Source of the DNA: Dorea sp. D27
GTDB lineage: Bacteria; Bacillota; Clostridia; Lachnospirales; Lachnospiraceae
Reading direction: 5' to 3'
NCBI RefSeq assembly: GCF_001185345.1
Contig: NZ_KQ236743.1
Span: 136,372 to 200,371, forward strand
DNA length: 64,000 nucleotides
Numbering within the stretch: the first letter of the stretch is position 1; every line of letters starts with the position of its first letter. Below are positions 1-64,000 of this stretch, piece after piece. The notes beneath the pieces are model-generated. The model was not told where the DNA came from. It made no database searches and was given only the letters and a program-made list of their open reading frames with translations. A program made the position numbers and the translations under genes.

Positions 1-34
1 AGTTGAAATCCTTGGCGAAATGGAATTATAATGA

Positions 35-105
35 GGAAGAGCCGGTATCAGGTACAGGGCTGTTATATGAGATAACATCCCTTGCCTGACTCCGGCTCTT
101 CTTCC
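35..105. repeat. Long imperfect hairpin, about 70 nt
   Basis: The two arms (GAAGAGCCGG at about 37-46 and CCGGCTCTTC at about 92-101) pair. Inside them TCAGGTACAGGG pairs imperfectly with CCCTTGCCTGA, and TGTTAT pairs with ATAACA around a five-base loop. No T-run follows on either strand, so it is not a standard terminator. It could be the 3' end of an upstream transcript or part of a larger RNA. Its role is unknown. Confidence 0.6.
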
Positions 106-218
106 AGCAACGGCGTGCACGCCTCGCTGCAAACGTTTAACTGCGATAATATACACCGTACTAATTTGTATGTGTTGTATACACTAAGCTTGCTACCATT
201 TTCCATCTAGCTGACGCA

Positions 219-238
219 GCCAGCGTTCATCCGCTGGC
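219..238. repeat. Short hairpin in the non-coding stretch 1-484
   Basis: GCCAGCG (219-225) pairs perfectly with CGCTGGC (232-238) around a six-base loop. It lies between the long hairpin at 35-105 and the large inverted-repeat element at 285-466. Apart from these three structures I see no coding potential in 1-484. Confidence 0.55.
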
Positions 239-284
239 CAGTAACGTCACACGGCCGCTCACGCCCTTGTTAGTAAAGTAGATA

Positions 285-466
285 GCGGACGGGGAGCCGG
301 GTGGGAGATGCGCAGGTGTAAGCGGGAGAGGCGGAGAATCCTTTCCGTAGCCCTTATCCTGCGTGATGCAAGCCGCTATCGGCGCGCATTCCGGAGGGTT
401 AGGGATACGTGAAATAGTCGGAGCCTCGTACGCATCGAAGCATCTGCCACCCGGCTCCCCGCCCGC
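285..466. ncRNA. Candidate structured RNA closed by a 27-nt inverted repeat
   Basis: Positions 285-311 and 440-466 are inverted repeats matching at 25 of 27 positions (core GGGGAGCCGGGTGG). The roughly 128 nt between them contain a nested hairpin (GATGC..GCCG / CGGC..GCATT near 367-392). The region is visibly G+C-richer than its surroundings. No open reading frame is evident, and neither strand has a T-run after the outer arms. This looks like a folded non-coding RNA (raiA-type, 6S-like or other) or a small palindromic element. I cannot assign a family or strand from sequence alone. Confidence 0.45.
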
Positions 467-484
467 CGCCTAATTTACTTAAAC

Positions 485-1945
485 TTACATTTTCTTCCGG
501 TGCACGATGTAGGACTGTACCATCAGATACCCCGGATAGATAAGGCAGAATACCGGAAGCAGGAAGTTTGCCGGAAAACCAAGCTTTTCCAGATAACCGT
601 CTACCAGTATGAAGATGACGATGAGAGGCAGTACATAAGAGATATATCCCCTTGTCCAGCTGGGCAGCTTAAGCCCTTTTCCGCTGTTGACTTCTTCGCT
701 GTATTTCTTCCAGCCCCATCCGTATCGGTAGGTGCAGAACAGGAGGTACAGCAGCGATCCAAGCGGAAGCAGCGTGTTGGAAACGATGAAGTCCTCAAGG
801 TCCTGCACGGTGCTTCCTGCGCCGAATGGCTGGAATCCGCTCAAGAGGTTAAAACCAAGGGCGCATGGAAGGGAGAGCAGTATGACGGCGACCGCATTTA
901 CGGCAACCGCCTTTTTTCGGCTCCAGCCAAAATCCATAGCAAATGCCACGATATTTTCAAACACTGCGATAATCGTAGTCAGAGCGGCAAAAGCCATGAA
1001 TGCAAAGAACAGGGAGCCCCAGACTCTTCCGCCGGCCATTTCGTTAAAGGTGGCGGGAAGGGTGACGAAGATAAGTCCCGGTCCGCTGCCTGCGTCGATG
1101 TCATATGTAAAACATGCGGGAAAGATAATCAGCCCTGAAAACAGGGCGACTAAAGTATCCAGAACGACTACGTTCAGACTTTCTGATACGAGGGAATGGT
1201 CCTTCCCGATATAACTTCCGAATATAGCCAGCGCACCGATGCCGAGGCTCAGTGTGAAAAATGCCTGGCCAAGTGCGGCGAAGATAATCTCGCCGAGGGA
1301 ATAGTTCTCAAGAGCTCTTCCAAAATCAGGAATGAGGTAAAAGGCAAGCCCTTCCTTTGCTCCGCTCAGAAGAAAGCTGTGTACGACAAGTACGAGCATG
1401 ACGGCAAACAATGCACCCATCATATACTTGGATATTTTTTCTACTCCGTTTTTGAGACCCTTGGAACAGATGAAGAACCCGATGACGGTTACGACGAGCA
1501 TCCATAGAACCTGCTGTGAAGGGCTGGCAAGAAAACCGGAGAAGGCCGAATTGATCTGCTCCGCGTTTTTGCCGCTCAGTGAGCCGGCAGCGGTCTTGAA
1601 GAAATAAGCGAGCATCCACCCGCCGACTGTCGTATAGAACATCATCAGCATATAGTTTCCGACCAGGGGGACCAACTTGACGAGATGCCATTTCGTGCCC
1701 TCTGGTTCCAGTACCTCAAAAGATCTGGCGGCGGATTTCTGTGCGGCCCGTCCGACGGAATACTCCATCGTCATAATCGGAAGCCCTAGAAGAATCAGAA
1801 ATACAAGATAAATCAGTACGAAAGCAGCACCCCCGTACTGCCCGGTAATATACGGGAACCGCCACACGTTGCCAAGCCCTACCGCACAGCCGGCGCTGAT
1901 CAGCAGGAAGCCGAGACGTGATGAAAATTTTTCTCGTGTGTTCAT
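485..1945 (-). CDS. Sodium-dependent transporter, neurotransmitter:sodium symporter (SNF/NSS) family
   Basis: This 486-residue polytopic membrane protein probably imports an amino acid or related solute with Na+. The N-terminus carries the family signature GLGNVWRFPYITGQYGGAAF in the first membrane segment (about residues 23-42), which in LeuT-type proteins lines the Na+ and substrate sites. About eleven to twelve hydrophobic segments follow, and the length fits bacterial NSS proteins. I start it at the ATG at 1945 because AAGGAG lies eight bases upstream; an in-frame ATG at 1972 would put that ribosome site inside the gene. A good promoter (TTGACA/TAAAAT) precedes it. It is a stand-alone gene, divergent from the surface protein gene. 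The substrate is not predictable. Confidence 0.92.
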   Translation of the reverse strand: MNTREKFSSRLGFLLISAGCAVGLGNVWRFPYITGQYGGAAFVLIYLVFLILLGLPIMTMEYSVGRAAQKSAARSFEVLEPEGTKWHLVKLVPLVGNYMLMMFYTTVGGWMLAYFFKTAAGSLSGKNAEQINSAFSGFLASPSQQVLWMLVVTVIGFFICSKGLKNGVEKISKYMMGALFAVMLVLVVHSFLLSGAKEGLAFYLIPDFGRALENYSLGEIIFAALGQAFFTLSLGIGALAIFGSYIGKDHSLVSESLNVVVLDTLVALFSGLIIFPACFTYDIDAGSGPGLIFVTLPATFNEMAGGRVWGSLFFAFMAFAALTTIIAVFENIVAFAMDFGWSRKKAVAVNAVAVILLSLPCALGFNLLSGFQPFGAGSTVQDLEDFIVSNTLLPLGSLLYLLFCTYRYGWGWKKYSEEVNSGKGLKLPSWTRGYISYVLPLIVIFILVDGYLEKLGFPANFLLPVFCLIYPGYLMVQSYIVHRKKM

Positions 1946-2013
1946 TTTGCTACACTCCTTATAAAATAACATGCTGCCCTCGGGAAAACATACAGACCGA
2001 GGGTACTTCCCCT

Positions 2014-2043
2014 ATTTTACTAAATAGAGTGACGACGTGTCAA
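2014..2043 (-). promoter_or_regulatory. Promoter of the SNF-family symporter
   Basis: On the minus strand, TTGACA (2043-2038) and TAAAAT (2019-2014) are separated by 18 bp, about 70 bp upstream of the start codon. It is back to back with the promoter at 2058-2086. Confidence 0.6.
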
Positions 2044-2057
2044 TCATCAAATGCTTG

Positions 2058-2086
2058 TTGACAAACACAGCAATAGCGGATATGAT
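2058..2086 (+). promoter_or_regulatory. Promoter of the surface adhesin gene
   Basis: A consensus -35 TTGACA (2058-2063), a 17-bp spacer and TATGAT (2081-2086) form a strong sigma-A promoter about 120 bp ahead of the start codon. The spacing leaves an untranslated leader of roughly 115 nt. Confidence 0.7.
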
Positions 2087-2208
2087 AATTACACTCGTCA
2101 AGTAATTCTATCAGACAACGAATCAGTTCGTCATCATACGGGGACTCCCCGTCCATGGGAGCAATCATCCCATATTTTCCTTCAACCACTAAGAAAAGGA
2201 GAATGCTT

Positions 2209-3744
2209 ATGAAACACGTAGCCAGACAATGGAGGCTGTTGGCGTCCGGTTTATTTTTGATGCTAATCTTTCGCGCCCTTCCGGGGCTGGAAGAGGCGGA
2301 GGCGCGGGCTGCGTCCGTCTCTCTCGTACAGGGGGAGGCAGTCTATTACCAGGGCTATTCGACACATTACTATTATATAGACGGTGTCCTTGGATACTGC
2401 CTCGAGCCGGGCAAGACACCGCCGTCCGATGGAAGCTATGATTCACAGGTCATCGATAACAGCGAGCTTCTGAGCAAAGCGATGTATTACGTCTACGGAG
2501 GTCCGGGCTATGAGACCCATATGAAGCCTGCGCTTCCAGAAGCATGGAGGTCCGAAGCGAACGTCTACTGTCTGTCCCACTGTGTCCTGTCATATGTATA
2601 TGACAACTTAAGCGGGGACAGTGATGCATTTATCGGATTGAATGAAGAGATGAAGAACCAGGTAATACAGTGTGCTGCATGGATCAGAGCATGGCCTGCC
2701 ATACCGGCTCCCGATATCTCGTTCTCCGGAACGGAGTTCAAAAGCTGGTTTGACAGAGAAGGAAAGCAGCAGAGGACAGATGAGATAACGTGTATCGGTG
2801 ATGCGGACAACAGTATTACGATTCCGCTTCCGGAGGGGGTGTGGCTTGTCAATGCCACCAAAGGGACTAAGAAGTCCGGAAAGGTCCAGGTGATGGGGGG
2901 CGACCGTTTCTATTTGTCTGCCGATGCCGGAACGCTTAACGGAGAACGGTATGAGAGCGGAGCGCTGTATGGCAGCCGCCGGCAGGCGTGGCGGACCTTA
3001 GTAATCAGGCCTGGAAGCAATGGACAGAATATCGGCGGCGGAAGCCTGATAACGGTCGAGACAGCACCTGCTTCTCTGGCAGTGACGTGGCTTCCAAGGC
3101 CGGAGCTTGACACGGATAAGCAGGCGGATAAGACTGGAAAGTCCTATAAACTGGGGGATATTGTCACCTATACGATAGAAGTGACACAGCGCATTCAGGG
3201 TGCGGTTGCCAAAAATGTCGTCATTTCAGACACGATACTGACCGAGGGGGTCAAGCTTCAGAAAAATTCTGTCGTCTTGCTGGACGCTCAACAACGGGCC
3301 GTATCGGACGCAATGATTACAGTAGAAGGGAATACTTATACAATCCGTTCGGGCGAGTCGCTGGAATTTCTCCAGAGCGTCGAACGCGGAGAGAAGTTCT
3401 TTGTGGAATACCAGATAGCCATTACCGATGCGTCCGTCATTGGGAGGGAGATAGAGAATGAAGTGATTGTGAGGGCGGACAATGCCGACGAGGTGAGGGA
3501 CCGTGAGATTGTCAAAGTGGAGGAGCCTGAGACGCCGAAGGAACCCGAAGAGCCGGAAGAGGTGCCCAAAGAAGAGGAACCCGAAATAGAGGAACCCGAA
3601 GAAGAACCCGCGCCAAAACCGGCAGTAAAAGCAGAGGCGGTCAAGACGGGGGATGAAGAAAATTTGATGGTTCTTATCTTATTGCTCATTCTTTCTTGCA
3701 CCGCAATCACCGCCTGTGGTAAAATAGCTCGTAAGACTAAGTAG
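2209..3744 (+). CDS. Cell-wall-anchored surface protein with thioester-type adhesin domain
   Basis: This is a 511-residue exported protein. In order it shows: a signal peptide (about 1-35); a domain resembling Cys-Gln thioester adhesins with YCLEPGK (Cys64) and a following CLSHCVLSY segment; a beta-rich region resembling DUF11/isopeptide domains (about 300-425, YKLGDIVTYTIEV, NVVISDTI); an acidic Pro/Glu spacer (about 436-475); and a sorting region VKTGDEEN, membrane segment and basic tail KIARKTK. VKTGD resembles the non-LPXTG sorting motifs of clostridial surface proteins. I start at ATG 2209 because AAGGAG sits seven bases upstream. The likely role is adhesion to host tissue or mucus. The thioester Gln partner is not clear to me. 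Confidence 0.8.
   Translation: MKHVARQWRLLASGLFLMLIFRALPGLEEAEARAASVSLVQGEAVYYQGYSTHYYYIDGVLGYCLEPGKTPPSDGSYDSQVIDNSELLSKAMYYVYGGPGYETHMKPALPEAWRSEANVYCLSHCVLSYVYDNLSGDSDAFIGLNEEMKNQVIQCAAWIRAWPAIPAPDISFSGTEFKSWFDREGKQQRTDEITCIGDADNSITIPLPEGVWLVNATKGTKKSGKVQVMGGDRFYLSADAGTLNGERYESGALYGSRRQAWRTLVIRPGSNGQNIGGGSLITVETAPASLAVTWLPRPELDTDKQADKTGKSYKLGDIVTYTIEVTQRIQGAVAKNVVISDTILTEGVKLQKNSVVLLDAQQRAVSDAMITVEGNTYTIRSGESLEFLQSVERGEKFFVEYQIAITDASVIGREIENEVIVRADNADEVRDREIVKVEEPETPKEPEEPEEVPKEEEPEIEEPEEEPAPKPAVKAEAVKTGDEENLMVLILLLILSCTAITACGKIARKTK
3696..3725 (+). promoter_or_regulatory. Possible promoter of the leuCD-nhaC-thrC operon
   Basis: TTGCAC (3696-3701) and TAAAAT (3720-3725) with an 18-bp spacer lie inside the last codons of the adhesin gene, 40 bp ahead of leuC. 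This would allow the operon to be transcribed independently. The -35 box deviates from consensus. Confidence 0.4.
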
Positions 3745-3765
3745 ATGAAGGAGGCGTCATAAGAT

Positions 3766-5039
3766 ATGGGAATGACGATGACACAGAAGATTCTCGCGGC
3801 ACATGCGGGGCTTGACCATGTAGAAGCGGGCCAGCTGATTGAAGCGAAGCTCGACGTAGTTATGGCTAACGACATTACAGGGCCGATGGCGGTGCCTGTA
3901 TTTAACCAGATGGCGGATAAAGTATTTGATAAGGAGAAGGTAGTCCTAGTACCGGATCATTTTACGCCGAACAAGGATATCAAATCCGCGGAAAATTCCA
4001 AGTCCATCCGTGAATTTGCAAAGAATCAGGGGCTGACCCATTATTATGAAGTGGGACAGATGGGAATTGAACATGCAATCCTGCCGGAGAAGGGCATAAC
4101 TGTCGCGGGGGAATGCATCATCGGAGCGGATTCCCACACATGTACATACGGAGCGCTCGGAGCATTTTCCACCGGTGTCGGTACTACAGACATCGCGACG
4201 GGGATGGCGACAGGAGAGCTGTGGTTTAAAGTCCCCTCTGCCATTAAGTTCGTGCTGACCGGAACGCCTTCCCGGTATGTGAGCGGTAAGGATATCATCA
4301 TCCATATTATCGGAAGGATTGGCGTGGACGGCGCCCTGTACAAATCCATGGAATTTACGGGGGACGGCATCCAAAGCCTTACGATGGACGACCGCTTTAC
4401 GATGGCGAACATGGCTATCGAGGCCGGAGCGAAGAATGGAATCTTTATCGTCGATGAGCGCGCCAAAGCATATATGAAAGAACACTCTGGAAAGAGCTAC
4501 ACGATATATGAAGCGGATGAAGATGCAGCCTATGATGAGGTCGTAGAAGTCGATCTCGCCAAGGTCCGTCCTACGGTGGCATTCCCGCATCTCCCCGGCA
4601 ATGCGAAGACGATAGATGAGATTGAGGCCATGGAGCCGATCAGGATAGACCAGGTAGTCATCGGTTCCTGTACGAACGGCCGTATGGAAGATATGAGAAG
4701 AGCGGCTGCGGTATTAGAGGGGCAGAAAGTACACCCGGATGTGCGTGTGATGATTATACCTGCCACGCAGAAGATATATAAGCAATGTATCAGGGAAGGG
4801 CTGGTTGATATCTTCATCGATGCCGGCTGCGCTTTCAATACGCCGAGCTGCGGTCCGTGCATGGGCGGGCACATGGGTGTGCTGGCGGCAGGCGAGAAGT
4901 GTGTTTCCACGACAAACCGTAACTTCGTAGGCAGAATGGGGCACGTGGATTCCCTGATCTACCTTGCCTCCCCTGAAGTGGCTGCGGCAAGTGCCATAGC
5001 GGGGTATATTGCGAATCCAGAGAAAGCAGGTGACAGATA

Positions 5040-5040
<1 letters not shown>
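3766..5040 (+). CDS. leuC: 3-isopropylmalate dehydratase large subunit (LeuC/aconitase family)
   Basis: The large [4Fe-4S] subunit isomerises 2-isopropylmalate to 3-isopropylmalate in leucine synthesis together with LeuD. At 424 residues it belongs to the short archaeal/clostridial LeuC/HacA class. The three cluster ligands are visible as Cys302 ([10 protein letters not shown]) and Cys362/Cys365 (CGPCMGG). [15 protein letters not shown] and [10 protein letters not shown] are family motifs. AAGGAGG lies 11 bases ahead of the ATG. It overlaps leuD by one base (TAATG). Neither leuA nor leuB is nearby, so a related 2-methylmalate or homoaconitate substrate cannot be excluded. Confidence 0.9.
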
Positions 5041-5531
<491 letters not shown>

Positions 5532-5546
5532 TGAGGATTATCTGGT

Positions 5547-6821
5547 ATGGGAAATGAGAGAGGAAATGGGGCGGCGCTGCTGCCGATAGGAGTATTTCTG
5601 GTAATATTCCTCGGTGCGGGTATCGTGACGGGAGACTTTTATGCAATGCCTGCCATAGTAGCATTCTTAATAGCGCTTTTTATAGCTTTTATACAGAACA
5701 GAGGACTGAGCTTTCAGGAGAAGATCAGGGTAATATCAAAGGGAGTGGGGGATGAGAACATCATTACGATGAGTCTAATCTTCCTGTGCGCCGGCGGGTT
5801 TTCCGGCGCTGTGACAGCAGCCGGCGGGGTGGAGAGCACAGTCAACTTCGGCTTATCTATCCTGCCTGCCAAGATTGCAGTCGTGGGCCTGTTTGTCATC
5901 GGATGTTTCATCTCAGTTTCTATGGGGACATCGATGGGAACGATAGCGGCACTTGCGCCGATAGCAGTAGGAATCAGCGAGAAGACAGGATTTTCCCTGG
6001 CGGTCTGCATCGGAGCGGTCGTGTGCGGCGCCATGTTCGGGGACAACCTGTCCATGATATCGGATACGACCATCGCGGCGGTCAAGACGCAGGGATGTGA
6101 GATGAAGGACAAGTTCCGGGAGAACTTCCTCATCGTACTTCCGGCAGCCATCATCACAATTATCATCTTCCTTGTCATTACATGGAACGGTAACGCCAGC
6201 GTGGCCGCGGGCAGCTATAACATCCTGCGCGTCATCCCGTATATACTTGTGCTCGTAGGGGCACTGATCGGCATCAACGTATTTGTGGTCCTGATTGGCG
6301 GGACTGTCGTGTCACTCGTCGTAGGGGTAGCCACCGGCAGCCTCGCGGCAGGTGAGATGTTCACAGCCGTCGGCAGTGGGGTGACAGGCATGTATGATAT
6401 CACGGTCATCTCCATCGTCGTGGCCTGCATCGTGTCTCTTGTGAAAGAGTTCGGCGGCATCCAGTTCATTTTAAATCTGATCAAGCGGAGCATCAGAGGA
6501 CAGCGGGGAGGAGAGGCCGGTATCGCCGGACTGTCCCTTCTTGTCGATATGTGTACGGCGAACAATACGGTAGCCATCGTCATGGCCGGTCCTATCGCAA
6601 AAGATATCAGCGAAGAGTTTGACATATCGCCGAGACGGTCCGCGTCTCTGCTGGATATATTTACGTCCGTAGGACAAGGGCTGATTCCTTACGGGGCACA
6701 GCTGCTCTCGGCGGCAAGCCTTACAGGGCTGACACCATTTAACATAATGCCATATTTGTTTTATCCGATATTGATGGCAATCAGTGCAATTCTTTTTATT
6801 GCATTCAGGAAAGCAGATTGA
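5547..6821 (+). CDS. Na+/H+ antiporter, NhaC-type family
   Basis: This 424-residue integral membrane protein has about eleven or twelve hydrophobic segments. VSMGTSMGTIAALAPIAVGI and CGAMFGDNLSMISDTTIAA are characteristic of the NhaC/YuiF ion-transporter superfamily, where the Asp/Ser/Thr residues take part in ion coupling. It exchanges Na+ for H+, or possibly moves an organic acid or amino acid as in related NhaC-family carriers. It lies 15 bp after leuD and just before thrC, so it is co-transcribed with amino acid biosynthesis genes. That context makes an amino or keto acid substrate worth considering, but this is inference. Confidence 0.85.
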   Translation: MGNERGNGAALLPIGVFLVIFLGAGIVTGDFYAMPAIVAFLIALFIAFIQNRGLSFQEKIRVISKGVGDENIITMSLIFLCAGGFSGAVTAAGGVESTVNFGLSILPAKIAVVGLFVIGCFISVSMGTSMGTIAALAPIAVGISEKTGFSLAVCIGAVVCGAMFGDNLSMISDTTIAAVKTQGCEMKDKFRENFLIVLPAAIITIIIFLVITWNGNASVAAGSYNILRVIPYILVLVGALIGINVFVVLIGGTVVSLVVGVATGSLAAGEMFTAVGSGVTGMYDITVISIVVACIVSLVKEFGGIQFILNLIKRSIRGQRGGEAGIAGLSLLVDMCTANNTVAIVMAGPIAKDISEEFDISPRRSASLLDIFTSVGQGLIPYGAQLLSAASLTGLTPFNIMPYLFYPILMAISAILFIAFRKAD

Positions 6822-6834
6822 AAGGATGGAAAAG

Positions 6835-8325
6835 ATGAATCTACATTATAAGAGCACAAGAAATTCCAACTTGAAGGCCACGGCATCAGAGGCCGTGCTG
6901 AAAGGTCTTGCACCGGATGGCGGACTGTTCGTGCCGGAGCGCATCCCGAAGCTGGACATCTCGCTGGACAGGCTCAAAAGCATGAGCTATCAGGAGACGG
7001 CATACGAGGTGATGAAGCTGTTTCTGACTGATTTCACGGAGGAGGAGCTAAAGACCTGTATCGGCAGGGCATATGACAGCAAGTTTGACACGGAGGAAAT
7101 TGCTCCGCTTGCGAAAGTGGGTGATACGTATTATCTGGAACTATTCCACGGCTCTACGATAGCATTCAAGGATATGGCCCTGTCCATACTTCCACAACTG
7201 ATGACTACATCTGCGAAGAAGAATAATGTAGAGAATGAAATCGTTATACTGGCGGCTACGTCTGGTGATACAGGGAAGGCGGCTATGGCTGGTTTTGCGG
7301 ATGTGGAGGGTACGAGGATCATCGTGTTCTACCCGAAGAACGGCGTGAGCAAGGTGCAGGAGCTTCAGATGGTCACGCAGAAGGGAAATAATGTAGATGT
7401 GGTGGCGATACATGGGAATTTTGACAATGCCCAGAGCGGCGTGAAAGCGATGTTTGAAAATGCGGAGCTGGCACATAAGCTGGCAGGTAACGGATACCAG
7501 TTTTCCTCCGCCAATTCCATCAACATCGGCCGGCTTGTCCCGCAGGTCGTATATTATGTCTATGCTTATGCGAAGCTGCTCGGGGAAGAGGAGCTGTCCG
7601 GGGGAGAGAAGATGAATGTTGTCGTTCCGACCGGCAATTTCGGTAATATATTGGCAGCGTATTATGCGAAACAGATGGGTGTGCCGATTAACAGGCTCAT
7701 CTGCGCGTCGAATGAGAATAAGGTACTGTTCGACTTCTTCCGCACGGGAACGTACGACAGGAACAGGGCATTCGTGCTCACGACATCCCCGTCTATGGAT
7801 ATTCTGATTTCGAGCAATCTGGAGCGTCTCATCTACCTTGTCACCGGTGAGGATTCCGGCCGGACTTCCAGATTTATGGAAGAACTGAGGGACGGAGGAA
7901 GTTATGCGCTTACGGAAGAGATGAGGGAAAGATTGAAAGACTTTGAGGCCGGATACGCGACAGAAGCACAGACGGCAGATCAGATCAGACGCATCTATGA
8001 ATCCACCGGATATGTACTGGACACGCATACGGCCGTAGCCTCATATGTATGTGACGAGTACAGGAAGAAGTCAGGGGACTGCAGCAAGTGCCTCGTGGTC
8101 TCAACGGCCAGCCCTTATAAGTTTGCTAAGAGTGTCATGACCTCCATCGACAGCACGTATGAAGCAGAAGAGGATTTCCTCCTGCTGGACAAGCTGGAAG
8201 AAGTGTCAGGGGTGGAGATGCCCCGGGCAATTGCAGACATTCTTCATGCAGACGTGCTGCATAGGACAGAGTGTGATGCGGATAAGATGGAAGATACGGT
8301 AAAAGAGATATTAAATATACGATAA
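6835..8325 (+). CDS. thrC: Threonine synthase
   Basis: This PLP enzyme converts O-phosphohomoserine to threonine. It has 496 residues, normal for the long bacterial/fungal-type ThrC. The N-terminus MNLHYKSTRN..LKATASEAVLKGLAPDGGLFVPE is diagnostic. The PLP lysine is Lys112 in STIAFKDMA, and AATSGDTGKAA and VVPTGNFGN bind the cofactor phosphate. I choose ATG 6835, with GAAAGG nine bases upstream; longer starts would run into nhaC. It lies 13 bp downstream of the antiporter in the same operon. Confidence 0.93.
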   Translation: MNLHYKSTRNSNLKATASEAVLKGLAPDGGLFVPERIPKLDISLDRLKSMSYQETAYEVMKLFLTDFTEEELKTCIGRAYDSKFDTEEIAPLAKVGDTYYLELFHGSTIAFKDMALSILPQLMTTSAKKNNVENEIVILAATSGDTGKAAMAGFADVEGTRIIVFYPKNGVSKVQELQMVTQKGNNVDVVAIHGNFDNAQSGVKAMFENAELAHKLAGNGYQFSSANSINIGRLVPQVVYYVYAYAKLLGEEELSGGEKMNVVVPTGNFGNILAAYYAKQMGVPINRLICASNENKVLFDFFRTGTYDRNRAFVLTTSPSMDILISSNLERLIYLVTGEDSGRTSRFMEELRDGGSYALTEEMRERLKDFEAGYATEAQTADQIRRIYESTGYVLDTHTAVASYVCDEYRKKSGDCSKCLVVSTASPYKFAKSVMTSIDSTYEAEEDFLLLDKLEEVSGVEMPRAIADILHADVLHRTECDADKMEDTVKEILNIR

Positions 8326-8339
8326 TTGAGGTGTGACAG

Positions 8340-8684
8340 ATGTTGAATGGAATATTTGGAATATTTGGACTTGGATGTGGATTATACTGTCTGTATGCGT
8401 ACTTTATGATGAGAACGAAAAAAGAGATCAATACGACGATTCTGCTGCCGAAGGAAGCGAGGTTCAAAAAATGCAAAGATGTGGATGCCTACTGCAGAGA
8501 GATGTCCCCTCCGCTGCTGACGCTCGGGATAATCGTAACCGCATACGGCGGGCTGGACTTATACAATACTTACATGGGCGGCATAGGTATTTTGTTCCTC
8601 ATAATGTTTGCCCTCGTGTGGGTGGCGCTCATCTGGTTTTTTGTGGCTGTCCGAAAGTGCAATAAGAAATATTTTGGTGTGTAG
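8340..8684 (+). CDS. Small membrane protein of unknown function
   Basis: I do not recognise this 114-residue protein. It has a hydrophobic N-terminal segment (about 1-24), a basic central part with KKCKDVDAYCREMSPP, two more hydrophobic segments (about 57-103) and a basic tail VRKCNKKYFGV. It therefore probably spans the membrane three times. GAGGTG lies just ahead of the ATG. It is the last gene of the leuCD-nhaC-thrC operon, 14 bp after thrC, and is followed by a terminator. Confidence 0.75.
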   Translation: MLNGIFGIFGLGCGLYCLYAYFMMRTKKEINTTILLPKEARFKKCKDVDAYCREMSPPLLTLGIIVTAYGGLDLYNTYMGGIGILFLIMFALVWVALIWFFVAVRKCNKKYFGV

Positions 8685-8690
8685 ATGCAG

Positions 8691-8727
8691 AAAATGCAGG
8701 ATTAAAAACTGAATCCTGCATTTTTTG
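8691..8727 (+). terminator. Rho-independent terminator of the leuCD-nhaC-thrC operon
   Basis: AATGCAGGATT pairs with AATCCTGCATT around an eight-base loop and is followed by a run of T. It sits directly after the 114-residue membrane protein gene. Confidence 0.85.
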
Positions 8728-8812
8728 TAATTATTCATACAATACATACAACAATTATGAAATAAATGAATGATAAAAAACAAAAACTTTCGTGAAAACA
8801 TTGTTAAAGTCT

Positions 8813-8841
8813 TGACTTTTCTTCTGAAAAATGAGATAATG
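8813..8841 (+). promoter_or_regulatory. Promoter of pckA
   Basis: TTGACT (8813-8818), a 17-bp spacer and GATAAT (8836-8841) precede pckA by about 35 bp. The intervening leader holds an AAGGAGG ribosome site. Confidence 0.65.
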
Positions 8842-8875
8842 AATCAAATTTGGAATTTTAAGGAGGAAAAGAGAC

Positions 8876-10567
8876 ATGGCAACAAAAGCATATTATCCGA
8901 TTAGTGAAATTGGTGCCGGAAAAACTGGTTTTTCCAAAACACGTTCTATCATTGAAGCAGCATTTTATGGAAATAATGTTGTTCCGGTTAACACATTAAA
9001 AGAGGCATATAACCTGGCTAAGAACTCACCGGGAACGATTGTTACAGATATGCCTGTATATAGGGGAGAAGAATTTGGTCTTGACAGCGATGCCAGAGTA
9101 TTGTTATTCAACGACGGTGCAGTGACAGGTCGTTATGCAGGCGCACGCCGCATAAAAGGAGAACCTGGAGTGGATGCGGCCAAGCTTGACAAGGTGACGA
9201 TGGATGCGGTATATGAATCACGTTGGAAGACAATGTACCATGCAACCGTTTATGTAGGTCTTGATACGGAATTCATGGTGAAAGCACATCTTCTTATTCC
9301 AGAGGGAGAAGAAAACATCATGTACAACTGGATGCTGAACTTCCAGTACATGGCTGACGAATATGTAAAGATGTACAAGAATTCCAAACCGGTAGGCGAC
9401 GGCAAAGAGCCAGATATCTATATTTTCTCCGACCCGCAGTGGTTTCCGCAGGACCGTCCCGATGTTGATTACAGCTGCCTGAGCGATCCTCTTACTCTCT
9501 GCTATTTTGACACCGCTGAGAACTGTGCGTGTATTCTTGGTATGAGATACTTCGGTGAGCACAAGAAAGGTACGCTTACGATGGCATGGGCGATTGCCAA
9601 CAGAAACGGCTATGCTTCCTGCCACGGCGGACAAAAAGAGTATACGCTTCCTGACGGTTCCAAATATGTTGCATCTGTATTCGGTCTTTCCGGATCAGGC
9701 AAGTCTACTCTCACACATGCAAAACACGACGGCAAGTATCCGATTACGGTTCTCCATGACGACGCATTCATCATCAATACAGACACATGTGCTTCCGTAG
9801 CGTTAGAGCCGACATACTTTGACAAGACGGCGGATTACCCGACCGGCTGCGATGACAACAAGTACTTATTATCTGCGCAGAACTGTTCCGCAACATTGGA
9901 CGAAGATGGGAAGATCCAGCTCGTGACAGAGGATATCAGAAACGGTAACGGACGCGCCATCAAGTCTAAATTGTGGTCACCAAACCGTGTGGATAAGATT
10001 GACGCACCTGTGAATGCTATCTTCTGGATTATGAAAGACCCGACGATTCCGCCGGTAGTTAAGTTAAAAGGCTCCGCGCTTGCCTCTGTCATGGGAGCGA
10101 CGCTTGCGACCAAGACTTCTACTGCAGAACGTGTTGCCGCAGGAACTGATTTGAATGCGCTCCGTATCGTTCCTTATGCTAACCCATTCAGAACATATCC
10201 TCTTGTTAATGATTACGAGAAGTTCAAAAAGCTTGTAGAAGAGAAGGATGTAGACTGCTATATTGTCAATACCGGTGATTTTATGGGCAAGAAGGTACAG
10301 CCGAAAGATACACTTGGCATCTTGGAAGCAATCGTGGAGAGAAAAGCTGACTTCAAACAGTGGGGACCATTCGAAGATATTGAAATCATGGAGTGGGAAG
10401 GCTTTATTCCTAACCTGGATGACGCGGACTATAAAGCTCAGCTCAAAAATGCAATGATGAACCGTGTCAATGCAGTAGAGAAGTTCGCAACAGCAAAAGA
10501 CGGATATGATAAGCTGCCGGATGAGGCGCTCGCCGCACTCAACAAACTGGTAGAAGAATTAGCATAA
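8876..10567 (+). CDS. pckA: Phosphoenolpyruvate carboxykinase (ATP)
   Basis: This enzyme interconverts oxaloacetate and phosphoenolpyruvate with ATP/ADP; in anaerobes it often runs towards oxaloacetate and ATP. It has 563 residues, slightly longer than the typical 530-540. The kinase P-loop GLSGSGKST is at about 270-278, followed by the metal-binding stretch HDDAFIINTD and the PEPCK-specific signature. AAGGAGG lies nine bases ahead of the ATG. It is monocistronic, with its own promoter and terminator. Codon usage appears enriched for common T-ending codons compared with neighbours, as expected for a highly expressed gene. Confidence 0.95.
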   Translation: MATKAYYPISEIGAGKTGFSKTRSIIEAAFYGNNVVPVNTLKEAYNLAKNSPGTIVTDMPVYRGEEFGLDSDARVLLFNDGAVTGRYAGARRIKGEPGVDAAKLDKVTMDAVYESRWKTMYHATVYVGLDTEFMVKAHLLIPEGEENIMYNWMLNFQYMADEYVKMYKNSKPVGDGKEPDIYIFSDPQWFPQDRPDVDYSCLSDPLTLCYFDTAENCACILGMRYFGEHKKGTLTMAWAIANRNGYASCHGGQKEYTLPDGSKYVASVFGLSGSGKSTLTHAKHDGKYPITVLHDDAFIINTDTCASVALEPTYFDKTADYPTGCDDNKYLLSAQNCSATLDEDGKIQLVTEDIRNGNGRAIKSKLWSPNRVDKIDAPVNAIFWIMKDPTIPPVVKLKGSALASVMGATLATKTSTAERVAAGTDLNALRIVPYANPFRTYPLVNDYEKFKKLVEEKDVDCYIVNTGDFMGKKVQPKDTLGILEAIVERKADFKQWGPFEDIEIMEWEGFIPNLDDADYKAQLKNAMMNRVNAVEKFATAKDGYDKLPDEALAALNKLVEELA

Positions 10568-10585
10568 TCAGCTTCATATAGTTGT

Positions 10586-10622
10586 AAAAATGTGCCAGCT
10601 GTCATAGCTGGCACATTTTTGT
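10586..10622 (+). terminator. Rho-independent terminator of pckA
   Basis: AAAATGTGCCAGCT pairs with AGCTGGCACATTTT around a short loop and a T-run follows. The A-rich left side could also terminate minus-strand transcription. Confidence 0.85.
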
Positions 10623-10650
10623 TGAAAAACGAGAGATAATAGAGTATAAT
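10622..10650 (+). promoter_or_regulatory. Promoter of the 6S-like RNA
   Basis: TTGAAA (10622-10627), exactly 17 bp, then a perfect TATAAT (10645-10650). It lies immediately after the pckA terminator and before a structured RNA without an open reading frame. Confidence 0.8.
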
Positions 10651-10656
10651 GATTTT

Positions 10657-10884
10657 AGGAAAACCTGGGATGCACGACAACTCCTGTAATTTTGAACCTA
10701 CAAAACTTTAAACGGGACTCTTATATCTCTGAAATATGCCAGGCCCCCGATTACGCAGGGGAAGGCAGAAAAACAGATGCGGACACCCACCTGGCTGCGG
10801 CTAGGAGTCAAAATACAGGAACCGGCATTTTGGGGATCTTACAAAAGATAAAGGGCAGTCGTATATAATACGGCTGTCTTTTTA
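10657..10884 (+). ncRNA. ssrS: Probable 6S RNA
   Basis: A strong promoter and a terminator bound a roughly 228-nt transcript with no coding sequence. Its outer stem pairs CCTGTAATTTTGA (10683-10695) with TCAAAATACAGG (10808-10819). A central unpaired region and an apical hairpin (TGCC..CCCC / GGGG..GGCA, 10737-10767) follow. This closing stem, bubble and apical stem is the promoter-mimic layout of 6S RNA, which binds and holds the housekeeping RNA polymerase. The segments GGACACCCACCT and CTCTGAAATATGCCAGGCCC resemble clostridial and other 6S sequences as I remember them. Family assignment needs a covariance search. Confidence 0.65.
10848..10884 (+). terminator. Terminator of the 6S-like RNA
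   Basis: GGGCAGTCGTAT pairs with ATACGGCTGTCT with G-U pairs, followed by TTTTT. It ends the 6S-like transcript. Confidence 0.75.
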
Positions 10885-10888
10885 TTGT

Positions 10889-10945
10889 ATCATAGGAAAC
10901 TTCGTTCCCTATGACACAAAACCCTCCGGGGGATGCGCACTCGCT
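10889..10945. repeat. Dispersed hairpin repeat, copy 1
   Basis: CATAGG..CCTATG forms a hairpin, followed by ACCCTCCGGGGGATGCGCAC. The same arrangement recurs at 14291-14349 and 33540-33598. All three copies start directly after the T-run of a terminator. The rest of the gap to 11108 is non-coding and holds only GC-rich short palindromic pieces such as GAGTCCGCAAGCGGGCTC. Confidence 0.6.
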
Positions 10946-11108
10946 TTCGCGGAAGAAATCATTCCAAAGGTCGGATGCGCTCGGCGCGGAGAGTCCGCAA
11001 GCGGGCTCTTTGTTCCATATATAGAAGATGATTTTTATGGCATTCCGGTCTATTTTATGGATGCTGTCATAAATATAGAAAAAAACGGGTGGACAAGAGG
11101 TACATAGT

Positions 11109-12434
11109 GTGAGACGAAGAAGAAAAGAAAAATATCTGTATTATGGGCTGGCGATTCTCGTCACCCTGTTTATCATAGTCGGCCTTGTGTCGGCATTGAA
11201 AGGCACAGGCAAGATAAAAGGCCTGGACAGGACGGGAACAGAAAAGGGGACCGGCGAAGCAGAAAGCAAACCGGAGGAAAAGAACACGGCTATAGACAAC
11301 CCGGATATCCGTGTCCTCATCATGGACAACGGATACAGCAACATCGTACATCCTAGTGTCACCATATCGTCCGCAAAAGGGCTGACGCTCACATGTGGTG
11401 AAGAAAAAGAAGATTGGGACAAATCAGACAGTCTGACGATAGCACCGGACGATGCCAGGTTCGGGAAGGGGAATATCCGTATACAGGCAAAAGAAGGGAA
11501 TGTCACGCTGTCCAGTATCAAGAGAGGATACGGAACGCCTTCCTACAGCGGAATCATAGAGCTTCGGACTACGGCGGAAGGTATCGTCATCATAAATGAG
11601 CTGCCTGTTGAGACATATCTGTGCGGTGTCGTGCCGAGCGAGATGCCGGCCTCATATGAGCTGGAAGCGCTGAAGGTCCAGGCGGTATGCGCAAGGAGCT
11701 ATGCATACCGTCAGATGGCGGACTATGGATACCCAGAATACGAGGCGCATGTGAATGACAGTACGGACTATCAGGTGTATGGCAATTCTGAGGAACAGGA
11801 GTCTACATCCAGGGCCGTCGCAGAGACGGCAGGACAGGTCGTAAGGTATCAGGGCGAAGTCGTGACTACATACTATTATTCTACCTCCTGCGGAAAGACG
11901 ACGTCCATGGAAGCCTGGGGAACCGCACCAAACGACAGCAACGGATATTTGCAAAGCGTGGACGTGTCGGACGGAGATGCGGATTATGAAAAAGAGCTTC
12001 CATGGTACAGATGGGAGGCAGCAGTTCCGGTACAGACGCTGTCCAATCTGGTCGGTCTGAATACCGGTACGGACGTAGGGACGCTTTCCAGCGTGGAAGT
12101 GACGAAGAAAGGTCCCGGAGACGTGGCCCTGCAGATCAAAGCGACCGGGAGTAAGGGAAGCGTTACTGTCGACACGGAAAATAAAATCCGCAGAGCCCTT
12201 GGAGGAAAAGGGTATCAGATAACGAAGCAGGACGGGACGGTCATAGACAGCAGTGCACTGCTGCCAAGCGCTTTTTTCACCATCGAGAAGACCGCGGACG
12301 CATTTGTCATCAAAGGAGGAGGATTTGGCCACGGTATCGGGATGAGCCAGAATGGCGCAAACGAGATGGCAAAGCAAGGCAAGGATTACAAGGAGATCTT
12401 GACCTTATTTTTCCACGATGTCACGATAGAATGA
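11109..12434 (+). CDS. SpoIID/LytB-domain protein
   Basis: This 441-residue membrane-anchored protein has one N-terminal transmembrane segment (about 11-29) and a Lys/Glu-rich linker. Its SpoIID domain contains VVPSEMPASYELEALKVQAVCARSYAY and, at the end, GFGHGIGMSQNGANEMAKQG. SpoIID enzymes are lytic transglycosylases that cut peptidoglycan strands lacking stem peptides during engulfment; LytB-type relatives modify amidases. The start is GTG at 11109, preceded by a weak AGAGG site. The gene stands alone and is convergent with xpt, eight bases away. It may be SpoIID itself or one of the paralogues common in clostridia. Confidence 0.85.
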   Translation: MRRRRKEKYLYYGLAILVTLFIIVGLVSALKGTGKIKGLDRTGTEKGTGEAESKPEEKNTAIDNPDIRVLIMDNGYSNIVHPSVTISSAKGLTLTCGEEKEDWDKSDSLTIAPDDARFGKGNIRIQAKEGNVTLSSIKRGYGTPSYSGIIELRTTAEGIVIINELPVETYLCGVVPSEMPASYELEALKVQAVCARSYAYRQMADYGYPEYEAHVNDSTDYQVYGNSEEQESTSRAVAETAGQVVRYQGEVVTTYYYSTSCGKTTSMEAWGTAPNDSNGYLQSVDVSDGDADYEKELPWYRWEAAVPVQTLSNLVGLNTGTDVGTLSSVEVTKKGPGDVALQIKATGSKGSVTVDTENKIRRALGGKGYQITKQDGTVIDSSALLPSAFFTIEKTADAFVIKGGGFGHGIGMSQNGANEMAKQGKDYKEILTLFFHDVTIE

Positions 12435-12441
12435 CAGACGG

Positions 12442-13014
12442 CTACTCCCGGAAGGTAAGCGACGTGTCTGTCATCGTATCGATGATGGCAAGGGATTCCA
12501 GATGGATGCCTTTCTGCCGGATAATCTGTCCGCCCTGCTGGAACCCTTTTTCTATAACGATGCCGGCGCCCTCTAAGGTTGCGCCGGCTTCTTCTATTAT
12601 GTCAAGAAGTCCCATGAGTGCGCAGCCATTTGCAAGGAAATCATCAATAACGAGAACATGGTCGTCAGCATCCAGGAATTTCCTGGAAAGGATGACATCA
12701 TATACTTTTTTGTGAGTAAAAGATTCCACCTTCGTGTGGTATACTTCACCGTCTATGTTAATACTTTGTGCTTTTTTGGCAAATACTACTGGTACATGGA
12801 AATACTGGGCCGCTATGCAGGCGATGCCGATGCCAGACGCCTCGATGGTCAGAATCTTCGTAATCTTGTCACTTGGAAATCTACGTCGGAATTCCTTCCC
12901 TATCTCGTTGATTAGGCCAATATCCATTCTGTGGTTGAGAAAGCCGTCTACCTTTAGTACATTTCCTGGCTTTACCGTTCCGTCTTTCAGGATTCGTTCT
13001 TTTAAAAGCTGCAT
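12442..13014 (-). CDS. xpt: Xanthine phosphoribosyltransferase
   Basis: This purine salvage enzyme converts xanthine and PRPP to XMP in the cytoplasm. It has 190 residues, the usual length. The PRPP-binding loop is [13 protein letters not shown] (about 125-137). The N-terminal [28 protein letters not shown] stretch and the KKAQSI segment match Xpt rather than Apt or Hpt. AAGGAAGG precedes the ATG. Unlike many Firmicute xpt genes I see no purine riboswitch: the leader between promoter and gene is only about 40 nt. Confidence 0.93.
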
Positions 13015-13052
13015 GATTATACCTTCCTTACCGTATTCTATGTATACACCAT

Positions 13053-13081
13053 ATACTAACGTATCGCCTTTCGTTTTTCAA
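13053..13081 (-). promoter_or_regulatory. Promoter of xpt
   Basis: On the minus strand, TTGAAA (13081-13076) and TAGTAT (13058-13053) are 17 bp apart. The -35 box abuts the -35 box of the divergent promoter at 13082-13110. Confidence 0.55.
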
Positions 13082-13110
13082 TAGACAAAGATGGAAAAAT
13101 CGGGTAAAAT
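13082..13110 (+). promoter_or_regulatory. Promoter of the YihY/BrkB gene
   Basis: TAGACA (13082-13087), 17 bp and TAAAAT (13105-13110) precede the gene by 25 bp, with GTAGGAGAG as ribosome site. The -35 box starts where the xpt -35 box ends. Confidence 0.5.
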
Positions 13111-13135
13111 AAAAGGAACGCAGTAGGAGAGAGCT

Positions 13136-13987
13136 ATGAAGAGTTATAAAAGATTATATAAAAAGGGAATAGAGATATCGCAGGAAATAACGGATGATCA
13201 TGTGGGGGCATATGCGGCGCAGTCTGCCTTCTTTTTTATGCTGTGCCTCATACCTATCATACTGCTTTTGATTACCATGGTCCAATATACGCCGGTGACG
13301 AAAGCAGATGTGATGACTGCGGTAATACAAGTATTTCCGTCATCGGTGGATTCTCTGATTACATCCATAGTGAACCAGGTGTACAATCAGTCGACGGGAA
13401 TCATCCCTGTTACGGTAGTTGTGGCTTTATGGTCGGCAGGAAAAGGCGTTCTCGCCATGACGGGCGGTCTGAATTGTGTGTATAACTGCCGTGAGACAAG
13501 AAATTATATCTTCCTGCGTATCCGCGCGACCCTATATACGGTAATGTTCATCCTCGTCATCATCTTCCTGCTCGTACTGTCCGTATTCGGCAATACGCTC
13601 AACATCTTTATCGCTGAGCATGTCCCGATACTGTCCAGGCTCGCCGACTGGCTCATCCGGATGCGTGTATACATTACGCCGGTCGTCCTGATGGTTTTCT
13701 CGCTTCTCATATATAAGTTTCTGCCAAACCGGAAGGACTCGTTAAAGAAGCAGATACCTGGCGCTATCTTTGCCGCTATCGGATGGATGATCGTATCGTG
13801 GATATTTTCCGTGTATGTAGACCTGTTCAAAGGATTTTCGGATATGTACGGAAGCCTCACGACGATAGTGCTTATCATGCTCTGGATGTATTTCTGCATG
13901 TATAGCATCCTGCTCGGCGGCGAGGTTAACATACTCATGTATGATAAGATACTGACCGGTACATCCCGGAAGAAAGCAAATTCTTAA
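13136..13987 (+). CDS. YihY/BrkB-family inner membrane protein
   Basis: This 283-residue protein has about six hydrophobic segments. The family hallmarks are AAQSAFFFMLCLIPIILLL near the N-terminus, WSAGKGVLAMTGGLNCVYN in the middle, and SLTTIVLIMLWMYFCMYSILLGGEVN at the end. Members were once called ribonuclease BN, but that activity belongs to another gene; the true function (possibly transport) is unknown. The N-terminal basic stretch is cytoplasmic. It is transcribed alone before the pheST leader. Confidence 0.88.
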   Translation: MKSYKRLYKKGIEISQEITDDHVGAYAAQSAFFFMLCLIPIILLLITMVQYTPVTKADVMTAVIQVFPSSVDSLITSIVNQVYNQSTGIIPVTVVVALWSAGKGVLAMTGGLNCVYNCRETRNYIFLRIRATLYTVMFILVIIFLLVLSVFGNTLNIFIAEHVPILSRLADWLIRMRVYITPVVLMVFSLLIYKFLPNRKDSLKKQIPGAIFAAIGWMIVSWIFSVYVDLFKGFSDMYGSLTTIVLIMLWMYFCMYSILLGGEVNILMYDKILTGTSRKKANS

Positions 13988-13997
13988 AGTTTAAGCC

Positions 13998-14025
13998 TTG
14001 ACATACGTATTTGTTGTGTTAGAAT
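13998..14025 (+). promoter_or_regulatory. Promoter of the pheST T-box operon
   Basis: A consensus TTGACA (13998-14003) and TAGAAT (14020-14025) with a 16-bp spacer lie just downstream of the YihY gene and upstream of the T-box leader. Confidence 0.6.
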
Positions 14026-14045
14026 ATATTAGTATAAATTGACAA

Positions 14046-14289
14046 AAGCTATGACCGTGTCAGTAGAGACCCATCTTCCATTAGAGAGAGGAAACCACCG
14101 GGCTGAAAGTTTCCTTTGGTTCAGATGGCAATCGAATTTCCCGCGCGAGCTGCATCTTTGAAGTACCGCATATTTTAGTAGGAGATGCCGTATGTGCACG
14201 TTACGCAATTGAGTGCCCGCCCGTACCGGCGGGAATCAGGGTGGTACCGCGAGCTATGACCTCGTCCCTTTTGGGACGGGGATTTTTTT
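14046..14289 (+). promoter_or_regulatory. T-box leader, probably tRNA-Phe responsive
   Basis: This is the untranslated leader of pheST. The invariant T-box core AGGGTGGTACCGCG is at 14238-14251 and is followed by a terminator hairpin. A stem I region with AGAGAGAGG..TTTCCT is upstream, and a Phe codon (TTC at 14138-14140) lies in a plausible specifier loop GAATTTC. Uncharged tRNA-Phe pairs with the specifier and, through its free 3' end, with the T-box. This forms an antiterminator and permits transcription. The downstream pheS and pheT genes support the specificity. The exact specifier position is my estimate. Confidence 0.9.
14260..14289 (+). terminator. Regulated terminator of the pheST T-box
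   Basis: CCTCGTCCC pairs with GGGACGGGG around TTTT and is followed by a T7 run. Its left arm is competed for by the T-box antiterminator. Confidence 0.88.
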
Positions 14290-14290
14290 A

Positions 14291-14349
14291 TTTACATAAG
14301 AGACGCAGTCGCCTATGTGAATAGAGACCCTCTGGGGGATACGCAATCT
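14291..14349. repeat. Dispersed hairpin repeat, copy 2 (inside the pheST leader)
   Basis: ACATA..CTATGT arms form an imperfect hairpin, then GACCCTCTGGGGGATACGCA. It matches the copies at 10889 and 33540. It lies between the T-box terminator and the pheS ribosome site, so it is part of the read-through mRNA. Confidence 0.6.
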
Positions 14350-14372
14350 ATTTGAATAAAAGGAGAGAAGAG

Positions 14373-15392
14373 ATGAAAGAGAAATTACAAAGCATCAAAG
14401 AGGAAGCGCTGAAAGCTATTGAATCAGCTGATGTACCTGAAAAGCTGAATGATGTGCGTGTAAGATTCCTTGGCAAGAAAGGAGAGCTTACCGCAGTCCT
14501 GAAAGGAATGAAAGATGTCGCGCCGGAGGATAGGCCGAAAGTAGGGCAGCTTGTAAATGAGACGAGAGCGGCTATCGAGGAAGTGATGGAAGACACCCGC
14601 AGGAAGATGGAAAGAGCTATCCGTGAAGAGAAGATGAAGCAGGAAGTAATCGACGTCACGCTGCCCTCCAAAAAGAATATGGTCGGGCACCGCCACCCGA
14701 ATACGATTGCTCTGGAAGAGGTAGAGCAGATATTCGTAGGTATGGGATATGAAGTCGTGGAAGGGCCGGAAGTTGAATATGACCTGTACAATTTTGAAAA
14801 GCTGAATATTCCGGCTGACCATCCGGCAAAGGATGAGCAGGATACGTTCTATATTAATAAAGACATCGTACTACGTACCCAGACATCGCCGGTACAGGCC
14901 CGTGTCATGGAGCAGGGAAAACTTCCTATCCGTATGATAGCGCCAGGACGGGTATTCCGTTCTGACGAGGTGGATGCGACTCATTCACCTTCCTTCCACC
15001 AGGTAGAAGGGCTTGTCATCGATAAGAATATCTCTTTTGCAGACTTGAAGGGGACGCTTGAAGTATTTGCCAAGGAACTGTTCGGTCCGGAGACTAAGAC
15101 AAAGTTCCGCCCGCATCATTTCCCATTCACGGAGCCAAGTGCGGAAGTAGACGTGTCCTGTTTCAAATGCGGTGGGAAGGGCTGCAGATTCTGTAAAGGC
15201 TCCGGCTGGATAGAGATTCTTGGCTGTGGTGCGGTTCACCCTCATGTACTTGAGATGTGTGGTATCGACCCGAAGGAATACAGCGGTTTTGCATTTGGCA
15301 TGGGCCTGGAGCGTATCGCGCTGCTGAAATATGAGATAGATGACATGAGGCTGCTGTACGAAAATGATATAAGATTTTTGAAACAGTTCTAA
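14373..15392 (+). CDS. pheS: Phenylalanine-tRNA ligase alpha subunit
   Basis: This is the catalytic subunit of the heterotetrameric PheRS, charging tRNA-Phe with phenylalanine. At 339 residues it has the usual bacterial length. It has an N-terminal coiled-coil arm (about 1-90) that contacts tRNA, then the class II core with HPNTIALEEVEQIF, RVFRSDEVDATHSPSFHQVEGLVID (motif 2) and GFAFGMGLERIALLKY (motif 3). A Cys-rich CFKCGGKGCRFCKGSGW segment is typical of Firmicute PheS. ATG 14373 is chosen because AAGGAG lies seven bases upstream. It is controlled by the T-box. Confidence 0.96.
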   Translation: MKEKLQSIKEEALKAIESADVPEKLNDVRVRFLGKKGELTAVLKGMKDVAPEDRPKVGQLVNETRAAIEEVMEDTRRKMERAIREEKMKQEVIDVTLPSKKNMVGHRHPNTIALEEVEQIFVGMGYEVVEGPEVEYDLYNFEKLNIPADHPAKDEQDTFYINKDIVLRTQTSPVQARVMEQGKLPIRMIAPGRVFRSDEVDATHSPSFHQVEGLVIDKNISFADLKGTLEVFAKELFGPETKTKFRPHHFPFTEPSAEVDVSCFKCGGKGCRFCKGSGWIEILGCGAVHPHVLEMCGIDPKEYSGFAFGMGLERIALLKYEIDDMRLLYENDIRFLKQF

Positions 15393-15410
15393 GGCTGAAA
15401 GGAGATAAAA

Positions 15411-17831
15411 ATGAATACATCATTATCATGGATTAAAGCGTATGTGCCTGGTCTTGAGGCAGAGGCGCAGGAATATACGGATGCGATGACATTATCCGGG
15501 ACAAAAGTAGAGGGATTTGAAGAACTGGATGCTGACCTGGATAAGATTATCGTAGGCCAGATTGACAAAATTAAAGGACATCCGGATGCCGATAAGCTCA
15601 TCATCTGTCAGGTGAATATCGGAGACGGGTCTGTACAGATCGTTACCGGTGCGGATAATGTGCATGAGGGAGACAAGATACCTGTCGTGCTTGCAGGCGG
15701 GCGCGTAGCAGGCGGCCATGAGCCCGGCACCCGTGTGGCGGGCGGTATTAAGATTAAGAAAGGGAAGCTGCGCGGCGTGGAGAGCGACGGCATGATGTGT
15801 TCCATCGAGGAGCTGGGCTCCAGCCGCGATATGTACCCGGAGGCGCCGGAAGAAGGCATCTATATCTTCCCTGACGAAGTGGAAGTGGGAGCAGATGCCG
15901 TGGAAGCGCTCGGTCTGCATGACGTCGTATTTGAATATGAGGTGACTTCCAACAGAGTGGACTGCTACAGCGTCATAGGGATAGCGAGAGAGGCGGCGGC
16001 TACGTTCGGTAAAGAGTTCGTACCGCCTGCAGTCGGACAGACGGGTAATGAAGAAGATGCCGGTGACTATATCAAAGTAACGGTAGAGAATACGGACCTT
16101 TGCCCGAGATACTGCGCAAGGGTAGTCAAAAACATAAAGGTCGGACCCTCTCCGGAATGGATGCAGAGAAGACTTGCATCTGTAGGAATCCGTCCTATCA
16201 ACAATCTCGTTGATATTACGAACTATGTCATGGAAGAGTACGGGCAGCCGATGCACGCCTATGATCTGGACACGATTGAAGGGAAAGAAATTATCGTGCG
16301 CACGGCAGAAGCCGGCGAAAAATTCGTAACCTTAGATGGACAGGAACGCCTGATGGATGAGTCTGTCCTCATGATATGCGACGGGCAGAAATCTATCGGT
16401 ATCGCCGGAATCATGGGGGGCGAGAATTCTATGATTACCGATGACGTCAAGACGATGCTGTTCGAGGCTGCGTGCTTTGACGGGACGAATATACGTAGAT
16501 CCAGCAAGAAGGTGGGGCTGCGCACCGACGCGTCAGGCAAGTTTGAAAAGGGGCTTGACCCGAACAACGCACAGGCGGCCATAGACCGGGCATGCCAGCT
16601 TGTGGAAGAGCTGGGGGCCGGTGAGGTCGTCGGAGGCATCGTAGACGTATACGGAAAGAAGAAAGAACCGGTAAGGGTTCCGTTCGATGCGGATGCAATC
16701 AACAGCCTGCTCGGAACGGACATATCGAAAGAAGAGATGCTTGGGTATCTGGAACGGGTGGGCCTGAACTATGACGAATCCTCAGATGAGATTGTAGCTC
16801 CGACCTTCCGCCATGATATATTCTGCTTGGCGGACCTTGCGGAGGAAGTGGCGAGATTCTACGGCTATGACAATATACCGTCGACGCTTCCGAAAGGAGA
16901 GGCGACGACCGGAAAGCTGTCCTTTAAGCTGCGTGTGGAGGAAGTGGCGAGAAATATCGCGGAATTCTGCGGCTTCAGCCAGGGGATGACCTATTCATTT
17001 GAAAGCCCGAAGGTGTATGATAAGCTGATGATTCCGGCAGAATCTCCGCTCAGGAATGCCGTAGAGATTATGAATCCGCTAGGGGAAGATTACAGTATCA
17101 TGCGTACGACCCCACTGAACGGCATGCTGGCTTCTCTGGCTACAAACTATAACCGGAGAAATAAAAATGTGAGGCTGTATGAACTCGGCAATATCTACCT
17201 GCCAAAATCTCTTCCGCTTACAGAGCTCCCACAGGAACGTATGCAATTTACACTTGGAATGTATGGGGACGGGGACTTCTTCAGCATGAAAGGCGTGGTG
17301 GAAGAATTCTTCGAGAAAGCGGGCCTGCACGAAAAAGAAACATATGACCCCGATGCAGGCAAGCCTTATCTTCATCCCGGACGCCAGGCCAATATCATAT
17401 ACGATGGAGCTGTCGTCGGCTATCTTGGAGAGGTTCATCCTGATGTGGCGGATACGTATGGTATCGGTGAGAAGGCATATGTAGCGGTCATCGATATGCC
17501 TGAGATAGTTGAGCGCGCTACATTTGACAGGAAGTATACGGGCATAGCCAGATTCCCGGCTGTGACACGCGACATCAGCATGGTCATGCCAAAAGACATC
17601 CTGGTCGGGCAGGTGGAAGAGACGATTGAGAAGAAAGGTGGGGCATACCTTGAGAGTTATGCACTTTTCGACCTCTATGAAGGAGCACAGATTAAATCTG
17701 GCTATAAGTCTGTCGCATATTCCATCGTATTTCGCGCTAAGGACCGGACGCTTAACGATGCAGATGTGACAGAGGCGATGGAACGTATCTTAAAGGCGCT
17801 GGAAGGCATGGGAATCGAGCTGCGTAAATAA
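15411..17831 (+). CDS. pheT: Phenylalanine-tRNA ligase beta subunit
   Basis: The 806-residue partner of PheS carries the editing and tRNA-binding functions. The order is: an N-terminal EMAP-type tRNA-binding domain (about 40-150, GQIDKIKGHPDADKLIICQV), B3/B4 editing domain (YDLDTIEGKEIIVRTAEAG, RTDASGKFEKGLDP), B5 helix-turn-helix region, catalytic-like core and a C-terminal ferredoxin-fold anticodon-binding domain. Length is standard. It follows pheS by 18 bp with an AAAGGAG site. Confidence 0.96.
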   Translation: MNTSLSWIKAYVPGLEAEAQEYTDAMTLSGTKVEGFEELDADLDKIIVGQIDKIKGHPDADKLIICQVNIGDGSVQIVTGADNVHEGDKIPVVLAGGRVAGGHEPGTRVAGGIKIKKGKLRGVESDGMMCSIEELGSSRDMYPEAPEEGIYIFPDEVEVGADAVEALGLHDVVFEYEVTSNRVDCYSVIGIAREAAATFGKEFVPPAVGQTGNEEDAGDYIKVTVENTDLCPRYCARVVKNIKVGPSPEWMQRRLASVGIRPINNLVDITNYVMEEYGQPMHAYDLDTIEGKEIIVRTAEAGEKFVTLDGQERLMDESVLMICDGQKSIGIAGIMGGENSMITDDVKTMLFEAACFDGTNIRRSSKKVGLRTDASGKFEKGLDPNNAQAAIDRACQLVEELGAGEVVGGIVDVYGKKKEPVRVPFDADAINSLLGTDISKEEMLGYLERVGLNYDESSDEIVAPTFRHDIFCLADLAEEVARFYGYDNIPSTLPKGEATTGKLSFKLRVEEVARNIAEFCGFSQGMTYSFESPKVYDKLMIPAESPLRNAVEIMNPLGEDYSIMRTTPLNGMLASLATNYNRRNKNVRLYELGNIYLPKSLPLTELPQERMQFTLGMYGDGDFFSMKGVVEEFFEKAGLHEKETYDPDAGKPYLHPGRQANIIYDGAVVGYLGEVHPDVADTYGIGEKAYVAVIDMPEIVERATFDRKYTGIARFPAVTRDISMVMPKDILVGQVEETIEKKGGAYLESYALFDLYEGAQIKSGYKSVAYSIVFRAKDRTLNDADVTEAMERILKALEGMGIELRK

Positions 17832-17848
17832 TTTCAGGAGGACGGAAG

Positions 17849-18826
17849 ATGAATAGAAAGCAGATAGGCGGTCTTATATTAGCCGTCGTCCTGTTTATTG
17901 CAACAGGAGTTATCAGTGTTTTGACCAATGTAACAGCACAGAACCGCCTTGCAGATGTGGCAGGGCAGATTCTCACCGGTGGTTATGAGCTTGACGCTCC
18001 GGTCAAGGATTATGTAGCGGTCGTTAAAGTGGAAGGAACGATTCAGGAGCAGACCTCCCAGTCTTTGTTTGAGACTGAGGAAGGATATCAGCACACGACG
18101 ACCATGGAGTATATCGACTACCTGATGAACGATTCTAACAATACCGGGATACTTCTCTATGTGGATTCTCCGGGCGGAACTGTGTATGAAAGTGAGGAGC
18201 TGTATCAGAAGCTGAATGAGTACAAAGATGCCACGGGACGTCCTATATGGGGCTACATGGCACATTATGCCGCCTCAGGCGGATACTACGTATCCATGGC
18301 AGCGGATAATATCTACGCGAATCCGAATACGGTAACAGGCTCTATCGGCGTAATCATGGCGGGATATGACATGACCGGGCTCTATGAAAAGCTTGGAATC
18401 CGGTACGTCAGCATAACGAGCGGTGCGAACAAGGATTCCAGCAAGCTGAACGACGAACAGGTAGCTATCTACCAGACCCAGGTCGATGAATCATATGGCA
18501 GGTTCGTGGACATCGTGGCCGACGGAAGAGGGATGTCACCGGATGAAGTGAAACAACTTGCGGACGGAAGGACCTATACCGCCAGGCAGGCAGAGGAAAA
18601 CGGGCTCATAGATAACATATCCCTTTATGAGGATATGAAGGCAGATATGGGTAATGAACTCGGGACAGATGTATTCTATGAACTGAAGCCAAAGACTTCA
18701 ACACTTGCGTCTCTCTTTTCAAGCGTAAAAGAGATTGTACCTAAGTCAGAGGCGCAGGTGCTGACAGAGACTGCCGGCGAGAAGGAAAATGGAGGGCTGA
18801 TGTATTATGCAGAACAGCTACGATAA
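17849..18826 (+). CDS. sppA: Signal peptide peptidase SppA-type membrane protease
   Basis: This 325-residue serine protease has one N-terminal membrane anchor (about 8-27) and an extracytoplasmic S49 domain. SPGGTVYESEELY and YAASGGYYVSMAADNIYANP are family motifs. The nucleophile is Ser165 in TGSIGVIM. The general-base lysine is not assigned with confidence. Such enzymes degrade cleaved signal peptides and, in Bacillus, help resist lantibiotics. It follows pheT by 17 bp with a strong AGGAGG site. It overlaps the next gene by 20 bp. Confidence 0.9.
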   Translation: MNRKQIGGLILAVVLFIATGVISVLTNVTAQNRLADVAGQILTGGYELDAPVKDYVAVVKVEGTIQEQTSQSLFETEEGYQHTTTMEYIDYLMNDSNNTGILLYVDSPGGTVYESEELYQKLNEYKDATGRPIWGYMAHYAASGGYYVSMAADNIYANPNTVTGSIGVIMAGYDMTGLYEKLGIRYVSITSGANKDSSKLNDEQVAIYQTQVDESYGRFVDIVADGRGMSPDEVKQLADGRTYTARQAEENGLIDNISLYEDMKADMGNELGTDVFYELKPKTSTLASLFSSVKEIVPKSEAQVLTETAGEKENGGLMYYAEQLR

Positions 18827-19532
18827 TGGCCAGGCAGCCTGCGCCGGATTCTGGGTCAGGGCCGCAGCCTATGCGCTGGACAGCGTTATCGTCTTCCTCG
18901 GCCTTCTCATCGTACGTCTCATAATGAGCGGGGTCATGTCCATGACGGAAGGAACTGTCCTCGGCGGCGGCATCCTCTTCCAGTATACGTTAAAAGATAT
19001 CGTGCTCTACATCGTGCAGGTGCTGTATTTCATCCTTTGTACTTATTTTACGGGAACCACCCTTGGGAAAAGGGCTATGAACCTGCGTGTAGTCTCAGAC
19101 CAGGGGAATAAGCTGACGCTTTTTACCGTCGTGTACAGAGAGACAGTCGGAAGGTTCCTGAGCGGCATCATTCTCTATATCGGTTACATCATAGCCGGAA
19201 TCGACCCGCAGAAACGGGCATTGCATGACATCCTCTGTGATACGAGAGTCATCTATGCGCGCAGGGTGAAGGTATATCCGGTATACCAGAGGCCGGTACC
19301 GCCTGTGTCCCCGGCACAATCGGGATTACAGCCGGGACCACAGACAGGCTTTGGAAGGCCGGTATCAGGACCATCCGTACAGGAGCGGCCGCAGCCTCAT
19401 GAGACAGGAAATGTACCGCCGGCGTCAGAAGAGCGGCCTATGCCAGAGCAAGAGGCTCCTCACAAGACGGGATATCATATGGTAAGGCCGGGGCAGGATA
19501 GTCCGGCTGTACATGAGGAAGACAGACAGTAG
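18807..19532 (+). CDS. RDD-family membrane protein
   Basis: This 241-residue protein has an RDD domain: FWVRAAAYALDSVIVFLG is the family-typical first segment with the conserved Arg and Asp, followed by two further membrane segments with TGTTLGKRAMNLRVVSDQG. The C-terminal third (about 155-241) is Pro/Gln/Glu-rich and looks disordered and cytoplasmic. Function is unknown; some RDD proteins act as Na+/H+ antiporters. Its start lies inside the end of sppA, with GGAGGG upstream, so the two are probably made together. Confidence 0.85.
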   Translation: MQNSYDNGQAACAGFWVRAAAYALDSVIVFLGLLIVRLIMSGVMSMTEGTVLGGGILFQYTLKDIVLYIVQVLYFILCTYFTGTTLGKRAMNLRVVSDQGNKLTLFTVVYRETVGRFLSGIILYIGYIIAGIDPQKRALHDILCDTRVIYARRVKVYPVYQRPVPPVSPAQSGLQPGPQTGFGRPVSGPSVQERPQPHETGNVPPASEERPMPEQEAPHKTGYHMVRPGQDSPAVHEEDRQ

Positions 19533-19563
19533 ACGATATATTGTTAATTAGAAGGGATTCATT

Positions 19564-20589
19564 ATGAAACGTCAGGATTTTTATTATGAATTGCCGGAAG
19601 AATTAATAGCACAGGATCCGCTTGAGGATCGCTCCAGCTCCAGGCTCCTTGTATTAGACAAGGAGTCTGGTTTGGTCTCTCACCGTGTATTTAAAGACAT
19701 CACGGATTATCTCCATAGGGGGGACTGCCTAGTTATTAATGACACGAAAGTGATTCCGGCAAGGCTTATCGGTTCCAGGATAGGAACAGATGCAAAAATA
19801 GAAGTATTATTACTGAAGCGGAAAGAAGAGAATGTCTGGGAAACGCTCGTTAAGCCGGGAAAGAAAGCCAAGGTTGGAACGAGAATCCGTTTTGGGGACG
19901 GGATTCTGATTGGTGAAGTCATAGACGTGGTGGAAGAAGGCAACCGCCTCATACAGTTTACTTACGAGGGTATCTTTGAAGAGATTCTGGACCGCCTCGG
20001 TCAGATGCCGCTCCCGCCTTACATCACCCATCATCTTGAGGATAAGAACCGTTACCAAACTGTCTATGCGGCACACAGCGGTTCTGCCGCGGCACCTACG
20101 GCGGGGCTTCATTTTACGCCCGAACTGCTGGAGGAGATCCGGCGGAGAGGTATCGATATAGCGAAAGTAACCCTGCATGTAGGTCTGGGCACGTTCCGCC
20201 CGGTTAAGGTGGATGATATTATGGAGCATCACATGCATTCGGAGTTCTACCAGATAGACGAGGCGGCTGCGATGAAGATCAACAAGGCGAAAGATTCCGG
20301 TGGAAGGGTAATATGCGTCGGAACGACGAGCTGCCGGACAATCGAGTCTGCCGCCGATGCTACCGGGCACATCAAAGCAAGAAGCGGATGGACGGACATC
20401 TTTATCTATCCAGGCTACAAGTTCAAGCTCCTTGACTGCCTGATTACGAACTTCCATCTGCCGGAATCGACACTGATTATGCTTGTGTCAGCTCTGGCGG
20501 GAAGGGAGAATGTCCTGGCGGCGTATGAGGAAGCGGTGAAGGAGAGGTACCGGTTCTTTTCGTTTGGAGATGCAATGCTGATAATCTGA
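19564..20589 (+). CDS. queA: tRNA preQ1(34) S-adenosylmethionine ribosyltransferase-isomerase
   Basis: This enzyme transfers and isomerises the ribosyl group of SAM to preQ1 at tRNA position 34, forming epoxyqueuosine. At 341 residues it has the usual length. Signature stretches are [18 protein letters not shown] at the N-terminus, [19 protein letters not shown] and [17 protein letters not shown] near the C-terminus. The ribosome site is AGAAGGG. It lies 31 bp after the RDD gene, probably in the pheST operon. No tgt gene follows in this window. Confidence 0.95.
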
Positions 20590-20617
20590 TACTCATTTTG
20601 TTACAGGCCATACAACA

Positions 20618-20647
20618 TTCGACTTTATTTGTAGACTATGTTAGAAT
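20618..20647 (+). promoter_or_regulatory. Promoter of the GGDEF gene
   Basis: TTCGAC (20618-20623) and TAGAAT (20642-20647) are 18 bp apart and end 14 bp ahead of the start codon, which is close but leaves room for the AAGGAG site. Confidence 0.45.
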
Positions 20648-20660
20648 GAAACAATAGTAT

Positions 20661-22076
20661 ATGAACAAGGAGATAAAGATGATGCAGGAATCATACGAAA
20701 TGCTTCTCTCGAATATAGCTTTCCTTCTGGCAGAAAATCAATTTAATACAGAGGCTGTCAGCAAATCTTTGAAAATGATTTGTGACAGCTTCTCTTTTAC
20801 ATACGGCGCCGTGTATGAGGCGGGTCATTCTGAGCATTTTAATCTGATGGAAAACGTTGCTCTAAACCAGACCGCTCTTCCCCAGAGCATTTCTGCTAGT
20901 GAACTGACGACCGGGCAGCGCAGTTATTTGACTCAAAAAGCGGTTTCTCATATCATCCGCAATGAACATAATACGCTTTGCGAAACCAAACTGCTCACTA
21001 TGTTTGCGGCTTCTTCACTGACAATAGCGCCTATAACAGATGAAAGCTTGTGCATCTATGGTCTGATCGTTTTCTTTAACACGGGCCCGGAAGAAAAACT
21101 CACGGAGGATGCCACAGTGTCATTGGCTGTTATAATTCCCATGCTGGTCAGGTATATAAACGTGAGAATGTATCAGTACATGCTCTCCCGCTCACATGCT
21201 TCACTAGAAAATATACTTGATAATACAGGGATTGATATTTATGTCAATGATTTTTATACGCATGATATCCTGTATGTGAATAGATCTATGGCTGAACCTT
21301 ACGGGGGACGGGAACAATTCCACGGCAGGAAATGCTGGGAAGTTCTTTTTCCCGGTCAGAATGGTCCCTGTGAGTTTTGTCCGGAAAGAAATTTGATTGA
21401 TGACCAGGGAAAACCCACCAAGGTATATACCTGGGATTATCAACGCCCTTTTGACGGATCGTGGTTCCGTGTGTTCAGTGCGGCATTCCGGTGGATAGAC
21501 GGCCGTCTGGCCCATGTGGTGAGCAGTGCTGATATTACCGATAACAAAGAGAAAGAAGCTCTGATTGAATATATGGCTAACTATGATGCCCTGACAGATC
21601 TTCCCAACCGCAGGATGTTGGTAAACGACTGTAAAAAACGCATTGATCTTGCCACCGACAATGAAAAGGGTTATCTGCTGTTTTTCGATATTGACGGCTT
21701 TAAAAAAGTAAACGATAATTTTGGACATGATGCCGGTGACGAGCTTTTGGTTATGCTGGGTAAATTTTTCTCTGGTATTCCTTTACTAAAGGACAGCATT
21801 TACCGAAATGGTGGAGATGAATTCGTGGCAATTATCGGTGGTGAATCCATCACAAAAGAGAATATCCAGAATCTCGCCCGCTTTGTCCTCACCCGTTTTA
21901 AGAAGCCCTGGAAGCTGACGGCAGGAAGTGTCTTCTGCAATACCAGTATCGGTGTTGCATGTTTCCCTGAAGACGGGCGCACAGCAGAGGAACTCCTTCA
22001 CAAGGCGGATATGTCTATGTACCAGGTGAAAAAATCAGGTGGAGGCGGTGTGTGTTTTGGCTATCAGCTGCTATGA
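20661..22076 (+). CDS. Diguanylate cyclase with PAS sensor (GGDEF protein)
   Basis: This 471-residue protein probably makes cyclic di-GMP. It has no membrane segment. The N-terminal part (about 1-170) is GAF-like. A PAS-like region (about 175-295) contains NGPCEFCPERN, a CxxC that could bind metal or sense redox. The GGDEF domain follows, with DALTDLPNRR, DGFKKVNDNFGHDAGDELL and active site GGDEF at 384-388. The residues at the usual inhibitory I-site (RxxD, five residues before GGDEF) read LLKD, so product inhibition at that site seems absent. It has its own promoter and a terminator shared with the convergent yyaL-like gene. Confidence 0.9.
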   Translation: MNKEIKMMQESYEMLLSNIAFLLAENQFNTEAVSKSLKMICDSFSFTYGAVYEAGHSEHFNLMENVALNQTALPQSISASELTTGQRSYLTQKAVSHIIRNEHNTLCETKLLTMFAASSLTIAPITDESLCIYGLIVFFNTGPEEKLTEDATVSLAVIIPMLVRYINVRMYQYMLSRSHASLENILDNTGIDIYVNDFYTHDILYVNRSMAEPYGGREQFHGRKCWEVLFPGQNGPCEFCPERNLIDDQGKPTKVYTWDYQRPFDGSWFRVFSAAFRWIDGRLAHVVSSADITDNKEKEALIEYMANYDALTDLPNRRMLVNDCKKRIDLATDNEKGYLLFFDIDGFKKVNDNFGHDAGDELLVMLGKFFSGIPLLKDSIYRNGGDEFVAIIGGESITKENIQNLARFVLTRFKKPWKLTAGSVFCNTSIGVACFPEDGRTAEELLHKADMSMYQVKKSGGGGVCFGYQLL

Positions 22077-22158
22077 TTCACAGCAGCATCGGACATTGTT
22101 TGAATTATGTTTTAAGTATACTTAGTGGATGTTTGCCCTGCTTTTCAAGTCAAATTTA

Positions 22159-22202
22159 AAATCCCTGCATTTCCCCAAATAAAGGGGATGCAGGGATTTC
22201 TC
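22159..22202. terminator. Bidirectional terminator between GGDEF gene and yyaL-like gene
   Basis: AAATCCCTGCAT..CCCC pairs with GGGGATGCAGGGATTT with a two-base bulge. A and T flanks on the two sides allow it to serve both converging genes. Confidence 0.8.
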
Positions 22203-22243
22203 TGTATTTTCCTATTCTGTGTTTCGGGGGGAAATCTCATATA

Positions 22244-24253
22244 TCAATATGCGGTCAGTGTGGACTGCTTGCTTATATCTTCTACCGGAGCCATGCACAC
22301 CCCGTTTTTGCATAGATAGTACATGGCCCCCTTACCAGGTATCGGATAATCCTTTACGTAGGGAAGGGCCTTCTCAAGCGTTGCTGCGTTTTCCTTCGTT
22401 TTGAGGATGACGGACAGATTTATAGCATTGTTATCCATCAGGTAATGCCGTAATGTCTCTGGCAATTCGCTGTCAGCCGATACACAGACTAGTTCCCTGG
22501 CCGGATAAAGGACCTTTATCAGAGCCAGAAGTCCAAAGCTATGGCCTGCAGGGTATTTTTTTATGCTTCCGGCAAGATATCTGATCTGCCGTTCCCGTGC
22601 CTCCTGCCAGAGTACATCGCACGTATACTGGGCTAACTGGACCAGCAAGACTGCCGCGGCTGAGTTGCCCGATGGAATTGCACCGTCGTAAGTCTCTTTT
22701 GGGCGTGTAATGAGAACTTCAGCATCTGAAGCAGTGAGAAAATATCCCCTGTTTACCTTATCTTCAAAAAGGTCTGTCATCTGGGCGGCAAAGTGTAAGG
22801 CGTCTTCCAGATACTCCGGCTCATATGTCGTGCGGTAAAGCTCTATGAGTGCCAGACCAAAGACGGCGTAATCATCCAGCTGGCCGGGAGTCGCCGCCTC
22901 ACCCTTTCGCCAGCGCAGATAAAGTCTGCCACGGCTGTCGGTCATATACTGTTTGATAAATTGGCAGGCGCGTACGGCAGCGTTCCGATAGCGGCTGTCC
23001 TTTGTTGTCTGAGCGGCTCTTGCCATCGCGATAATCATCCAGCCGTTCCAGGACAGTATGACTTTATCATCTCTGTGCAAAGAGACGCGGTCAAGGCGGT
23101 ATCCATATAGCTTTTTCAGACGTGCATCATCAGACGGCCAGGGATTTTGGTCCGACTCTATCCGGTTAGGGATACAGTTGCCTTCAAAATTCCCCTCTGA
23201 AGTAATGTCATAAATTCGACAGAATTCTTCACCGTCTTTAGAGCCTAATACTTCAAGAACTTCCTCCTTGGTGAAATAATAATATTTGCCTTCTACGCCG
23301 TCGCTGTCTGCATCCTGGCCGCAATAGAACTCCCCTTCCGGGCCGGTCAGTTCTCTTAATACGTAATCCAGTGTCCTTGTCGCCGTATCAGCGTATGAGT
23401 TCACTTTTGTAATCTGGTATGCCTCGAGATAAGAAATGGCGAGCAGGGCATTGTCATAGAGCATTTTCTCAAAATGTGGGACGAGCCATCTCTCATCAGT
23501 AGAATAGCGGGAAAAACCGCCTCCGATCTGATCGTTTATTCCTCCGCGGGCCATAGCGTCCAAGGTGTGAAGAGCCATCTCAAGTGCTTTGTCGTCGCCT
23601 TCCAAAATACTATAATCAAGAAGGAACAAGAGATTATGGGGAGACGGGAATTTCGGCGCACTGCCAAAACCGCCCCATTGTCTGTCATATTGCTGTTTAT
23701 ATAAATCTACCGCCTGCTTCAATATAACTCTGTCCGGAGTTTCCCCGGATGTGTGGCCGGAAGTGGATATAAAGTGGGCGATTTGCTGGCCGGTCTCTAA
23801 AAGCTTCTCCCTGTCCCGGCTCCAGAGCAGATGGACTTTCTGTAACAGCTCCAGAAGCCCTGTCTGTCCGTATCGTGGATGCTTTGGAATATAGGTTCCC
23901 AGAAAAAAAGGCTTCTGGTCTGGCATTAGAATCGCTGTGAGCGGCCATCCTCCGGCGCCGGTTACAGCCTGACAGGCGGCCATGTATACGGAGTCGATAT
24001 CCGGTCGTTCTTCCCGGTCGACTTTGATACAGACAAAATGGCTGTTCAGGAGCTCCGCTACTTCCTCATCTTCAAAAGATTCATGCGCCATCACATGGCA
24101 CCAGTGACAGGTTGAGTATCCAATACTTAGAAAGACCGGCAGATCTTCTGTTTTTGCACGTTCAAATGCTTCTGCACCCCATGGGTACCAGTTTACCGGG
24201 TTTTCCGCATGTTGTAATAGATATGGGGATTTTTCATTTATCAAATGATTCAT
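22244..24253 (-). CDS. Thioredoxin-fold/glycosidase-like protein, YyaL (DUF255) family
   Basis: This 669-residue cytosolic protein has a thioredoxin-like N-terminal domain ([20 protein letters not shown].. with the CHWC motif at 49-52). A long alpha/alpha-barrel domain follows, resembling N-acylglucosamine epimerases, with [39 protein letters not shown] and [11 protein letters not shown]. The family is widespread (human SPATA20) and its biochemical role is unknown. I start at ATG 24253, where GGAGGAGGG lies upstream; an earlier in-frame ATG at 24298 lacks such a site. It stands alone. Confidence 0.9.
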
Positions 24254-24399
24254 ATTCTTCCCTCCTCCTTTACTGTTTAATGTTCCCGGCGGCAGCATAT
24301 CTCATTCGTTCCAGCCGGCTGCATCTTGCGGCATCGGCGTGGCACGGCGGCCAGTCTTGAGATTGCTTCTGATGTGTTGCATTTTGCCTGCGGGTAATA

Positions 24400-25293
24400 T
24401 TACACATCTAATAATGAAAAATCATGTTGAATCTGTTCCAGAAATCTTTGGGCCGCTTTCGTAAATCTCTGATTTTTTTTCCATACCATATGCATGCTTG
24501 CGGTTTTTCGCGGGGACAGGGGCCGGAAGCAGAGGCTGCTGCCACTTCCGGTATCGACAAGTCCGTCCAGGGTCAGGGCACACGCAAAGCCTTCCTCTAC
24601 CATAAGAGAAGCATTATAGACAAGGTTGTAGGTGCCGGTGATATTCAGCTGGTTGAAATCCTTTTTAAGCCAGCCCGAGAATTCATTGTTAGATGCGGCC
24701 TGTCTGGAAGTCAGGAGGGTAAGATCCCATAAGTCCTCCGGGCGGATCTCGCTGCGTTCTGCGAGAGGATGATCCTTTCGCATGAGCAGCCCCCATACGT
24801 CAACTGCAGGAATGCGGATGTAATCGTAATTCTTGATGTCCGAAGCCTCGATGAGTACGGCAAAATCAAAGAGCCCTTTTTCCAGCTTGTCATGGAGATC
24901 TTCGGCGTTTCCGCTGGAAAGATGGTATTTGATGCCTGGAAACTGCTTCCGCAGCTTTGTCGCGGTTCTAGCAATGAGACGCATGGCATCGGTCTCTCCG
25001 CAGCCGATGTAGATATCCCCCTGAAGATCTGACGAGTCAGGTGCAGCTAATTCGTCCTCTGTCTTTTTGACAAGAGCAATGATTTCGGCAGCTCTCTTAC
25101 GAAGCAGCAGACCTTCTTCGGTCAGCGTTATCTTCCGGCTTCCTCTAATCAGCAGCTGCTTTCCGATTTCTTCTTCCAGCTCCATGAGGGCTCTGGACAA
25201 GGGCGGCTGAGTCATGTGAAGTGTATGGGCAGCTTTGGAGATGCTCTCTTCCCTGGCGACTGTAAGAAAATAATTGAGTACTCGGATATCCAT
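24400..25293 (-). CDS. LysR-family transcriptional regulator
   Basis: At 297 residues this is a typical LysR regulator: N-terminal winged helix-turn-helix (MDIRVLNYFLTVAREESISKAAHTLHMTQPPLSRAL, about 1-60) and a C-terminal effector-binding domain (about 90-290). GGAGG precedes the ATG. It is divergent from the acetyltransferase/cyclophilin-like/flavodoxin group starting at 25474. LysR proteins usually control the divergent operon, so this group is its likely target. The effector is unknown. Confidence 0.92.
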   Translation of the reverse strand: MDIRVLNYFLTVAREESISKAAHTLHMTQPPLSRALMELEEEIGKQLLIRGSRKITLTEEGLLLRKRAAEIIALVKKTEDELAAPDSSDLQGDIYIGCGETDAMRLIARTATKLRKQFPGIKYHLSSGNAEDLHDKLEKGLFDFAVLIEASDIKNYDYIRIPAVDVWGLLMRKDHPLAERSEIRPEDLWDLTLLTSRQAASNNEFSGWLKKDFNQLNITGTYNLVYNASLMVEEGFACALTLDGLVDTGSGSSLCFRPLSPRKTASMHMVWKKNQRFTKAAQRFLEQIQHDFSLLDV

Positions 25294-25325
25294 AGATACA
25301 TTCCTCCATATGTGTTGGTGAGAAA

Positions 25326-25354
25326 ATAGTAGCAGTTTAATGTATACCCGTCAA
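25326..25354 (-). promoter_or_regulatory. Promoter of the LysR gene
   Basis: On the minus strand, TTGACG (25354-25349) and TACTAT (25331-25326) are 17 bp apart, 33 bp before the start codon. Confidence 0.55.
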
Positions 25355-25381
25355 GTATGAAATGATATTTAATATAGGAAT

Positions 25382-25410
25382 TTGATATATTGTTTATCGT
25401 GACATACAAT
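25382..25410 (+). promoter_or_regulatory. Promoter of the acetyltransferase/lipoprotein/flavodoxin group
   Basis: TTGATA (25382-25387), 17 bp and TACAAT (25405-25410). The gap between this and the divergent LysR promoter is where a LysR operator would be expected. Confidence 0.55.
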
Positions 25411-25473
25411 GAAATTGGATGAAGGATACATGGCAGAAAGATGAGCCGAAATAGGAAAAGGAGAATAAACGCG

Positions 25474-26043
25474 ATGGAATTACAGGAATTTCTGAATTAT
25501 ATGAACAGCGGCCAGAAGGTAGTGGCAGGCTCGGAAGAGCATCTATGCATGACTCGCCTTTCCCAAGAGGCCCTGCGGCTGACGGCTGAATTAAACGGGA
25601 ATTATCACACGCCGGAAGAAATCAGGGAAATCTTTGCAGAACTTATCGGAAAGGAAGTGGATGAAACCTTTCACATGTTTCCCCCATTTTATACGGACTG
25701 CGGAAAGAATCTGCGCATAGGAAAACATGTCTTTTTCAACGGAGGATGCAAAGTGCAGGACCAGGGAGGTATCACGATTGGTGACGGGTGCCTGATTGGA
25801 CACAATGTAGTCCTGGCAACGTTGAACCACAACATGGATCCCGCCCACCGGGCAGACATGATACCGGCGCCGGTGCATATCGGGAAATGTGTCTGGATTG
25901 GGGCGAATGCAACGATACTGCCGGGTGTAACGATTGGTGACGGTGCTGTAGTAGCAGCCGGTGCGGTGGTAGCCGGTGACGTGCCAATGAACACGGTCGT
26001 AGGCGGCGTGCCGGCCAAGGTCATTAAGATGATAGAGACGTAG
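25474..26043 (+). CDS. Maltose/galactoside-type sugar O-acetyltransferase
   Basis: This 189-residue protein belongs to the hexapeptide-repeat (left-handed beta-helix) acetyltransferases that use acetyl-CoA. The N-terminal ~60 residues form the MAC helical domain. Hexapeptide repeats cover about 75-185, with CKVQDQGGITIGDGCLIGHNVV, HIGKCVWIGANATILPGVTIGDGAVV and GGVPAKVIK. The catalytic His is probably the one in LNHNMDP. I start at ATG 25474 because AAGGAG lies 10 bases upstream. It is the first gene after the LysR-divergent promoter. Confidence 0.9.
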   Translation: MELQEFLNYMNSGQKVVAGSEEHLCMTRLSQEALRLTAELNGNYHTPEEIREIFAELIGKEVDETFHMFPPFYTDCGKNLRIGKHVFFNGGCKVQDQGGITIGDGCLIGHNVVLATLNHNMDPAHRADMIPAPVHIGKCVWIGANATILPGVTIGDGAVVAAGAVVAGDVPMNTVVGGVPAKVIKMIET

Positions 26044-26054
26044 GAGGTGTGGGA

Positions 26055-26576
26055 GTGAAAAAATTGACCTGTTTCTTTCTGGCAGTACTGATGTCAGTTC
26101 CATTGTCAGGATGCAGCAGCCCCGCACAGAAGTCGGAGGACAGTGCCGGAAGCTATAATGATGCAGCGTCGGATACCGCTGATCCGGCGGCAAACAAGGA
26201 CAATGTAAGGCGGATAAGCGTCCGGGGAAGTGACGGCCAGAGCATCGTATTCCGGCTGAATGACAGTTCTGCGGCTGAGAGCCTTTATCATCAGCTCCCC
26301 TTAACCGTGCAGGTGGAGAACTACAGTGACAATGAGAAGATATTCTACCCGCCCGAAGAACTCGACACCGGCGGCACGCCACTGGCAGAGGGGCCGGCCG
26401 GTCTGCTGGCCTACTATGAGCCATGGAAAGATGTGGTCATGTTCTATGACCGCTGTGATGGAGCCGCTGGTCTCTATAAGCTCGGGGATGTGATATCAGG
26501 GGCGGACGAGATAGAGCGTCTGGATGGAGAGATACGGATAGAATCTGAATCAGAGAGGAAGGATAAGGATGAGTAA
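26055..26576 (+). CDS. Lipoprotein with cyclophilin-like fold domain
   Basis: This 173-residue exported lipoprotein has a signal peptide with lipobox LSGC (Cys20), an acidic Ser/Asp/Ala linker, and a C-terminal domain (about 55-155). That domain resembles the bacterial cyclophilin-like (Cyclophil_like) family: SIVFRLNDSSAAESLYHQLPLTVQVENY, PPEELDTGG and LAYYEPWKDVVMFY. Peptidyl-prolyl isomerase activity is not established for this family. The start is GTG 26055, with AGGAGG seven bases upstream. It often travels with flavodoxin genes and LysR regulators, as here. It overlaps the next gene by eight bases. Confidence 0.8.
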   Translation: MKKLTCFFLAVLMSVPLSGCSSPAQKSEDSAGSYNDAASDTADPAANKDNVRRISVRGSDGQSIVFRLNDSSAAESLYHQLPLTVQVENYSDNEKIFYPPEELDTGGTPLAEGPAGLLAYYEPWKDVVMFYDRCDGAAGLYKLGDVISGADEIERLDGEIRIESESERKDKDE

Positions 26577-27111
26577 AAAGATATGTGTAATTACGACGAG
26601 CTTACATGGAGGGAGCAACAGCGAAGCGCTGGCGGATGCATTTATCCGGGGCGCCGTGGAGGCGGGAGCCAGTGTGCAGAAGATAGGTCTTGCAGATAAG
26701 CGGATAGAGTTCTGCAGAGGCTGCCTTATCTGCCAGAAGACGCAGAAGTGCGTCATCCACGATGATGTATACGATATGATTGCACACATAAAAGCAGCAG
26801 ATGTGCTTGTTTTTGCTTCACCGGTGTACTTTTACAGCGTAAGCGGCCAGATGAAGACGCTGCTGGACCGTCTGAACCCGATGTTCCCTTCGGAATATGC
26901 TTTCAGGGAAGTGTATCTGCTGCTGGCTTCAGCAGAAAAAGATGAGACCGCTGCGGAGGGTTCCATAAAAGACATAGAGGGCTTTGTCTCCTGCTTCGAC
27001 CAGGTGGAACTGAAAGGAGTGCTGCATGCAGGAGGCGTCTCAGAAGGGAAGGATATCATGGAGCGCCCCGATATACTGGGGAAGGCGTATAGGATGGGAA
27101 AAGCGGTGTGA
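26569..27111 (+). CDS. Flavodoxin-like NAD(P)H-dependent FMN reductase family protein
   Basis: This 180-residue flavoprotein has the FMN-phosphate loop TTSLHGGSNSEAL at the N-terminus and SPVYFYSVSGQMKTLLDRL in the middle. Between them CRGCLICQKTQKCVIHDD is the Cys-rich loop common in the iron-sulfur-flavoprotein-like group, though only part of a cluster motif is present. It probably reduces quinones, nitro compounds or another acceptor. It overlaps the lipoprotein gene, indicating coupling within the LysR-linked group. Confidence 0.87.
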   Translation: MSKKICVITTSLHGGSNSEALADAFIRGAVEAGASVQKIGLADKRIEFCRGCLICQKTQKCVIHDDVYDMIAHIKAADVLVFASPVYFYSVSGQMKTLLDRLNPMFPSEYAFREVYLLLASAEKDETAAEGSIKDIEGFVSCFDQVELKGVLHAGGVSEGKDIMERPDILGKAYRMGKAV

Positions 27112-27149
27112 CTATGGACGAAAAGGCTCCCGTACGGACAGGAGGATTC

Positions 27150-28183
27150 ATGAAAAAACATATAGCGGAACATAAGATGATAAGGGTGCTATTGATCATT
27201 GCCTGTATACTTATAGCCATTTTGCTGACGGAGTGTTCCACAATACAGAACCATTTCAGATTATGGCAGAGGAGACGTCGGATGACGACAACATCATGTC
27301 TCAAAAAGGAACGAAACCGGAAGACAGCATTCCGACCGAGCAGCCGGAATTTGACAATGGCGGAACGTCCGGGCGGGTACAGGTCACATGGTTTGGACAC
27401 TCCTCTTTGCTTCTGCAGACAGACGGGCTGAATATCCTGATAGACCCTGTATTCAGCCAAAGGAGCTCACCGGTTTCTTTTGCAGGAGGCAGACGTTTCA
27501 GCCGTCCATCCATCACGGCGGAAGAGCTGCCTGATATTGATGTCATCGTATTATCACACGACCATTATGACCATATGGACTACCGCACGTTAAGAGATAT
27601 GGACAGTAAAGTGGACCGCTACGTTGTGCCGCTTGGCGTTGAGAACCATCTGGAGAGATGGGGGATTGCCCCGGATAAGATAACGAATATGGCATGGTGG
27701 GAAGAGACGCAGGTTCAGGGGCTTACGATTGGATGCACTCCTGCAAGGCATTATTCCGGCAGGAGCATTGATGACCGGAACGCGGCATTGTGGGCATCGT
27801 GGGTATTCAAGACGGAATCTGTGCAGATATTTGAGAGCGGGGATACGGGATACGGAGCTCATTTTCAGGCAATACATGAAAAGTACGGGGATTTTGACTT
27901 TGTGATGCTGGATTGTGCGCAGTATGACATGAGGTGGCCGGACGTCCATATGTTTCCAGAGGAATCCATACAGGCGGCCGCTATGCTAGGAGCAAAGGCT
28001 GCCATGCCGATACACTGGGGCGCATTTACCCTGGCAGAACATCCGTGGAATGACCCGGCGGAGAGATTTGTTAAAGCGGGAGAAGAGAGAGAGCTTGCGG
28101 TCGTTACGCCAATGATATGTGAGACGGTGAAGCTGGATAATGCGGACAGTTATGATACAAGATGGTGGCGGGAAGTAGATTAA
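27150..28183 (+). pseudogene. MBL-fold metallo-hydrolase gene with frame change after its membrane anchor
   Basis: The hydrolase part (from about 27260) is intact. VTWFGHSSLLLQ and the metal motif SHDHYDHMD, plus ARHYSGRS, ESGDTGYGAHF and PIHWGAFTL, match the UlaG/RomA-like beta-lactamase fold. A well-placed start exists upstream at 27150 (GGAGG, then ATG), encoding MKKHIAEHKMIRVLLIIACI..., a membrane anchor. That frame leaves the hydrolase frame near 27230 and stops at 27431. The hydrolase frame has no good ribosome site of its own; its first possible start is GTG 27233. I infer a one-base indel between about 27200 and 27240, from mutation or sequencing error. Confidence 0.6.
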
Positions 28184-28218
28184 CAGACTCAAACAAGTAA
28201 AAAAGGAGAGATTAAGCG

Positions 28219-28559
28219 ATGTTAGGAAATATAGCATATTCGAACCCGACGAAACTTTATTTTGGAGAAGGCTCTCTGGAGCATCTTCGGGAAGAACTGC
28301 CGAAATATGGGAGGAATGTTCAGCTCGTGTACGACGGCGGTTCCATCAAGAAGTACGGAATCTATGACAAAGTAGTTACAATTTTAAAAGAGGGAGGCAA
28401 GAATATCATGGAGGACGGGGCGTCATGAACACGAAGGAACTTGGCGTGACAGAAGACATGCTGGATGACCTCGTACAGAGCACTTTTGTTATGGAAGGCG
28501 GTTATAAGGTTCTGTCAAAGGATGAAATCAGGGATATTCTGAAAGAGAGCCTGGAGTGA
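28219..28559 (+). pseudogene. Internally deleted iron-containing alcohol (butanol) dehydrogenase
   Basis: Two ends of one gene remain. The first (28219-28428) encodes the N-terminus of a BdhA/YqhD-type enzyme: MLGNIAYSNPTKLYFGEGSL.. with the nucleotide-binding VYDGGSIKKYGIYDKV. The second (28425-28559) encodes the family's C-terminal tail: [40 protein letters not shown]. The normal enzyme has about 385-390 residues. The middle, with all metal-binding histidines and catalytic residues, is missing, so roughly 0.8-0.9 kb was deleted. An AAGGAG site still precedes the first ATG. It cannot be an active dehydrogenase. Confidence 0.85.
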
Positions 28560-28677
28560 TTGCATTGGCAATCCAGTATAAAGTAAGCGGTAACTACCTG
28601 CCAGAATGGAGCATAAACTTATATTAAATATTCGATACACATATTGCTTTGCACATTTGAGCAGGAAGGATACTATC

Positions 28678-29622
28678 ATGAATATATATAATAACAGTGA
28701 CTGTAGGAATGAAAAGCTCCATAATAATAGTTGTGATTGCTGCAACTGCGGGTGCTGCCGTGGCCCACAGGGGGAACCTGGTCCACAAGGGGAGCCCGGC
28801 CCACAGGGCGTACCCGGTCCACAAGGGGAACCAGGTCCAAAGGGGGGACCCGGCCCGCAAGGGGAATCCGGTCCACAAGGGGAACCAGGTCCACAGGGCA
28901 TTCCTGGTTTGCAGGGAGAACCAGGTCCGCAAGGAGAACCTGGCCCGCAGGGGGAACCTGGTTCACAAGGAGAACCCGGTCCACAAGGAGAACCAGGTCC
29001 ACAAGGAGAGCCTGGTTCACAGGGGGAGCAGGGGCCGGAAGGTACCTTTAATCCAGGAGATGTCTTGTTCTATATCAATGGAAACGGTGGTCCAATACCC
29101 ATAAGGTTTGGAGAAGATTTGAACTTTATATCCCCCAATTTAAATATTTTCTTATACGACAATCCTGCTACAGTGGAAATCAATGGAAAGGTAATGGAAA
29201 CTGCATTTGGCGGTCTATATTCCGACACTGTCCAATCGTTTGATTTTACTGTCAGCAATCAAGTTGAACAGATACAGTTCAATTATTTTATGCCATCCTT
29301 CAATGTTGGGACTAACCAGAATGAATTGCAGATTTATATACCAGGGGAATACGAAATCAACTATATGATTCGAATAGCTTCAGTAGAGATACCAGACCAG
29401 ACAATCACCGGGGGAGTACGGCAAAACGGCAGTTTCATTGACTCCACATTGCAATATGGCACACTTTCTACAACCGGTAACACTATCATACAAGGTAGTG
29501 TCATTGAATTTCTGAGCGGGCAGGTTGATTTGGCGTTTCGTTCCACCGGTGCTGCAGCCTTTGAGCTGGCTTCGCTTACAAATGCCACGCTTTCAATAAA
29601 ACGAATTACGCCGTTGCTATAA
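28678..29622 (+). CDS. Collagen-like repeat protein with BclA-type C-terminal domain
   Basis: This 314-residue protein has a short Cys-rich N-terminus ([12 protein letters not shown], to residue 28), 31 consecutive Gly-X-Y triplets (about 29-121, mostly GPQGEP) and a globular C-terminal domain (about 125-314). That domain has [13 protein letters not shown] and [13 protein letters not shown], like the TNF/C1q-like head of exosporium protein BclA. It lacks a signal peptide, as BclA-like spore glycoproteins do. The likely role is trimeric filaments on the spore surface or an adhesin. ATG 28678 is chosen because AAGGA lies upstream. The DNA is an 18-bp tandem repeat, so length variation is expected. 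Confidence 0.85.
28762..29040 (+). repeat. 18-bp tandem repeat encoding Gly-X-Y collagen triplets
   Basis: About fifteen degenerate 18-bp units encode GPQGEP hexapeptides with variants [30 protein letters not shown] and GSQGEP. Units differ mainly at third codon positions, so the array is not a fresh expansion. The opposite strand also appears open in this stretch only because of the repeat. Confidence 0.85.
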
Positions 29623-29699
29623 AAAACAGCAACTTTTGTGCTATCCTCAACCCGGATTTTTAGGGACAGATAGCCGGAAAGCCTTTTCTGTCGTGGCGA

Positions 29700-30083
29700 T
29701 TAGTTTCTATGTGCAATCATTTCAACCTCAACCCGCGCGCCCATGGGCAAACCTGTTACAGAGAAGCAGGAACGCGCCGGATAGGGAGCGACAAACTGTT
29801 CTGCATACAGCTTGTTCATAGCCGGGAAATCCCGCATATCGATTAAAAACACGGTACACTTCACCACATCGTCACGGGTAAGTCCGGCAGCCTTCAGAGC
29901 CTCGTCCAGATTGGCAAAGCATTTTTTGAATTGTTCCTCAAATGTTCCGTCAATGAAATGGCTGGTAACTAAATCCATGGAAGGCTGCCCGGATACATAA
30001 ACCACACCGTCTGCCTCTGTGGCATGAGAAAATGGAAAACCACACTTCTCACAGCCCTCTGCCAAATATGCTTTCTTACTCAT
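29700..30083 (-). CDS. RidA-family enamine/imine deaminase
   Basis: At 127 residues it matches the RidA/YjgF/UK114 family, which hydrolyses reactive 2-aminoacrylate formed by PLP enzymes to pyruvate and ammonia. The catalytic Arg (PARSCFSV) and the C-terminal Glu (VEVEMIA) are present, as is VYVSGQP. An unusual CEKCG is near the N-terminus. Its start overlaps the stop of the upstream alaX-like gene by four bases (ATGA), so the two are coupled. It ends the group transcribed towards the collagen-like gene. Confidence 0.9.
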   Translation of the reverse strand: MSKKAYLAEGCEKCGFPFSHATEADGVVYVSGQPSMDLVTSHFIDGTFEEQFKKCFANLDEALKAAGLTRDDVVKCTVFLIDMRDFPAMNKLYAEQFVAPYPARSCFSVTGLPMGARVEVEMIAHRN

Positions 30084-31300
30084 ACGCTTTCTCCTTTTTG
30101 TCCATTCAACTGTTTTTCTATGATTTTACCTGCTATTTCAACGGCCGTTGAGAGTCGTTCAGTATCCAGCCCAAACCCTTGTGCGTAGCAGGCCCTGCCA
30201 CCGCCTTTTCCTCCAATCTCAGCGATAGCGTCTTTGAACGCAGGCAGCACGTCGATGCGCTTTTCTGCCTTGCTGCATCCAAACATCAGTAACGCGCCGG
30301 CGGCGGTCTTTCCACCGAGCAACACGGCAACCCCCTTTTGCTCCGTCAGAAGAACAAAGAGCTGCCTCATTTCCTCCTTTGTAGTGTCTGGCAAGAGGTG
30401 TTTTACCAGAGTAATCTCGCCGATATGAGGTGCATTTCGGAGCAGACCGGACACTTCGGACGCAGACAAACGGTTCAAAAGAGCCTGTCTTTCGTCTTTT
30501 AATACCAGTACCTCACTCCGTTGTTTCATCACCCGCTCCTTCAGCTCCGTTTCATTACAATTCAATTCCCGCATTAAGTGCATAGCATTCCCGCAGAGGG
30601 TGCACACCCAACGCAGCGCCGGCTGCCCACAGAGAAAATGGATGCGCGAACCGCTTTTATGAGTGTCGATGCGCTGTATTTTAATAATGCCGACCTCGCC
30701 AGTGTACTTGTTTTGCAGACCACAACAGGGCGTGTAATCTAACTCTGCGATTTTTACGATACGGATTGCCTTATCTGTCTGCGGAACATCCCGCCTTGAA
30801 TTACGCTGTATTTCCTCCAAGCTTGGAAAAAGAACATCGACTGGGATGTTTTCATAAATAACCTGATTTGCGGCAGTTTCCAAAAGGGCGGCGGTTTCCT
30901 CTTTCACATAGCCGTCAAGATCGATGGATAAAGCATCCTGCTCCAAGCGCAGACCGATGGTATTAAGGCCATAGTCCCGGACAAACACAGCGGAGAGAAT
31001 ATGCTGGCCGAGATGCTGCTGCATCAGTTCAAAGCGCCGTTTCCAGTCAATCTTGCCGTGAGCGGTTTCCCTTGTGAGCGGTTTGTCCAACACATGAACA
31101 ATCTCTCCGTTTCGCTCATAAACATCCTCGACGGGACTGCTGTTCAGCGTTCCAAAATCACAGGGCTGGCCCCCGCCACCCGGATAGAACAGTGTTTTGT
31201 CTAGTACCACTTGAACCTTTCCATTTCGTACATCCTGCCGTATAACGGCAGCGTCAAATTCTTGCTGGTAAAGTGCATCATAATATATTTTTTTCGTCAT
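30080..31300 (-). CDS. Alanyl-tRNA editing protein, AlaX-L type (DHHA1 domain)
   Basis: This 406-residue trans-editing protein resembles the editing and C-terminal parts of AlaRS and should deacylate Ser- or Gly-tRNA-Ala. The order is: N-terminal barrel (FYPGGGGQPCDFGTL), the zinc motif HLGQH (editing core), TPCCGLQNKYTGEVG, then a coiled coil and a DHHA1 domain ending GGKGGGRACYAQGFGLD. In AlaRS and AlaX the second zinc motif is CxxxH; here the His position reads Gln (CCGLQ), confirmed in the DNA. It follows the LysE gene and is coupled to RidA. Confidence 0.88.
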   Translation of the reverse strand: MTKKIYYDALYQQEFDAAVIRQDVRNGKVQVVLDKTLFYPGGGGQPCDFGTLNSSPVEDVYERNGEIVHVLDKPLTRETAHGKIDWKRRFELMQQHLGQHILSAVFVRDYGLNTIGLRLEQDALSIDLDGYVKEETAALLETAANQVIYENIPVDVLFPSLEEIQRNSRRDVPQTDKAIRIVKIAELDYTPCCGLQNKYTGEVGIIKIQRIDTHKSGSRIHFLCGQPALRWVCTLCGNAMHLMRELNCNETELKERVMKQRSEVLVLKDERQALLNRLSASEVSGLLRNAPHIGEITLVKHLLPDTTKEEMRQLFVLLTEQKGVAVLLGGKTAAGALLMFGCSKAEKRIDVLPAFKDAIAEIGGKGGGRACYAQGFGLDTERLSTAVEIAGKIIEKQLNGQKGESV

Positions 31301-31400
31301 ATTCGTTTCCTCCCTTAATCGTGAAAGATATTACGGTTAAATAAGATGTTCTTGCCGATAGAGATTATGATACGGCAGTCTACGCTGTCGCCGGCCCTAA

Positions 31401-31991
31401 TCAATCAAATGCCAGCGATATGGCGCACCACAGTAATACAAGCGCCATAACGATATTGAACGTGCGGTAATATTTCGTCAGAAACTTTTGAAATGCACCG
31501 CCAGCCGCAGCCCATGTGATAGTACCTGCCACCCCAATGACCGTTATCATAAATGCGTGAATGAGCAAAACGCTTAAATTCTTGTCATAAGGCATCACAT
31601 AGCCTGTGTAGACCGTAATCGAGTAAAGGATGATTTTTACATTGGCGAACTCCAGCAGAAAGCCTTTCATAAAGGATATTTGTTTGTCCTCCGTATCTCC
31701 CGGCTTGCTCAAAGCTACATAAATGGCGAGGTAAACAATGTAAGCAGCACCTACATATTTGAGTACGCCTGCCATAGATGGCACATATCTTGCCAACTCA
31801 TAGCAGAACACCGCACAGACTACCATAACACACAAGAAGCCTGCAGCAATTCCTAAAAGGACATTCTTGCCCTTGCGCCAGCCGTTCTGACTGACCGCAT
31901 AGAGCGCGACGATGTTGTTTGGTCCCGGCGTAAAAGCCGTCACTAGCGTGTAGGGCAGATAAGAAACAATAATTTGAAATAACACTTGCAA
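31401..31991 (-). CDS. LysE-family amino acid exporter
   Basis: This 196-residue membrane protein has about six hydrophobic segments. The N-terminal TAFTPGPNNIVALYAVSQNGWRKGKNVLLGIAAGF is the LysE/RhtB signature. These proteins export amino acids such as Lys, Arg, Thr, homoserine or Cys. A ribosome site (GGAGGG) precedes the ATG. It is divergent from a LysR regulator, the classic LysE/LysG arrangement. The substrate is probably the regulator's effector, not predictable from sequence. It lies 100 bp upstream of the alaX-like gene. Confidence 0.9.
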   Translation of the reverse strand: MQVLFQIIVSYLPYTLVTAFTPGPNNIVALYAVSQNGWRKGKNVLLGIAAGFLCVMVVCAVFCYELARYVPSMAGVLKYVGAAYIVYLAIYVALSKPGDTEDKQISFMKGFLLEFANVKIILYSITVYTGYVMPYDKNLSVLLIHAFMITVIGVAGTITWAAAGGAFQKFLTKYYRTFNIVMALVLLWCAISLAFD

Positions 31992-32093
31992 CCCTCCTGT
32001 TCTTCCTTTATAATACAGCCAAAGAATAATTTTGTATAATTGAAATAATCGAAATAATAATTTGATTTTATTGAAGTATTTGGAGGCAGCGAT

Positions 32094-32981
32094 ATGGACT
32101 TAAAATACCTGAACACTTTTCGCGTCATCGTGGAAGAGGGGGGATTTTCCAAGGCCGCCGACAGGCTGGGCTATACCCAATCTACCATTACCTTTCAAAT
32201 TGGGCAGTTGGAGCAGGAACTTTCCACCAGCCTCTTTGAAAAAATAGGCAGAAGAATGGTGCTCACCAAGGCTGGCGAGCACTTAATTCCCTATGTAAAT
32301 GAAGTCCTATCCTCCGTGGACAGGTTGCGCAATTTTGAAGATGATCTCGCTGAGTGCCAAGGTGATCTTCGCGTTGGCGTTGGAGAGACGTTGCTGTGTT
32401 TTCATCTGCCCGCAATTCTGAAGGAATTTCATAAGAAAGCACCTAAAGCGCGGCTATTCCTGCGCTCCATGAACTGCTATGACATACGGGATGAACTGGT
32501 GGCCGGTTCTCTGGACATCGGCGTATTCTATAACTGTGTGGGCGGCTTCGGTACGAGCCTTACCACCTATTTCTTTGGCACCTATTCGCTGGCGCTGGTA
32601 GCATCACAGAAAACAAAAAAACAATATCGCGATTTCATTACAACCAATCAGCAGATACCTGTGCCGTTTATCATCAATGAGCCGAGCTGTGTATTCCGGC
32701 AGCTATTTGAACAGTACCTCCGGGAGAAGTCCATCATGCTCGACCACACGATTGAGCTTTGGAGTATTCCAACAATCAAAAATCTTGTAAAAAATGATGT
32801 TGGCATCTCTTATCTGCCACGTTTTTCCGTACAGGAAGAATTGAGCGACGGAAGCCTTGTGGAGATACCAACGGAGCTAACTGAAACGACGATCACTGCC
32901 GTCTGCGGACACCATAAAAACAAATGGATCAGTCCACTGATGCAGTTGTTTATTGATTTATGTGCTGGCGCCAGCAATTAA
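32094..32981 (+). CDS. LysR-family transcriptional regulator, divergent from LysE
   Basis: This 295-residue LysR protein has the N-terminal helix-turn-helix (MDLKYLNTFRVIVEEGGFSKAADRLGYTQSTITFQI) and a C-terminal substrate-binding-like domain. GGAGGC precedes the ATG. The 102-bp gap to lysE is AT-rich, with repeated AAATAAT and an imperfect inverted repeat (AATAATTTTGTATAATT) that could be a LysR site. It probably activates lysE-alaX-ridA in response to an amino acid. Confidence 0.9.
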   Translation: MDLKYLNTFRVIVEEGGFSKAADRLGYTQSTITFQIGQLEQELSTSLFEKIGRRMVLTKAGEHLIPYVNEVLSSVDRLRNFEDDLAECQGDLRVGVGETLLCFHLPAILKEFHKKAPKARLFLRSMNCYDIRDELVAGSLDIGVFYNCVGGFGTSLTTYFFGTYSLALVASQKTKKQYRDFITTNQQIPVPFIINEPSCVFRQLFEQYLREKSIMLDHTIELWSIPTIKNLVKNDVGISYLPRFSVQEELSDGSLVEIPTELTETTITAVCGHHKNKWISPLMQLFIDLCAGASN

Positions 32982-33034
32982 ATTGAAGAGATGATAAGGA
33001 CCTGTGGAAGGTCGGAAGCGTAGCGTGGATCGTA

Positions 33035-33063
33035 TTGTAATTAAAATAGCAAAGGAGTATAAT
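33035..33063 (+). promoter_or_regulatory. Promoter of the 77-residue protein gene
   Basis: TTGTAA (33035-33040), 17 bp and a perfect TATAAT (33058-33063), about 55 bp ahead of the small gene. Confidence 0.6.
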
Positions 33064-33118
33064 TAATTCCCACAGGGCATTTATATCAGATTATTTTACA
33101 GAAGGGATTGAACCGAAC

Positions 33119-33352
33119 ATGAGAACAGAACGTTTCAAGATGGAAAGAGAAGGACTCGTCGAAGAAGGGCAGGAAGTCGAGGTGAGCGAAAGAAGCGCTG
33201 TCACCGGACAGTATACATACCTCGTGGAACCATCCATCGCCATGTCAGGCATCTACAGGACATCCGAGAGAATCAAGTCGCGCCGGGGGATTATCAAGAA
33301 AATCGAAAAGACAGAAAAAGGGTTTTATCTGCTCGTTGAAATGGAGGAGTAA
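33119..33352 (+). CDS. Small conserved-looking protein of unknown function
   Basis: I do not recognise this 77-residue protein. It is hydrophilic with alternating charged residues and predicted beta-strands: MEREGLVEEGQEVEVSER, TGQYTYLVEPSIAMSGIYR, RRGIIKKIEKTEKGFYLLVEME. It resembles small SH3-like or beta-barrel proteins in layout. It has a good promoter and an AGAAGGGA site 9-10 bases upstream, and sits before tRNA-Trp. A real gene is likely; the function is open. Confidence 0.65.
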   Translation: MRTERFKMEREGLVEEGQEVEVSERSAVTGQYTYLVEPSIAMSGIYRTSERIKSRRGIIKKIEKTEKGFYLLVEMEE

Positions 33353-33369
33353 TTCAGGGCAAATTTTCA

Positions 33370-33399
33370 TTGACAAAAGAGTGTGTCATATGATATAAA
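33370..33399 (+). promoter_or_regulatory. Promoter of tRNA-Trp
   Basis: TTGACA (33370-33375), 18 bp and TATAAA (33394-33399), 22 bp ahead of the tRNA. Confidence 0.65.
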
Positions 33400-33421
33400 T
33401 ATCTAGTGAGCAATATCACTT

Positions 33422-33492
33422 AGGGGATTGGTCAAGTGGTATGATAGGGGTCTCCAAAACCTTTGGCGGGGGTTCGATTCCCTCATCCCCTG
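33422..33492 (+). tRNA. tRNA-Trp (CCA anticodon)
   Basis: The acceptor stem pairs AGGGGAT (33422-33428) with ATCCCCT (33485-33491), with G as discriminator. The anticodon loop reads TCTCCAAAA, giving CCA, and the T-arm GGGGTTCGATTCCC is canonical. The 3' CCA is not encoded. It is a single tRNA with its own promoter and terminator. Confidence 0.95.
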
Positions 33493-33502
33493 TAACGAAA
33501 AA

Positions 33503-33540
33503 GTCTCGGTTAGCTGTAGAAGCAGACCGGGATTTTTTTA
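33503..33540 (+). terminator. Terminator of tRNA-Trp
   Basis: TCTCGGT pairs with GACCGGGA (with G-U pairs) around an AGC..GCT-type inner loop, followed by T7. Confidence 0.75.
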
Positions 33541-33598
33541 TTACGTAGGAAGCTGCGTTTTCTATGTAATAAAGACCCTCCGGAGAAGGCACATCCTT
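33540..33598. repeat. Dispersed hairpin repeat, copy 3
   Basis: TACGTAG..CTATGTA arms and GACCCTCCGGAGAAGGCACA match copies at 10889 and 14291, and again directly follow a terminator T-run. The remaining gap to 33806 is AT-rich non-coding sequence in which I see no further feature. Confidence 0.6.
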
Positions 33599-33806
33599 TA
33601 TTTTATCAGGAACAGGAGATACGATAACATTCACAGACGGCAGCATCTGTGCAGAACAGTGATCCTGCAGCCTGTGCCGCACATATAGAATTCATCAATA
33701 ATTCCAGACATACGTGTAATTAATCAATAAGACAGACTGGCTTGGATACGATAAGATAAGCATGTAGTACAGATGATATATATTACGCGACAGGAGGAAT
33801 GAAAGT

Positions 33807-34280
33807 ATGAATTTGAAGAACGAAGTGAGCGTAGCTAAAATTACGAAAGACGCAGAAGACTTGTTCCGGGGAGGATTCTTCTGCTCCGAAGCGGTGGTGA
33901 GCTCCATCCGCAGCAACTTTGAAATCGATGTGCCGGAAGTGGTCGTATCTATGGCTTCCGGGTTCCCGGTCGGAATCGGCCGTTCCAAATGTCTGTGCGG
34001 AGCAGTGTCCGGCGGAGTTATGGCAATCGGACTCGTGTTCGGAAGAACCGTGCAGAAGGATCCGCAGGTAGAAGAGACGCTCCGGCTGTCCAAAGAACTG
34101 CACGACTGGTTCAAGGCGGCAAATGGCAAGAATGCGCTCTGCTGCAGGATTCTGACAAAAGAATTTGATATGGCACAAGGCGAACATAAAGAGCAGTGCA
34201 TCCGTTTCACTGGTATGGTAGCCGGAAAAGTCGCGGATATGATCATCCGCGAAAAAGGCCTTACGAACATAGATGGATAG
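33807..34280 (+). CDS. C_GCAxxG_C_C family redox-type protein
   Basis: This 157-residue protein matches the family named after its cysteine pattern: FFCSEAVV, CLCGAVSGGVMAIG, NALCCRILT and EQC. Members often act with oxidoreductases or membrane transport genes and may bind metal or carry redox-active cysteines; none is biochemically well defined. An AGGAGG site precedes the ATG. It is followed 11 bp later by a TDT-family transporter, so the two probably form an operon. Confidence 0.87.
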   Translation: MNLKNEVSVAKITKDAEDLFRGGFFCSEAVVSSIRSNFEIDVPEVVVSMASGFPVGIGRSKCLCGAVSGGVMAIGLVFGRTVQKDPQVEETLRLSKELHDWFKAANGKNALCCRILTKEFDMAQGEHKEQCIRFTGMVAGKVADMIIREKGLTNIDG

Positions 34281-34291
34281 GGGGGATGGAG

Positions 34292-35236
34292 ATGATTAGA
34301 CGAATACCCTTGCCTGTGACCGGCGTGATGCTGGGAATGGCCGCGCTCGGCAATCTCCTTCAGTCTTATTCTGAAGGAGTCCGTCTCGTCTGCGGAGCGG
34401 TGGCTGCCGTGACAGGACTGCTTATCCTGCTGAAAGTAATCCTGTATCCGAAACTGTTTGCGGAAGATATGAAGAATCCGGTCATAGCGAGCGTGTCCGG
34501 TACATTTACGATGGCGCTCATGCTCCTGGCCGGTTATGCCAAGCCCTATCTGAACGGAGGGGCGGATCTTATATGGTATGCAGCAATTATACTTCATATT
34601 GTGCTCATAATCTATTTTACCGTGAGGTTTATCGTGCATCTTGACATGACGAAGGTATATGCCAGCTATTACATCGTATATGTGGGGATAGCAGTTGCCA
34701 GTGTCACGGCCCCGGCTTTTGGACAGACGGGTATCGGGACAGTCCTGTTCTGGTTCGGCTTTGCCGCGCTTCTCGTGCTTCTGGCCCTCGTTACATACCG
34801 CTATTTGAAATACAGAAAGATGCCGGAACCGGTGCAGCCACTATTCTGTATCTATACTGCCCCGGCCAGCCTGTGCCTGGCGGGATACATACAGTCGGTG
34901 CAGCCAAAATCCATTGCTATGGTAGGGTTTCTGGCGGTGCTTTCCAGTTTGATATATGTGGTGGTGCTGGTAAGGCTCCCCCGTTTCCTGAAGATGAACT
35001 TTTATCCGAGCTATTCGGCATTCACCTTCCCGTTCGTCATCACGGCAATCGGTATGAAGATGACAATGTCATGCCTCGCGAACATGGGTTCACCGCTGCC
35101 GTTTCTGCAGTACGTGGTGCTCATAGAGACCGTAATCGCGGCGGTGCTGACCATCTATGCACTTATACGCTATATCGTGTCGGTCTGCGGACAGCCCGGT
35201 GAGCAGAAGACAGCGGGAATTAAGACGGCTACATAG
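34292..35236 (+). CDS. TDT-family (TehA/SLAC1-like) membrane transporter
   Basis: This 314-residue protein has about ten hydrophobic segments. RRIPLPVTGVMLGMAALGNLLQ at the N-terminus is typical of the tellurite-resistance/dicarboxylate transporter family, which includes SLAC1 anion channels. It may move C4-dicarboxylates, sulfite or other anions. I start at ATG 34292, where GGGGGG lies six bases upstream; ATG 34286 is a near alternative. It ends before a strong terminator. Confidence 0.87.
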   Translation: MIRRIPLPVTGVMLGMAALGNLLQSYSEGVRLVCGAVAAVTGLLILLKVILYPKLFAEDMKNPVIASVSGTFTMALMLLAGYAKPYLNGGADLIWYAAIILHIVLIIYFTVRFIVHLDMTKVYASYYIVYVGIAVASVTAPAFGQTGIGTVLFWFGFAALLVLLALVTYRYLKYRKMPEPVQPLFCIYTAPASLCLAGYIQSVQPKSIAMVGFLAVLSSLIYVVVLVRLPRFLKMNFYPSYSAFTFPFVITAIGMKMTMSCLANMGSPLPFLQYVVLIETVIAAVLTIYALIRYIVSVCGQPGEQKTAGIKTAT

Positions 35237-35238
35237 AT

Positions 35239-35290
35239 AAATCCTGCACTCAGATGCCGATTTGGCCTCTTTGTGCAGGATTTGTACTAT
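35239..35290. terminator. Bidirectional terminator after the TDT transporter gene
   Basis: AAATCCTGCAC (35239-35249) and GTGCAGGATTT (35273-35283) pair perfectly over 11 bp around a 23-nt loop. It separates two convergent genes. Confidence 0.75.
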
Positions 35291-35295
35291 CTCTT

Positions 35296-35649
35296 TTATA
35301 CCGGCAGCTCTCCGCAGTATTTTCTGTAATCTTCTGCAAAATGCTGTATCTGGCTGTCGAGGCATTTCCAGGCGTCCGGAGACAGCCCATCCACAAGGTC
35401 AGTCATACCGGCCTTGATCAGCGCCGGATTGTAGGGAACGTCCAGTGCAAAATCGCTGTATGCGCGAAGCTTGTGGAAGTACATCCCTGCCTCTGCCTCT
35501 TCGTGTTCCGACCGGCACATTTCATACATGGCCACACAGTCGGTCACCTCTGTATCCGTACATTCTTTACAGATCCACTTTCCGAGATAATAGTATGTTC
35601 CGCCGATGCGGTATACAAATCCCGGATACTTTAACAATCGTTCCAACAT
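35296..35649 (-). CDS. Hypothetical cytosolic protein with cysteine-rich centre
   Basis: I do not recognise this 117-residue soluble protein. It has MLERLLKYPGFVYRIGGTYYYLGKWICKECTDTEVTDC at the N-terminus, further cysteines in MYEMCRSE and a C-terminal Cys-containing QHFAEDYRKYCGEL. The Cys spacing might bind metal. I choose ATG 35649 because AGGAGG is about ten bases upstream; the in-frame ATG at 35658 would be too close to it. It is monocistronic, convergent with the TDT gene. Confidence 0.7.
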   Translation of the reverse strand: MLERLLKYPGFVYRIGGTYYYLGKWICKECTDTEVTDCVAMYEMCRSEHEEAEAGMYFHKLRAYSDFALDVPYNPALIKAGMTDLVDGLSPDAWKCLDSQIQHFAEDYRKYCGELPV

Positions 35650-35732
35650 GATACACATACCTCCTCATCTATTATTACAATAGCAGAGATAAGCCTGCTT
35701 TGCAAGGACGCATGCAGCCGTCACGCAACGGG

Positions 35733-36551
35733 TCATTCCGCTTTCGGCAGCTTGTCAAGGGACTGGAACGTATAGCCCATCTCTTCCCATTTGGTGAGGA
35801 GCTCGTCGAGGATTTCCGCGTTTGTGGAAGAGGTGCTGTGGAGGAGGACGATAGCTCCGGGATGGATCCGGTTCAGCAGCTTGTCATAGGCTTCCTCTTT
35901 GGTCGGCTGGTCATCCTGGTACCAGTCCACGTAAGCGAGGCTCCAGAAAAAGGTCTTATACCCCATATCTTTCGCCATCTGTAGATTGCCTTCGCTGTAT
36001 TTTCCTTGAGGAGGCCGGTAATACTTCGTCATCTCTTCCCCTGTAATATCCTTATAGATGGTTTCTACTTTACCCAGTTCTTCTGAAAATGCTTCTTTTG
36101 TGGAGATTTTAGACATGTCAGGGTGGGTATATGTATGGTTGCCGACGATGTGGCCTTCGTCATTCATCCGTTTGATCAGCTCGGGATTTTCAGTTATAAA
36201 GTTGCCTACGACAAAAAAAGCGGCCGGTACTTTATGCTTTTTCAACGCGTCCAGAATCGGCGCCGTGTTTCCGTTTTCATAACCGCAGTCAAAAGTCAGG
36301 TAGATTACTTTGTCCTCCGTACTGCTTTTGTAAAACGCATCAAATTGTTTCAGCTCATCGGCTGTAGCGTTGGCAGCAGGCGGCTGTCCGTCCTCCTGGA
36401 AGCTCAGGCCCCAGTTCCCGTCTGCCGCAGTCTGCACCGCTTCCCCGGTAAAGTGCTCCACAGCCTTTGCCCCCATGGTGCCGATAAAAAAGGCGGCGGC
36501 AAAGAGAAGGAGTATCTTTCCCCACTTCTTGTATAATGAGAGATGTTTCAT
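35733..36551 (-). CDS. pdaA: PdaA-type polysaccharide deacetylase (spore cortex delta-lactam synthesis)
   Basis: This 272-residue exported enzyme has an N-terminal membrane anchor (about 12-30) and a NodB domain. TFDCGYENG (metal Asp in the PdaA-specific form) and GNHTYTHPDM (metal-binding His pair) are visible. YYRPPQGKYSE and the terminal HPGAIVLLHSTSSTNAEIL complete the active site. PdaA removes the N-acetyl group from muramic acid, allowing muramic delta-lactam formation in spore cortex. Length and motifs fit PdaA better than chitin deacetylases. It is divergent from the SOD-like gene. Confidence 0.88.
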   Translation of the reverse strand: MKHLSLYKKWGKILLLFAAAFFIGTMGAKAVEHFTGEAVQTAADGNWGLSFQEDGQPPAANATADELKQFDAFYKSSTEDKVIYLTFDCGYENGNTAPILDALKKHKVPAAFFVVGNFITENPELIKRMNDEGHIVGNHTYTHPDMSKISTKEAFSEELGKVETIYKDITGEEMTKYYRPPQGKYSEGNLQMAKDMGYKTFFWSLAYVDWYQDDQPTKEEAYDKLLNRIHPGAIVLLHSTSSTNAEILDELLTKWEEMGYTFQSLDKLPKAE

Positions 36552-36672
36552 AATGGCTCCGTATCGTACGATGATTTGTGTAATTATATTTCTAAACCAG
36601 AAACATTATGCCGGTTTCCGCATATCATATTGGAGCAGGTTCAATATTTCACAGGAGTGGAGGGTCAAGATA

Positions 36673-37146
36673 TTGGAAGAATTCAAAAGGGAGATGCCGA
36701 TGGCACATGCAAAGCTTATGGGCGCGCCGGGATACGGTGATATCAGGGGGAACGTCTATTTTTACAGTACATATGGAGGCACGGTAGTCGTGGCGGAAGT
36801 ATACGGAATAACAGGGAAGACAGAAAAGGATGCCGGAGGTTTTCTCGGGTTTCATATCCATGAAGGCGGCTCCTGCACAGGAAACGCAGAAGATCCTTTT
36901 GCAGATGCAGAGGCGCATTATAATCCGGAGAACCAGGAGCACCCAGGACATGCGGGAGATCTGCCGAGCCTGCTTGTAAAGGATGGGATTGCCTGGATGG
37001 CCGTATATAGCGGACGGTTTTATCCGGAAGAGGTGATTGGCAGAACGGTAGTCGTTCACGATATGCCGGATGATTACAGGACACAGCCATCCGGCGGATC
37101 CGGGGCGAAGATTGCGTGTGGAGAGATAGTTGTCTGGGAAGGATAG
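36673..37146 (+). CDS. Cu/Zn superoxide dismutase-family protein
   Basis: This 157-residue protein has all the metal ligands of Cu/Zn SOD. FHIHEGGSC gives the HxH copper pair, AHYNP the bridging His, EHPGHAGD the zinc ligands including Asp, and VVVHD the last copper His. The two disulfide cysteines (GGSC, KIACGE) are also present. There is no signal peptide, although bacterial members are usually exported. I start at TTG 36673 because GGAGGG lies eight bases upstream; ATG 36694 is the alternative. It is unusual in a strict anaerobe. It ends 49 bp before cbiG. Confidence 0.82.
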   Translation: MEEFKREMPMAHAKLMGAPGYGDIRGNVYFYSTYGGTVVVAEVYGITGKTEKDAGGFLGFHIHEGGSCTGNAEDPFADAEAHYNPENQEHPGHAGDLPSLLVKDGIAWMAVYSGRFYPEEVIGRTVVVHDMPDDYRTQPSGGSGAKIACGEIVVWEG

Positions 37147-37160
37147 CTGCGGAGGCACAC

Positions 37161-37189
37161 TTGACTTTCGCACGGTTTTTACTTACAAT
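37161..37189 (+). promoter_or_regulatory. Promoter placed to give a leaderless cbiG mRNA
   Basis: TTGACT (37161-37166), 17 bp and TACAAT (37184-37189). The expected transcription start is at about 37196, which is the A of the cbiG ATG. No Shine-Dalgarno sequence lies ahead of that ATG. Confidence 0.5.
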
Positions 37190-37195
37190 ACAGCC

Positions 37196-38272
37196 ATGAA
37201 AGAAGAAAAAAATCTTACGATAATCAGTTTTACAGATACAGGCAGCCGGCTTGGCGCTGCACTCTGCAGGCAGCCTGTCCTAACGCAGACAGCCTGCAGA
37301 GGCTATGCTCCGGAAAAGTACGCGGCCCGGTACAGCCTGCGCCCTCTGCCTGAGGATATGAAAGCATGGATAGGGACGCTCTGGGGGAAGGATGCGTTCT
37401 TGTTCATAGGTGCAGCCGGAATCGCTGTACGTCTCATCGCACCGTGGGTGCATGATAAGTATACAGACTCCCCGGTCATCGTGATGGACGAGAAAGGGCA
37501 GTACATTATCCCCCTCCTGTCGGGCCATGTGGGAGGGGCGGTAGAACTTGCCCGCGTGCTCGCCGGGGTCACAGGGGGAGTCCCTGTCATAACGACGGCA
37601 ACAGATGTGCAGGAAACATTTGCCGTGGATATGTTTGCACTTAAGAACGGGCTCAAGATAGGGAGCAGGGAACTCGCAAAACAAATATCCGCGGCAGTGC
37701 TGGATCAGAAGAAAATCGGTCTGTACAGCGAGTCTCCCATTGACGGCTCCTGGCCGGAGGAACTGGAGCCGTGTACGTCGTTGGAAGAACTGCAGAGGTA
37801 TCCTTATGGAATTGCCATTACAGAGGAAGGAGCTGCTGCCGGCCAGGGGACTGAAAAGACAGTGCTGCGGCTGAAGCACAGAGCTTGTATCGTGGCAGGC
37901 ATAGGCTGCCGCAAAGGCACGCAGATGGGCCAGCTCGCTGCCGGACTTGGCGAAGTGCTGCAGGCACATAGAATAGAAGCAGGCCAGATAACGGCATTTG
38001 CCAGCATAGAGCTCAAGAAAGGCGAACCGGGGCTACGGGCGCTGGCAGAGGAATACGAAGTGCCGTTCCATACATTTACCGCACAGGAGCTGAGTACGGT
38101 AGCGGCGGTCAGCTCCCACTCCGAATTTGTAGAACGGGTAACCGGGGTGGATAATGTATGTGAGCGGGCAGCGCTCCGGCTCTGTCCGGACGGGGAGCTG
38201 ATTCAGCCGAAGATATGTGCACAGGGGGCTACATTTGCGCTTGTCAGGGACAGATGCAGGCTGTGCTTTTAG
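37196..38272 (+). CDS. cbiG: Cobalt-precorrin-5A hydrolase
   Basis: CbiG opens the delta-lactone of cobalt-precorrin-5A, releasing acetaldehyde in the anaerobic cobalamin pathway. At 358 residues it has the three expected parts: N-terminal domain with FIGAAGIAVRLIAPWV.. and PLLSGHVGGAVELAR, a central linker, and the C-terminal domain ACIVAGIGCRKGTQMGQL (CobE-like). ATG 37196 is the first plausible start in a conserved position, but it has no ribosome site. An in-frame TTG at 37130 lies within the preceding SOD-like gene. It begins the B12 locus. Confidence 0.9.
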   Translation: MKEEKNLTIISFTDTGSRLGAALCRQPVLTQTACRGYAPEKYAARYSLRPLPEDMKAWIGTLWGKDAFLFIGAAGIAVRLIAPWVHDKYTDSPVIVMDEKGQYIIPLLSGHVGGAVELARVLAGVTGGVPVITTATDVQETFAVDMFALKNGLKIGSRELAKQISAAVLDQKKIGLYSESPIDGSWPEELEPCTSLEELQRYPYGIAITEEGAAAGQGTEKTVLRLKHRACIVAGIGCRKGTQMGQLAAGLGEVLQAHRIEAGQITAFASIELKKGEPGLRALAEEYEVPFHTFTAQELSTVAAVSSHSEFVERVTGVDNVCERAALRLCPDGELIQPKICAQGATFALVRDRCRLCF

Positions 38273-38336
38273 CGATGGTACGGAGGCGGGCCTCCATGCT
38301 TGACGTGCAGAAAAGGCTGGGAAGAGGAGAAAGAAG

Positions 38337-39107
38337 ATGAGCGGAAAGATACTGCTGTTTGCGGGGACGACCGAAGGAAGGGAACTGGCTGAATTTCTAA
38401 GAGGACAAGGAATCAGCGCTTATGTGAGCACTGCCACGGAATATGGCAGGGAATGCGTAGGTGAGGGGGGGAGCATCACGGTCTGCGCGGGGAGGATGGA
38501 CGAAGGAGATATCCGTACGTTTATAGAGACACATGCCATAGCACTGGCAGTCGACGCGACCCATCCATTTGCAACAGTGGCTACGGAGAATATCAGGCGC
38601 GCCTGTGAAGCTTGTGGAACAGGATATATCCGGTGTCTGCGTGAACGGCAGCAGATAGAGGCGGCCGATGGGATGGTGTGGGTCGATTCCGTGGAAGATG
38701 CTGTAGATTACCTGAAGAGGAAGGATGGCAATATCTTCATATCTACCGGAAGCAAAGAACTTAGGCACTATACAGAGATACCGGGATATGAAGACAGGTG
38801 CTATGCCCGCGTCCTGTCTACAAAAGAGGCGGTAGAAGAGAGTATCGGACTCGGCTTCAGGGGCAGGCATCTTATCGCCATGCAGGGCCCTTTTTCGCGA
38901 GAGCTGAATGTGGGCATGCTCCAGTATGCACAGGCTGGCTACTTTGTGACAAAAGAGTCGGGGAAGGCCGGCGGATTCGAGGAAAAGGCGGATGCCGCAA
39001 AGGAGACCGGAGCCGTACTCGTCGTAATCGGAAGGCCTCCTGAAAGCGGTCTGAACCTGGAAGAGACAAAAGCATATCTGATTGCTTATTCTGCTAAATT
39101 ATGTTAA
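38337..39107 (+). CDS. cbiJ: Cobalt-precorrin-6A reductase
   Basis: This 256-residue NAD(P)H-dependent enzyme reduces the macrocycle of cobalt-precorrin-6A. FAGTTEGRELAEFL at the N-terminus, DATHPFATVATENI, IFISTGSKELRHY, ARVLS and MQGPFSRELNVGMLQ are CobK/CbiJ landmarks. AGGAGAAAG precedes the ATG. It lies 64 bp after cbiG; both genes are upstream of the riboswitch and so outside its direct control. Confidence 0.92.
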   Translation: MSGKILLFAGTTEGRELAEFLRGQGISAYVSTATEYGRECVGEGGSITVCAGRMDEGDIRTFIETHAIALAVDATHPFATVATENIRRACEACGTGYIRCLRERQQIEAADGMVWVDSVEDAVDYLKRKDGNIFISTGSKELRHYTEIPGYEDRCYARVLSTKEAVEESIGLGFRGRHLIAMQGPFSRELNVGMLQYAQAGYFVTKESGKAGGFEEKADAAKETGAVLVVIGRPPESGLNLEETKAYLIAYSAKLC

Positions 39108-39144
39108 ACTTCATAGTGAATTAATTCAAATCCAGCAGACAATT

Positions 39145-39306
39145 TAAGAGAAGGCCGTTTGAAAAAAGACGGCAGGGGAAGCCAGGTGAGAATCCTGCAC
39201 AATACCCGTTGCTGTATTGGAGGAGTGGTATTCCATGAGGTCACTGTAAGGATACTTATGGGAAGGCGGAATACCGTGATGATGCCTAAGTCAGAACACC
39301 CGCTTT
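39145..39306 (+). promoter_or_regulatory. Cobalamin riboswitch
   Basis: The leader of cbiM contains the conserved segments in order: AAGCCAGGTGAGAATCCTGCAC (here split at 39179-39200), the B12-box-like GTCACTGTAA (39239-39248), GGGAAGGCGGAATACC, and the terminal CCTAAGTCAGAACACCCGC. These match the cobalamin aptamer consensus. About 110 nt follow before the cbiM start, with no obvious T-rich terminator, so control may act at translation initiation. The likely target is cbiMNQO and the genes after it. Confidence 0.92.
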
Positions 39307-39417
39307 TAGATGGATTTGGATGGTTACGGGGATATAGCCAGATGTTTGCTGCGAATCTCTTTTGACTTTGTGGTAAACCTGGAATATTTTCAGAACATCA
39401 CAAAAGGAGAGAGAAAC

Positions 39418-40167
39418 ATGTCAAAAAAAGAAAAGATCTTACTCAAGGCATCGATAGTCTTTGCGCTATTGCTTGCCGTCACACCGGCTGTGAACGCGAT
39501 GCACATCATGGAGGGATATCTTCCCGCATCCTACTGTGTCGCATGGGGAGCTGTCAGCATTCCATTTCTGGCTGCCGGATTCATTACTTTGAAAAAAAGA
39601 CTGGAAGAGAACAGGAAATCTATCACACTGATAGCGATGGCCGGTGCGTTTATCTTCGTGATATCGTCCTTTAAGATACCGTCTGTGACGGGGAGCTGTT
39701 CGCATATGACCGGAACCGGACTGGGAGCCATATTGTTCGGTCCTTCGGCAGTCAGCATACTCGGCATCATCGTGCTGCTGTTCCAGGCGGTGCTTCTTGC
39801 CCACGGAGGCCTGACGACGCTCGGGGCCAATACATTTTCTATGGCAGTTGCCGGCCCCCTGCTTTCTTTTGGTGTCTATAAGCTCTGTTCCAGGCTTAAA
39901 GTCAACAGGAAAGTATCCGTATTTCTGGCGGCATGTCTTGGGGATATCTTTACATATTGCGTGACGAGCATGCAGCTTGCATTGGCTTATCCTTCTGAAT
40001 CCGGCGGGGTGGCGGCTTCCGCGGTGAAATTTCTCGGAGTGTTCGCGCCGACGCAGCTTCCCCTTGCCATCATAGAGGGGATTCTGACGGTCGTGATAGT
40101 GATCGGACTGGAATCCTATGCAAGGCCGGAACTGAAAGCGATTGGTTTTTTGAAGGAGGCAAAGTAG
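39418..40167 (+). CDS. cbiM: Cobalt ECF transporter S component CbiM
   Basis: CbiM is the metal-specific membrane component of the energy-coupling-factor cobalt importer. It has 249 residues, with a signal peptide ending in AVNA followed by MHIMEGYLP. After cleavage the Met-His N-terminus provides the metal-binding site. About seven membrane segments follow; SCSHMTGTGLGAILFGP and AHGGLTTLGANTFSMAVAGP are conserved. AAGGAGAG lies ten bases ahead. It is directly downstream of the riboswitch. Confidence 0.95.
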   Translation: MSKKEKILLKASIVFALLLAVTPAVNAMHIMEGYLPASYCVAWGAVSIPFLAAGFITLKKRLEENRKSITLIAMAGAFIFVISSFKIPSVTGSCSHMTGTGLGAILFGPSAVSILGIIVLLFQAVLLAHGGLTTLGANTFSMAVAGPLLSFGVYKLCSRLKVNRKVSVFLAACLGDIFTYCVTSMQLALAYPSESGGVAASAVKFLGVFAPTQLPLAIIEGILTVVIVIGLESYARPELKAIGFLKEAK

Positions 40168-40168
40168 G

Positions 40169-40492
40169 ATGACGAAGAATACGAAGACAGTAATAATCTT
40201 ATTGGCTGTTGCATTGTGCATAGCGGTTATCCCGTTGTTCGCGCAGAGAGGAGCCGAGTTCGGCGGGTCTGACGACGCGGGAAGCGTGATGGTGGAAGAG
40301 ATTCATGGTGAATATACGCCTTGGTTCACTCCGGTACTCGAGACGCTCCTCGGCGGGGAGCTGCCGGGAGAGGTAGAAAGCCTGATCTTCTGCGTCCAGA
40401 CAGGGATTGGCGTCGGAATCATAGCCTTTGTCATGGGACGCTTCGTAGAAAGAAGGAAATGGATGAAGCACGACGAGGCGGAGAAGGATTAG
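40169..40492 (+). CDS. cbiN: Cobalt transporter accessory subunit CbiN
   Basis: This 107-residue protein has two membrane segments and an extracytoplasmic loop (AEFGGSDDAGSVMVEEIHGEYTPWFTPVLE) typical of CbiN, which helps CbiM load Co2+. It begins one base after the cbiM stop with GGAGG upstream, so it is translationally coupled. Confidence 0.93.
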   Translation: MTKNTKTVIILLAVALCIAVIPLFAQRGAEFGGSDDAGSVMVEEIHGEYTPWFTPVLETLLGGELPGEVESLIFCVQTGIGVGIIAFVMGRFVERRKWMKHDEAEKD

Positions 40493-40511
40493 ATAGGAAG
40501 GAAGCGTGTAG

Positions 40512-41285
40512 ATGATTGTTGTAGATAAGCTTTGCTATCGGTCAAAGCTCAGATATGTCAACGCCGGCGAAAAGTTTACATTTTCCATGCTGACACTATT
40601 GTTCTGCATTGTCTGCCGTTCATGTATGCTTTCCCTGGCCGTGCTTCTGGTCAACAGCACCGTGACCGTAGGAAAAGGAGGCATCCCGCTGCGCACGTAT
40701 ATAAGACTTATGGCAGTGCCGTTTGCGTTTCTTGTTATGAGCACGCTTGCCATCATCGTGAATATCTCCAAAGTCCCACTGGATGCCTATGCACTACCGG
40801 TGGGAGCCTTTTTTATCACAGGCAGCAAAGCATCAGTCTTGTTTGGGGTGCGGCTTATCTTTACGGCGATGGCAGCGGTATCCTGCCTATATTTTCTGTC
40901 ACTTAACACGACGATGACAGATATTATGTGGGTACTGGACAGGCTTCACTGCCCGAAGATCATCTTAGAGCTGATGCTGCTGGTCTACCGGTATATTTTC
41001 GTGCTGATGGAGGCAGCATCGGTCATGCTTGTGTCACAGAAGGCAAGGCTTGGAAATAAGGATTTTAAGACAGCGTTAAGATCCTTTGGGAGCATGGGGG
41101 CCGGACTTTTAATGATAGCATTCAAGCGTTCTGGTTATTTATATGATGCCATGGAGTCTAGGTGCTATGATGGCAGGATACGTGTGCTGGAGGAACAGCA
41201 ACCGGCCAAGCCTTCAGAGATTACGCTCATTCTCTTATATGAGCTCGTATTGTTAGCATATACAGTATGGAGGAGAGTGGCATGA
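40512..41285 (+). CDS. cbiQ: ECF transporter T component CbiQ
   Basis: This 257-residue transmembrane coupling protein links CbiM/N to the ATPase CbiO. It has several membrane segments and, in the cytoplasmic loop, the coupling helices (KARLGNKDFKTALRSFGSM and SRCYDGRIRVLE, the ARG-type motifs). A GGAAGGAAG site lies upstream. Its stop overlaps the cbiO start (ATGA). Confidence 0.93.
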   Translation: MIVVDKLCYRSKLRYVNAGEKFTFSMLTLLFCIVCRSCMLSLAVLLVNSTVTVGKGGIPLRTYIRLMAVPFAFLVMSTLAIIVNISKVPLDAYALPVGAFFITGSKASVLFGVRLIFTAMAAVSCLYFLSLNTTMTDIMWVLDRLHCPKIILELMLLVYRYIFVLMEAASVMLVSQKARLGNKDFKTALRSFGSMGAGLLMIAFKRSGYLYDAMESRCYDGRIRVLEEQQPAKPSEITLILLYELVLLAYTVWRRVA

Positions 41286-42144
41286 TTGCAGAACCAGAAC
41301 AGGTACTGGAAGATATTATAATAGAAGCGAGAGATGTCCATTATTCTTATGAGGAAGGCGGACAGCAGTCACTGAACGGTGTCAGCCTGAAGATCGGAAG
41401 AGGGAAAAAGGTTGCCTTTATGGGAGCCAACGGTTCGGGTAAATCTACGTTTTTATGTGCTGCAACGGCATATACAGGCCGGACAGCGGAACGGTGCTCA
41501 TTGCCGGAGAACCAATTGACTATTCCAGAAAGGGGCTGATGGCTGTCCGGCGCAGAATCGGCATTGTATTCCAGGATCCGGATAACCAGCTGCTATCGGC
41601 AAGCGTCTATCAGGAGATCTCTTTTGGACCGATGAATCTCGGGATACCCGAGGATGAGATAAGGAGAGAGATAGAACGGGTGATGGACCATCTGGAGATA
41701 ACACCGTTCCGGGAACGCCCGGCACACATTCTGAGCGGAGGACAGAAGAAGCAGGTTACGATTGCAGATGTCCTTGTCATGCATCCGGATGTCATCATCC
41801 TGGATGAGCCGGCCTCCGCCCTTGATGCGAAACATACGAAGATAGTGAATCAGATAGTGGATAAGCTTGCCGAAGAGGGCATTACGGTCTTGATGGCGAC
41901 ACATGATATCAATTACGCTCTGGAGTGGGCGGATGAGATTGTGCTCATGCATGAGGGAAAGGTGCTGCTTCAGGCGGATCCATTGACCGTGTGCGGGAGC
42001 CGCGAGGCGCTGGCTATGACGAACCAGGAGGAGCCTGCGGTGCTGAAGCTTTTCAGGAGTCTGGTAGAAAAAGGCATTCTGGAGGAAGGTCTCAGGCCGC
42101 CTGTGAGCTTTGGTCAGCTGGAACAATATATCGGAGGGCAGATG
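41282..42144 (+). pseudogene. cbiO: Cobalt transporter ATPase CbiO with one-base frame change
   Basis: The gene starts at ATG 41282 (GGAGG upstream, overlapping the cbiQ stop) and encodes the Walker A GANGSGKST. The frame then breaks at a T5 run (41450-41454): the first frame stops at 41539. The rest of CbiO continues in the -1 frame from 41455, with GIVFQDPDNQLLSASVYQEI (Q-loop), LSGGQKKQVTIA (signature), VIILDEPASALD (Walker B) and the switch His. One additional T would give a normal protein of about 287 residues. A sequencing error, a real mutation or recoding are all possible. The continuing frame has no stop before cbiK. Confidence 0.8.
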
Positions 42145-42924
42145 ATGGAAGGAAAGAAGAAAAAGGCAATACTCGTTGTGAGCTTCGGAACAAGCCATAT
42201 GGATGCATTGGAAAAAAGCATAGAGCGGATTGAACTGCACATAGAAGAGGCATTTCCTGAATGCAGGATTTACCGTGCGTTCACAAGTGGAATGGTTTTA
42301 AGGAAGCTGAGCCGGACGAAAGGGCTGCAATTTCATAGCGTAAAAGAAGCCATGGAGCAGATGGCCACGGACGGGATGGAACAAATTATCGTCCAGCCGA
42401 CACATATCATAAATGGCATTGAAAATGACAAGATGATGAATGACCTGATAGAATACACGGACCGGTTTAAGAAGATCAGAGTCGGGAAACCGCTGCTGAC
42501 GAGCGTGGACGATTATAAAAAGGCAATACACGCAGTGATGGCAGAGGTAAGGCTTGAGCCGGGCGAGGCCTTGGTGCTGATGGGACACGGAACAGCCCAT
42601 CATGCAAATGCGGCCTATCCGACGCTTGAATATACGTTCCACTCCCTTGGATACAGCCAGGTGCTTGTAGGCACGGTGGAAGGCTTTCCGGATTTGAGGA
42701 ACGTGATGGCGAAGCTGGAGATTGCAGGGGCGGAAAGGGTAACGCTTATGCCGTTCATGCTCGTGGCAGGAGACCATGCCAAACATGATATGGCAGGAGA
42801 AGAAGACTCGTGGAAAGCAGAGCTTGAAGCTGCAGGGTATGAGGTGAAGCCGCTTATAAAGGGCCTTGGAGAGATGAAAGGTATCCGCAATATCTTTGTA
42901 GAACATATCGAGATGGTGATGTAG
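42145..42924 (+). CDS. cbiK: Sirohydrochlorin cobaltochelatase
   Basis: CbiK inserts Co2+ into sirohydrochlorin or precorrin-2, the step that commits the pathway to the cobalt-early route. It has 259 residues when started at ATG 42145, which has GGAGGG six bases upstream. AILVVSFGTSHMDALEKSI, VQPTHIINGIENDKM and LMGHGTAHHANAAYPTLEYTF carry the metal-binding histidines. There is no signal peptide, so it is cytoplasmic. The same frame is open through the preceding cbiO, so an ATPase-chelatase fusion polypeptide could also be made. Confidence 0.92.
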   Translation: MEGKKKKAILVVSFGTSHMDALEKSIERIELHIEEAFPECRIYRAFTSGMVLRKLSRTKGLQFHSVKEAMEQMATDGMEQIIVQPTHIINGIENDKMMNDLIEYTDRFKKIRVGKPLLTSVDDYKKAIHAVMAEVRLEPGEALVLMGHGTAHHANAAYPTLEYTFHSLGYSQVLVGTVEGFPDLRNVMAKLEIAGAERVTLMPFMLVAGDHAKHDMAGEEDSWKAELEAAGYEVKPLIKGLGEMKGIRNIFVEHIEMVM

Positions 42925-42953
42925 CTGCCTGTTATGGAGAAAGGAGCATACAG

Positions 42954-44117
42954 ATGGAAGGAGACAGCCGGGACGGCAGGAACAGACAGATAGTATGGAA
43001 GAACCAGAAGAGGATGCGTACCGGCTATACGACCGGAAGCTGTGCGGCAGCAGCGGCCAAGGCGGCTGTCTGCATGCTGCTGTCCAAAGAACCGGTACCT
43101 CACGTATCCCTGCTGACCCCAAAGGGTGTCAGGCTCTATCTGGACGTGGAATGTATCGAGACCGGCAGGGGTTATGCCAGTTGTGCCGTGCGCAAGGACA
43201 GCGGGGATGATCCGGATGTGACGGACGGCGTACTTGTCTATGCCAGAGTGTCAAGATGCAAAGGGGATGCAGTCAGCCTGGAGGGCGGGACGGGGATCGG
43301 CAGGATTACGAAGAACGGGCTGGAGCAGCCCATAGGCGCCGCGGCTATCAACAAGGTGCCGCGCCGCATGATCATAGAGGCAGTGGAAGAGCAGAGAAGA
43401 AAATTCGGCTGTAAAGACGGCATCGCTGTCGTTATCTCTGTCCCGGACGGGGAGGAACTGGCTGAAAAGACATTCAATCCCCGTCTCGGAATCAAGGGAG
43501 GAATCTCCGTACTCGGGACGAGCGGCATCGTGGAACCGATGAGTGAGAAAGCGCTTACCGATACGATATATCTGGAGATGAAGGTGCTGAAAGAAAACGG
43601 GCATGCGTGGTGCTGTGCCGTCCCGGGCAACTATGGCAGCGATTTCCTGACAGGGACGCTCGGGTATGACGGCAGCCTAGCGGTGAAGTGCAGCAATTAT
43701 ATCGGGGAGACGATTGACGATGCGGTTCGTATCGGTATGAAAGGGCTGCTGTTCGTCGGACACATCGGAAAGCTTGTCAAGCTGGCGGCAGGGGTGATGA
43801 ATACCCATTCAAGACAGGCAGACTGCCGGATGGAAGTATTTGCCGCCCATGCGGCTCTCGCCGGTGCAGACCGGGATACGGTGCAGAAGCTGATGGAATG
43901 CGTGACGACAGCCGAGGCAGTGGATATCCTGAAGTGCGGCGGATTACTGGGACCCGTCATGCAGACGGTCATGGACCGGATCGACTATCATATCCGGCAG
44001 CGTGCAGGAAAGATGCTGGCAGTCGGTGCGGTCGTGTTTTCTATGGAAGTAGGAATTCTTGGAAGCACACCGTCTGCTTCCAAGATACTGGATCAGATAC
44101 GGAAAGGGACGATGTAG
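42954..44117 (+). CDS. cbiD: Cobalt-precorrin-5B C1-methyltransferase
   Basis: This 387-residue enzyme methylates C1 of cobalt-precorrin-5B with SAM. RTGYTTGSCAAAAAKAA near the N-terminus is diagnostic, as are GEELAEKTFNPRLGIKGGISVLGTSGIVEPMS and FVGHIGKLVKLAAGVMNTHS. AAGGAG is seven bases before the ATG. It directly precedes cbiL. Confidence 0.95.
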   Translation: MEGDSRDGRNRQIVWKNQKRMRTGYTTGSCAAAAAKAAVCMLLSKEPVPHVSLLTPKGVRLYLDVECIETGRGYASCAVRKDSGDDPDVTDGVLVYARVSRCKGDAVSLEGGTGIGRITKNGLEQPIGAAAINKVPRRMIIEAVEEQRRKFGCKDGIAVVISVPDGEELAEKTFNPRLGIKGGISVLGTSGIVEPMSEKALTDTIYLEMKVLKENGHAWCCAVPGNYGSDFLTGTLGYDGSLAVKCSNYIGETIDDAVRIGMKGLLFVGHIGKLVKLAAGVMNTHSRQADCRMEVFAAHAALAGADRDTVQKLMECVTTAEAVDILKCGGLLGPVMQTVMDRIDYHIRQRAGKMLAVGAVVFSMEVGILGSTPSASKILDQIRKGTM

Positions 44118-44858
44118 ATGGAAGGAACATTTTATGGAGTTGGAGCAGGGCCGGGAGACCCGGAGCTTCTGACGTTACAGGCAGTCAGGATCATACGGGA
44201 ATGTGACGTAGTGGCCCTGGCGGTATCGGACAAGGCATTCCGGAAACCGGTGTATGACAGAGGAGGGAAGGCAGAAGAGCTCAGCAGGTATCTGCAACGA
44301 TGTGCGGCGTATCAGATTGTGCTTCCAGTCATACCGGAACTGGAAAAGAAAAAGAAGCTTTTCCTTCCCATGCCTATGATCAAGGAGAAAGAAAAGCTCA
44401 GACAGATTCACGATGAATGTGCCGATGCAGCAGAGCAGATTATACGAAAGGGAATAAATGTCGCATTCATAACGCTTGGGGATCCAACCATATACTCTAC
44501 ATGCATGTATGTGCACAAGAGGCTGGCAGAAAAAGGGATAAGGACATGTCTCGTTCCGGGCATACCTTCCTTTTGCGCGGCCGCGGCCAGGATGAACATG
44601 AGTCTCGCAGAGAACAGGGAAGAGATTCATATCATACCGGCCTCTTATGGCGTTGAAGATAGCCTTGGCCTTAAGGGGACGAAGGTGATTATGAAAGCGG
44701 GTGCGAAGATGCCCGATGTGAAGCAGGCTGTGATGGCAAGGAAGATGGAGATACACATGGTGGAGAACTGCGGCATGCCAGACGAGCGGGTATACGAAAG
44801 AGCCGAGGATATACCGGATGATGCCGGATACTATTCATTGATGATTATTAAGGAGTGA
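44118..44858 (+). CDS. cbiL: Cobalt-factor II / precorrin-2 C20-methyltransferase
   Basis: This 246-residue SAM-dependent tetrapyrrole methyltransferase begins GVGAGPGDPELLTLQAVRII, the CbiL form of the family's SAM-binding loop. FITLGDPTIYSTCMYV and PGIPSFCAAAARMN are the other conserved blocks. It adds the C20 methyl group that is later lost in ring contraction. Its ATG abuts the cbiD stop with no gap; GGAAAGGGACG serves as ribosome site. Confidence 0.93.
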   Translation: MEGTFYGVGAGPGDPELLTLQAVRIIRECDVVALAVSDKAFRKPVYDRGGKAEELSRYLQRCAAYQIVLPVIPELEKKKKLFLPMPMIKEKEKLRQIHDECADAAEQIIRKGINVAFITLGDPTIYSTCMYVHKRLAEKGIRTCLVPGIPSFCAAAARMNMSLAENREEIHIIPASYGVEDSLGLKGTKVIMKAGAKMPDVKQAVMARKMEIHMVENCGMPDERVYERAEDIPDDAGYYSLMIIKE

Positions 44859-44863
44859 GGCTG

Positions 44864-45637
44864 ATGGTTGTATTTGTTGGAGCAGGACCGGGAGCAGAGG
44901 ACCTCATAACGGTCCGAGGGCAAAAATTTCTTAAGGAAGCTGACATTATCGTATATGCAGGTTCTCTCGTGAACCCTGCGCTTCTGGATGTAAGAAAGGA
45001 TTCATGTGAAGTATACAACAGTGCATGCATGACTTTAGAGGAGGTGCTCGGGGTGCTCATACAGGGTGTGCGTGCAGGAAAGAATGTGGTGCGTCTTCAC
45101 ACGGGAGATCCGTGCCTGTACGGAGCAGTGAAAGAACAGATGGACGCCCTGGCGGAAGAAGGGATACCGTACGAAGTGTGTCCGGGTGTAAGTTCATTTT
45201 GTGGCGCTGCTTCAGCCCTTGAGGCAGAATATACGCTTCCCGGCGTCTCCCAGTCTGTCGTCATCACAAGGATGGCAGGCAGGACGCCGGTGCCGGAACA
45301 GGAATCGATACGCAGCTTTGCGGCCCACAAAGCTACGATGGTCATCTTTTTGAGCACCGGTATGCTTCCCCGGCTTCAGGAGGAGCTGCTGGCGGGCGGA
45401 TATGAGAAGGATACCCCCGCCGCCATCGTCTATAAGGCTTCCTGGCCTGACGAGAAGGTGTGCCGCTGTACGGTGGAGACGCTGGCCGAGACAGCCGAAA
45501 AGGAAGGAATCAAGAAGACTGCGCTTATCGTCGCGGGCAGTGTGCTGGACGGGAGATACGAGCGGTCCGAATTATATAACCCATCCTTTTCCACCGGATT
45601 CCGCAGGGCTTCAGATGGAGGGCAGGGCCATGAATAG
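44864..45637 (+). CDS. cbiF: Cobalt-precorrin-4 C11-methyltransferase
   Basis: This 257-residue enzyme has VVFVGAGPGAEDLITVRGQKFLKEADIIVYAGSLVN, the CbiF/CobM hallmark, with LHTGDPCLYGAVKEQMDAL and PGVSSFCGAASALEAEYTLP. I choose ATG 44864, with AAGGAG eight bases upstream, over GTG 44855. It follows cbiL by five bases and overlaps cbiH by eight. Confidence 0.94.
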   Translation: MVVFVGAGPGAEDLITVRGQKFLKEADIIVYAGSLVNPALLDVRKDSCEVYNSACMTLEEVLGVLIQGVRAGKNVVRLHTGDPCLYGAVKEQMDALAEEGIPYEVCPGVSSFCGAASALEAEYTLPGVSQSVVITRMAGRTPVPEQESIRSFAAHKATMVIFLSTGMLPRLQEELLAGGYEKDTPAAIVYKASWPDEKVCRCTVETLAETAEKEGIKKTALIVAGSVLDGRYERSELYNPSFSTGFRRASDGGQGHE

Positions 45638-46361
45638 CGTATATGTAGTAGGAATAGGCCCGGGGGACAGAGGCCAGATGACACGCGAGGCGGAAGCGGC
45701 GCTTGAGCAGTGCAGCGTTATCGCGGGCTATACGGTCTATATTGATCTGATAAAAGACCGATATGCGGACAAGACATTTCTTACCACTCCTATGACGCAG
45801 GAAGCACAGCGGTGCAGGATGGCATTTGAAGAAGCTCAGAAGGGCCGGGACGTGTGCCTTGTGTGCAGCGGCGATGCAGGCGTGTACGGGATGGCCGGCC
45901 TCATGTATGAGATAAAGGAGGCATATCCGGATGTGAGAATCAAAGTGGTGCCCGGCATCACGGCTGCCACAGGAGGGGCGGCAGTACTTGGCGCACCGCT
46001 CATGCATGACTTTGCGGTCATCAGCTTAAGTGACCTGCTTACCCCGTGGGAGAAGATAGAGGCAAGGCTTCGGGCGGCAGCTGCGGCAGACTTTGTCATC
46101 TGCCTGTACAACCCGTCCAGCAGAAAGCGCAAAGACTATCTGCACAAGGCATGCGTACTGCTGCTGGAATATAAAAGAAAGGACACTGTCTGCGGAATTG
46201 TGCGCAATATAGGACGGGAGGGAGAGTCCAGCCAGGTGCTGTCCCTGGAAGCGCTGAAACAGACGGAAGTCGATATGTTCACGACCGTATTCATCGGCAA
46301 TGAGCAGACAAAACAGATAGATGGCAGCATGGTGACACCGAGAGGGTATCGTAATGTATGA
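45630..46361 (+). CDS. cbiH: Cobalt-factor III / precorrin-3B C17-methyltransferase
   Basis: CbiH methylates C17 and carries out ring contraction to cobalt-precorrin-4. This is the short, single-domain form (243 residues). VYVVGIGPGDRGQMTREAE, AGYTVYIDLI, CSGDAGVYGMAGLMYEI and FVICLYNPSSRKRKDYLHKA are CbiH/CobJ signatures. The start ATG 45630 lies inside the end of cbiF with GGAGGG upstream. Its 3' end overlaps cbiE/T by eight bases. Confidence 0.94.
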   Translation: MNSVYVVGIGPGDRGQMTREAEAALEQCSVIAGYTVYIDLIKDRYADKTFLTTPMTQEAQRCRMAFEEAQKGRDVCLVCSGDAGVYGMAGLMYEIKEAYPDVRIKVVPGITAATGGAAVLGAPLMHDFAVISLSDLLTPWEKIEARLRAAAAADFVICLYNPSSRKRKDYLHKACVLLLEYKRKDTVCGIVRNIGREGESSQVLSLEALKQTEVDMFTTVFIGNEQTKQIDGSMVTPRGYRNV

Positions 46362-47574
46362 GGAAAAGAGACAGAGAATCAGCCTGACGGGCATCGGGAT
46401 GGGAACCGGGGCGACCCTGACCGCAGAGGCCCGCGAGGCGCTTGAAAGCTGCGACTGTATCATCGGGGCGGCCCGTATGACGGAAAGCCTTTCCCACTTT
46501 GGAAAGCCGGCGTATGATGCTTATAAAGCAGAAGAAATCAAAGAGATTATCAGAGAACACGGTGGATATGGACATATCGTGGTAGCGCTGTCGGGAGATT
46601 GTGGATTTTACAGTGGGGCAAAAGCGCTGGCAGGAGAGCTGGAGGAATACAAGGTAGAACTCATACCGGGGATATCATCGGTTGCCTTTCTTGCCTCCAG
46701 GCTGCGAGTAAGCTGGGAGGATGCAGCGCTTATGAGCGTTCATGGCCGGCGGCAGAACTACATATATGCGATAGCTCACAACGAAAAGATCTTCCTGCTT
46801 CTGGGTGGGGAGGCACGTGCGCGGGAGCTGTGTGAAAAGATAAGATACTTTGGACTCGCAGATGTGGAATTCCATATCGGACGACGGCTTTCCTATGAAG
46901 ATGAAACCATCATATGCCGGCGCGGAAGTGAACTCATGCCGGAGGACTGCGCAGGGCTTGATGTGGCATTTGTCCGTAATCCTTCGCCCGATAAAAGGGT
47001 GGCCGCGCACATAGAAGACGAGGAGTTCATCCGAGGCGGCGTGCCGATGACGAAAGCTGAAATCCGTGCAGTGAGCCTGGCGAAGCTCGGCCTTACACAG
47101 GACGCGGTGCTGTATGACATCGGGGCCGGGACGGGTTCTGTATCTGTAGAGGCGGCGCTCCGGTCGGGAGAGATTAAGGTGTATGCGGTTGAAAAGAATC
47201 CGGAAGCCATACGTATTCTGAAAGAGAATAAAAGGCAGTTCGGCTGTGATAATATCGAGGTGGTGGAAGGTACTGCCCCTGGCGGTTTACAGAATCTGGA
47301 ACCTCCCACGCACGTGTTTGTCGGGGGAAGCTCGGGGAACCTGTCAGAGATTCTTAAAGCGGTGAAGGATAGGAATCCGGACGTACGTATTGTAATCAAT
47401 GCGGCTTCTCTGGAGACGATTGGCGAAGTGATAGGAGCGGAGCGGTCGGGCCTCCTGTCCGCTCCTGAGATTGTACAGATTGCGGCATCCAGGTCCAGAC
47501 AGCTTGGTGCATACCATATGATGACCGCGCTGAATCCTGTATATGTCGTATCGGACGGAAAGGGGCAGAAGTGA
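46354..47574 (+). CDS. cbiET: Cobalt-precorrin-7 C5-methyltransferase / cobalt-precorrin-6B C15-methyltransferase (decarboxylating), fused
   Basis: The N-terminal half (about 1-205) is a CbiE-type tetrapyrrole methylase: SLTGIGMGTGATLTAEA, VALSGDCGFYSGA and MSVHGR. The C-terminal half (about 215-406) is CbiT: GVPMTKAEIRAVSLAKLGL, DIGAGTGSVSVEAAL (class I SAM motif) and VFVGGSSGNLSEIL. At 406 residues it is the CobL-like fusion. CbiT methylates C15 and decarboxylates the acetate at C12. It overlaps cbiH at the start and cbiA at the stop. Confidence 0.95.
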   Translation: MYEEKRQRISLTGIGMGTGATLTAEAREALESCDCIIGAARMTESLSHFGKPAYDAYKAEEIKEIIREHGGYGHIVVALSGDCGFYSGAKALAGELEEYKVELIPGISSVAFLASRLRVSWEDAALMSVHGRRQNYIYAIAHNEKIFLLLGGEARARELCEKIRYFGLADVEFHIGRRLSYEDETIICRRGSELMPEDCAGLDVAFVRNPSPDKRVAAHIEDEEFIRGGVPMTKAEIRAVSLAKLGLTQDAVLYDIGAGTGSVSVEAALRSGEIKVYAVEKNPEAIRILKENKRQFGCDNIEVVEGTAPGGLQNLEPPTHVFVGGSSGNLSEILKAVKDRNPDVRIVINAASLETIGEVIGAERSGLLSAPEIVQIAASRSRQLGAYHMMTALNPVYVVSDGKGQK

Positions 47575-48992
47575 TGGTAAGTCCAAGATTTATGATAGCT
47601 TCCCTGTCAAGCGGAAGCGGGAAGACGGTCATATCGTCCGGGCTTATGTCCGCACTCTCAGGGAGGGGGCTGAAGGTGGCCGCATGCAAGTGCGGGCCGG
47701 ATTATATCGATACGATGTTCCACCGGGAAGTGACCGGAGAAGAGTCTGAGAATCTGGATCTGTTCTTCCTGGACAGGGATATACTGAAAAAGCTGTTCCT
47801 GCGCCATGCCGGGAAGGCGGATGTGACAGTGATTGAAGGCGTTATGGGATACTATGACGGCATGGCCCTTGACAGCGACACGGCCAGTTCCTATGATGTG
47901 GCCCGTACCCTTGACGTTCCGGTCATTCTGACGGTACCGTGCAAAGGGATGGCCCTGTCCGTCAGCTCTGTGTTACTAGGAGCGCTTACATTCCGAAAGG
48001 AGAGCAATATCCGCGGCATACTGTTGAACCGCATATCAGAGATGCTGTATCCAAGGATGAAGCAGATGATAGAAAGCGAGCTTTCGAAAAGAGGGTTTTT
48101 GATACCTGTCGTCGGATACGTGCCGGAAGACGACGTGTTCCGGCTGAAGAGCCGGCATCTCGGCCTCGTCCTGCCCGAGGAGGCTGGACTTATCCGCAGG
48201 CAGTTCAAGGAGGCGGGAAAGATACTGGAAGAGACGGTGGATTTGGATCTGCTGCTGGAAATCAGTAAGGACATGGAAAGGACCGGCTGCATGGCGGAGG
48301 CAGGATGTACAGGTGGACAGCCGGATAAAGAAAGGCGGCAGGGCGCAGGGAGGCAGGCTGTAAGAATCGCGCTGGCAAGAGATGAGGCCTTCTGCTTTTA
48401 CTATAAAGATAACCTGGAGCTGCTGGAAGATTCGGGCTGTGAGCTCGTACCGTTCAGTCCCCTGCATGATGCGAAGCTGCCGGAAGGAATCTCAGGACTC
48501 ATATTGGGAGGAGGCTATCCGGAACTTTACGCAGGTGAACTCTCGCAGAATGAGACCATGTGCCGGGATATCCGGCACATGGTGGAAGCCGGGCTTCCGT
48601 GCCTGGCAGAGTGCGGCGGCTTTATGTATCTTCACAAGGAGATGGAAGGCGCAGACGGCACTGCGTACCCGATGGCTGGCGTGGTTCATGGGAAGGTGTA
48701 TTGGACACCCCGGCTCGTACGGTTCGGCTACATAGAGCTGTCCGTCCTGGGAGAGGGAAAGTTACTCAAAGCAGGAGAAACGATTCGGGGACATGAATTT
48801 CACTACTTTGACAGTACGGACAACGGAACCGGCTGCATGGCGGTGAAGCCCGGCAGGCAGCGCGCTTGGGAATGCATGCACACAAAAGGGAACCTGTTCG
48901 CGGGGTTTCCTCACATACATTACTGCTCTAACCCGTCATTTGCACACCGGTTTATACATTGCTGCACAGAGTGGGTACGAAAGGAACGATGA
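47574..48992 (+). CDS. cbiA: Cobyrinate a,c-diamide synthase
   Basis: This 472-residue glutamine-dependent amidotransferase amidates the a and c acetates of cobyrinic acid using ATP. The N-terminal domain has the P-loop SLSSGSGKTVISSGL and CGPDYIDTMFHR. The C-terminal GATase domain has GGGYPELYAGELSQNETM and the catalytic Cys in AECGGFMYL. RGHEFHY is family-specific. It begins at ATG 47574, one base into the cbiET stop. Confidence 0.95.
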   Translation: MVSPRFMIASLSSGSGKTVISSGLMSALSGRGLKVAACKCGPDYIDTMFHREVTGEESENLDLFFLDRDILKKLFLRHAGKADVTVIEGVMGYYDGMALDSDTASSYDVARTLDVPVILTVPCKGMALSVSSVLLGALTFRKESNIRGILLNRISEMLYPRMKQMIESELSKRGFLIPVVGYVPEDDVFRLKSRHLGLVLPEEAGLIRRQFKEAGKILEETVDLDLLLEISKDMERTGCMAEAGCTGGQPDKERRQGAGRQAVRIALARDEAFCFYYKDNLELLEDSGCELVPFSPLHDAKLPEGISGLILGGGYPELYAGELSQNETMCRDIRHMVEAGLPCLAECGGFMYLHKEMEGADGTAYPMAGVVHGKVYWTPRLVRFGYIELSVLGEGKLLKAGETIRGHEFHYFDSTDNGTGCMAVKPGRQRAWECMHTKGNLFAGFPHIHYCSNPSFAHRFIHCCTEWVRKER

Positions 48993-48993
48993 T

Positions 48994-50082
48994 ATGGAAC
49001 AGACGATACGGATGCCGGAAGAGATGACGCCGGATCTGCTCCGGGAGATGATCTTGCCGGCGGACCGGGAAAGCATGGAGATAGCCAGGAGGCGGTGGCA
49101 GACGGTGGCGAAGCCGCTGCTCAGCCTTGGAAAGCTGGAAGATGCCATAATAAAGATTGCCGGTATGAAGCGTGATGCCGGATTCACGCTGCAGAAAAAG
49201 GGGCTGATAATCATGTGTGCCGACAACGGAGTGGTAGAAGAGGGCGTGACACAGACCGGACAGGAAGTGACGGCGGTGGTGGCGGATAACTTTACGAAGA
49301 AGGCCGCCAGTGTGGCGATTATGAGCGAAGTGGCGGGGGCGGACCTGTTCCCGGTCGATATCGGCATGGCGGCTGACGTGCCTTCCGTAACGAAGCCAGA
49401 AGATAAGGTGGCATACGGGACGAAAAATATGCGGAAGGAACCGGCCATGACACGGGAACAGGCATGGCAGGCCATATTGACCGGGATACGTATCGTATCC
49501 CGGCTGAAAGCGGAAGGATATGATATTGCCGCTACCGGGGAGATGGGCATCGGCAATACGACGACGAGCAGCGCCGTGGCATCCGTGCTTCTGGAGAAAC
49601 CGGTGGAAGAAGTGACCGGGAAAGGAGCCGGGTTAAGCAGCGAAGGGCTGGAGCAAAAGATTACGGTAATCAGACAGGCGGTTCGCCTGCACCGCCCGGA
49701 TAAGGAGGATGTTCTGGACGTGCTGTCGAAAGTAGGCGGGCTGGATATCGCAGGTCTGGCTGGCGTGTACCTCGGCGGCGCGCTGATGCATATGCCGGTC
49801 GTGGTGGACGGATTCATTTCTGCCGTCGCGGCACTCTGCGCGGTTCGCCTCATTCCTGACGCGAAGGATTATATGCTTCCCTCGCACGTGTCGAAAGAAC
49901 CGGCGGGACAGATGCTTTTGGATGCTCTTGGCATGTCACCGTTCCTGACGTGTGACATGAACCTTGGCGAAGGAAGCGGAGCAGTGGCGGTGCTTCCTCT
50001 GCTTGAGATGGGGCTGCAGGTATACCGCAGGATGAGCACCTTTGAAGAAATCAATGTAGAACAATACGAGATGTTGAGATAA
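48994..50082 (+). CDS. cobT: Nicotinate-nucleotide--dimethylbenzimidazole phosphoribosyltransferase
   Basis: CobT activates the lower-ligand base to its alpha-riboside phosphate. At 362 residues it has normal length. GLIIMCADNGVVEEGVTQT, TGEMGIGNTTTSSAVAS, KGAGLSSEGLEQK and NLGEGSGA (catalytic Glu326) are all present. I start at ATG 48994, two bases after the cbiA stop. Which base is attached (DMB, cresol or a purine) cannot be told; no bza genes are seen here. Confidence 0.95.
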   Translation: MEQTIRMPEEMTPDLLREMILPADRESMEIARRRWQTVAKPLLSLGKLEDAIIKIAGMKRDAGFTLQKKGLIIMCADNGVVEEGVTQTGQEVTAVVADNFTKKAASVAIMSEVAGADLFPVDIGMAADVPSVTKPEDKVAYGTKNMRKEPAMTREQAWQAILTGIRIVSRLKAEGYDIAATGEMGIGNTTTSSAVASVLLEKPVEEVTGKGAGLSSEGLEQKITVIRQAVRLHRPDKEDVLDVLSKVGGLDIAGLAGVYLGGALMHMPVVVDGFISAVAALCAVRLIPDAKDYMLPSHVSKEPAGQMLLDALGMSPFLTCDMNLGEGSGAVAVLPLLEMGLQVYRRMSTFEEINVEQYEMLR

Positions 50083-50092
50083 AGGAACCGAT

Positions 50093-50854
50093 ATGTATGT
50101 ATTTGAATCACTCCTCATTGCATTATCTATGTATTCTAAGATTCCCGTGCCGCGGGTAGAGTGGAATGAGAAAAATATGAAGTATGCGATGTGTTTTTTC
50201 CCGGTAATAGGGGTTGTAACCGGAATTCTCGAGATAGCCATAGGACGAGTTCTGCTGCGGGCGGGAGCAGGTTCTCTTCTGTTTGCAGCCGCAATGACGC
50301 TGCTTCCTGTCCTCGTGACGGGCGGTATCCACATAGACGGCCTTATGGACACGCTGGATGCGCTGGGCTCCTATGGCGGCAGGGAAAAGAAGCTGGAGAT
50401 ACTGAAGGATCCACACACCGGCGCGTTTGCCGTCCTTGGCCTGTGCTGCTATCTTTTGTGGAGCGTGGCGGTCTGGAGCGAAGCGGCCGCAGACATGCTT
50501 CCAGTCATCGGCTGCGGCTATGTGACGAGCAGAGCGCTCAGCGGATTGTCTGTCGTTACGTTCAAAGCCGCCAGAGATTCCGGGCTTGCCAGGACGTTTC
50601 AGGACGGGGCCGGCAGAAAGACCGTCGGTATCGTGATGATAATCGTGCTCCTAATGTCTATCGCCCTTTCTCTTCGGCTGGACGTCAGGATGGGAGCTGC
50701 GTCTGCAGCGGCGGGCCTATTGAGCTTTTGCTACTACAAAGCGGTATGCTACAGGCAGTTTGGGGGCATTACAGGAGATCTGGCCGGCTATTTCCTTCAG
50801 ATCTGTGAGCTCGCTATTCTTACATGTACCGTATTGGCAGGGAGGCTGTTATGA
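50093..50854 (+). CDS. cobS: Adenosylcobinamide-GDP ribazoletransferase (cobalamin synthase)
   Basis: This 253-residue integral membrane enzyme joins adenosylcobinamide-GDP and alpha-ribazole (phosphate). It has several membrane segments. GGIHIDGLMDTLDALGSYGGREKKLEILKDPHTGAFAVL (key: DGLMDTLDAL and KDPHTG) is the metal-binding catalytic region. An AAAGGA site precedes the ATG. Its stop overlaps the cobC start (ATGA). Confidence 0.94.
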   Translation: MYVFESLLIALSMYSKIPVPRVEWNEKNMKYAMCFFPVIGVVTGILEIAIGRVLLRAGAGSLLFAAAMTLLPVLVTGGIHIDGLMDTLDALGSYGGREKKLEILKDPHTGAFAVLGLCCYLLWSVAVWSEAAADMLPVIGCGYVTSRALSGLSVVTFKAARDSGLARTFQDGAGRKTVGIVMIIVLLMSIALSLRLDVRMGAASAAAGLLSFCYYKAVCYRQFGGITGDLAGYFLQICELAILTCTVLAGRLL

Positions 50855-51456
50855 AGATACTATTGATCCGCCACTTTGAGACGCCGGGCAACAGGGAGAG
50901 GCGTTATATAGGGCGTACAGACGAAGCGCTCGCTGAAGCAGGTCTGGAAACACGTGTATGTGAGGTGCGCCGCTGCCTGGAAACAAGAGGCGCTGTGGAA
51001 TGTGTAGCCGCGAGCCCTATGAAGCGTTGCGTACAGACGGCGGCGCTGCTCTTTCCTGACAAGGAGCCGCTGTGGTTTGATGAACTGAAGGAATGCGATT
51101 TCGGACTGTTTGAAGGCCGCAATTATGAAGAGCTGAAAGATCTGCCCGCATACCGTAACTGGCTTGGCTCTCAGGGAACGCTTCCCTTTCCTGGCGGTGA
51201 GGGGCATACGGCATTCAAATCCCGCTGCATCTGCGGATTTGATAAGGCGACAGACATCTTCATCAGGGAAAAGTGCGGCTGCGCCGCCATAGTTGCCCAC
51301 GGCGGCACGGTCATGTCTGTCCTGTCCCGTTATGCCCCCGGACAGAGTCGTTTTTATGACTGGCAGCCCGGTAATGGCGGCGGCTATGTCGTGACGCTGG
51401 ATGCAGAGGAATGGAAAAATGGCAGGAAAGGATTCACGGAGACAGAGGTGTTATGA
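50851..51456 (+). CDS. cobC: Alpha-ribazole phosphatase-type histidine phosphatase
   Basis: This 201-residue histidine-phosphatase-superfamily protein has the phosphohistidine motif in the form RHFETPGN, where Gly of the usual RHGET is Phe. It also has the second catalytic His in VAHGGTVMSVL. FGLFEGRNYEEL and PGGEG are typical. It dephosphorylates alpha-ribazole-5'-phosphate or adenosylcobalamin phosphate. It starts at ATG 50851, overlapping cobS by four bases, and ends overlapping cbiB by four. Confidence 0.85.
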   Translation: MKILLIRHFETPGNRERRYIGRTDEALAEAGLETRVCEVRRCLETRGAVECVAASPMKRCVQTAALLFPDKEPLWFDELKECDFGLFEGRNYEELKDLPAYRNWLGSQGTLPFPGGEGHTAFKSRCICGFDKATDIFIREKCGCAAIVAHGGTVMSVLSRYAPGQSRFYDWQPGNGGGYVVTLDAEEWKNGRKGFTETEVL

Positions 51457-52418
51457 TTACATGGATGGCCTGCATGACAGGATTTATACTTGACTTGATA
51501 TTCGGAGACCCGGTATGGCTGTACCATCCGGTAAGACTCATCGGCCGCCTCATTTCCTGCCTGGAGCAGCTTTCCAGAAGGGTGTGCAGGGACAGGGACC
51601 GCTGGCTCCTGGCCGCCGGCGTACTGATGTGGGCAGTAGTGGGCGCGATATCGACAGCGGTTCCGTGGGTGCTGCTGTACGGGGCGCAAAGCGTCCATCC
51701 CGCAGTACGTTATGTGCTGGAGAGCTTCTGGTGCTACCAGCTTCTTGCCGCCAGGTCGCTGAGCCGGGAGAGCGGGAACGTATACAGGGAGCTGGCGGCA
51801 GGAAGCCTGCCCGGTGCCAGGAAGGCTGTCTCGATGATAGTTGGCAGGGACACGGCTGGACTCGACGAGGCCGGAGTCATAAAGGCCGCGGTGGAGACCG
51901 TGGCCGAAAACACGTCGGATGGGGTGACGGCCCCGCTGTTCTATATGATGATTGGAGGTGCTCCCCTTGGCTTTTTCTATAAGGCGGTCAACACGATGGA
52001 CTCCATGGTCGGATATAAAGATGAGAGATATCTCTGCCTGGGCAGATGTGCCGCTAAGATGGATGATGTGCTGAACTATATCCCGGCCCGGCTGTCGGCC
52101 CTGTTGATGACGGCGGCGGCATTCCTGCTTGGGATGGACGGTCCCGGGGCATGGAAGATATACCGCCGGGACAGAAGAAAGCATGCGAGCCCGAACGCGG
52201 CACAGACAGAAGCGGTGTGCGCGGGGGCGTTAGATATACGTCTTGCGGGGGACGCGTGGTACTTTGGCAGACGGTATACGAAGGAATACATCGGTGATGA
52301 CATAAGGCCCGTCGAGGCAGAGGATATTGTAAGGGCCGGCAGGCTCATGTATGGTACGGCTTTGCTTGCGTTTCTGCTGTTCGGGGCAGTGAAAGCCATG
52401 GTCATACTGATGCTGTGA
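51453..52418 (+). CDS. cbiB: Adenosylcobinamide-phosphate synthase
   Basis: This 321-residue membrane enzyme attaches aminopropanol (phosphate) to adenosylcobyric acid. The N-terminal FILDLIFGDPVWLYHPVRLIGRLI and central VETVAENTSDGVTAPLFYMMIGGAPLGFFYKAVNTMDSM (key: AENTSDGV, KAVNTMDS) are diagnostic; LNYIPARL is also conserved. It starts within the cobC stop (ATGA), indicating coupling. Confidence 0.95.
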   Translation: MITWMACMTGFILDLIFGDPVWLYHPVRLIGRLISCLEQLSRRVCRDRDRWLLAAGVLMWAVVGAISTAVPWVLLYGAQSVHPAVRYVLESFWCYQLLAARSLSRESGNVYRELAAGSLPGARKAVSMIVGRDTAGLDEAGVIKAAVETVAENTSDGVTAPLFYMMIGGAPLGFFYKAVNTMDSMVGYKDERYLCLGRCAAKMDDVLNYIPARLSALLMTAAAFLLGMDGPGAWKIYRRDRRKHASPNAAQTEAVCAGALDIRLAGDAWYFGRRYTKEYIGDDIRPVEAEDIVRAGRLMYGTALLAFLLFGAVKAMVILML

Positions 52419-52446
52419 CGATACAGACGGCAAAGAGGAGGAAACG

Positions 52447-53514
52447 ATGGATTATTTACACGGCGGTGACATCTACACTTATGAGGGCATGATTGACTTT
52501 TCTGTTAATGTGAACCCTTTCGGACCGGATGATAAAGTGCTGGAAGCAGTGCGGAAGGCATCCGCGCATATCGGAGAATACCCGGACAGCAGGTGCAGGA
52601 AGCTGAGGAGCGCACTGGCTGGAAAACATGGCATTCCGGAAGACATGCTCATATTCGGGAACGGTGCGGCAGAACTTATATTCTCTGTCGTCTTTGCCGA
52701 ACGGCCACAGAAGGCGCTCCTCACTGCCCCGTCCTTCGCGGAATATGCCCAGGCACTGAAAGCAGCCGGCTGCGAGACGGCGTACCATTATCTGAGAGAG
52801 GAAGACAGCTTCCGGCTGACAGAAGGATATGTAGATCAACTGACAGAGGACGTGGACATGATATTCCTCTGTACGCCGGACAATCCTACCGGACAGGTAG
52901 CTGATATGCCGCTGCTCCACCGCATCGTGGACAGATGTGGTGAACTTGGCATCCGGGTTGTGATAGACGAGTGCTTTTATGAATTTCTGGAACATCCGGA
53001 AGATATATTGTCAGTAGAGGCTATACTTGATAAGCCCTGGGTCCTGCTGCTCCGGGCATTTACGAAGATGCACGCAGTGCCGGGGCTGCGGCTCGGATAC
53101 GGCATCAGTGCCGACAGAGAGCTTCTTGAGAGGATGGAAGGTGTCACGCAGCCGTGGAACGTGTCCGTGGCGGCGCAGGCGGCAGGGCTGGCCGCCCTCT
53201 CCTCCGCCGGGAGAGTCCGTATGACGAGAGAATATGTGGCTTTGGAGCGCAGACGCGTGGAGCAGGAGCTGGAGCAGATTGGAATCACGTATTACCCTTC
53301 TGCAGTGAACTATATACTGATGTACTGTGGTTACGATCTGTTCCCGCTTCTGAAGGAGAAGAACATATTGATCCGGGACTGCTCCAATTACGAGGGGCTG
53401 CAGAACGGATATTACCGCGCCGCGGTAAAGACCCACGATGAAAATACCATACTGCTGCAGGCGCTGCGGGATATCTGCGGGCAGGCTTCACAAGGCGGGA
53501 TAAGGAGGAGATAA
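52447..53514 (+). CDS. cobD: L-threonine-O-3-phosphate decarboxylase
   Basis: This 355-residue PLP enzyme of the aminotransferase I/II fold makes (R)-1-amino-2-propanol phosphate, the substrate of CbiB. HGGDIYTYEGMIDFSVNVNPFG at the N-terminus, YPDSRCRKLRSALA and the PLP lysine in FTKMHAVPGLRLGYG are CobD features, distinguishing it from histidinol-phosphate aminotransferase. Its place between cbiB and cbiP supports this. The threonine kinase (pduX-like) supplying its substrate is not in the window. Confidence 0.9.
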   Translation: MDYLHGGDIYTYEGMIDFSVNVNPFGPDDKVLEAVRKASAHIGEYPDSRCRKLRSALAGKHGIPEDMLIFGNGAAELIFSVVFAERPQKALLTAPSFAEYAQALKAAGCETAYHYLREEDSFRLTEGYVDQLTEDVDMIFLCTPDNPTGQVADMPLLHRIVDRCGELGIRVVIDECFYEFLEHPEDILSVEAILDKPWVLLLRAFTKMHAVPGLRLGYGISADRELLERMEGVTQPWNVSVAAQAAGLAALSSAGRVRMTREYVALERRRVEQELEQIGITYYPSAVNYILMYCGYDLFPLLKEKNILIRDCSNYEGLQNGYYRAAVKTHDENTILLQALRDICGQASQGGIRRR

Positions 53515-53517
53515 AGC

Positions 53518-55044
53518 ATGGCAAGATGCATTATGATACAAGGCACGATGTCCAATGCAGGGAAGAGCATACTGGCAGGCGGACTGTGCAGGATATTCGC
53601 TCAGGACGGCCGGAAGACAGCGCCATTTAAATCCCAGAACATGGCACTCAATTCTTATATCACAAGAGACGGGCTTGAGATGGGAAGGGCGCAGGCGATG
53701 CAGGCCGAGGCCGCCGGCGTGGAACCGTCCGCCCTTATGAATCCTGTCCTGCTGAAGCCGACGAGCGATAAGGGGTCCCAGGTTATCGTTAACGGAGAGG
53801 TGGCAGGTGTGATGACGGCGGCAGAATATTACCGCCGGAAGAAAGCGCTCATACCACGTATACTAGATGCATATAACAAGCTGGCGGCCGCATATGATGT
53901 CATCGTCATAGAGGGGGCCGGGAGCCCTGCAGAAATCAACCTGAAAAGCGGGGATATCGTGAACATGGGACTGGCCGCGCTTGTAGACGCGCCTGTACTT
54001 CTTGTGGGGGATATTGACAGGGGAGGCGTGTTTGCACAGCTTGTCGGTACGATGGAACTTCTGGAAGAGAAGGAAAAGCGGCGGATAAAAGGGATGATTA
54101 TCAATAAGTTCCGGGGAGACAAGGACATTCTTCTGCCGGGCCTTCGGATGCTGGAGGAAAAGACCGGAGTTCCGGTGCGGGGCGTGGTGCCGTATATCCA
54201 ACTGGACATTGATGAGGAGGACAGCCTGACAGAACGTTTTCAGAAGAAGGGGTCAGATGGGCTTATAGATATTGCCGTCATCCGCTTTCCCCGTATCTCA
54301 AATTATACTGATTTTATGGCGCTGGAGTGTGTGGAGGAGGTTTCGGTGCGCTATGTCGCTTCCCCGGCAGAGTTCGGTACTCCGGACGCGGTTCTTCTTC
54401 CGGGAAGCAAGAATACGATAGAGGATCTGCTCTGGATGAGGCAGAGCGGGCTGGAGGCGAAGGTCATACGCCATGGAGCCGCAGGAAAGACCGTATTTGG
54501 AATCTGCGGCGGCTACCAGATGCTCGGGCAGGAAATCTGCGACCCGGCAGGCGTAGAACGAAAAGGCACGGTAAAGGGAATGGGGCTTCTGCCGGTACGT
54601 ACGGTATTTGAGCAGGGCAAGACGAGGACGAGGGTACAAGGACAGGTCTGCAAGACAGGCGGCAGTCTGAGCCGCATGAGCGGGATGCCGGCAGAAGGTT
54701 ATGAGATTCATATGGGTACTACATCTGCAATCGAAGAGGTACAGCCTCTCCTGAATCTCACAGATGAGAAGACAGGCACGCAGAAGGCGGACGGCGCCGT
54801 ATGTGGGAATGTATATGGCTGCTATGTACACGGCGTGTTCGACCGGCAGGAGATGGCCTCCGCGTTCCTTTCTTCTCTGCTAGAGGAAAAAGGGATTGAT
54901 ATGGATGCAGCGAAGGCGCAAGATTTTGCGGCTTACAAGGATAAGCAGTATGATAAGCTGGCGGAGATTATGAGGGAAAGCCTCGATATGGACGCCGTCT
55001 ATGACATTCTCGAGAAAGGAAATGAGGCATCATGCGTTCTATAA
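53518..55044 (+). CDS. cbiP: Cobyric acid synthase
   Basis: This 508-residue glutamine amidotransferase makes four amide groups (b, d, e, g) on adenosylcobyrinic acid a,c-diamide. N-terminal [45 protein letters not shown], and the GATase Cys in [11 protein letters not shown] are characteristic. It lies three bases after the cobD stop, with AAGGAGGAG upstream, and overlaps hemC by 13. Confidence 0.95.
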
Positions 55045-55907
55045 TAAGGATAGGGAGCCGGGAGAGCCGGCTGGCCGTGAGGCAGGCAGAGATTGTGAAG
55101 CAGGCGGTGGAAAGAAACACTCCGGGAGCCGAGGCCAAGATCGTGACGATGAAGACGAAGGGCGACAAGATTCTGGACCAGAGCCTGGAACTGATAGGGG
55201 GCAAGGGGCTGTTTGTCAAGGAACTGGAGAAAGCGCTTCTGGAAGGAAGCATCGATATCTGCGTACACAGCCTGAAAGATATGCCCATGGAAGTGCCGGA
55301 GGACCTTCCCATCGTCGCCTACGGTGAAAGGGAGGATCCAAGGGATGTGCTCATCTACAAGCCGGGGCATACCTCAGTACGGGAAGGGGGCGTCATCGGA
55401 ACATCCAGCAGACGGAGGTCGCTTCAGCTAAAAAGTCTGTATCCTTCCTGCATGTTCAGGGGAATCCGGGGCAATGTGCAGACGAGGCTGCGCAGGCTTG
55501 AAGAGGAAGAGTTTGACGGGATTGTGCTTGCGGCCGCCGGGCTCCGGCGGCTTCATCTGGAATCGGCAATCGGGAGAGTATTCGGCGTGGAGGAAGTGGT
55601 TCCTGCCGCCGGGCAGGGCATACTGGCGGTTCAGGGCAGGAAAGGCGGGGACTACTCCTGGCTGGCCTCTTTTGAATGTGAAAAGAGCCGTGCCGAGGCT
55701 GCGGCGGAACGTGAATTTACGGCTGCGCTCGGCGGCGGATGTACGTCCCCCATAGCGGCACATGCGCAGATGGCGGGAACAGAGCTTAAGCTCACCGGCC
55801 TGTATTACGCCGGAGATGATACGTACTGGACGCAGACAAAGACAGGAGAAGCCAGGAAGGCGAGACAGATTGGTCTGGAGCTGGCAGAAGAGATGAGACG
55901 GAGGTGA
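55032..55907 (+). CDS. hemC: Hydroxymethylbilane synthase (porphobilinogen deaminase)
   Basis: This enzyme polymerises four porphobilinogen molecules. It has 291 residues. [38 protein letters not shown] and [11 protein letters not shown] are HemC motifs, and Cys237 in [10 protein letters not shown] holds the dipyrromethane cofactor. It starts within the end of cbiP. hemA, hemB and hemL are not in the window. Confidence 0.95.
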
Positions 55908-55911
55908 CAGG

Positions 55912-57453
55912 ATGGACGGAACAGGAAAGGTATGGCTTGCGGGGGCAGGACCAGGCGATGCGGGTCTGCTTACCGTCAGGACGAGGGAACTGATAGAAGC
56001 TGCTGATATTATCGTCTATGATGCATTGATCAGCGCGGAGATACTGAGCCTTATACCGCCGGGAAAAGAAGTGGTCAATGTTGGCAAACGTTCAGGCCAT
56101 CATCTCGTGCCACAGCATGAGATCAATGAGATTCTCCTTAAGGAAGCTCAGAAAGGCAGAAAGGTGCTCCGCCTCAAAGGAGGGGACCCCTTTGTATTCG
56201 GGCGCGGAGGAGAAGAGCTGGAGCTTCTCGCGGAGCACAGGATTCCGTTTGAGATAGTACCCGGGATAACATCGGCGACCGCAGTTCCAGCCTATGCGGG
56301 CATTCCGGTCACCCACCGGACCTATGCGTCATCTCTCCATATTATAACCGGACATCCGAGGCAGGGAGGTACAGACACGATTGACTATGCCTCCCTCGTG
56401 AAGATGAAGGGTACGCTCGTCTTTCTCATGGGTATCACCTCCATGGAGGTAATCTTGAACGGCCTGATGGATGCAGGGCTTGACCGGGACACACCGGCGG
56501 CGGTGATTGAAAATGGAACGCTCTTTGGACAGCGCCGTGTCATATCTGTCGTGGACCGCCTGGCAGAGGATGCCGGCAAGGCGGGTATCAGGCCGCCCGC
56601 GGTTATTATCGTGGGGGACGTGTGTGCATTGTCGGATCGTTTCCACTGGGCCGAAGACCGCCCGCTTGGAGGGAGGCAGATACTTGTTACCCGGCCCCGG
56701 CAGAGCAGTTCTGTTCTTGCCGGAAAGCTGAGGACGCTCGGTGCACAGGTTATAGAGCTCCCTTCTATAGCTACAAGAGCAATATCCCCGAATACCGCGC
56801 TGCAGCGTGCGATAAAGCAGTTTGGCAACCGGGCTGCCCAGGAGTGGCTGCTTTTTACAAGTCCGGCCGGCGTCCGTATCTTTTTTGAACAGCTGGCAGA
56901 GTTCAAGATGGACATCAGGCATATACTCTGCGGTTCTGCGCAGGTGAAGGTCGGTGCCATCGGTTCTGCTACAGAGAGGGAGCTTAAGGGTTACGGCTTA
57001 TTGGCGGATGTCGTGCCGGATGTGTATTGCGCGGCACGTCTCGGAGAAGCCGTCGCCGCGCAAGCAAAGCCTGGGAGCAAAGTGACAGTCGCACGTGCGC
57101 TGTACGGGTCGGAGGAGCTTCTCCCGCCTCTGCTCCAGGCAGGGCTTGATGTGGATGACATCCCGCTTTATGAGACCGTATATGAGACGCATGAACAGGT
57201 AAAGGATAAGATTGTAACGCTGTTTGAACAAGGCGGAATTGATGCGGTTACATTTACGAGCGCATCCACGGTCAAAGGTTTTGTACATACGATGGAACGG
57301 CTTGATTACCATAAGATACGCGCAATCTGTATCGGAGAACAGACGGCAGCAGAAGCCGAAAAGTACAGGATGGATATCAGCGTGGCCAAAGAAGCATCGA
57401 TTGAGAGCATGACAGAATGCATACTGGACAATCTGGGAATCCGCGGAAGATAA
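55912..57453 (+). CDS. cobA-hemD: Uroporphyrinogen III methyltransferase fused to uroporphyrinogen III synthase
   Basis: This 513-residue fusion has an N-terminal SUMT domain (about 1-245: LAGAGPGDAGLLTVRTRELI, LKGGDPFVFGRGGEE, PGITSATAVPAYAGIPVTHR). Its C-terminal HemD domain (about 255-513) has PLGGRQILVTRPRQ, VTFTSASTVKGF and the terminal helix. HemD cyclises hydroxymethylbilane to uroporphyrinogen III; SUMT methylates it to precorrin-2. This domain pair is common in Firmicutes. It follows hemC by four bases. No oxidase domain (CysG-N type) is present. Confidence 0.95.
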   Translation: MDGTGKVWLAGAGPGDAGLLTVRTRELIEAADIIVYDALISAEILSLIPPGKEVVNVGKRSGHHLVPQHEINEILLKEAQKGRKVLRLKGGDPFVFGRGGEELELLAEHRIPFEIVPGITSATAVPAYAGIPVTHRTYASSLHIITGHPRQGGTDTIDYASLVKMKGTLVFLMGITSMEVILNGLMDAGLDRDTPAAVIENGTLFGQRRVISVVDRLAEDAGKAGIRPPAVIIVGDVCALSDRFHWAEDRPLGGRQILVTRPRQSSSVLAGKLRTLGAQVIELPSIATRAISPNTALQRAIKQFGNRAAQEWLLFTSPAGVRIFFEQLAEFKMDIRHILCGSAQVKVGAIGSATERELKGYGLLADVVPDVYCAARLGEAVAAQAKPGSKVTVARALYGSEELLPPLLQAGLDVDDIPLYETVYETHEQVKDKIVTLFEQGGIDAVTFTSASTVKGFVHTMERLDYHKIRAICIGEQTAAEAEKYRMDISVAKEASIESMTECILDNLGIRGR

Positions 57454-57486
57454 GCAGAAGCACAACATACGGGAGGAGGAAACCAA

Positions 57487-58407
57487 ATGGGAAGATACAT
57501 GTTCAAGAGAATGCTGGTCGGTTTTCTCGCCCTTTTCGTACTCGTTACAGTATCCTTCTTTCTTACAAGGATAATGCCGGGGAGCCCGTTCCAGAGCGGC
57601 AATGTATCGGAGCAGGTCCTTTCATCGCTGGAAAAAGAATATGGTCTTGATAAGCCCGCGGCCGGGCAGTATGTGGTCTACCTCGGCAACCTCCTCCACG
57701 GCGACTTCGGGATGTCTTATAAAAAGCCAGGTGTATCTGTGGCCGAAGTGATCGGCCGGGCATGGCCGGTGACGGCCGTCCTGGGTTTTCTTGCCATACT
57801 CCTTGCCGCCGCGCTTGGGACGGCTGCAGGCATATGGCAGGCGGTTACGGACAAGAAGGCGGTTAAGGGCGGGATATTTCTGGGAACCATGCTTGGCGCA
57901 GGCGTTCCCAATTTCGCCGTCGCACTTCTGCTCGACCTGCTGTTTGGCGTAAAACTGAAGCTTCTTCCCATAGCCGGGCTCTCAGGTGCGGCGAGCTACG
58001 TGCTTCCAGTCGTTTCCCTGGCACTGTACCCGGCTTCAATAATTGCCAGAATGATTCATCATACATTGGGTGATGAATTGGGACGGGGCTATGTAGCGCT
58101 GGCAAGAGCGAAAGGACTTGGGCGGCGGCGGATTCTTCTGACACATGTATTGAAGAATGCCTGGCTGCCGATTCTTAATTATATCGGCCCTGCCGCCGCC
58201 TTTCTGCTGACAGGCAGCTTTGTCGTTGAGAGCATATTTACCATTCCGGGGCTTGGACGTGAGTTCGTCACATCCATCGGGAACCGGGATTACACGCTCA
58301 TATTAGGACTTACGGTATTTATGGGTATCGTCGTCATCGGCATCAATATCATTACGGACATACTCGGCGCGTGGCTGGATCCGAGGATAAGGAGGACATG
58401 CAGATGA
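57487..58407 (+). CDS. ABC transporter permease, nickel/peptide (NikB/DppB) family
   Basis: This 306-residue membrane protein has about six segments with the binding-protein-dependent permease motif HTLGDELGRGYVALARAKGLGRRRI. The NikB/DppB-type N-terminus MGRYMFKRMLVGFLALFVLV and SFFLTRIMPGSPF are also seen. A GGAGGAGG site lies upstream. It is the first of four transporter genes embedded between cobA-hemD and cobU. The transported substrate is likely Co2+/Ni2+ chelate, a peptide or a corrin-pathway compound; sequence alone does not decide. Confidence 0.88.
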   Translation: MGRYMFKRMLVGFLALFVLVTVSFFLTRIMPGSPFQSGNVSEQVLSSLEKEYGLDKPAAGQYVVYLGNLLHGDFGMSYKKPGVSVAEVIGRAWPVTAVLGFLAILLAAALGTAAGIWQAVTDKKAVKGGIFLGTMLGAGVPNFAVALLLDLLFGVKLKLLPIAGLSGAASYVLPVVSLALYPASIIARMIHHTLGDELGRGYVALARAKGLGRRRILLTHVLKNAWLPILNYIGPAAAFLLTGSFVVESIFTIPGLGREFVTSIGNRDYTLILGLTVFMGIVVIGINIITDILGAWLDPRIRRTCR

Positions 58408-59231
58408 AGATATATATGAGAAAGAATTCCATGTTGGTCTCTGGTATCGTCCTGCTGGCTGTTCTGGTGCTGCTTGCAGTCCTCATACCGGCATTGTCCC
58501 CTTACCCGGTTACGGCTCAGAATGCGGAATTAAGGAACGCTCCGTCCTCCTTTTCACACCTTTTTGGCACGGATAAGTTTGGCAGGGATATCTTCGTGCG
58601 GGTGTTTGCCGGGACAAGAATCAGCCTTGCAGTCGGCATAGGCAGCGCCCTTATCTGCGGCATGGCAGGCATCCTGTACGGAAGCGCCGCCGGCTATGCG
58701 GGAGGAAAGGCGGACATGCTGCTCATGCGCGCGGCGGATGTCATCGACGCGATACCGTCCCTCCTCTATGTCATTTTGATTATGCTTGTCATGGGTGCGG
58801 GCATAGGCAGTATTCTGCTCGGCATCTGCATCGGCGGATGGGTGGGACTGGCGCGCGTTGTAAGAGGGGAAATCATGCGGCTGAAATCAGAGGATTTCTG
58901 TACGGCTGCCCGCCTCCTTGGTGTGGGAAACGGCAGGCTTCTCTTTATCCATCTCCTGCCCAATGCAGCGGGTCCTATTATTGTAAACGTTACCCAGCTC
59001 ATACCGAAAGCGATGTTCACGGAAGCGTTTCTGAGCTTTGTAGGAGTCGGCATCTCGGCGCCGGCAGCAAGCCTTGGGACGCTCATACAAGAAGCGAGGA
59101 GCCAGATTCAGGTGGCGCCGTCGCAGATGTTATATCCGATGCTCGTATTGTGCATACTGATTCTCTCGGTCAATTTGACAGGCTTGGGCCTTGAGAAGTC
59201 CATCGGCCGGGCAGAAGGAGGAGGGTGGTAA
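58404..59231 (+). CDS. ABC transporter permease, nickel/peptide (NikC/DppC) family
   Basis: This 275-residue second permease has an N-terminal membrane segment and the motif VVRGEIMRLKSEDFCTAARLLGVGNGRLLFIHLLPN (key: EDFCTAARLLG). FGTDKFGRDIFVRVFAGTRISL is typical of DppC/NikC. ATG 58404 is chosen: GGAGG is eight bases upstream and the start overlaps the stop of the first permease (ATGA). It pairs with the first permease. Confidence 0.88.
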   Translation: MKIYMRKNSMLVSGIVLLAVLVLLAVLIPALSPYPVTAQNAELRNAPSSFSHLFGTDKFGRDIFVRVFAGTRISLAVGIGSALICGMAGILYGSAAGYAGGKADMLLMRAADVIDAIPSLLYVILIMLVMGAGIGSILLGICIGGWVGLARVVRGEIMRLKSEDFCTAARLLGVGNGRLLFIHLLPNAAGPIIVNVTQLIPKAMFTEAFLSFVGVGISAPAASLGTLIQEARSQIQVAPSQMLYPMLVLCILILSVNLTGLGLEKSIGRAEGGGW

Positions 59232-59232
59232 G

Positions 59233-61080
59233 ATGGGGCTTTTGCGTATACGTGATCTGAACGTACAGTTTCATGACGGACAGTTTCATGACGGACAGAA
59301 GGGTCAGGAAGCAGTACGGCATCTGTCCTTCGATGCAGCCCCCGGTGAGATCGTCGGTATCGTCGGAGAGTCTGGATCTGGGAAGAGCACGGCCATGCAG
59401 GCCGTTCTTGGACTGCTGCCGGACCGCGCGGAGATCGTCTGCGGGGGGATGTGGATTGGGGATGCCGACATCACTCCGCCGCTGCCGGGAGAAAGCAGGA
59501 AAGATTATGAGCGGAAGATGGATGCTGTCCGGGGAAATAAAATCGCCATGGTGTTCCAGAATCCTCAGACGAGCCTGAACCCGACCGTTAAGATTGGGCG
59601 TCAGATTGCAGAGACGATACGTTTGCACAGTCACTGCAGCCGTTCATATGCCAGAAAACGGGCGGCAGAGCTATTGGATATGGCTGGTGTCCATGACGGT
59701 GAATCACAGATGGGCAAGTATCCGTTTGAACTGTCCGGCGGCATGTGCCAGCGTGTAGGAATAGCCATAGCCCTGTCCTGTGAGCCGGAACTGCTCATCG
59801 CCGATGAGCCGACGACTGCGCTCGATGCGACGGTGCAGAAGCAGATGCTGGAGCTGTTCCGGCGAATCGTACAGGAGACGGGTACCGCCGTTCTCTTTGT
59901 GAGCCATGATCTCGGAGTCATCGCCTCGCTCTGTGACAGAGTCCTCGTCATGCACGACGGTACATTGGCGGAAGAAGGCTCGGTGGAAGATGTCTTTTAT
60001 AACCCACGGCATGTGTACACGAAGACGCTTCTTGCACGGGCAAAGGAACTTCAGAAGCTGTCTGCCTGCAGGGGAGGTAAGAAGAAGCTTCTGGAAGTGT
60101 CCCATGTGAGCAGATGCTTTACCGGGACCGGCGGTCCCGGAAGGCAGGCTGCGGCAGAAGTGGTGCGGGACGTCACCTTTCATATACAGAAAGGCGAGAC
60201 CTTTGGGCTTGTAGGGGAAAGCGGCTGCGGAAAATCCACACTGGCCCGTATGGTTACAGGAATCTTAGCGCCTACCCGTGGCGCCGTCCTATATGAGGGG
60301 GAAGCATTGTCCGTACGGCCGGGGAAAGGGAACCGGCGTGTCCAGATGGTTTTTCAGAATCCGTACACTTCCCTGAATCCGCGGATGACGGTGCGGGATA
60401 TGCTGGAGGAGCCGCTCATCTTGAATATGGACGTCACAGAGCAGGAACGCAGAGAAAAGGTAGACAGTATGCTGAAGCTCGTAGGGCTGGATCCGGATGA
60501 CGCGCAGAAGTACCCGCGTGCGTTTTCCGGAGGAGAACGGCAGAGGATCGGCATTGCCCGTGCACTTATCCTGGAACCAGGACTGCTCGTGTGCGATGAG
60601 CCGGTATCGGCGCTGGATCTGCCCATACAGGAACAGATATTGGAATTTCTGGAGGAACTTCAGAGCAGCCGCAAAATTACATGTCTGTTCATCTCCCATG
60701 ACCTGAATGTCGTGAAACGAATCAGCAGCAGGATAGGAGTCATGTATGCGGGCTGCATCGTGGAGACGGGCAGTACAAAAGAAGTATACAATGACCCGTG
60801 GCATCCGTATACGAAAGCGCTGCTCTCATCCGTCCTCGTTCCAGATCCGGTAAAAGCAAGAAGGAAGAAGGGAATACCGCGCAGGGAGGAGCAGAAGGCG
60901 GAAGCCCTCGCTACAGAGGGGTGTCCGTTTGCGCTAAGATGTGGCTATGCGTTAGAGTGCTGCTTTACGGACAGGCCGAAGAGCTGCCGGTTTGGCGGGC
61001 GGGAGGTTGCCTGCTTCCTCTACTCGGAACAATATACGGGAAAGAGAAGCAGTGATTACAGGATGACATCACAGATATAA
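59233..61080 (+). CDS. ABC transporter ATP-binding protein, two ATPase domains fused (DppD-DppF type)
   Basis: This 615-residue protein has two complete ATPase modules. The first (about 1-260) has Walker A GESGSGKST near 45, signature LSGGMCQRVGIA and LIADEPTTALD. The second (about 285-560) has Walker A GESGCGKST near 329, FSGGERQRIGIA and LVCDEPVSALD. A Cys-containing tail follows (CPFALRCGYALECC), as in oligopeptide ATPases. Each half would normally be a separate gene. Near the N-terminus FHDGQ is duplicated by an exact 15-bp tandem repeat. Confidence 0.92.
   Translation: MGLLRIRDLNVQFHDGQFHDGQKGQEAVRHLSFDAAPGEIVGIVGESGSGKSTAMQAVLGLLPDRAEIVCGGMWIGDADITPPLPGESRKDYERKMDAVRGNKIAMVFQNPQTSLNPTVKIGRQIAETIRLHSHCSRSYARKRAAELLDMAGVHDGESQMGKYPFELSGGMCQRVGIAIALSCEPELLIADEPTTALDATVQKQMLELFRRIVQETGTAVLFVSHDLGVIASLCDRVLVMHDGTLAEEGSVEDVFYNPRHVYTKTLLARAKELQKLSACRGGKKKLLEVSHVSRCFTGTGGPGRQAAAEVVRDVTFHIQKGETFGLVGESGCGKSTLARMVTGILAPTRGAVLYEGEALSVRPGKGNRRVQMVFQNPYTSLNPRMTVRDMLEEPLILNMDVTEQERREKVDSMLKLVGLDPDDAQKYPRAFSGGERQRIGIARALILEPGLLVCDEPVSALDLPIQEQILEFLEELQSSRKITCLFISHDLNVVKRISSRIGVMYAGCIVETGSTKEVYNDPWHPYTKALLSSVLVPDPVKARRKKGIPRREEQKAEALATEGCPFALRCGYALECCFTDRPKSCRFGGREVACFLYSEQYTGKRSSDYRMTSQI
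59268..59300 (+). repeat. Exact 15-bp tandem duplication inside the ATPase gene
   Basis: The unit CAGTTTCATGACGGA occurs twice in direct succession, followed by another CAG. It adds five residues (FHDGQ) in frame just before the Walker A region. Confidence 0.85.
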
Positions 61081-61091
61081 GGAGAACAGCC

Positions 61092-62714
61092 ATGAAGAAA
61101 ACAGTGAGCGTCCTCACGGCAATATCCCTCATCGGGATATTGCTGCTTGGAGGATGCACGAAGCAGGAGAAAGAGGTAAAAGACAGTACAAAAGAGATAG
61201 TCGTAGCAATCAACAGCGAGACAGGGGGGCTTGATCCGGCGGGGATGATAGCGCTTACGTATCTGGCATATTCGGTCTCGGCACTGGATGAACTTCTGAC
61301 CTTTGATGAAGATGGCGAGGTGGAATACAGGGCAGCGGAGTCTTATGAGGTAAATGAAGAATCAACCGTATGGACATTCCATCTGCGCAAAGAAGCGGTC
61401 TGGTCCGACGGTACGCCGGTGACATCCAAAGACTTTTCCAATACGATAGTAAGGGCGCTGAAGCCTGAGAGCGGCAGCGGATATGCCAACTATCTGTTTC
61501 CAATCAAGAATGCCGAGGCGGTATATAATGGAGAGACGGATGCCGGAAGTCTGGGCGTAGATACACCGGATGACTATACACTTACATTTACACTTGAAAA
61601 GCCGTGCGTATATTTTCTGGATCTGCTCAGGCTGCCGGTGTATACGCCTTCCTGTTCCGCGTATGCCCGTGGCGCGTCGGACGGATGGGATAAGAATCCT
61701 GAGACGAGCGTTGCCAACGGTCCATTTTATCTGGATGAATATGTGCCGGAACAGTATTTTGTCCTGAAGAAAAACACAAAATACTGGAATGCAGATGAGA
61801 TAAAGCTGGACAAGATTACATACCGCTTCTTCGCCGACCAGCAGTCTATGGCGAATGCCTACGAGACCGGTGAGGTGGATGTGGCGACGGGGCTGCAGTC
61901 ATCGGTCATGGAGCTGTATGAAGGAACAGACGATCTGTATATTACCGATACGATAGCGACGCGATACATATACCCGAATCTGAACGTGAAGCCGCTAGAC
62001 GACGTGCGGGTGCGTAAAGCGTTAAATCTCGCCATTGACCGGGAAGAACTCTGTAAGATTGTCGGGGATGACACAGAACCTACGGTAAACTTTATCGCAA
62101 GGTATATGAAGGACAGGCAGACAGGCGAATACTTCGTGGACGGGGCCAAAAAGCCATTTGAAGAAAATGTGGAGGAGGCGAGACGGCTGCTTGCAGAAGC
62201 AGGATACCCGGATGGAAAGGGATTTCCGGAACTCACATATCATTACCCTACCCTTGAAATGGACTCGGATACGGCCCAGGTCATCCAGGAACAGCTGAAG
62301 AAGAATCTGAACATAGACATCAAGCTGAATGCGCAGGAACTGCAGGTCAATTATACGGAACGCAGGGCAGGCCGCTTTGACCTGTGCAGGATGAACTGGA
62401 CAGCCGATTTTGCAGACCCGTATACGTACCTGTCCATGCTCCTGTCCAACAGTACGTATAACTGCAGCGGGATCCGGGACGAGGAATACGACCGTCTGGT
62501 GGAACAGTCTGACACGGAGATGGATCCGGTAAAAAGAGCGCAGCTCATGCATGAGGCGGAGCAGCTTGCCGTGGGAGAGAAGTTCTATATCATACCGCTC
62601 TACACGATGAAGAGCTGCAACCTGATTCGTCCGGATATAAAAGGGATTGCCCAGATTCCAGCTACAGGCGCGCTGGAATACAGACATGCGTATACCGTAG
62701 AAGAGAACAAGTGA
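61092..62714 (+). CDS. ABC transporter substrate-binding lipoprotein, family 5
   Basis: This 540-residue exported lipoprotein has a signal peptide with lipobox LLLGGC (Cys22) and a family 5 (DppA/OppA/NikA) binding domain. VWTFHLRKEAVWSDGTPVTSKDF and VRKALNLAIDREELC are family motifs. The binding pocket specificity is not readable by eye. It is the last of the four transporter genes, 11 bp after the ATPase, and completes an importer. Confidence 0.92.
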   Translation: MKKTVSVLTAISLIGILLLGGCTKQEKEVKDSTKEIVVAINSETGGLDPAGMIALTYLAYSVSALDELLTFDEDGEVEYRAAESYEVNEESTVWTFHLRKEAVWSDGTPVTSKDFSNTIVRALKPESGSGYANYLFPIKNAEAVYNGETDAGSLGVDTPDDYTLTFTLEKPCVYFLDLLRLPVYTPSCSAYARGASDGWDKNPETSVANGPFYLDEYVPEQYFVLKKNTKYWNADEIKLDKITYRFFADQQSMANAYETGEVDVATGLQSSVMELYEGTDDLYITDTIATRYIYPNLNVKPLDDVRVRKALNLAIDREELCKIVGDDTEPTVNFIARYMKDRQTGEYFVDGAKKPFEENVEEARRLLAEAGYPDGKGFPELTYHYPTLEMDSDTAQVIQEQLKKNLNIDIKLNAQELQVNYTERRAGRFDLCRMNWTADFADPYTYLSMLLSNSTYNCSGIRDEEYDRLVEQSDTEMDPVKRAQLMHEAEQLAVGEKFYIIPLYTMKSCNLIRPDIKGIAQIPATGALEYRHAYTVEENK

Positions 62715-62742
62715 TACGAAACAGCAGGGGAGGAATGGAGCA

Positions 62743-63726
62743 ATGCTGCACCTTGTGACCGGAGGAAGCGGGAGCGGGAAATCTGCATTTGCAGAAGATC
62801 TCATCTGCCGCCTTCACAGTGAGAATGACGAGCAGGCGTCCGGGCCGTTGCTATATATCGCTACGATGATGCCTTATGGAGAAGAGACGGAAAAGAAGAT
62901 TCTGCGCCACCGCCTGATGCGGCGGGAGAAAGGATTTGAGACAATCGAATGCTATACGGGAATCCATGCACTTGCAAAACAGGGAAGTCCGTTGTATGAA
63001 GCGGCTGTCAGAGGTGCCCCATCCAGCGTACTGCTGGAATGTATGTCCAACCTGACGGCAAATGAGCTGTACTGCCCGGATGGAGCGGGCTGCAGTACGG
63101 CAGATGAGTTGGTACGAGGAGTCGGGGAACTGTATACGATGTGCCATAATCTTGTGGTCGTGACAAATGACGTCTTTCGTGAAGGAAGGGCAGGCTCTTG
63201 CGAGATGCAGGCATACAGGGAGACGCTGGCGGACATCAATACGCGGCTTGCACGTATGGCCGACAGTGTGACGGAGGTGGTATGTGGAATCCCGACAGAG
63301 ATAAAGGAAAACAGAAATGGGAAAAGGACAGGTGAACATATGATACTGATAACCGGAGGTGCCTGCCAGGGAAAAACGGCATATGCAGAAAGAACATATG
63401 GAGTAGACAGCTGGATTGACGGCGGAAGCTGCGGGTTTGATGAGATATATTCATGTGCCGCTATCCGGCACTTTGAACTGCTCGTGCGGCGGATGATGGA
63501 GTCGGGGACGTGTACGTCTGACCTTGCCGGCAATCTTGCCGCCAGGAACCCTGATGTAGTCATTATCGTGGATGAGATTGGCTGCGGACTCGTACCGGTG
63601 GACGGGTTCGAGCGGGCGTACAGAGAGCAGGCCGGACGCATATGTACAGAACTGGCCCATATAGCCGAACGGGTAGACCGGGCTGTCTGCGGTATTGGAA
63701 TGTCGATAAAAGGAGGAGAGAGATGA
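62743..63726 (+). CDS. cobU: Adenosylcobinamide kinase/guanylyltransferase with second CobU-like domain
   Basis: This 327-residue protein contains two related parts. The first (about 1-190) is a complete CobU: P-loop GGSGSGKSAFAED, HRLMRREKGFETIE (the guanylylated His), LLECMSNLTANE and VVTNDVF. The second (about 199-327) restarts with ILITGGACQGKTAYAE and ends with VDEIGCGLVPVDGFERAYREQAGR and a CobU-like tail, but lacks the central HRxxR part. CobU phosphorylates adenosylcobinamide and transfers GMP. The second domain may be regulatory or an extra kinase. It overlaps cbiC by four bases. Confidence 0.88.
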   Translation: MLHLVTGGSGSGKSAFAEDLICRLHSENDEQASGPLLYIATMMPYGEETEKKILRHRLMRREKGFETIECYTGIHALAKQGSPLYEAAVRGAPSSVLLECMSNLTANELYCPDGAGCSTADELVRGVGELYTMCHNLVVVTNDVFREGRAGSCEMQAYRETLADINTRLARMADSVTEVVCGIPTEIKENRNGKRTGEHMILITGGACQGKTAYAERTYGVDSWIDGGSCGFDEIYSCAAIRHFELLVRRMMESGTCTSDLAGNLAARNPDVVIIVDEIGCGLVPVDGFERAYREQAGRICTELAHIAERVDRAVCGIGMSIKGGER

Positions 63727-64000
63727 CGGAGCTTACTGGACTCGAAAAAGTTCTGCCGGCAGAGATTGAGGCGAGAAGTTTCGAGATTATAACAGAGGAA
63801 CTAGGCAATACCCCGCTAATCCCGGGGACGGAACCGATAGTGAAAAGATGCATCCACACAAGCGCGGATTTTGACTATGCGCAAAGCCTTGTATTCTCAG
63901 ACGGAGTAGTAGAACGTGTGCTGGAAGCGCTCAGACAGGGGGCATCCATCGTTACGGACACCGAGATGGGAAGAGCCGGAATCAACAAAAAGAGGCTGGC
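63723..64000 (+). CDS. cbiC: Cobalt-precorrin-8 methylmutase (5' part)
   Basis: This gene is cut by the window end after 92 codons. PLIPGTEPIVKRCIHTSADFDYAQSLVFSDG and IVTDTEMGRAGINK are the CbiC/CobH motifs; the His in RCIHTSADF is catalytic. It moves the C11 methyl group to C12, giving cobyrinic acid. ATG 63723 has GGAGGAGAG upstream and overlaps the cobU stop. Confidence 0.92.
   Translation, partial: MTELTGLEKVLPAEIEARSFEIITEELGNTPLIPGTEPIVKRCIHTSADFDYAQSLVFSDGVVERVLEALRQGASIVTDTEMGRAGINKKRL

Follow-up and report, generated by a model that had tools for sequence, protein, structure and literature searches.

The window analysed here, a stretch of 64 kb, contains a forward-strand frame at 41455–42924 (489 codons plus a stop) that is open across the body of the cobalt-importer ATPase CbiO and the whole of the cobaltochelatase CbiK. 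The initial annotation had described cbiO as running into cbiK without a stop, and the frame was recovered exactly so. This raises the question of whether the locus joins the motor of a Co2+ importer to the enzyme that inserts Co2+, and of how the two genes came to share a frame. A chance ORF was ruled out, both halves being conserved genes: PF00005 was matched at residues 4–120, with the profile matched only from position 32 on, and a complete PF06180 CbiK domain was found at residues 237–488.

Gene content of the cobalt-import and B12 locus

The B12 region of the window has the order cobalamin riboswitch, cbiM, cbiN, cbiQ, cbiO, cbiK and cbiD, all on the forward strand. The riboswitch ahead of the cobalt-import genes (39131–39321) matched Rfam RF00174 with 85.7 bits, against a gathering threshold of 31.5. 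The genes for the cobalt S component, cbiM (39418–40167; start MSKKEK picked by eye), and the T component, cbiQ (40512–41285), scored above the cut-offs of TIGR00123 (280.8 bits) and TIGR02454 (146.3 bits), as did cbiD, the next gene of the B12 operon (42954–44117), for TIGR00312 (419.1 bits). The assignment of cbiN (40169–40492) draws on operon position and a TIGR01165 score of 69.6 bits, which is below the cut-off of 104.85.

The cbiO gene was found to be divided between two frames. Its 5′ part, containing Walker A (GANGSGKST), lies in frame 2 at 41282–41539 and ends at a stop 84 bases past the frame break; the start at ATG 41282 was inferred from GGAGGAG before the ATG and from the starts in relatives. 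The remainder, in frame 1 (41455–42141), carries the Q-loop, signature, Walker B and H-loop with no stop ahead of CbiK, and is encoded together with cbiM, cbiN and cbiQ. Walker A and these four motifs are not in one translated frame in the window, and, unlike the Blautia-type fusion described below, there is no single open frame from Walker A to the end of CbiK.

The cbiK gene (42142–42924) was identified from profile and structure-sequence matches, and in the database it is called as a separate 260-residue protein starting at 42142 (P0242). PF06180 is matched over its full length, and the GHG and VAGDHA motifs align with His145 and His207 of 1qgo; the score against NCBIfam NF047852 is 257 bits, below the cut-off of 400. 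By its sequence the protein is assigned to the class II cobaltochelatases and is predicted to insert cobalt into sirohydrochlorin. It had also been proposed that an internal start with GGAGGG would permit separate CbiK, and this start is present: the Shine–Dalgarno-like GGAGGG (42133–42138) precedes ATG 42142 and ATG 42145, and the linker, GGA GGG CAG ATG ATG, reads as a Shine–Dalgarno sequence plus start in the CbiK frame.

Two length differences produce the joined frame in the window

In the three other genomes of the same genus (G001, G002 and G003), cbiO encodes 293 residues ending in EGR, cbiK is separate, and the cbiO stop and cbiK ATG overlap by four bases, ATGA. The window is two bases shorter than all three after 42131, just before the overlap (site 42126–42132), and these absent bases shift the frame so that the cbiO stop is lost. 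A point mutation of the stop codon was thereby ruled out as the cause. The suggestion of a lost stop near 42130–42144 was thus right as to place and wrong as to a changed codon. A stop between the genes in relatives had been named as evidence against a fusion; one exists in these three genomes, and none in Blautia parvula and its kin.

The second difference lies inside the Walker A codons, where the window has a run of five Ts (41450–41454; T5), one base shorter than the T6 of G001 and G003 and the TTCTTC of G002. The absent base splits the Walker A start from the frame of the CbiO body. With Walker A in another frame, the window, as assembled, encodes no working motor–chelatase fusion, and the proposal that the frame joins a working Co2+ importer motor to the chelatase is not supported here. 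As assembled, the joined frame is the outcome of two small length differences from the same-genus genomes.

Assembly quality and selection

To judge whether these differences are real, frameshifts elsewhere in the assembly were considered. No other uncompensated in-gene frameshift was seen in the 30.4 kb collinear with G003, in an alignment read by eye. Collinearity with the fetched G003 stretch extends over 33612–64000, as against scattered similarity at 18500–33500. A DNA-level count across 229 kb of aligned genes listed six frameshift spots: 41455, the mutually cancelling pair 11023 and 11089, 38290 near a gene start, 194898 and 273610. This count skips the last 30 bases of genes, which places the two-base cbiO difference outside it. 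It was used in place of a protein-level count of split genes, which was blind to the broken cbiO, the tblastn ends having overrun the break; that count gave 2/188 and then 3/216 G003 genes split in the window's genome (G000), and 2/191 and then 4/213 in the reverse direction. With so few frameshift spots in 30.4 kb and in 229 kb, an error-ridden assembly is not favoured as the source of both differences.

A database protein from a different contig of 4167 bases (P0122) has the same cbiO/cbiK junction. It begins at a GTG downstream of the T run, possibly having been clipped by the contig end, and its final residues are unlike those of the window, as if the cbiK of that contig had a separate frame change. 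The T5 run is known from one assembly plus this indirect hint. On this evidence the two-base-short junction in the window is probably real.

Selection was compared across the locus as dN/dS. Against G002 the values were 0.116 for the cbiO body, 0.223 for the cbiO start, 0.215 for cbiQ and 0.105 for cbiK; against G003 they were 0.160, 0.233, 0.180 and 0.072, respectively. As estimated from these alignments, both cbiO pieces are under purifying selection similar to that on the neighbouring genes, and the break is therefore recent or an error: the T5 run arose by a recent mutation or is a mistake in the sequence.

It is possible, though we hold it only tentatively, that T5 reflects a mistake in sequencing or assembly and that the strain makes an intact CbiO–CbiK of about 547 residues, a young and independent fusion. 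The site is a homopolymer with T6 in two relatives, both cbiO pieces are under purifying selection, and the two-base-short junction recurs in the second contig. The gene at spot 273610 (in coordinates of the joined stretch; about 409981 of contig C1 of G000) is likewise one base short in a homopolymer, an A8 run, relative to G003. Against an error, the assembly has few frameshift spots, six in 229 kb with two cancelling, and P0122 starts past the T run, which would suit a break in its upstream frame too, although it may be contig-clipped.

The same data bear on whether the cbiO of this strain is just a decaying gene, with two small deletions, a join to cbiK that is a by-product, and free CbiK as the only product. 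Two frame-changing differences do fall within 680 bases of cbiO, with none uncompensated in other genes of the 30-kb stretch, and the database calls cbiK as a gene of its own; CbiM and CbiN are also reported as the minimal transport set (PMC7689651). Decay nevertheless appears unlikely: neither cbiO piece has an excess of amino-acid changes, the cbiM, cbiN, cbiQ, cbiK and cbiD frames are all open, and among the matches listed in the window's genome there is no close second cbiO, the next best being 34% identical, so that the importer would lose its motor.

A third alternative is a one-base slip of the ribosome or polymerase at the T run, which would give some full-length fusion and serve as an on/off switch or a dosage control. 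Shifting by −1 on TTT TTA would lead exactly into the reading frame of the body of CbiO, and selection on both cbiO pieces would fit such a switch. However, the run is only T5, G002 has no T run there (TTCTTC), and the heptamer G TTT TTA is not known as a standard slippery site, which counts against slippage. We give this explanation hardly any credence.

CbiO–CbiK fusions in other genomes

It had been suggested that CbiO–CbiK fusions be sought in related genomes, and they were found, in 19 of the 61 named loci fetched with a CbiK part and in all 20 genomes of genus g29. In a search with the joined-frame protein, all 120 of the matches listed (of 6802) had both PF00005 and PF06180. Thirteen of the 19 fused named loci are titled Blautia, and the others include Robinsoniella peoriensis. 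The loci with a separate CbiK include L094 (B. luti), L105 (B. schinkii) and L117 (Blautia sp. MSJ-19), and cbiM, cbiN, cbiQ and cbiO were not found in the fetched flanks of these three loci. In the family, Lachnospiraceae, CbiK occurs in 231/397 genomes and CbiO–CbiK in at least 15 of the 397; 15 of the 25 long-frame rows examined were confirmed, with G056 (frame 426) left out of these rows. Genus g29 includes B. parvula (100% match), and one of its 20 fused genes is clipped by a contig end.

Several candidates were set aside. The remaining 10 of the 25 long-CbiK-frame rows (L147, L151 and L155–L162) are not CbiO fusions, with Pfam run on six of them. In a phylum sample of 398 genomes no further CbiO–CbiK fusion was found among the matches listed, a search that may miss weak cases: in G464 (L163), which lies outside the family, cbiO and cbiK share a frame but are separated by a TAA, and the candidate in G547 is 31% identical with four stops.

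The fused set comprised 51 genes, 42 of them distinct when compared over the last 1000 bases; three genes identical to named loci had been dropped beforehand. The gene order cbiM–cbiN–cbiQ–cbiOK was seen in 18/18 named fused loci examined, with the incomplete L087 left out. Walker A and the end of CbiK lie in one open frame in 41/42 distinct genes, the exception being clipped by its contig. The signature and H-loop are present in 42/42 and Walker A in 41/42 (L212 is contig-clipped). The strict Q-loop and strict Walker B are each present in 39/42; the three Q-loop misses read IIFQDP, and of the Walker B misses those in L049 and L148 are conservative, the third being L089. By motif, the CbiK histidines aligned to positions 145 and 207 are kept in 42/42 if GEHA is allowed (L148 and L153). 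A structure prediction for the fusion of B. parvula contains both folds, with 5x3x and 1qgo as best matches. Its pTM is 0.50 and linker residues 283–293 have pLDDT below 50, so it does not fix the relative placement of the domains, and channelling between them is without structural support.

These results show intact CbiO–CbiK to be well established as a gene at the end of cbiM–cbiN–cbiQ in Blautia and in other Lachnospiraceae. The joined protein is common in databases under names such as ‘ATP-binding cassette domain-containing protein’ or ‘sirohydrochlorin cobaltochelatase’. No description of the fusion was found in literature searches, most subscription journals being outside their reach. 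The statement that the arrangement is not known from described systems thus stands as far as descriptions go, although the protein itself is already common among database sequences.

Other unusual CbiK frames were noted in the survey. One frame in L156 (1632–3362), from another genome of the family, combines a porphobilinogen deaminase (HemC) domain with CbiK, one in L151 (1771–3339, reverse strand) combines a tetrapyrrole methylase domain with CbiK, and contig 13 of G640 has two head-to-tail CbiK matches in one long open frame (126246–127784). CbiK seems prone to fusion. The CbiK-family proteins of L155, L157 and L161 have long C-terminal additions, with a weak NEAT match in L161, and are perhaps surface haem-binding relatives like FetB and not B12 enzymes.

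The linker of most fused genes retains a start for CbiK

By a fixed-rule recount, a Shine–Dalgarno sequence with an in-frame start codon occurs in the linker of 36/42 distinct fused genes, six to eight codons ahead of the first strand of CbiK. The Shine–Dalgarno sequence is GGAGG in 34/42 and GAAGG in 2/42, spaced 10 (or 7) bases from the start, and the linker Gly-Gly codons are GGAGGA in 28 genes, GGAGGT in seven and GGGGGA in one. The internal start is missing in 6/42, namely L106 (ATA), L111 (ATT), L143, L149, L150 and L153.

Where the start is present, its residue varies among Met, Val and Leu, with the codon always ATG (13 genes), GTG (15) or TTG (8). Valine at this position is encoded by GTG in 15/15 cases, against 29% elsewhere in the same genes, and leucine by TTG in 8/8, against 6.3% elsewhere; distinct linkers alone give 11 Val and six Leu cases, and with the rows related, these frequencies multiplied together are not probabilities. 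At least nine switches among the three codons were counted on a quick tree of 41 rows from which the linker was excluded. As a control, GGAGG followed after 4–12 bases by an in-frame start was found off the junction 20 times, in 15/42 genes, with nine of the 20 at one codon position inside CbiK; per codon, the pattern is much less frequent there than at the junction, though it does occur.

We read the linker pattern as probable selection on initiation, which would give two predicted products, a CbiO–CbiK fusion and free CbiK. That a single gene could yield two products is supported, as a prediction, by the intact fusions with a retained internal start in many relatives.

The strongly conserved internal ribosome site and start look as though free CbiK is the product required, and would also fit a reading in which Blautia and its kin use the shared frame from the cbiK start only, the linker being a leftover and no fusion protein being made. 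We consider this very unlikely. All 20 genomes of g29 hold both genes in one open frame, and three genomes have the fusion as their single CbiK-family gene: G273 (one contig, 99% complete), G260 (96%) and G024 (92%). For these three, no ATG, GTG or TTG was found in the last 30 linker codons and no CbiX match was found besides, weakly, the same fused gene; a CbiD gene is present in each. If these organisms make B12, their chelatase would be the fusion only, barring a start at another codon or within CbiK.

Probable repeated origins of the fusion

A quick tree of CbiK with 107 rows places the window with Extibacter on a starred branch, within a 37-row group in which all other rows have separate genes. 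The fused label requires eight changes on this tree, at least five of them forced by starred branches, with gains and losses not distinguished. Descent of the window fusion from the Blautia fusion is not favoured, the tree setting the window apart. The fused protein closest to the window in sequence among the matches listed is P0002 (62%), which, when added to the tree, falls among Mediterraneibacter rows of the same 37-row group and is likely to be one more origin of the fusion.

Two loci appear from their sequences to be one small step short of fusion: G464, with its single TAA, and L116, which lies beside Robinsoniella in the tree and in which cbiO and cbiK overlap in different frames with AAGGAGG and an ATG. 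The state before fusion would have been one in which the end of cbiO overlaps the ribosome site of cbiK itself. One small indel at the overlap would then join the two genes without removing the internal start. The window would be a separate instance of such an indel-made join, its sequence as described above and the order of events being inferred.

Proposed explanation and significance

Taken together, we consider it probable that the window yields free CbiK and no working fusion, and that the intact join is established in Blautia and other Lachnospiraceae with two predicted products. In the window, the absence of two bases puts CbiK into one frame with the CbiO body, and the short T run keeps the ATP-binding start out of it; free CbiK is likely to be made from the retained GGAGGG/ATG start. 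The frame in the window is likely a broken young fusion next to a working cbiK. In the fused genes elsewhere, one gene is predicted to give both a CbiO–CbiK fusion and free CbiK. The fusion would tie the chelatase to the importer's cytoplasmic motor, at two per CbiO dimer given the CbiMQO stoichiometry of 1:1:2 reported in PMC7689651, and incoming Co2+ would meet CbiK first.

A broader proposal, which we judge about as apt to hold as to fail, is that in gut Lachnospiraceae one gene gives an importer motor with the chelatase at its tail, inserting Co2+ at the mouth of the importer, together with a free chelatase pool serving cytosolic metal. Small slips converting the ribosome site of cbiK into a linker would have produced the fusion on more than one occasion, and the window would have been caught mid-step. 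A function of the tether between CbiO and CbiK is inferred.

It is a lasting question in metal biology how a chelatase acquires the correct metal. The review PMC7689651 takes CbiK as a model case of protein metalation governed by affinity and by metal availability in the cytosol. For Salmonella, with separate CbiK, it reports that measured affinities and cell availabilities suffice for Co(II) acquisition; tethering is therefore not generally needed. The motor–chelatase fusion offers a natural experiment for the alternative of hand-over at the membrane, and its internal start would let the fused and free routes be separated by one codon change. For annotation, the joined protein is at present named in databases after either half.

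Comparison with known systems

CbiMNQO is a group I ECF transporter and CbiK a class II chelatase, as classified in PMC7689651. Relative to the CbiMNQO cobalt importer, represented by the CbiMQO structures 5x3x and 5x41 and the CbiO dimer 5x40, the fused genes differ in having CbiO joined to a chelatase, and the window differs in having the Walker A part of CbiO in another frame. The CbiK of the window resembles the class II enzyme of Salmonella (1qgo, 2xwp), matching 1qgo with 187 bits and keeping the equivalents of His145 and His207. The Salmonella enzyme is a free protein, whereas in the window and the fused genes CbiK makes up the C-terminal half of a frame shared with CbiO, its own start being retained.

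As a gene with one frame, an internal start and long and short products, both of them predicted for CbiO–CbiK, the fusion is similar to cas8b, from which Cas11b is made (PMC11899642). It differs in that the short product would be a whole enzyme, encoded by a separate gene in other bacteria, of which the internal start looks like a remnant. B12 genes are also placed in one frame in the CobD/CbiP and SirA/CysG fusions (PMC3403914), but those join biosynthetic enzymes to each other, whereas CbiO–CbiK joins a transporter motor to an enzyme. CbiO–CbiK with an internal start, as found in Blautia parvula and its kin, is a widespread and seemingly undescribed variant on these systems, its products being predicted.
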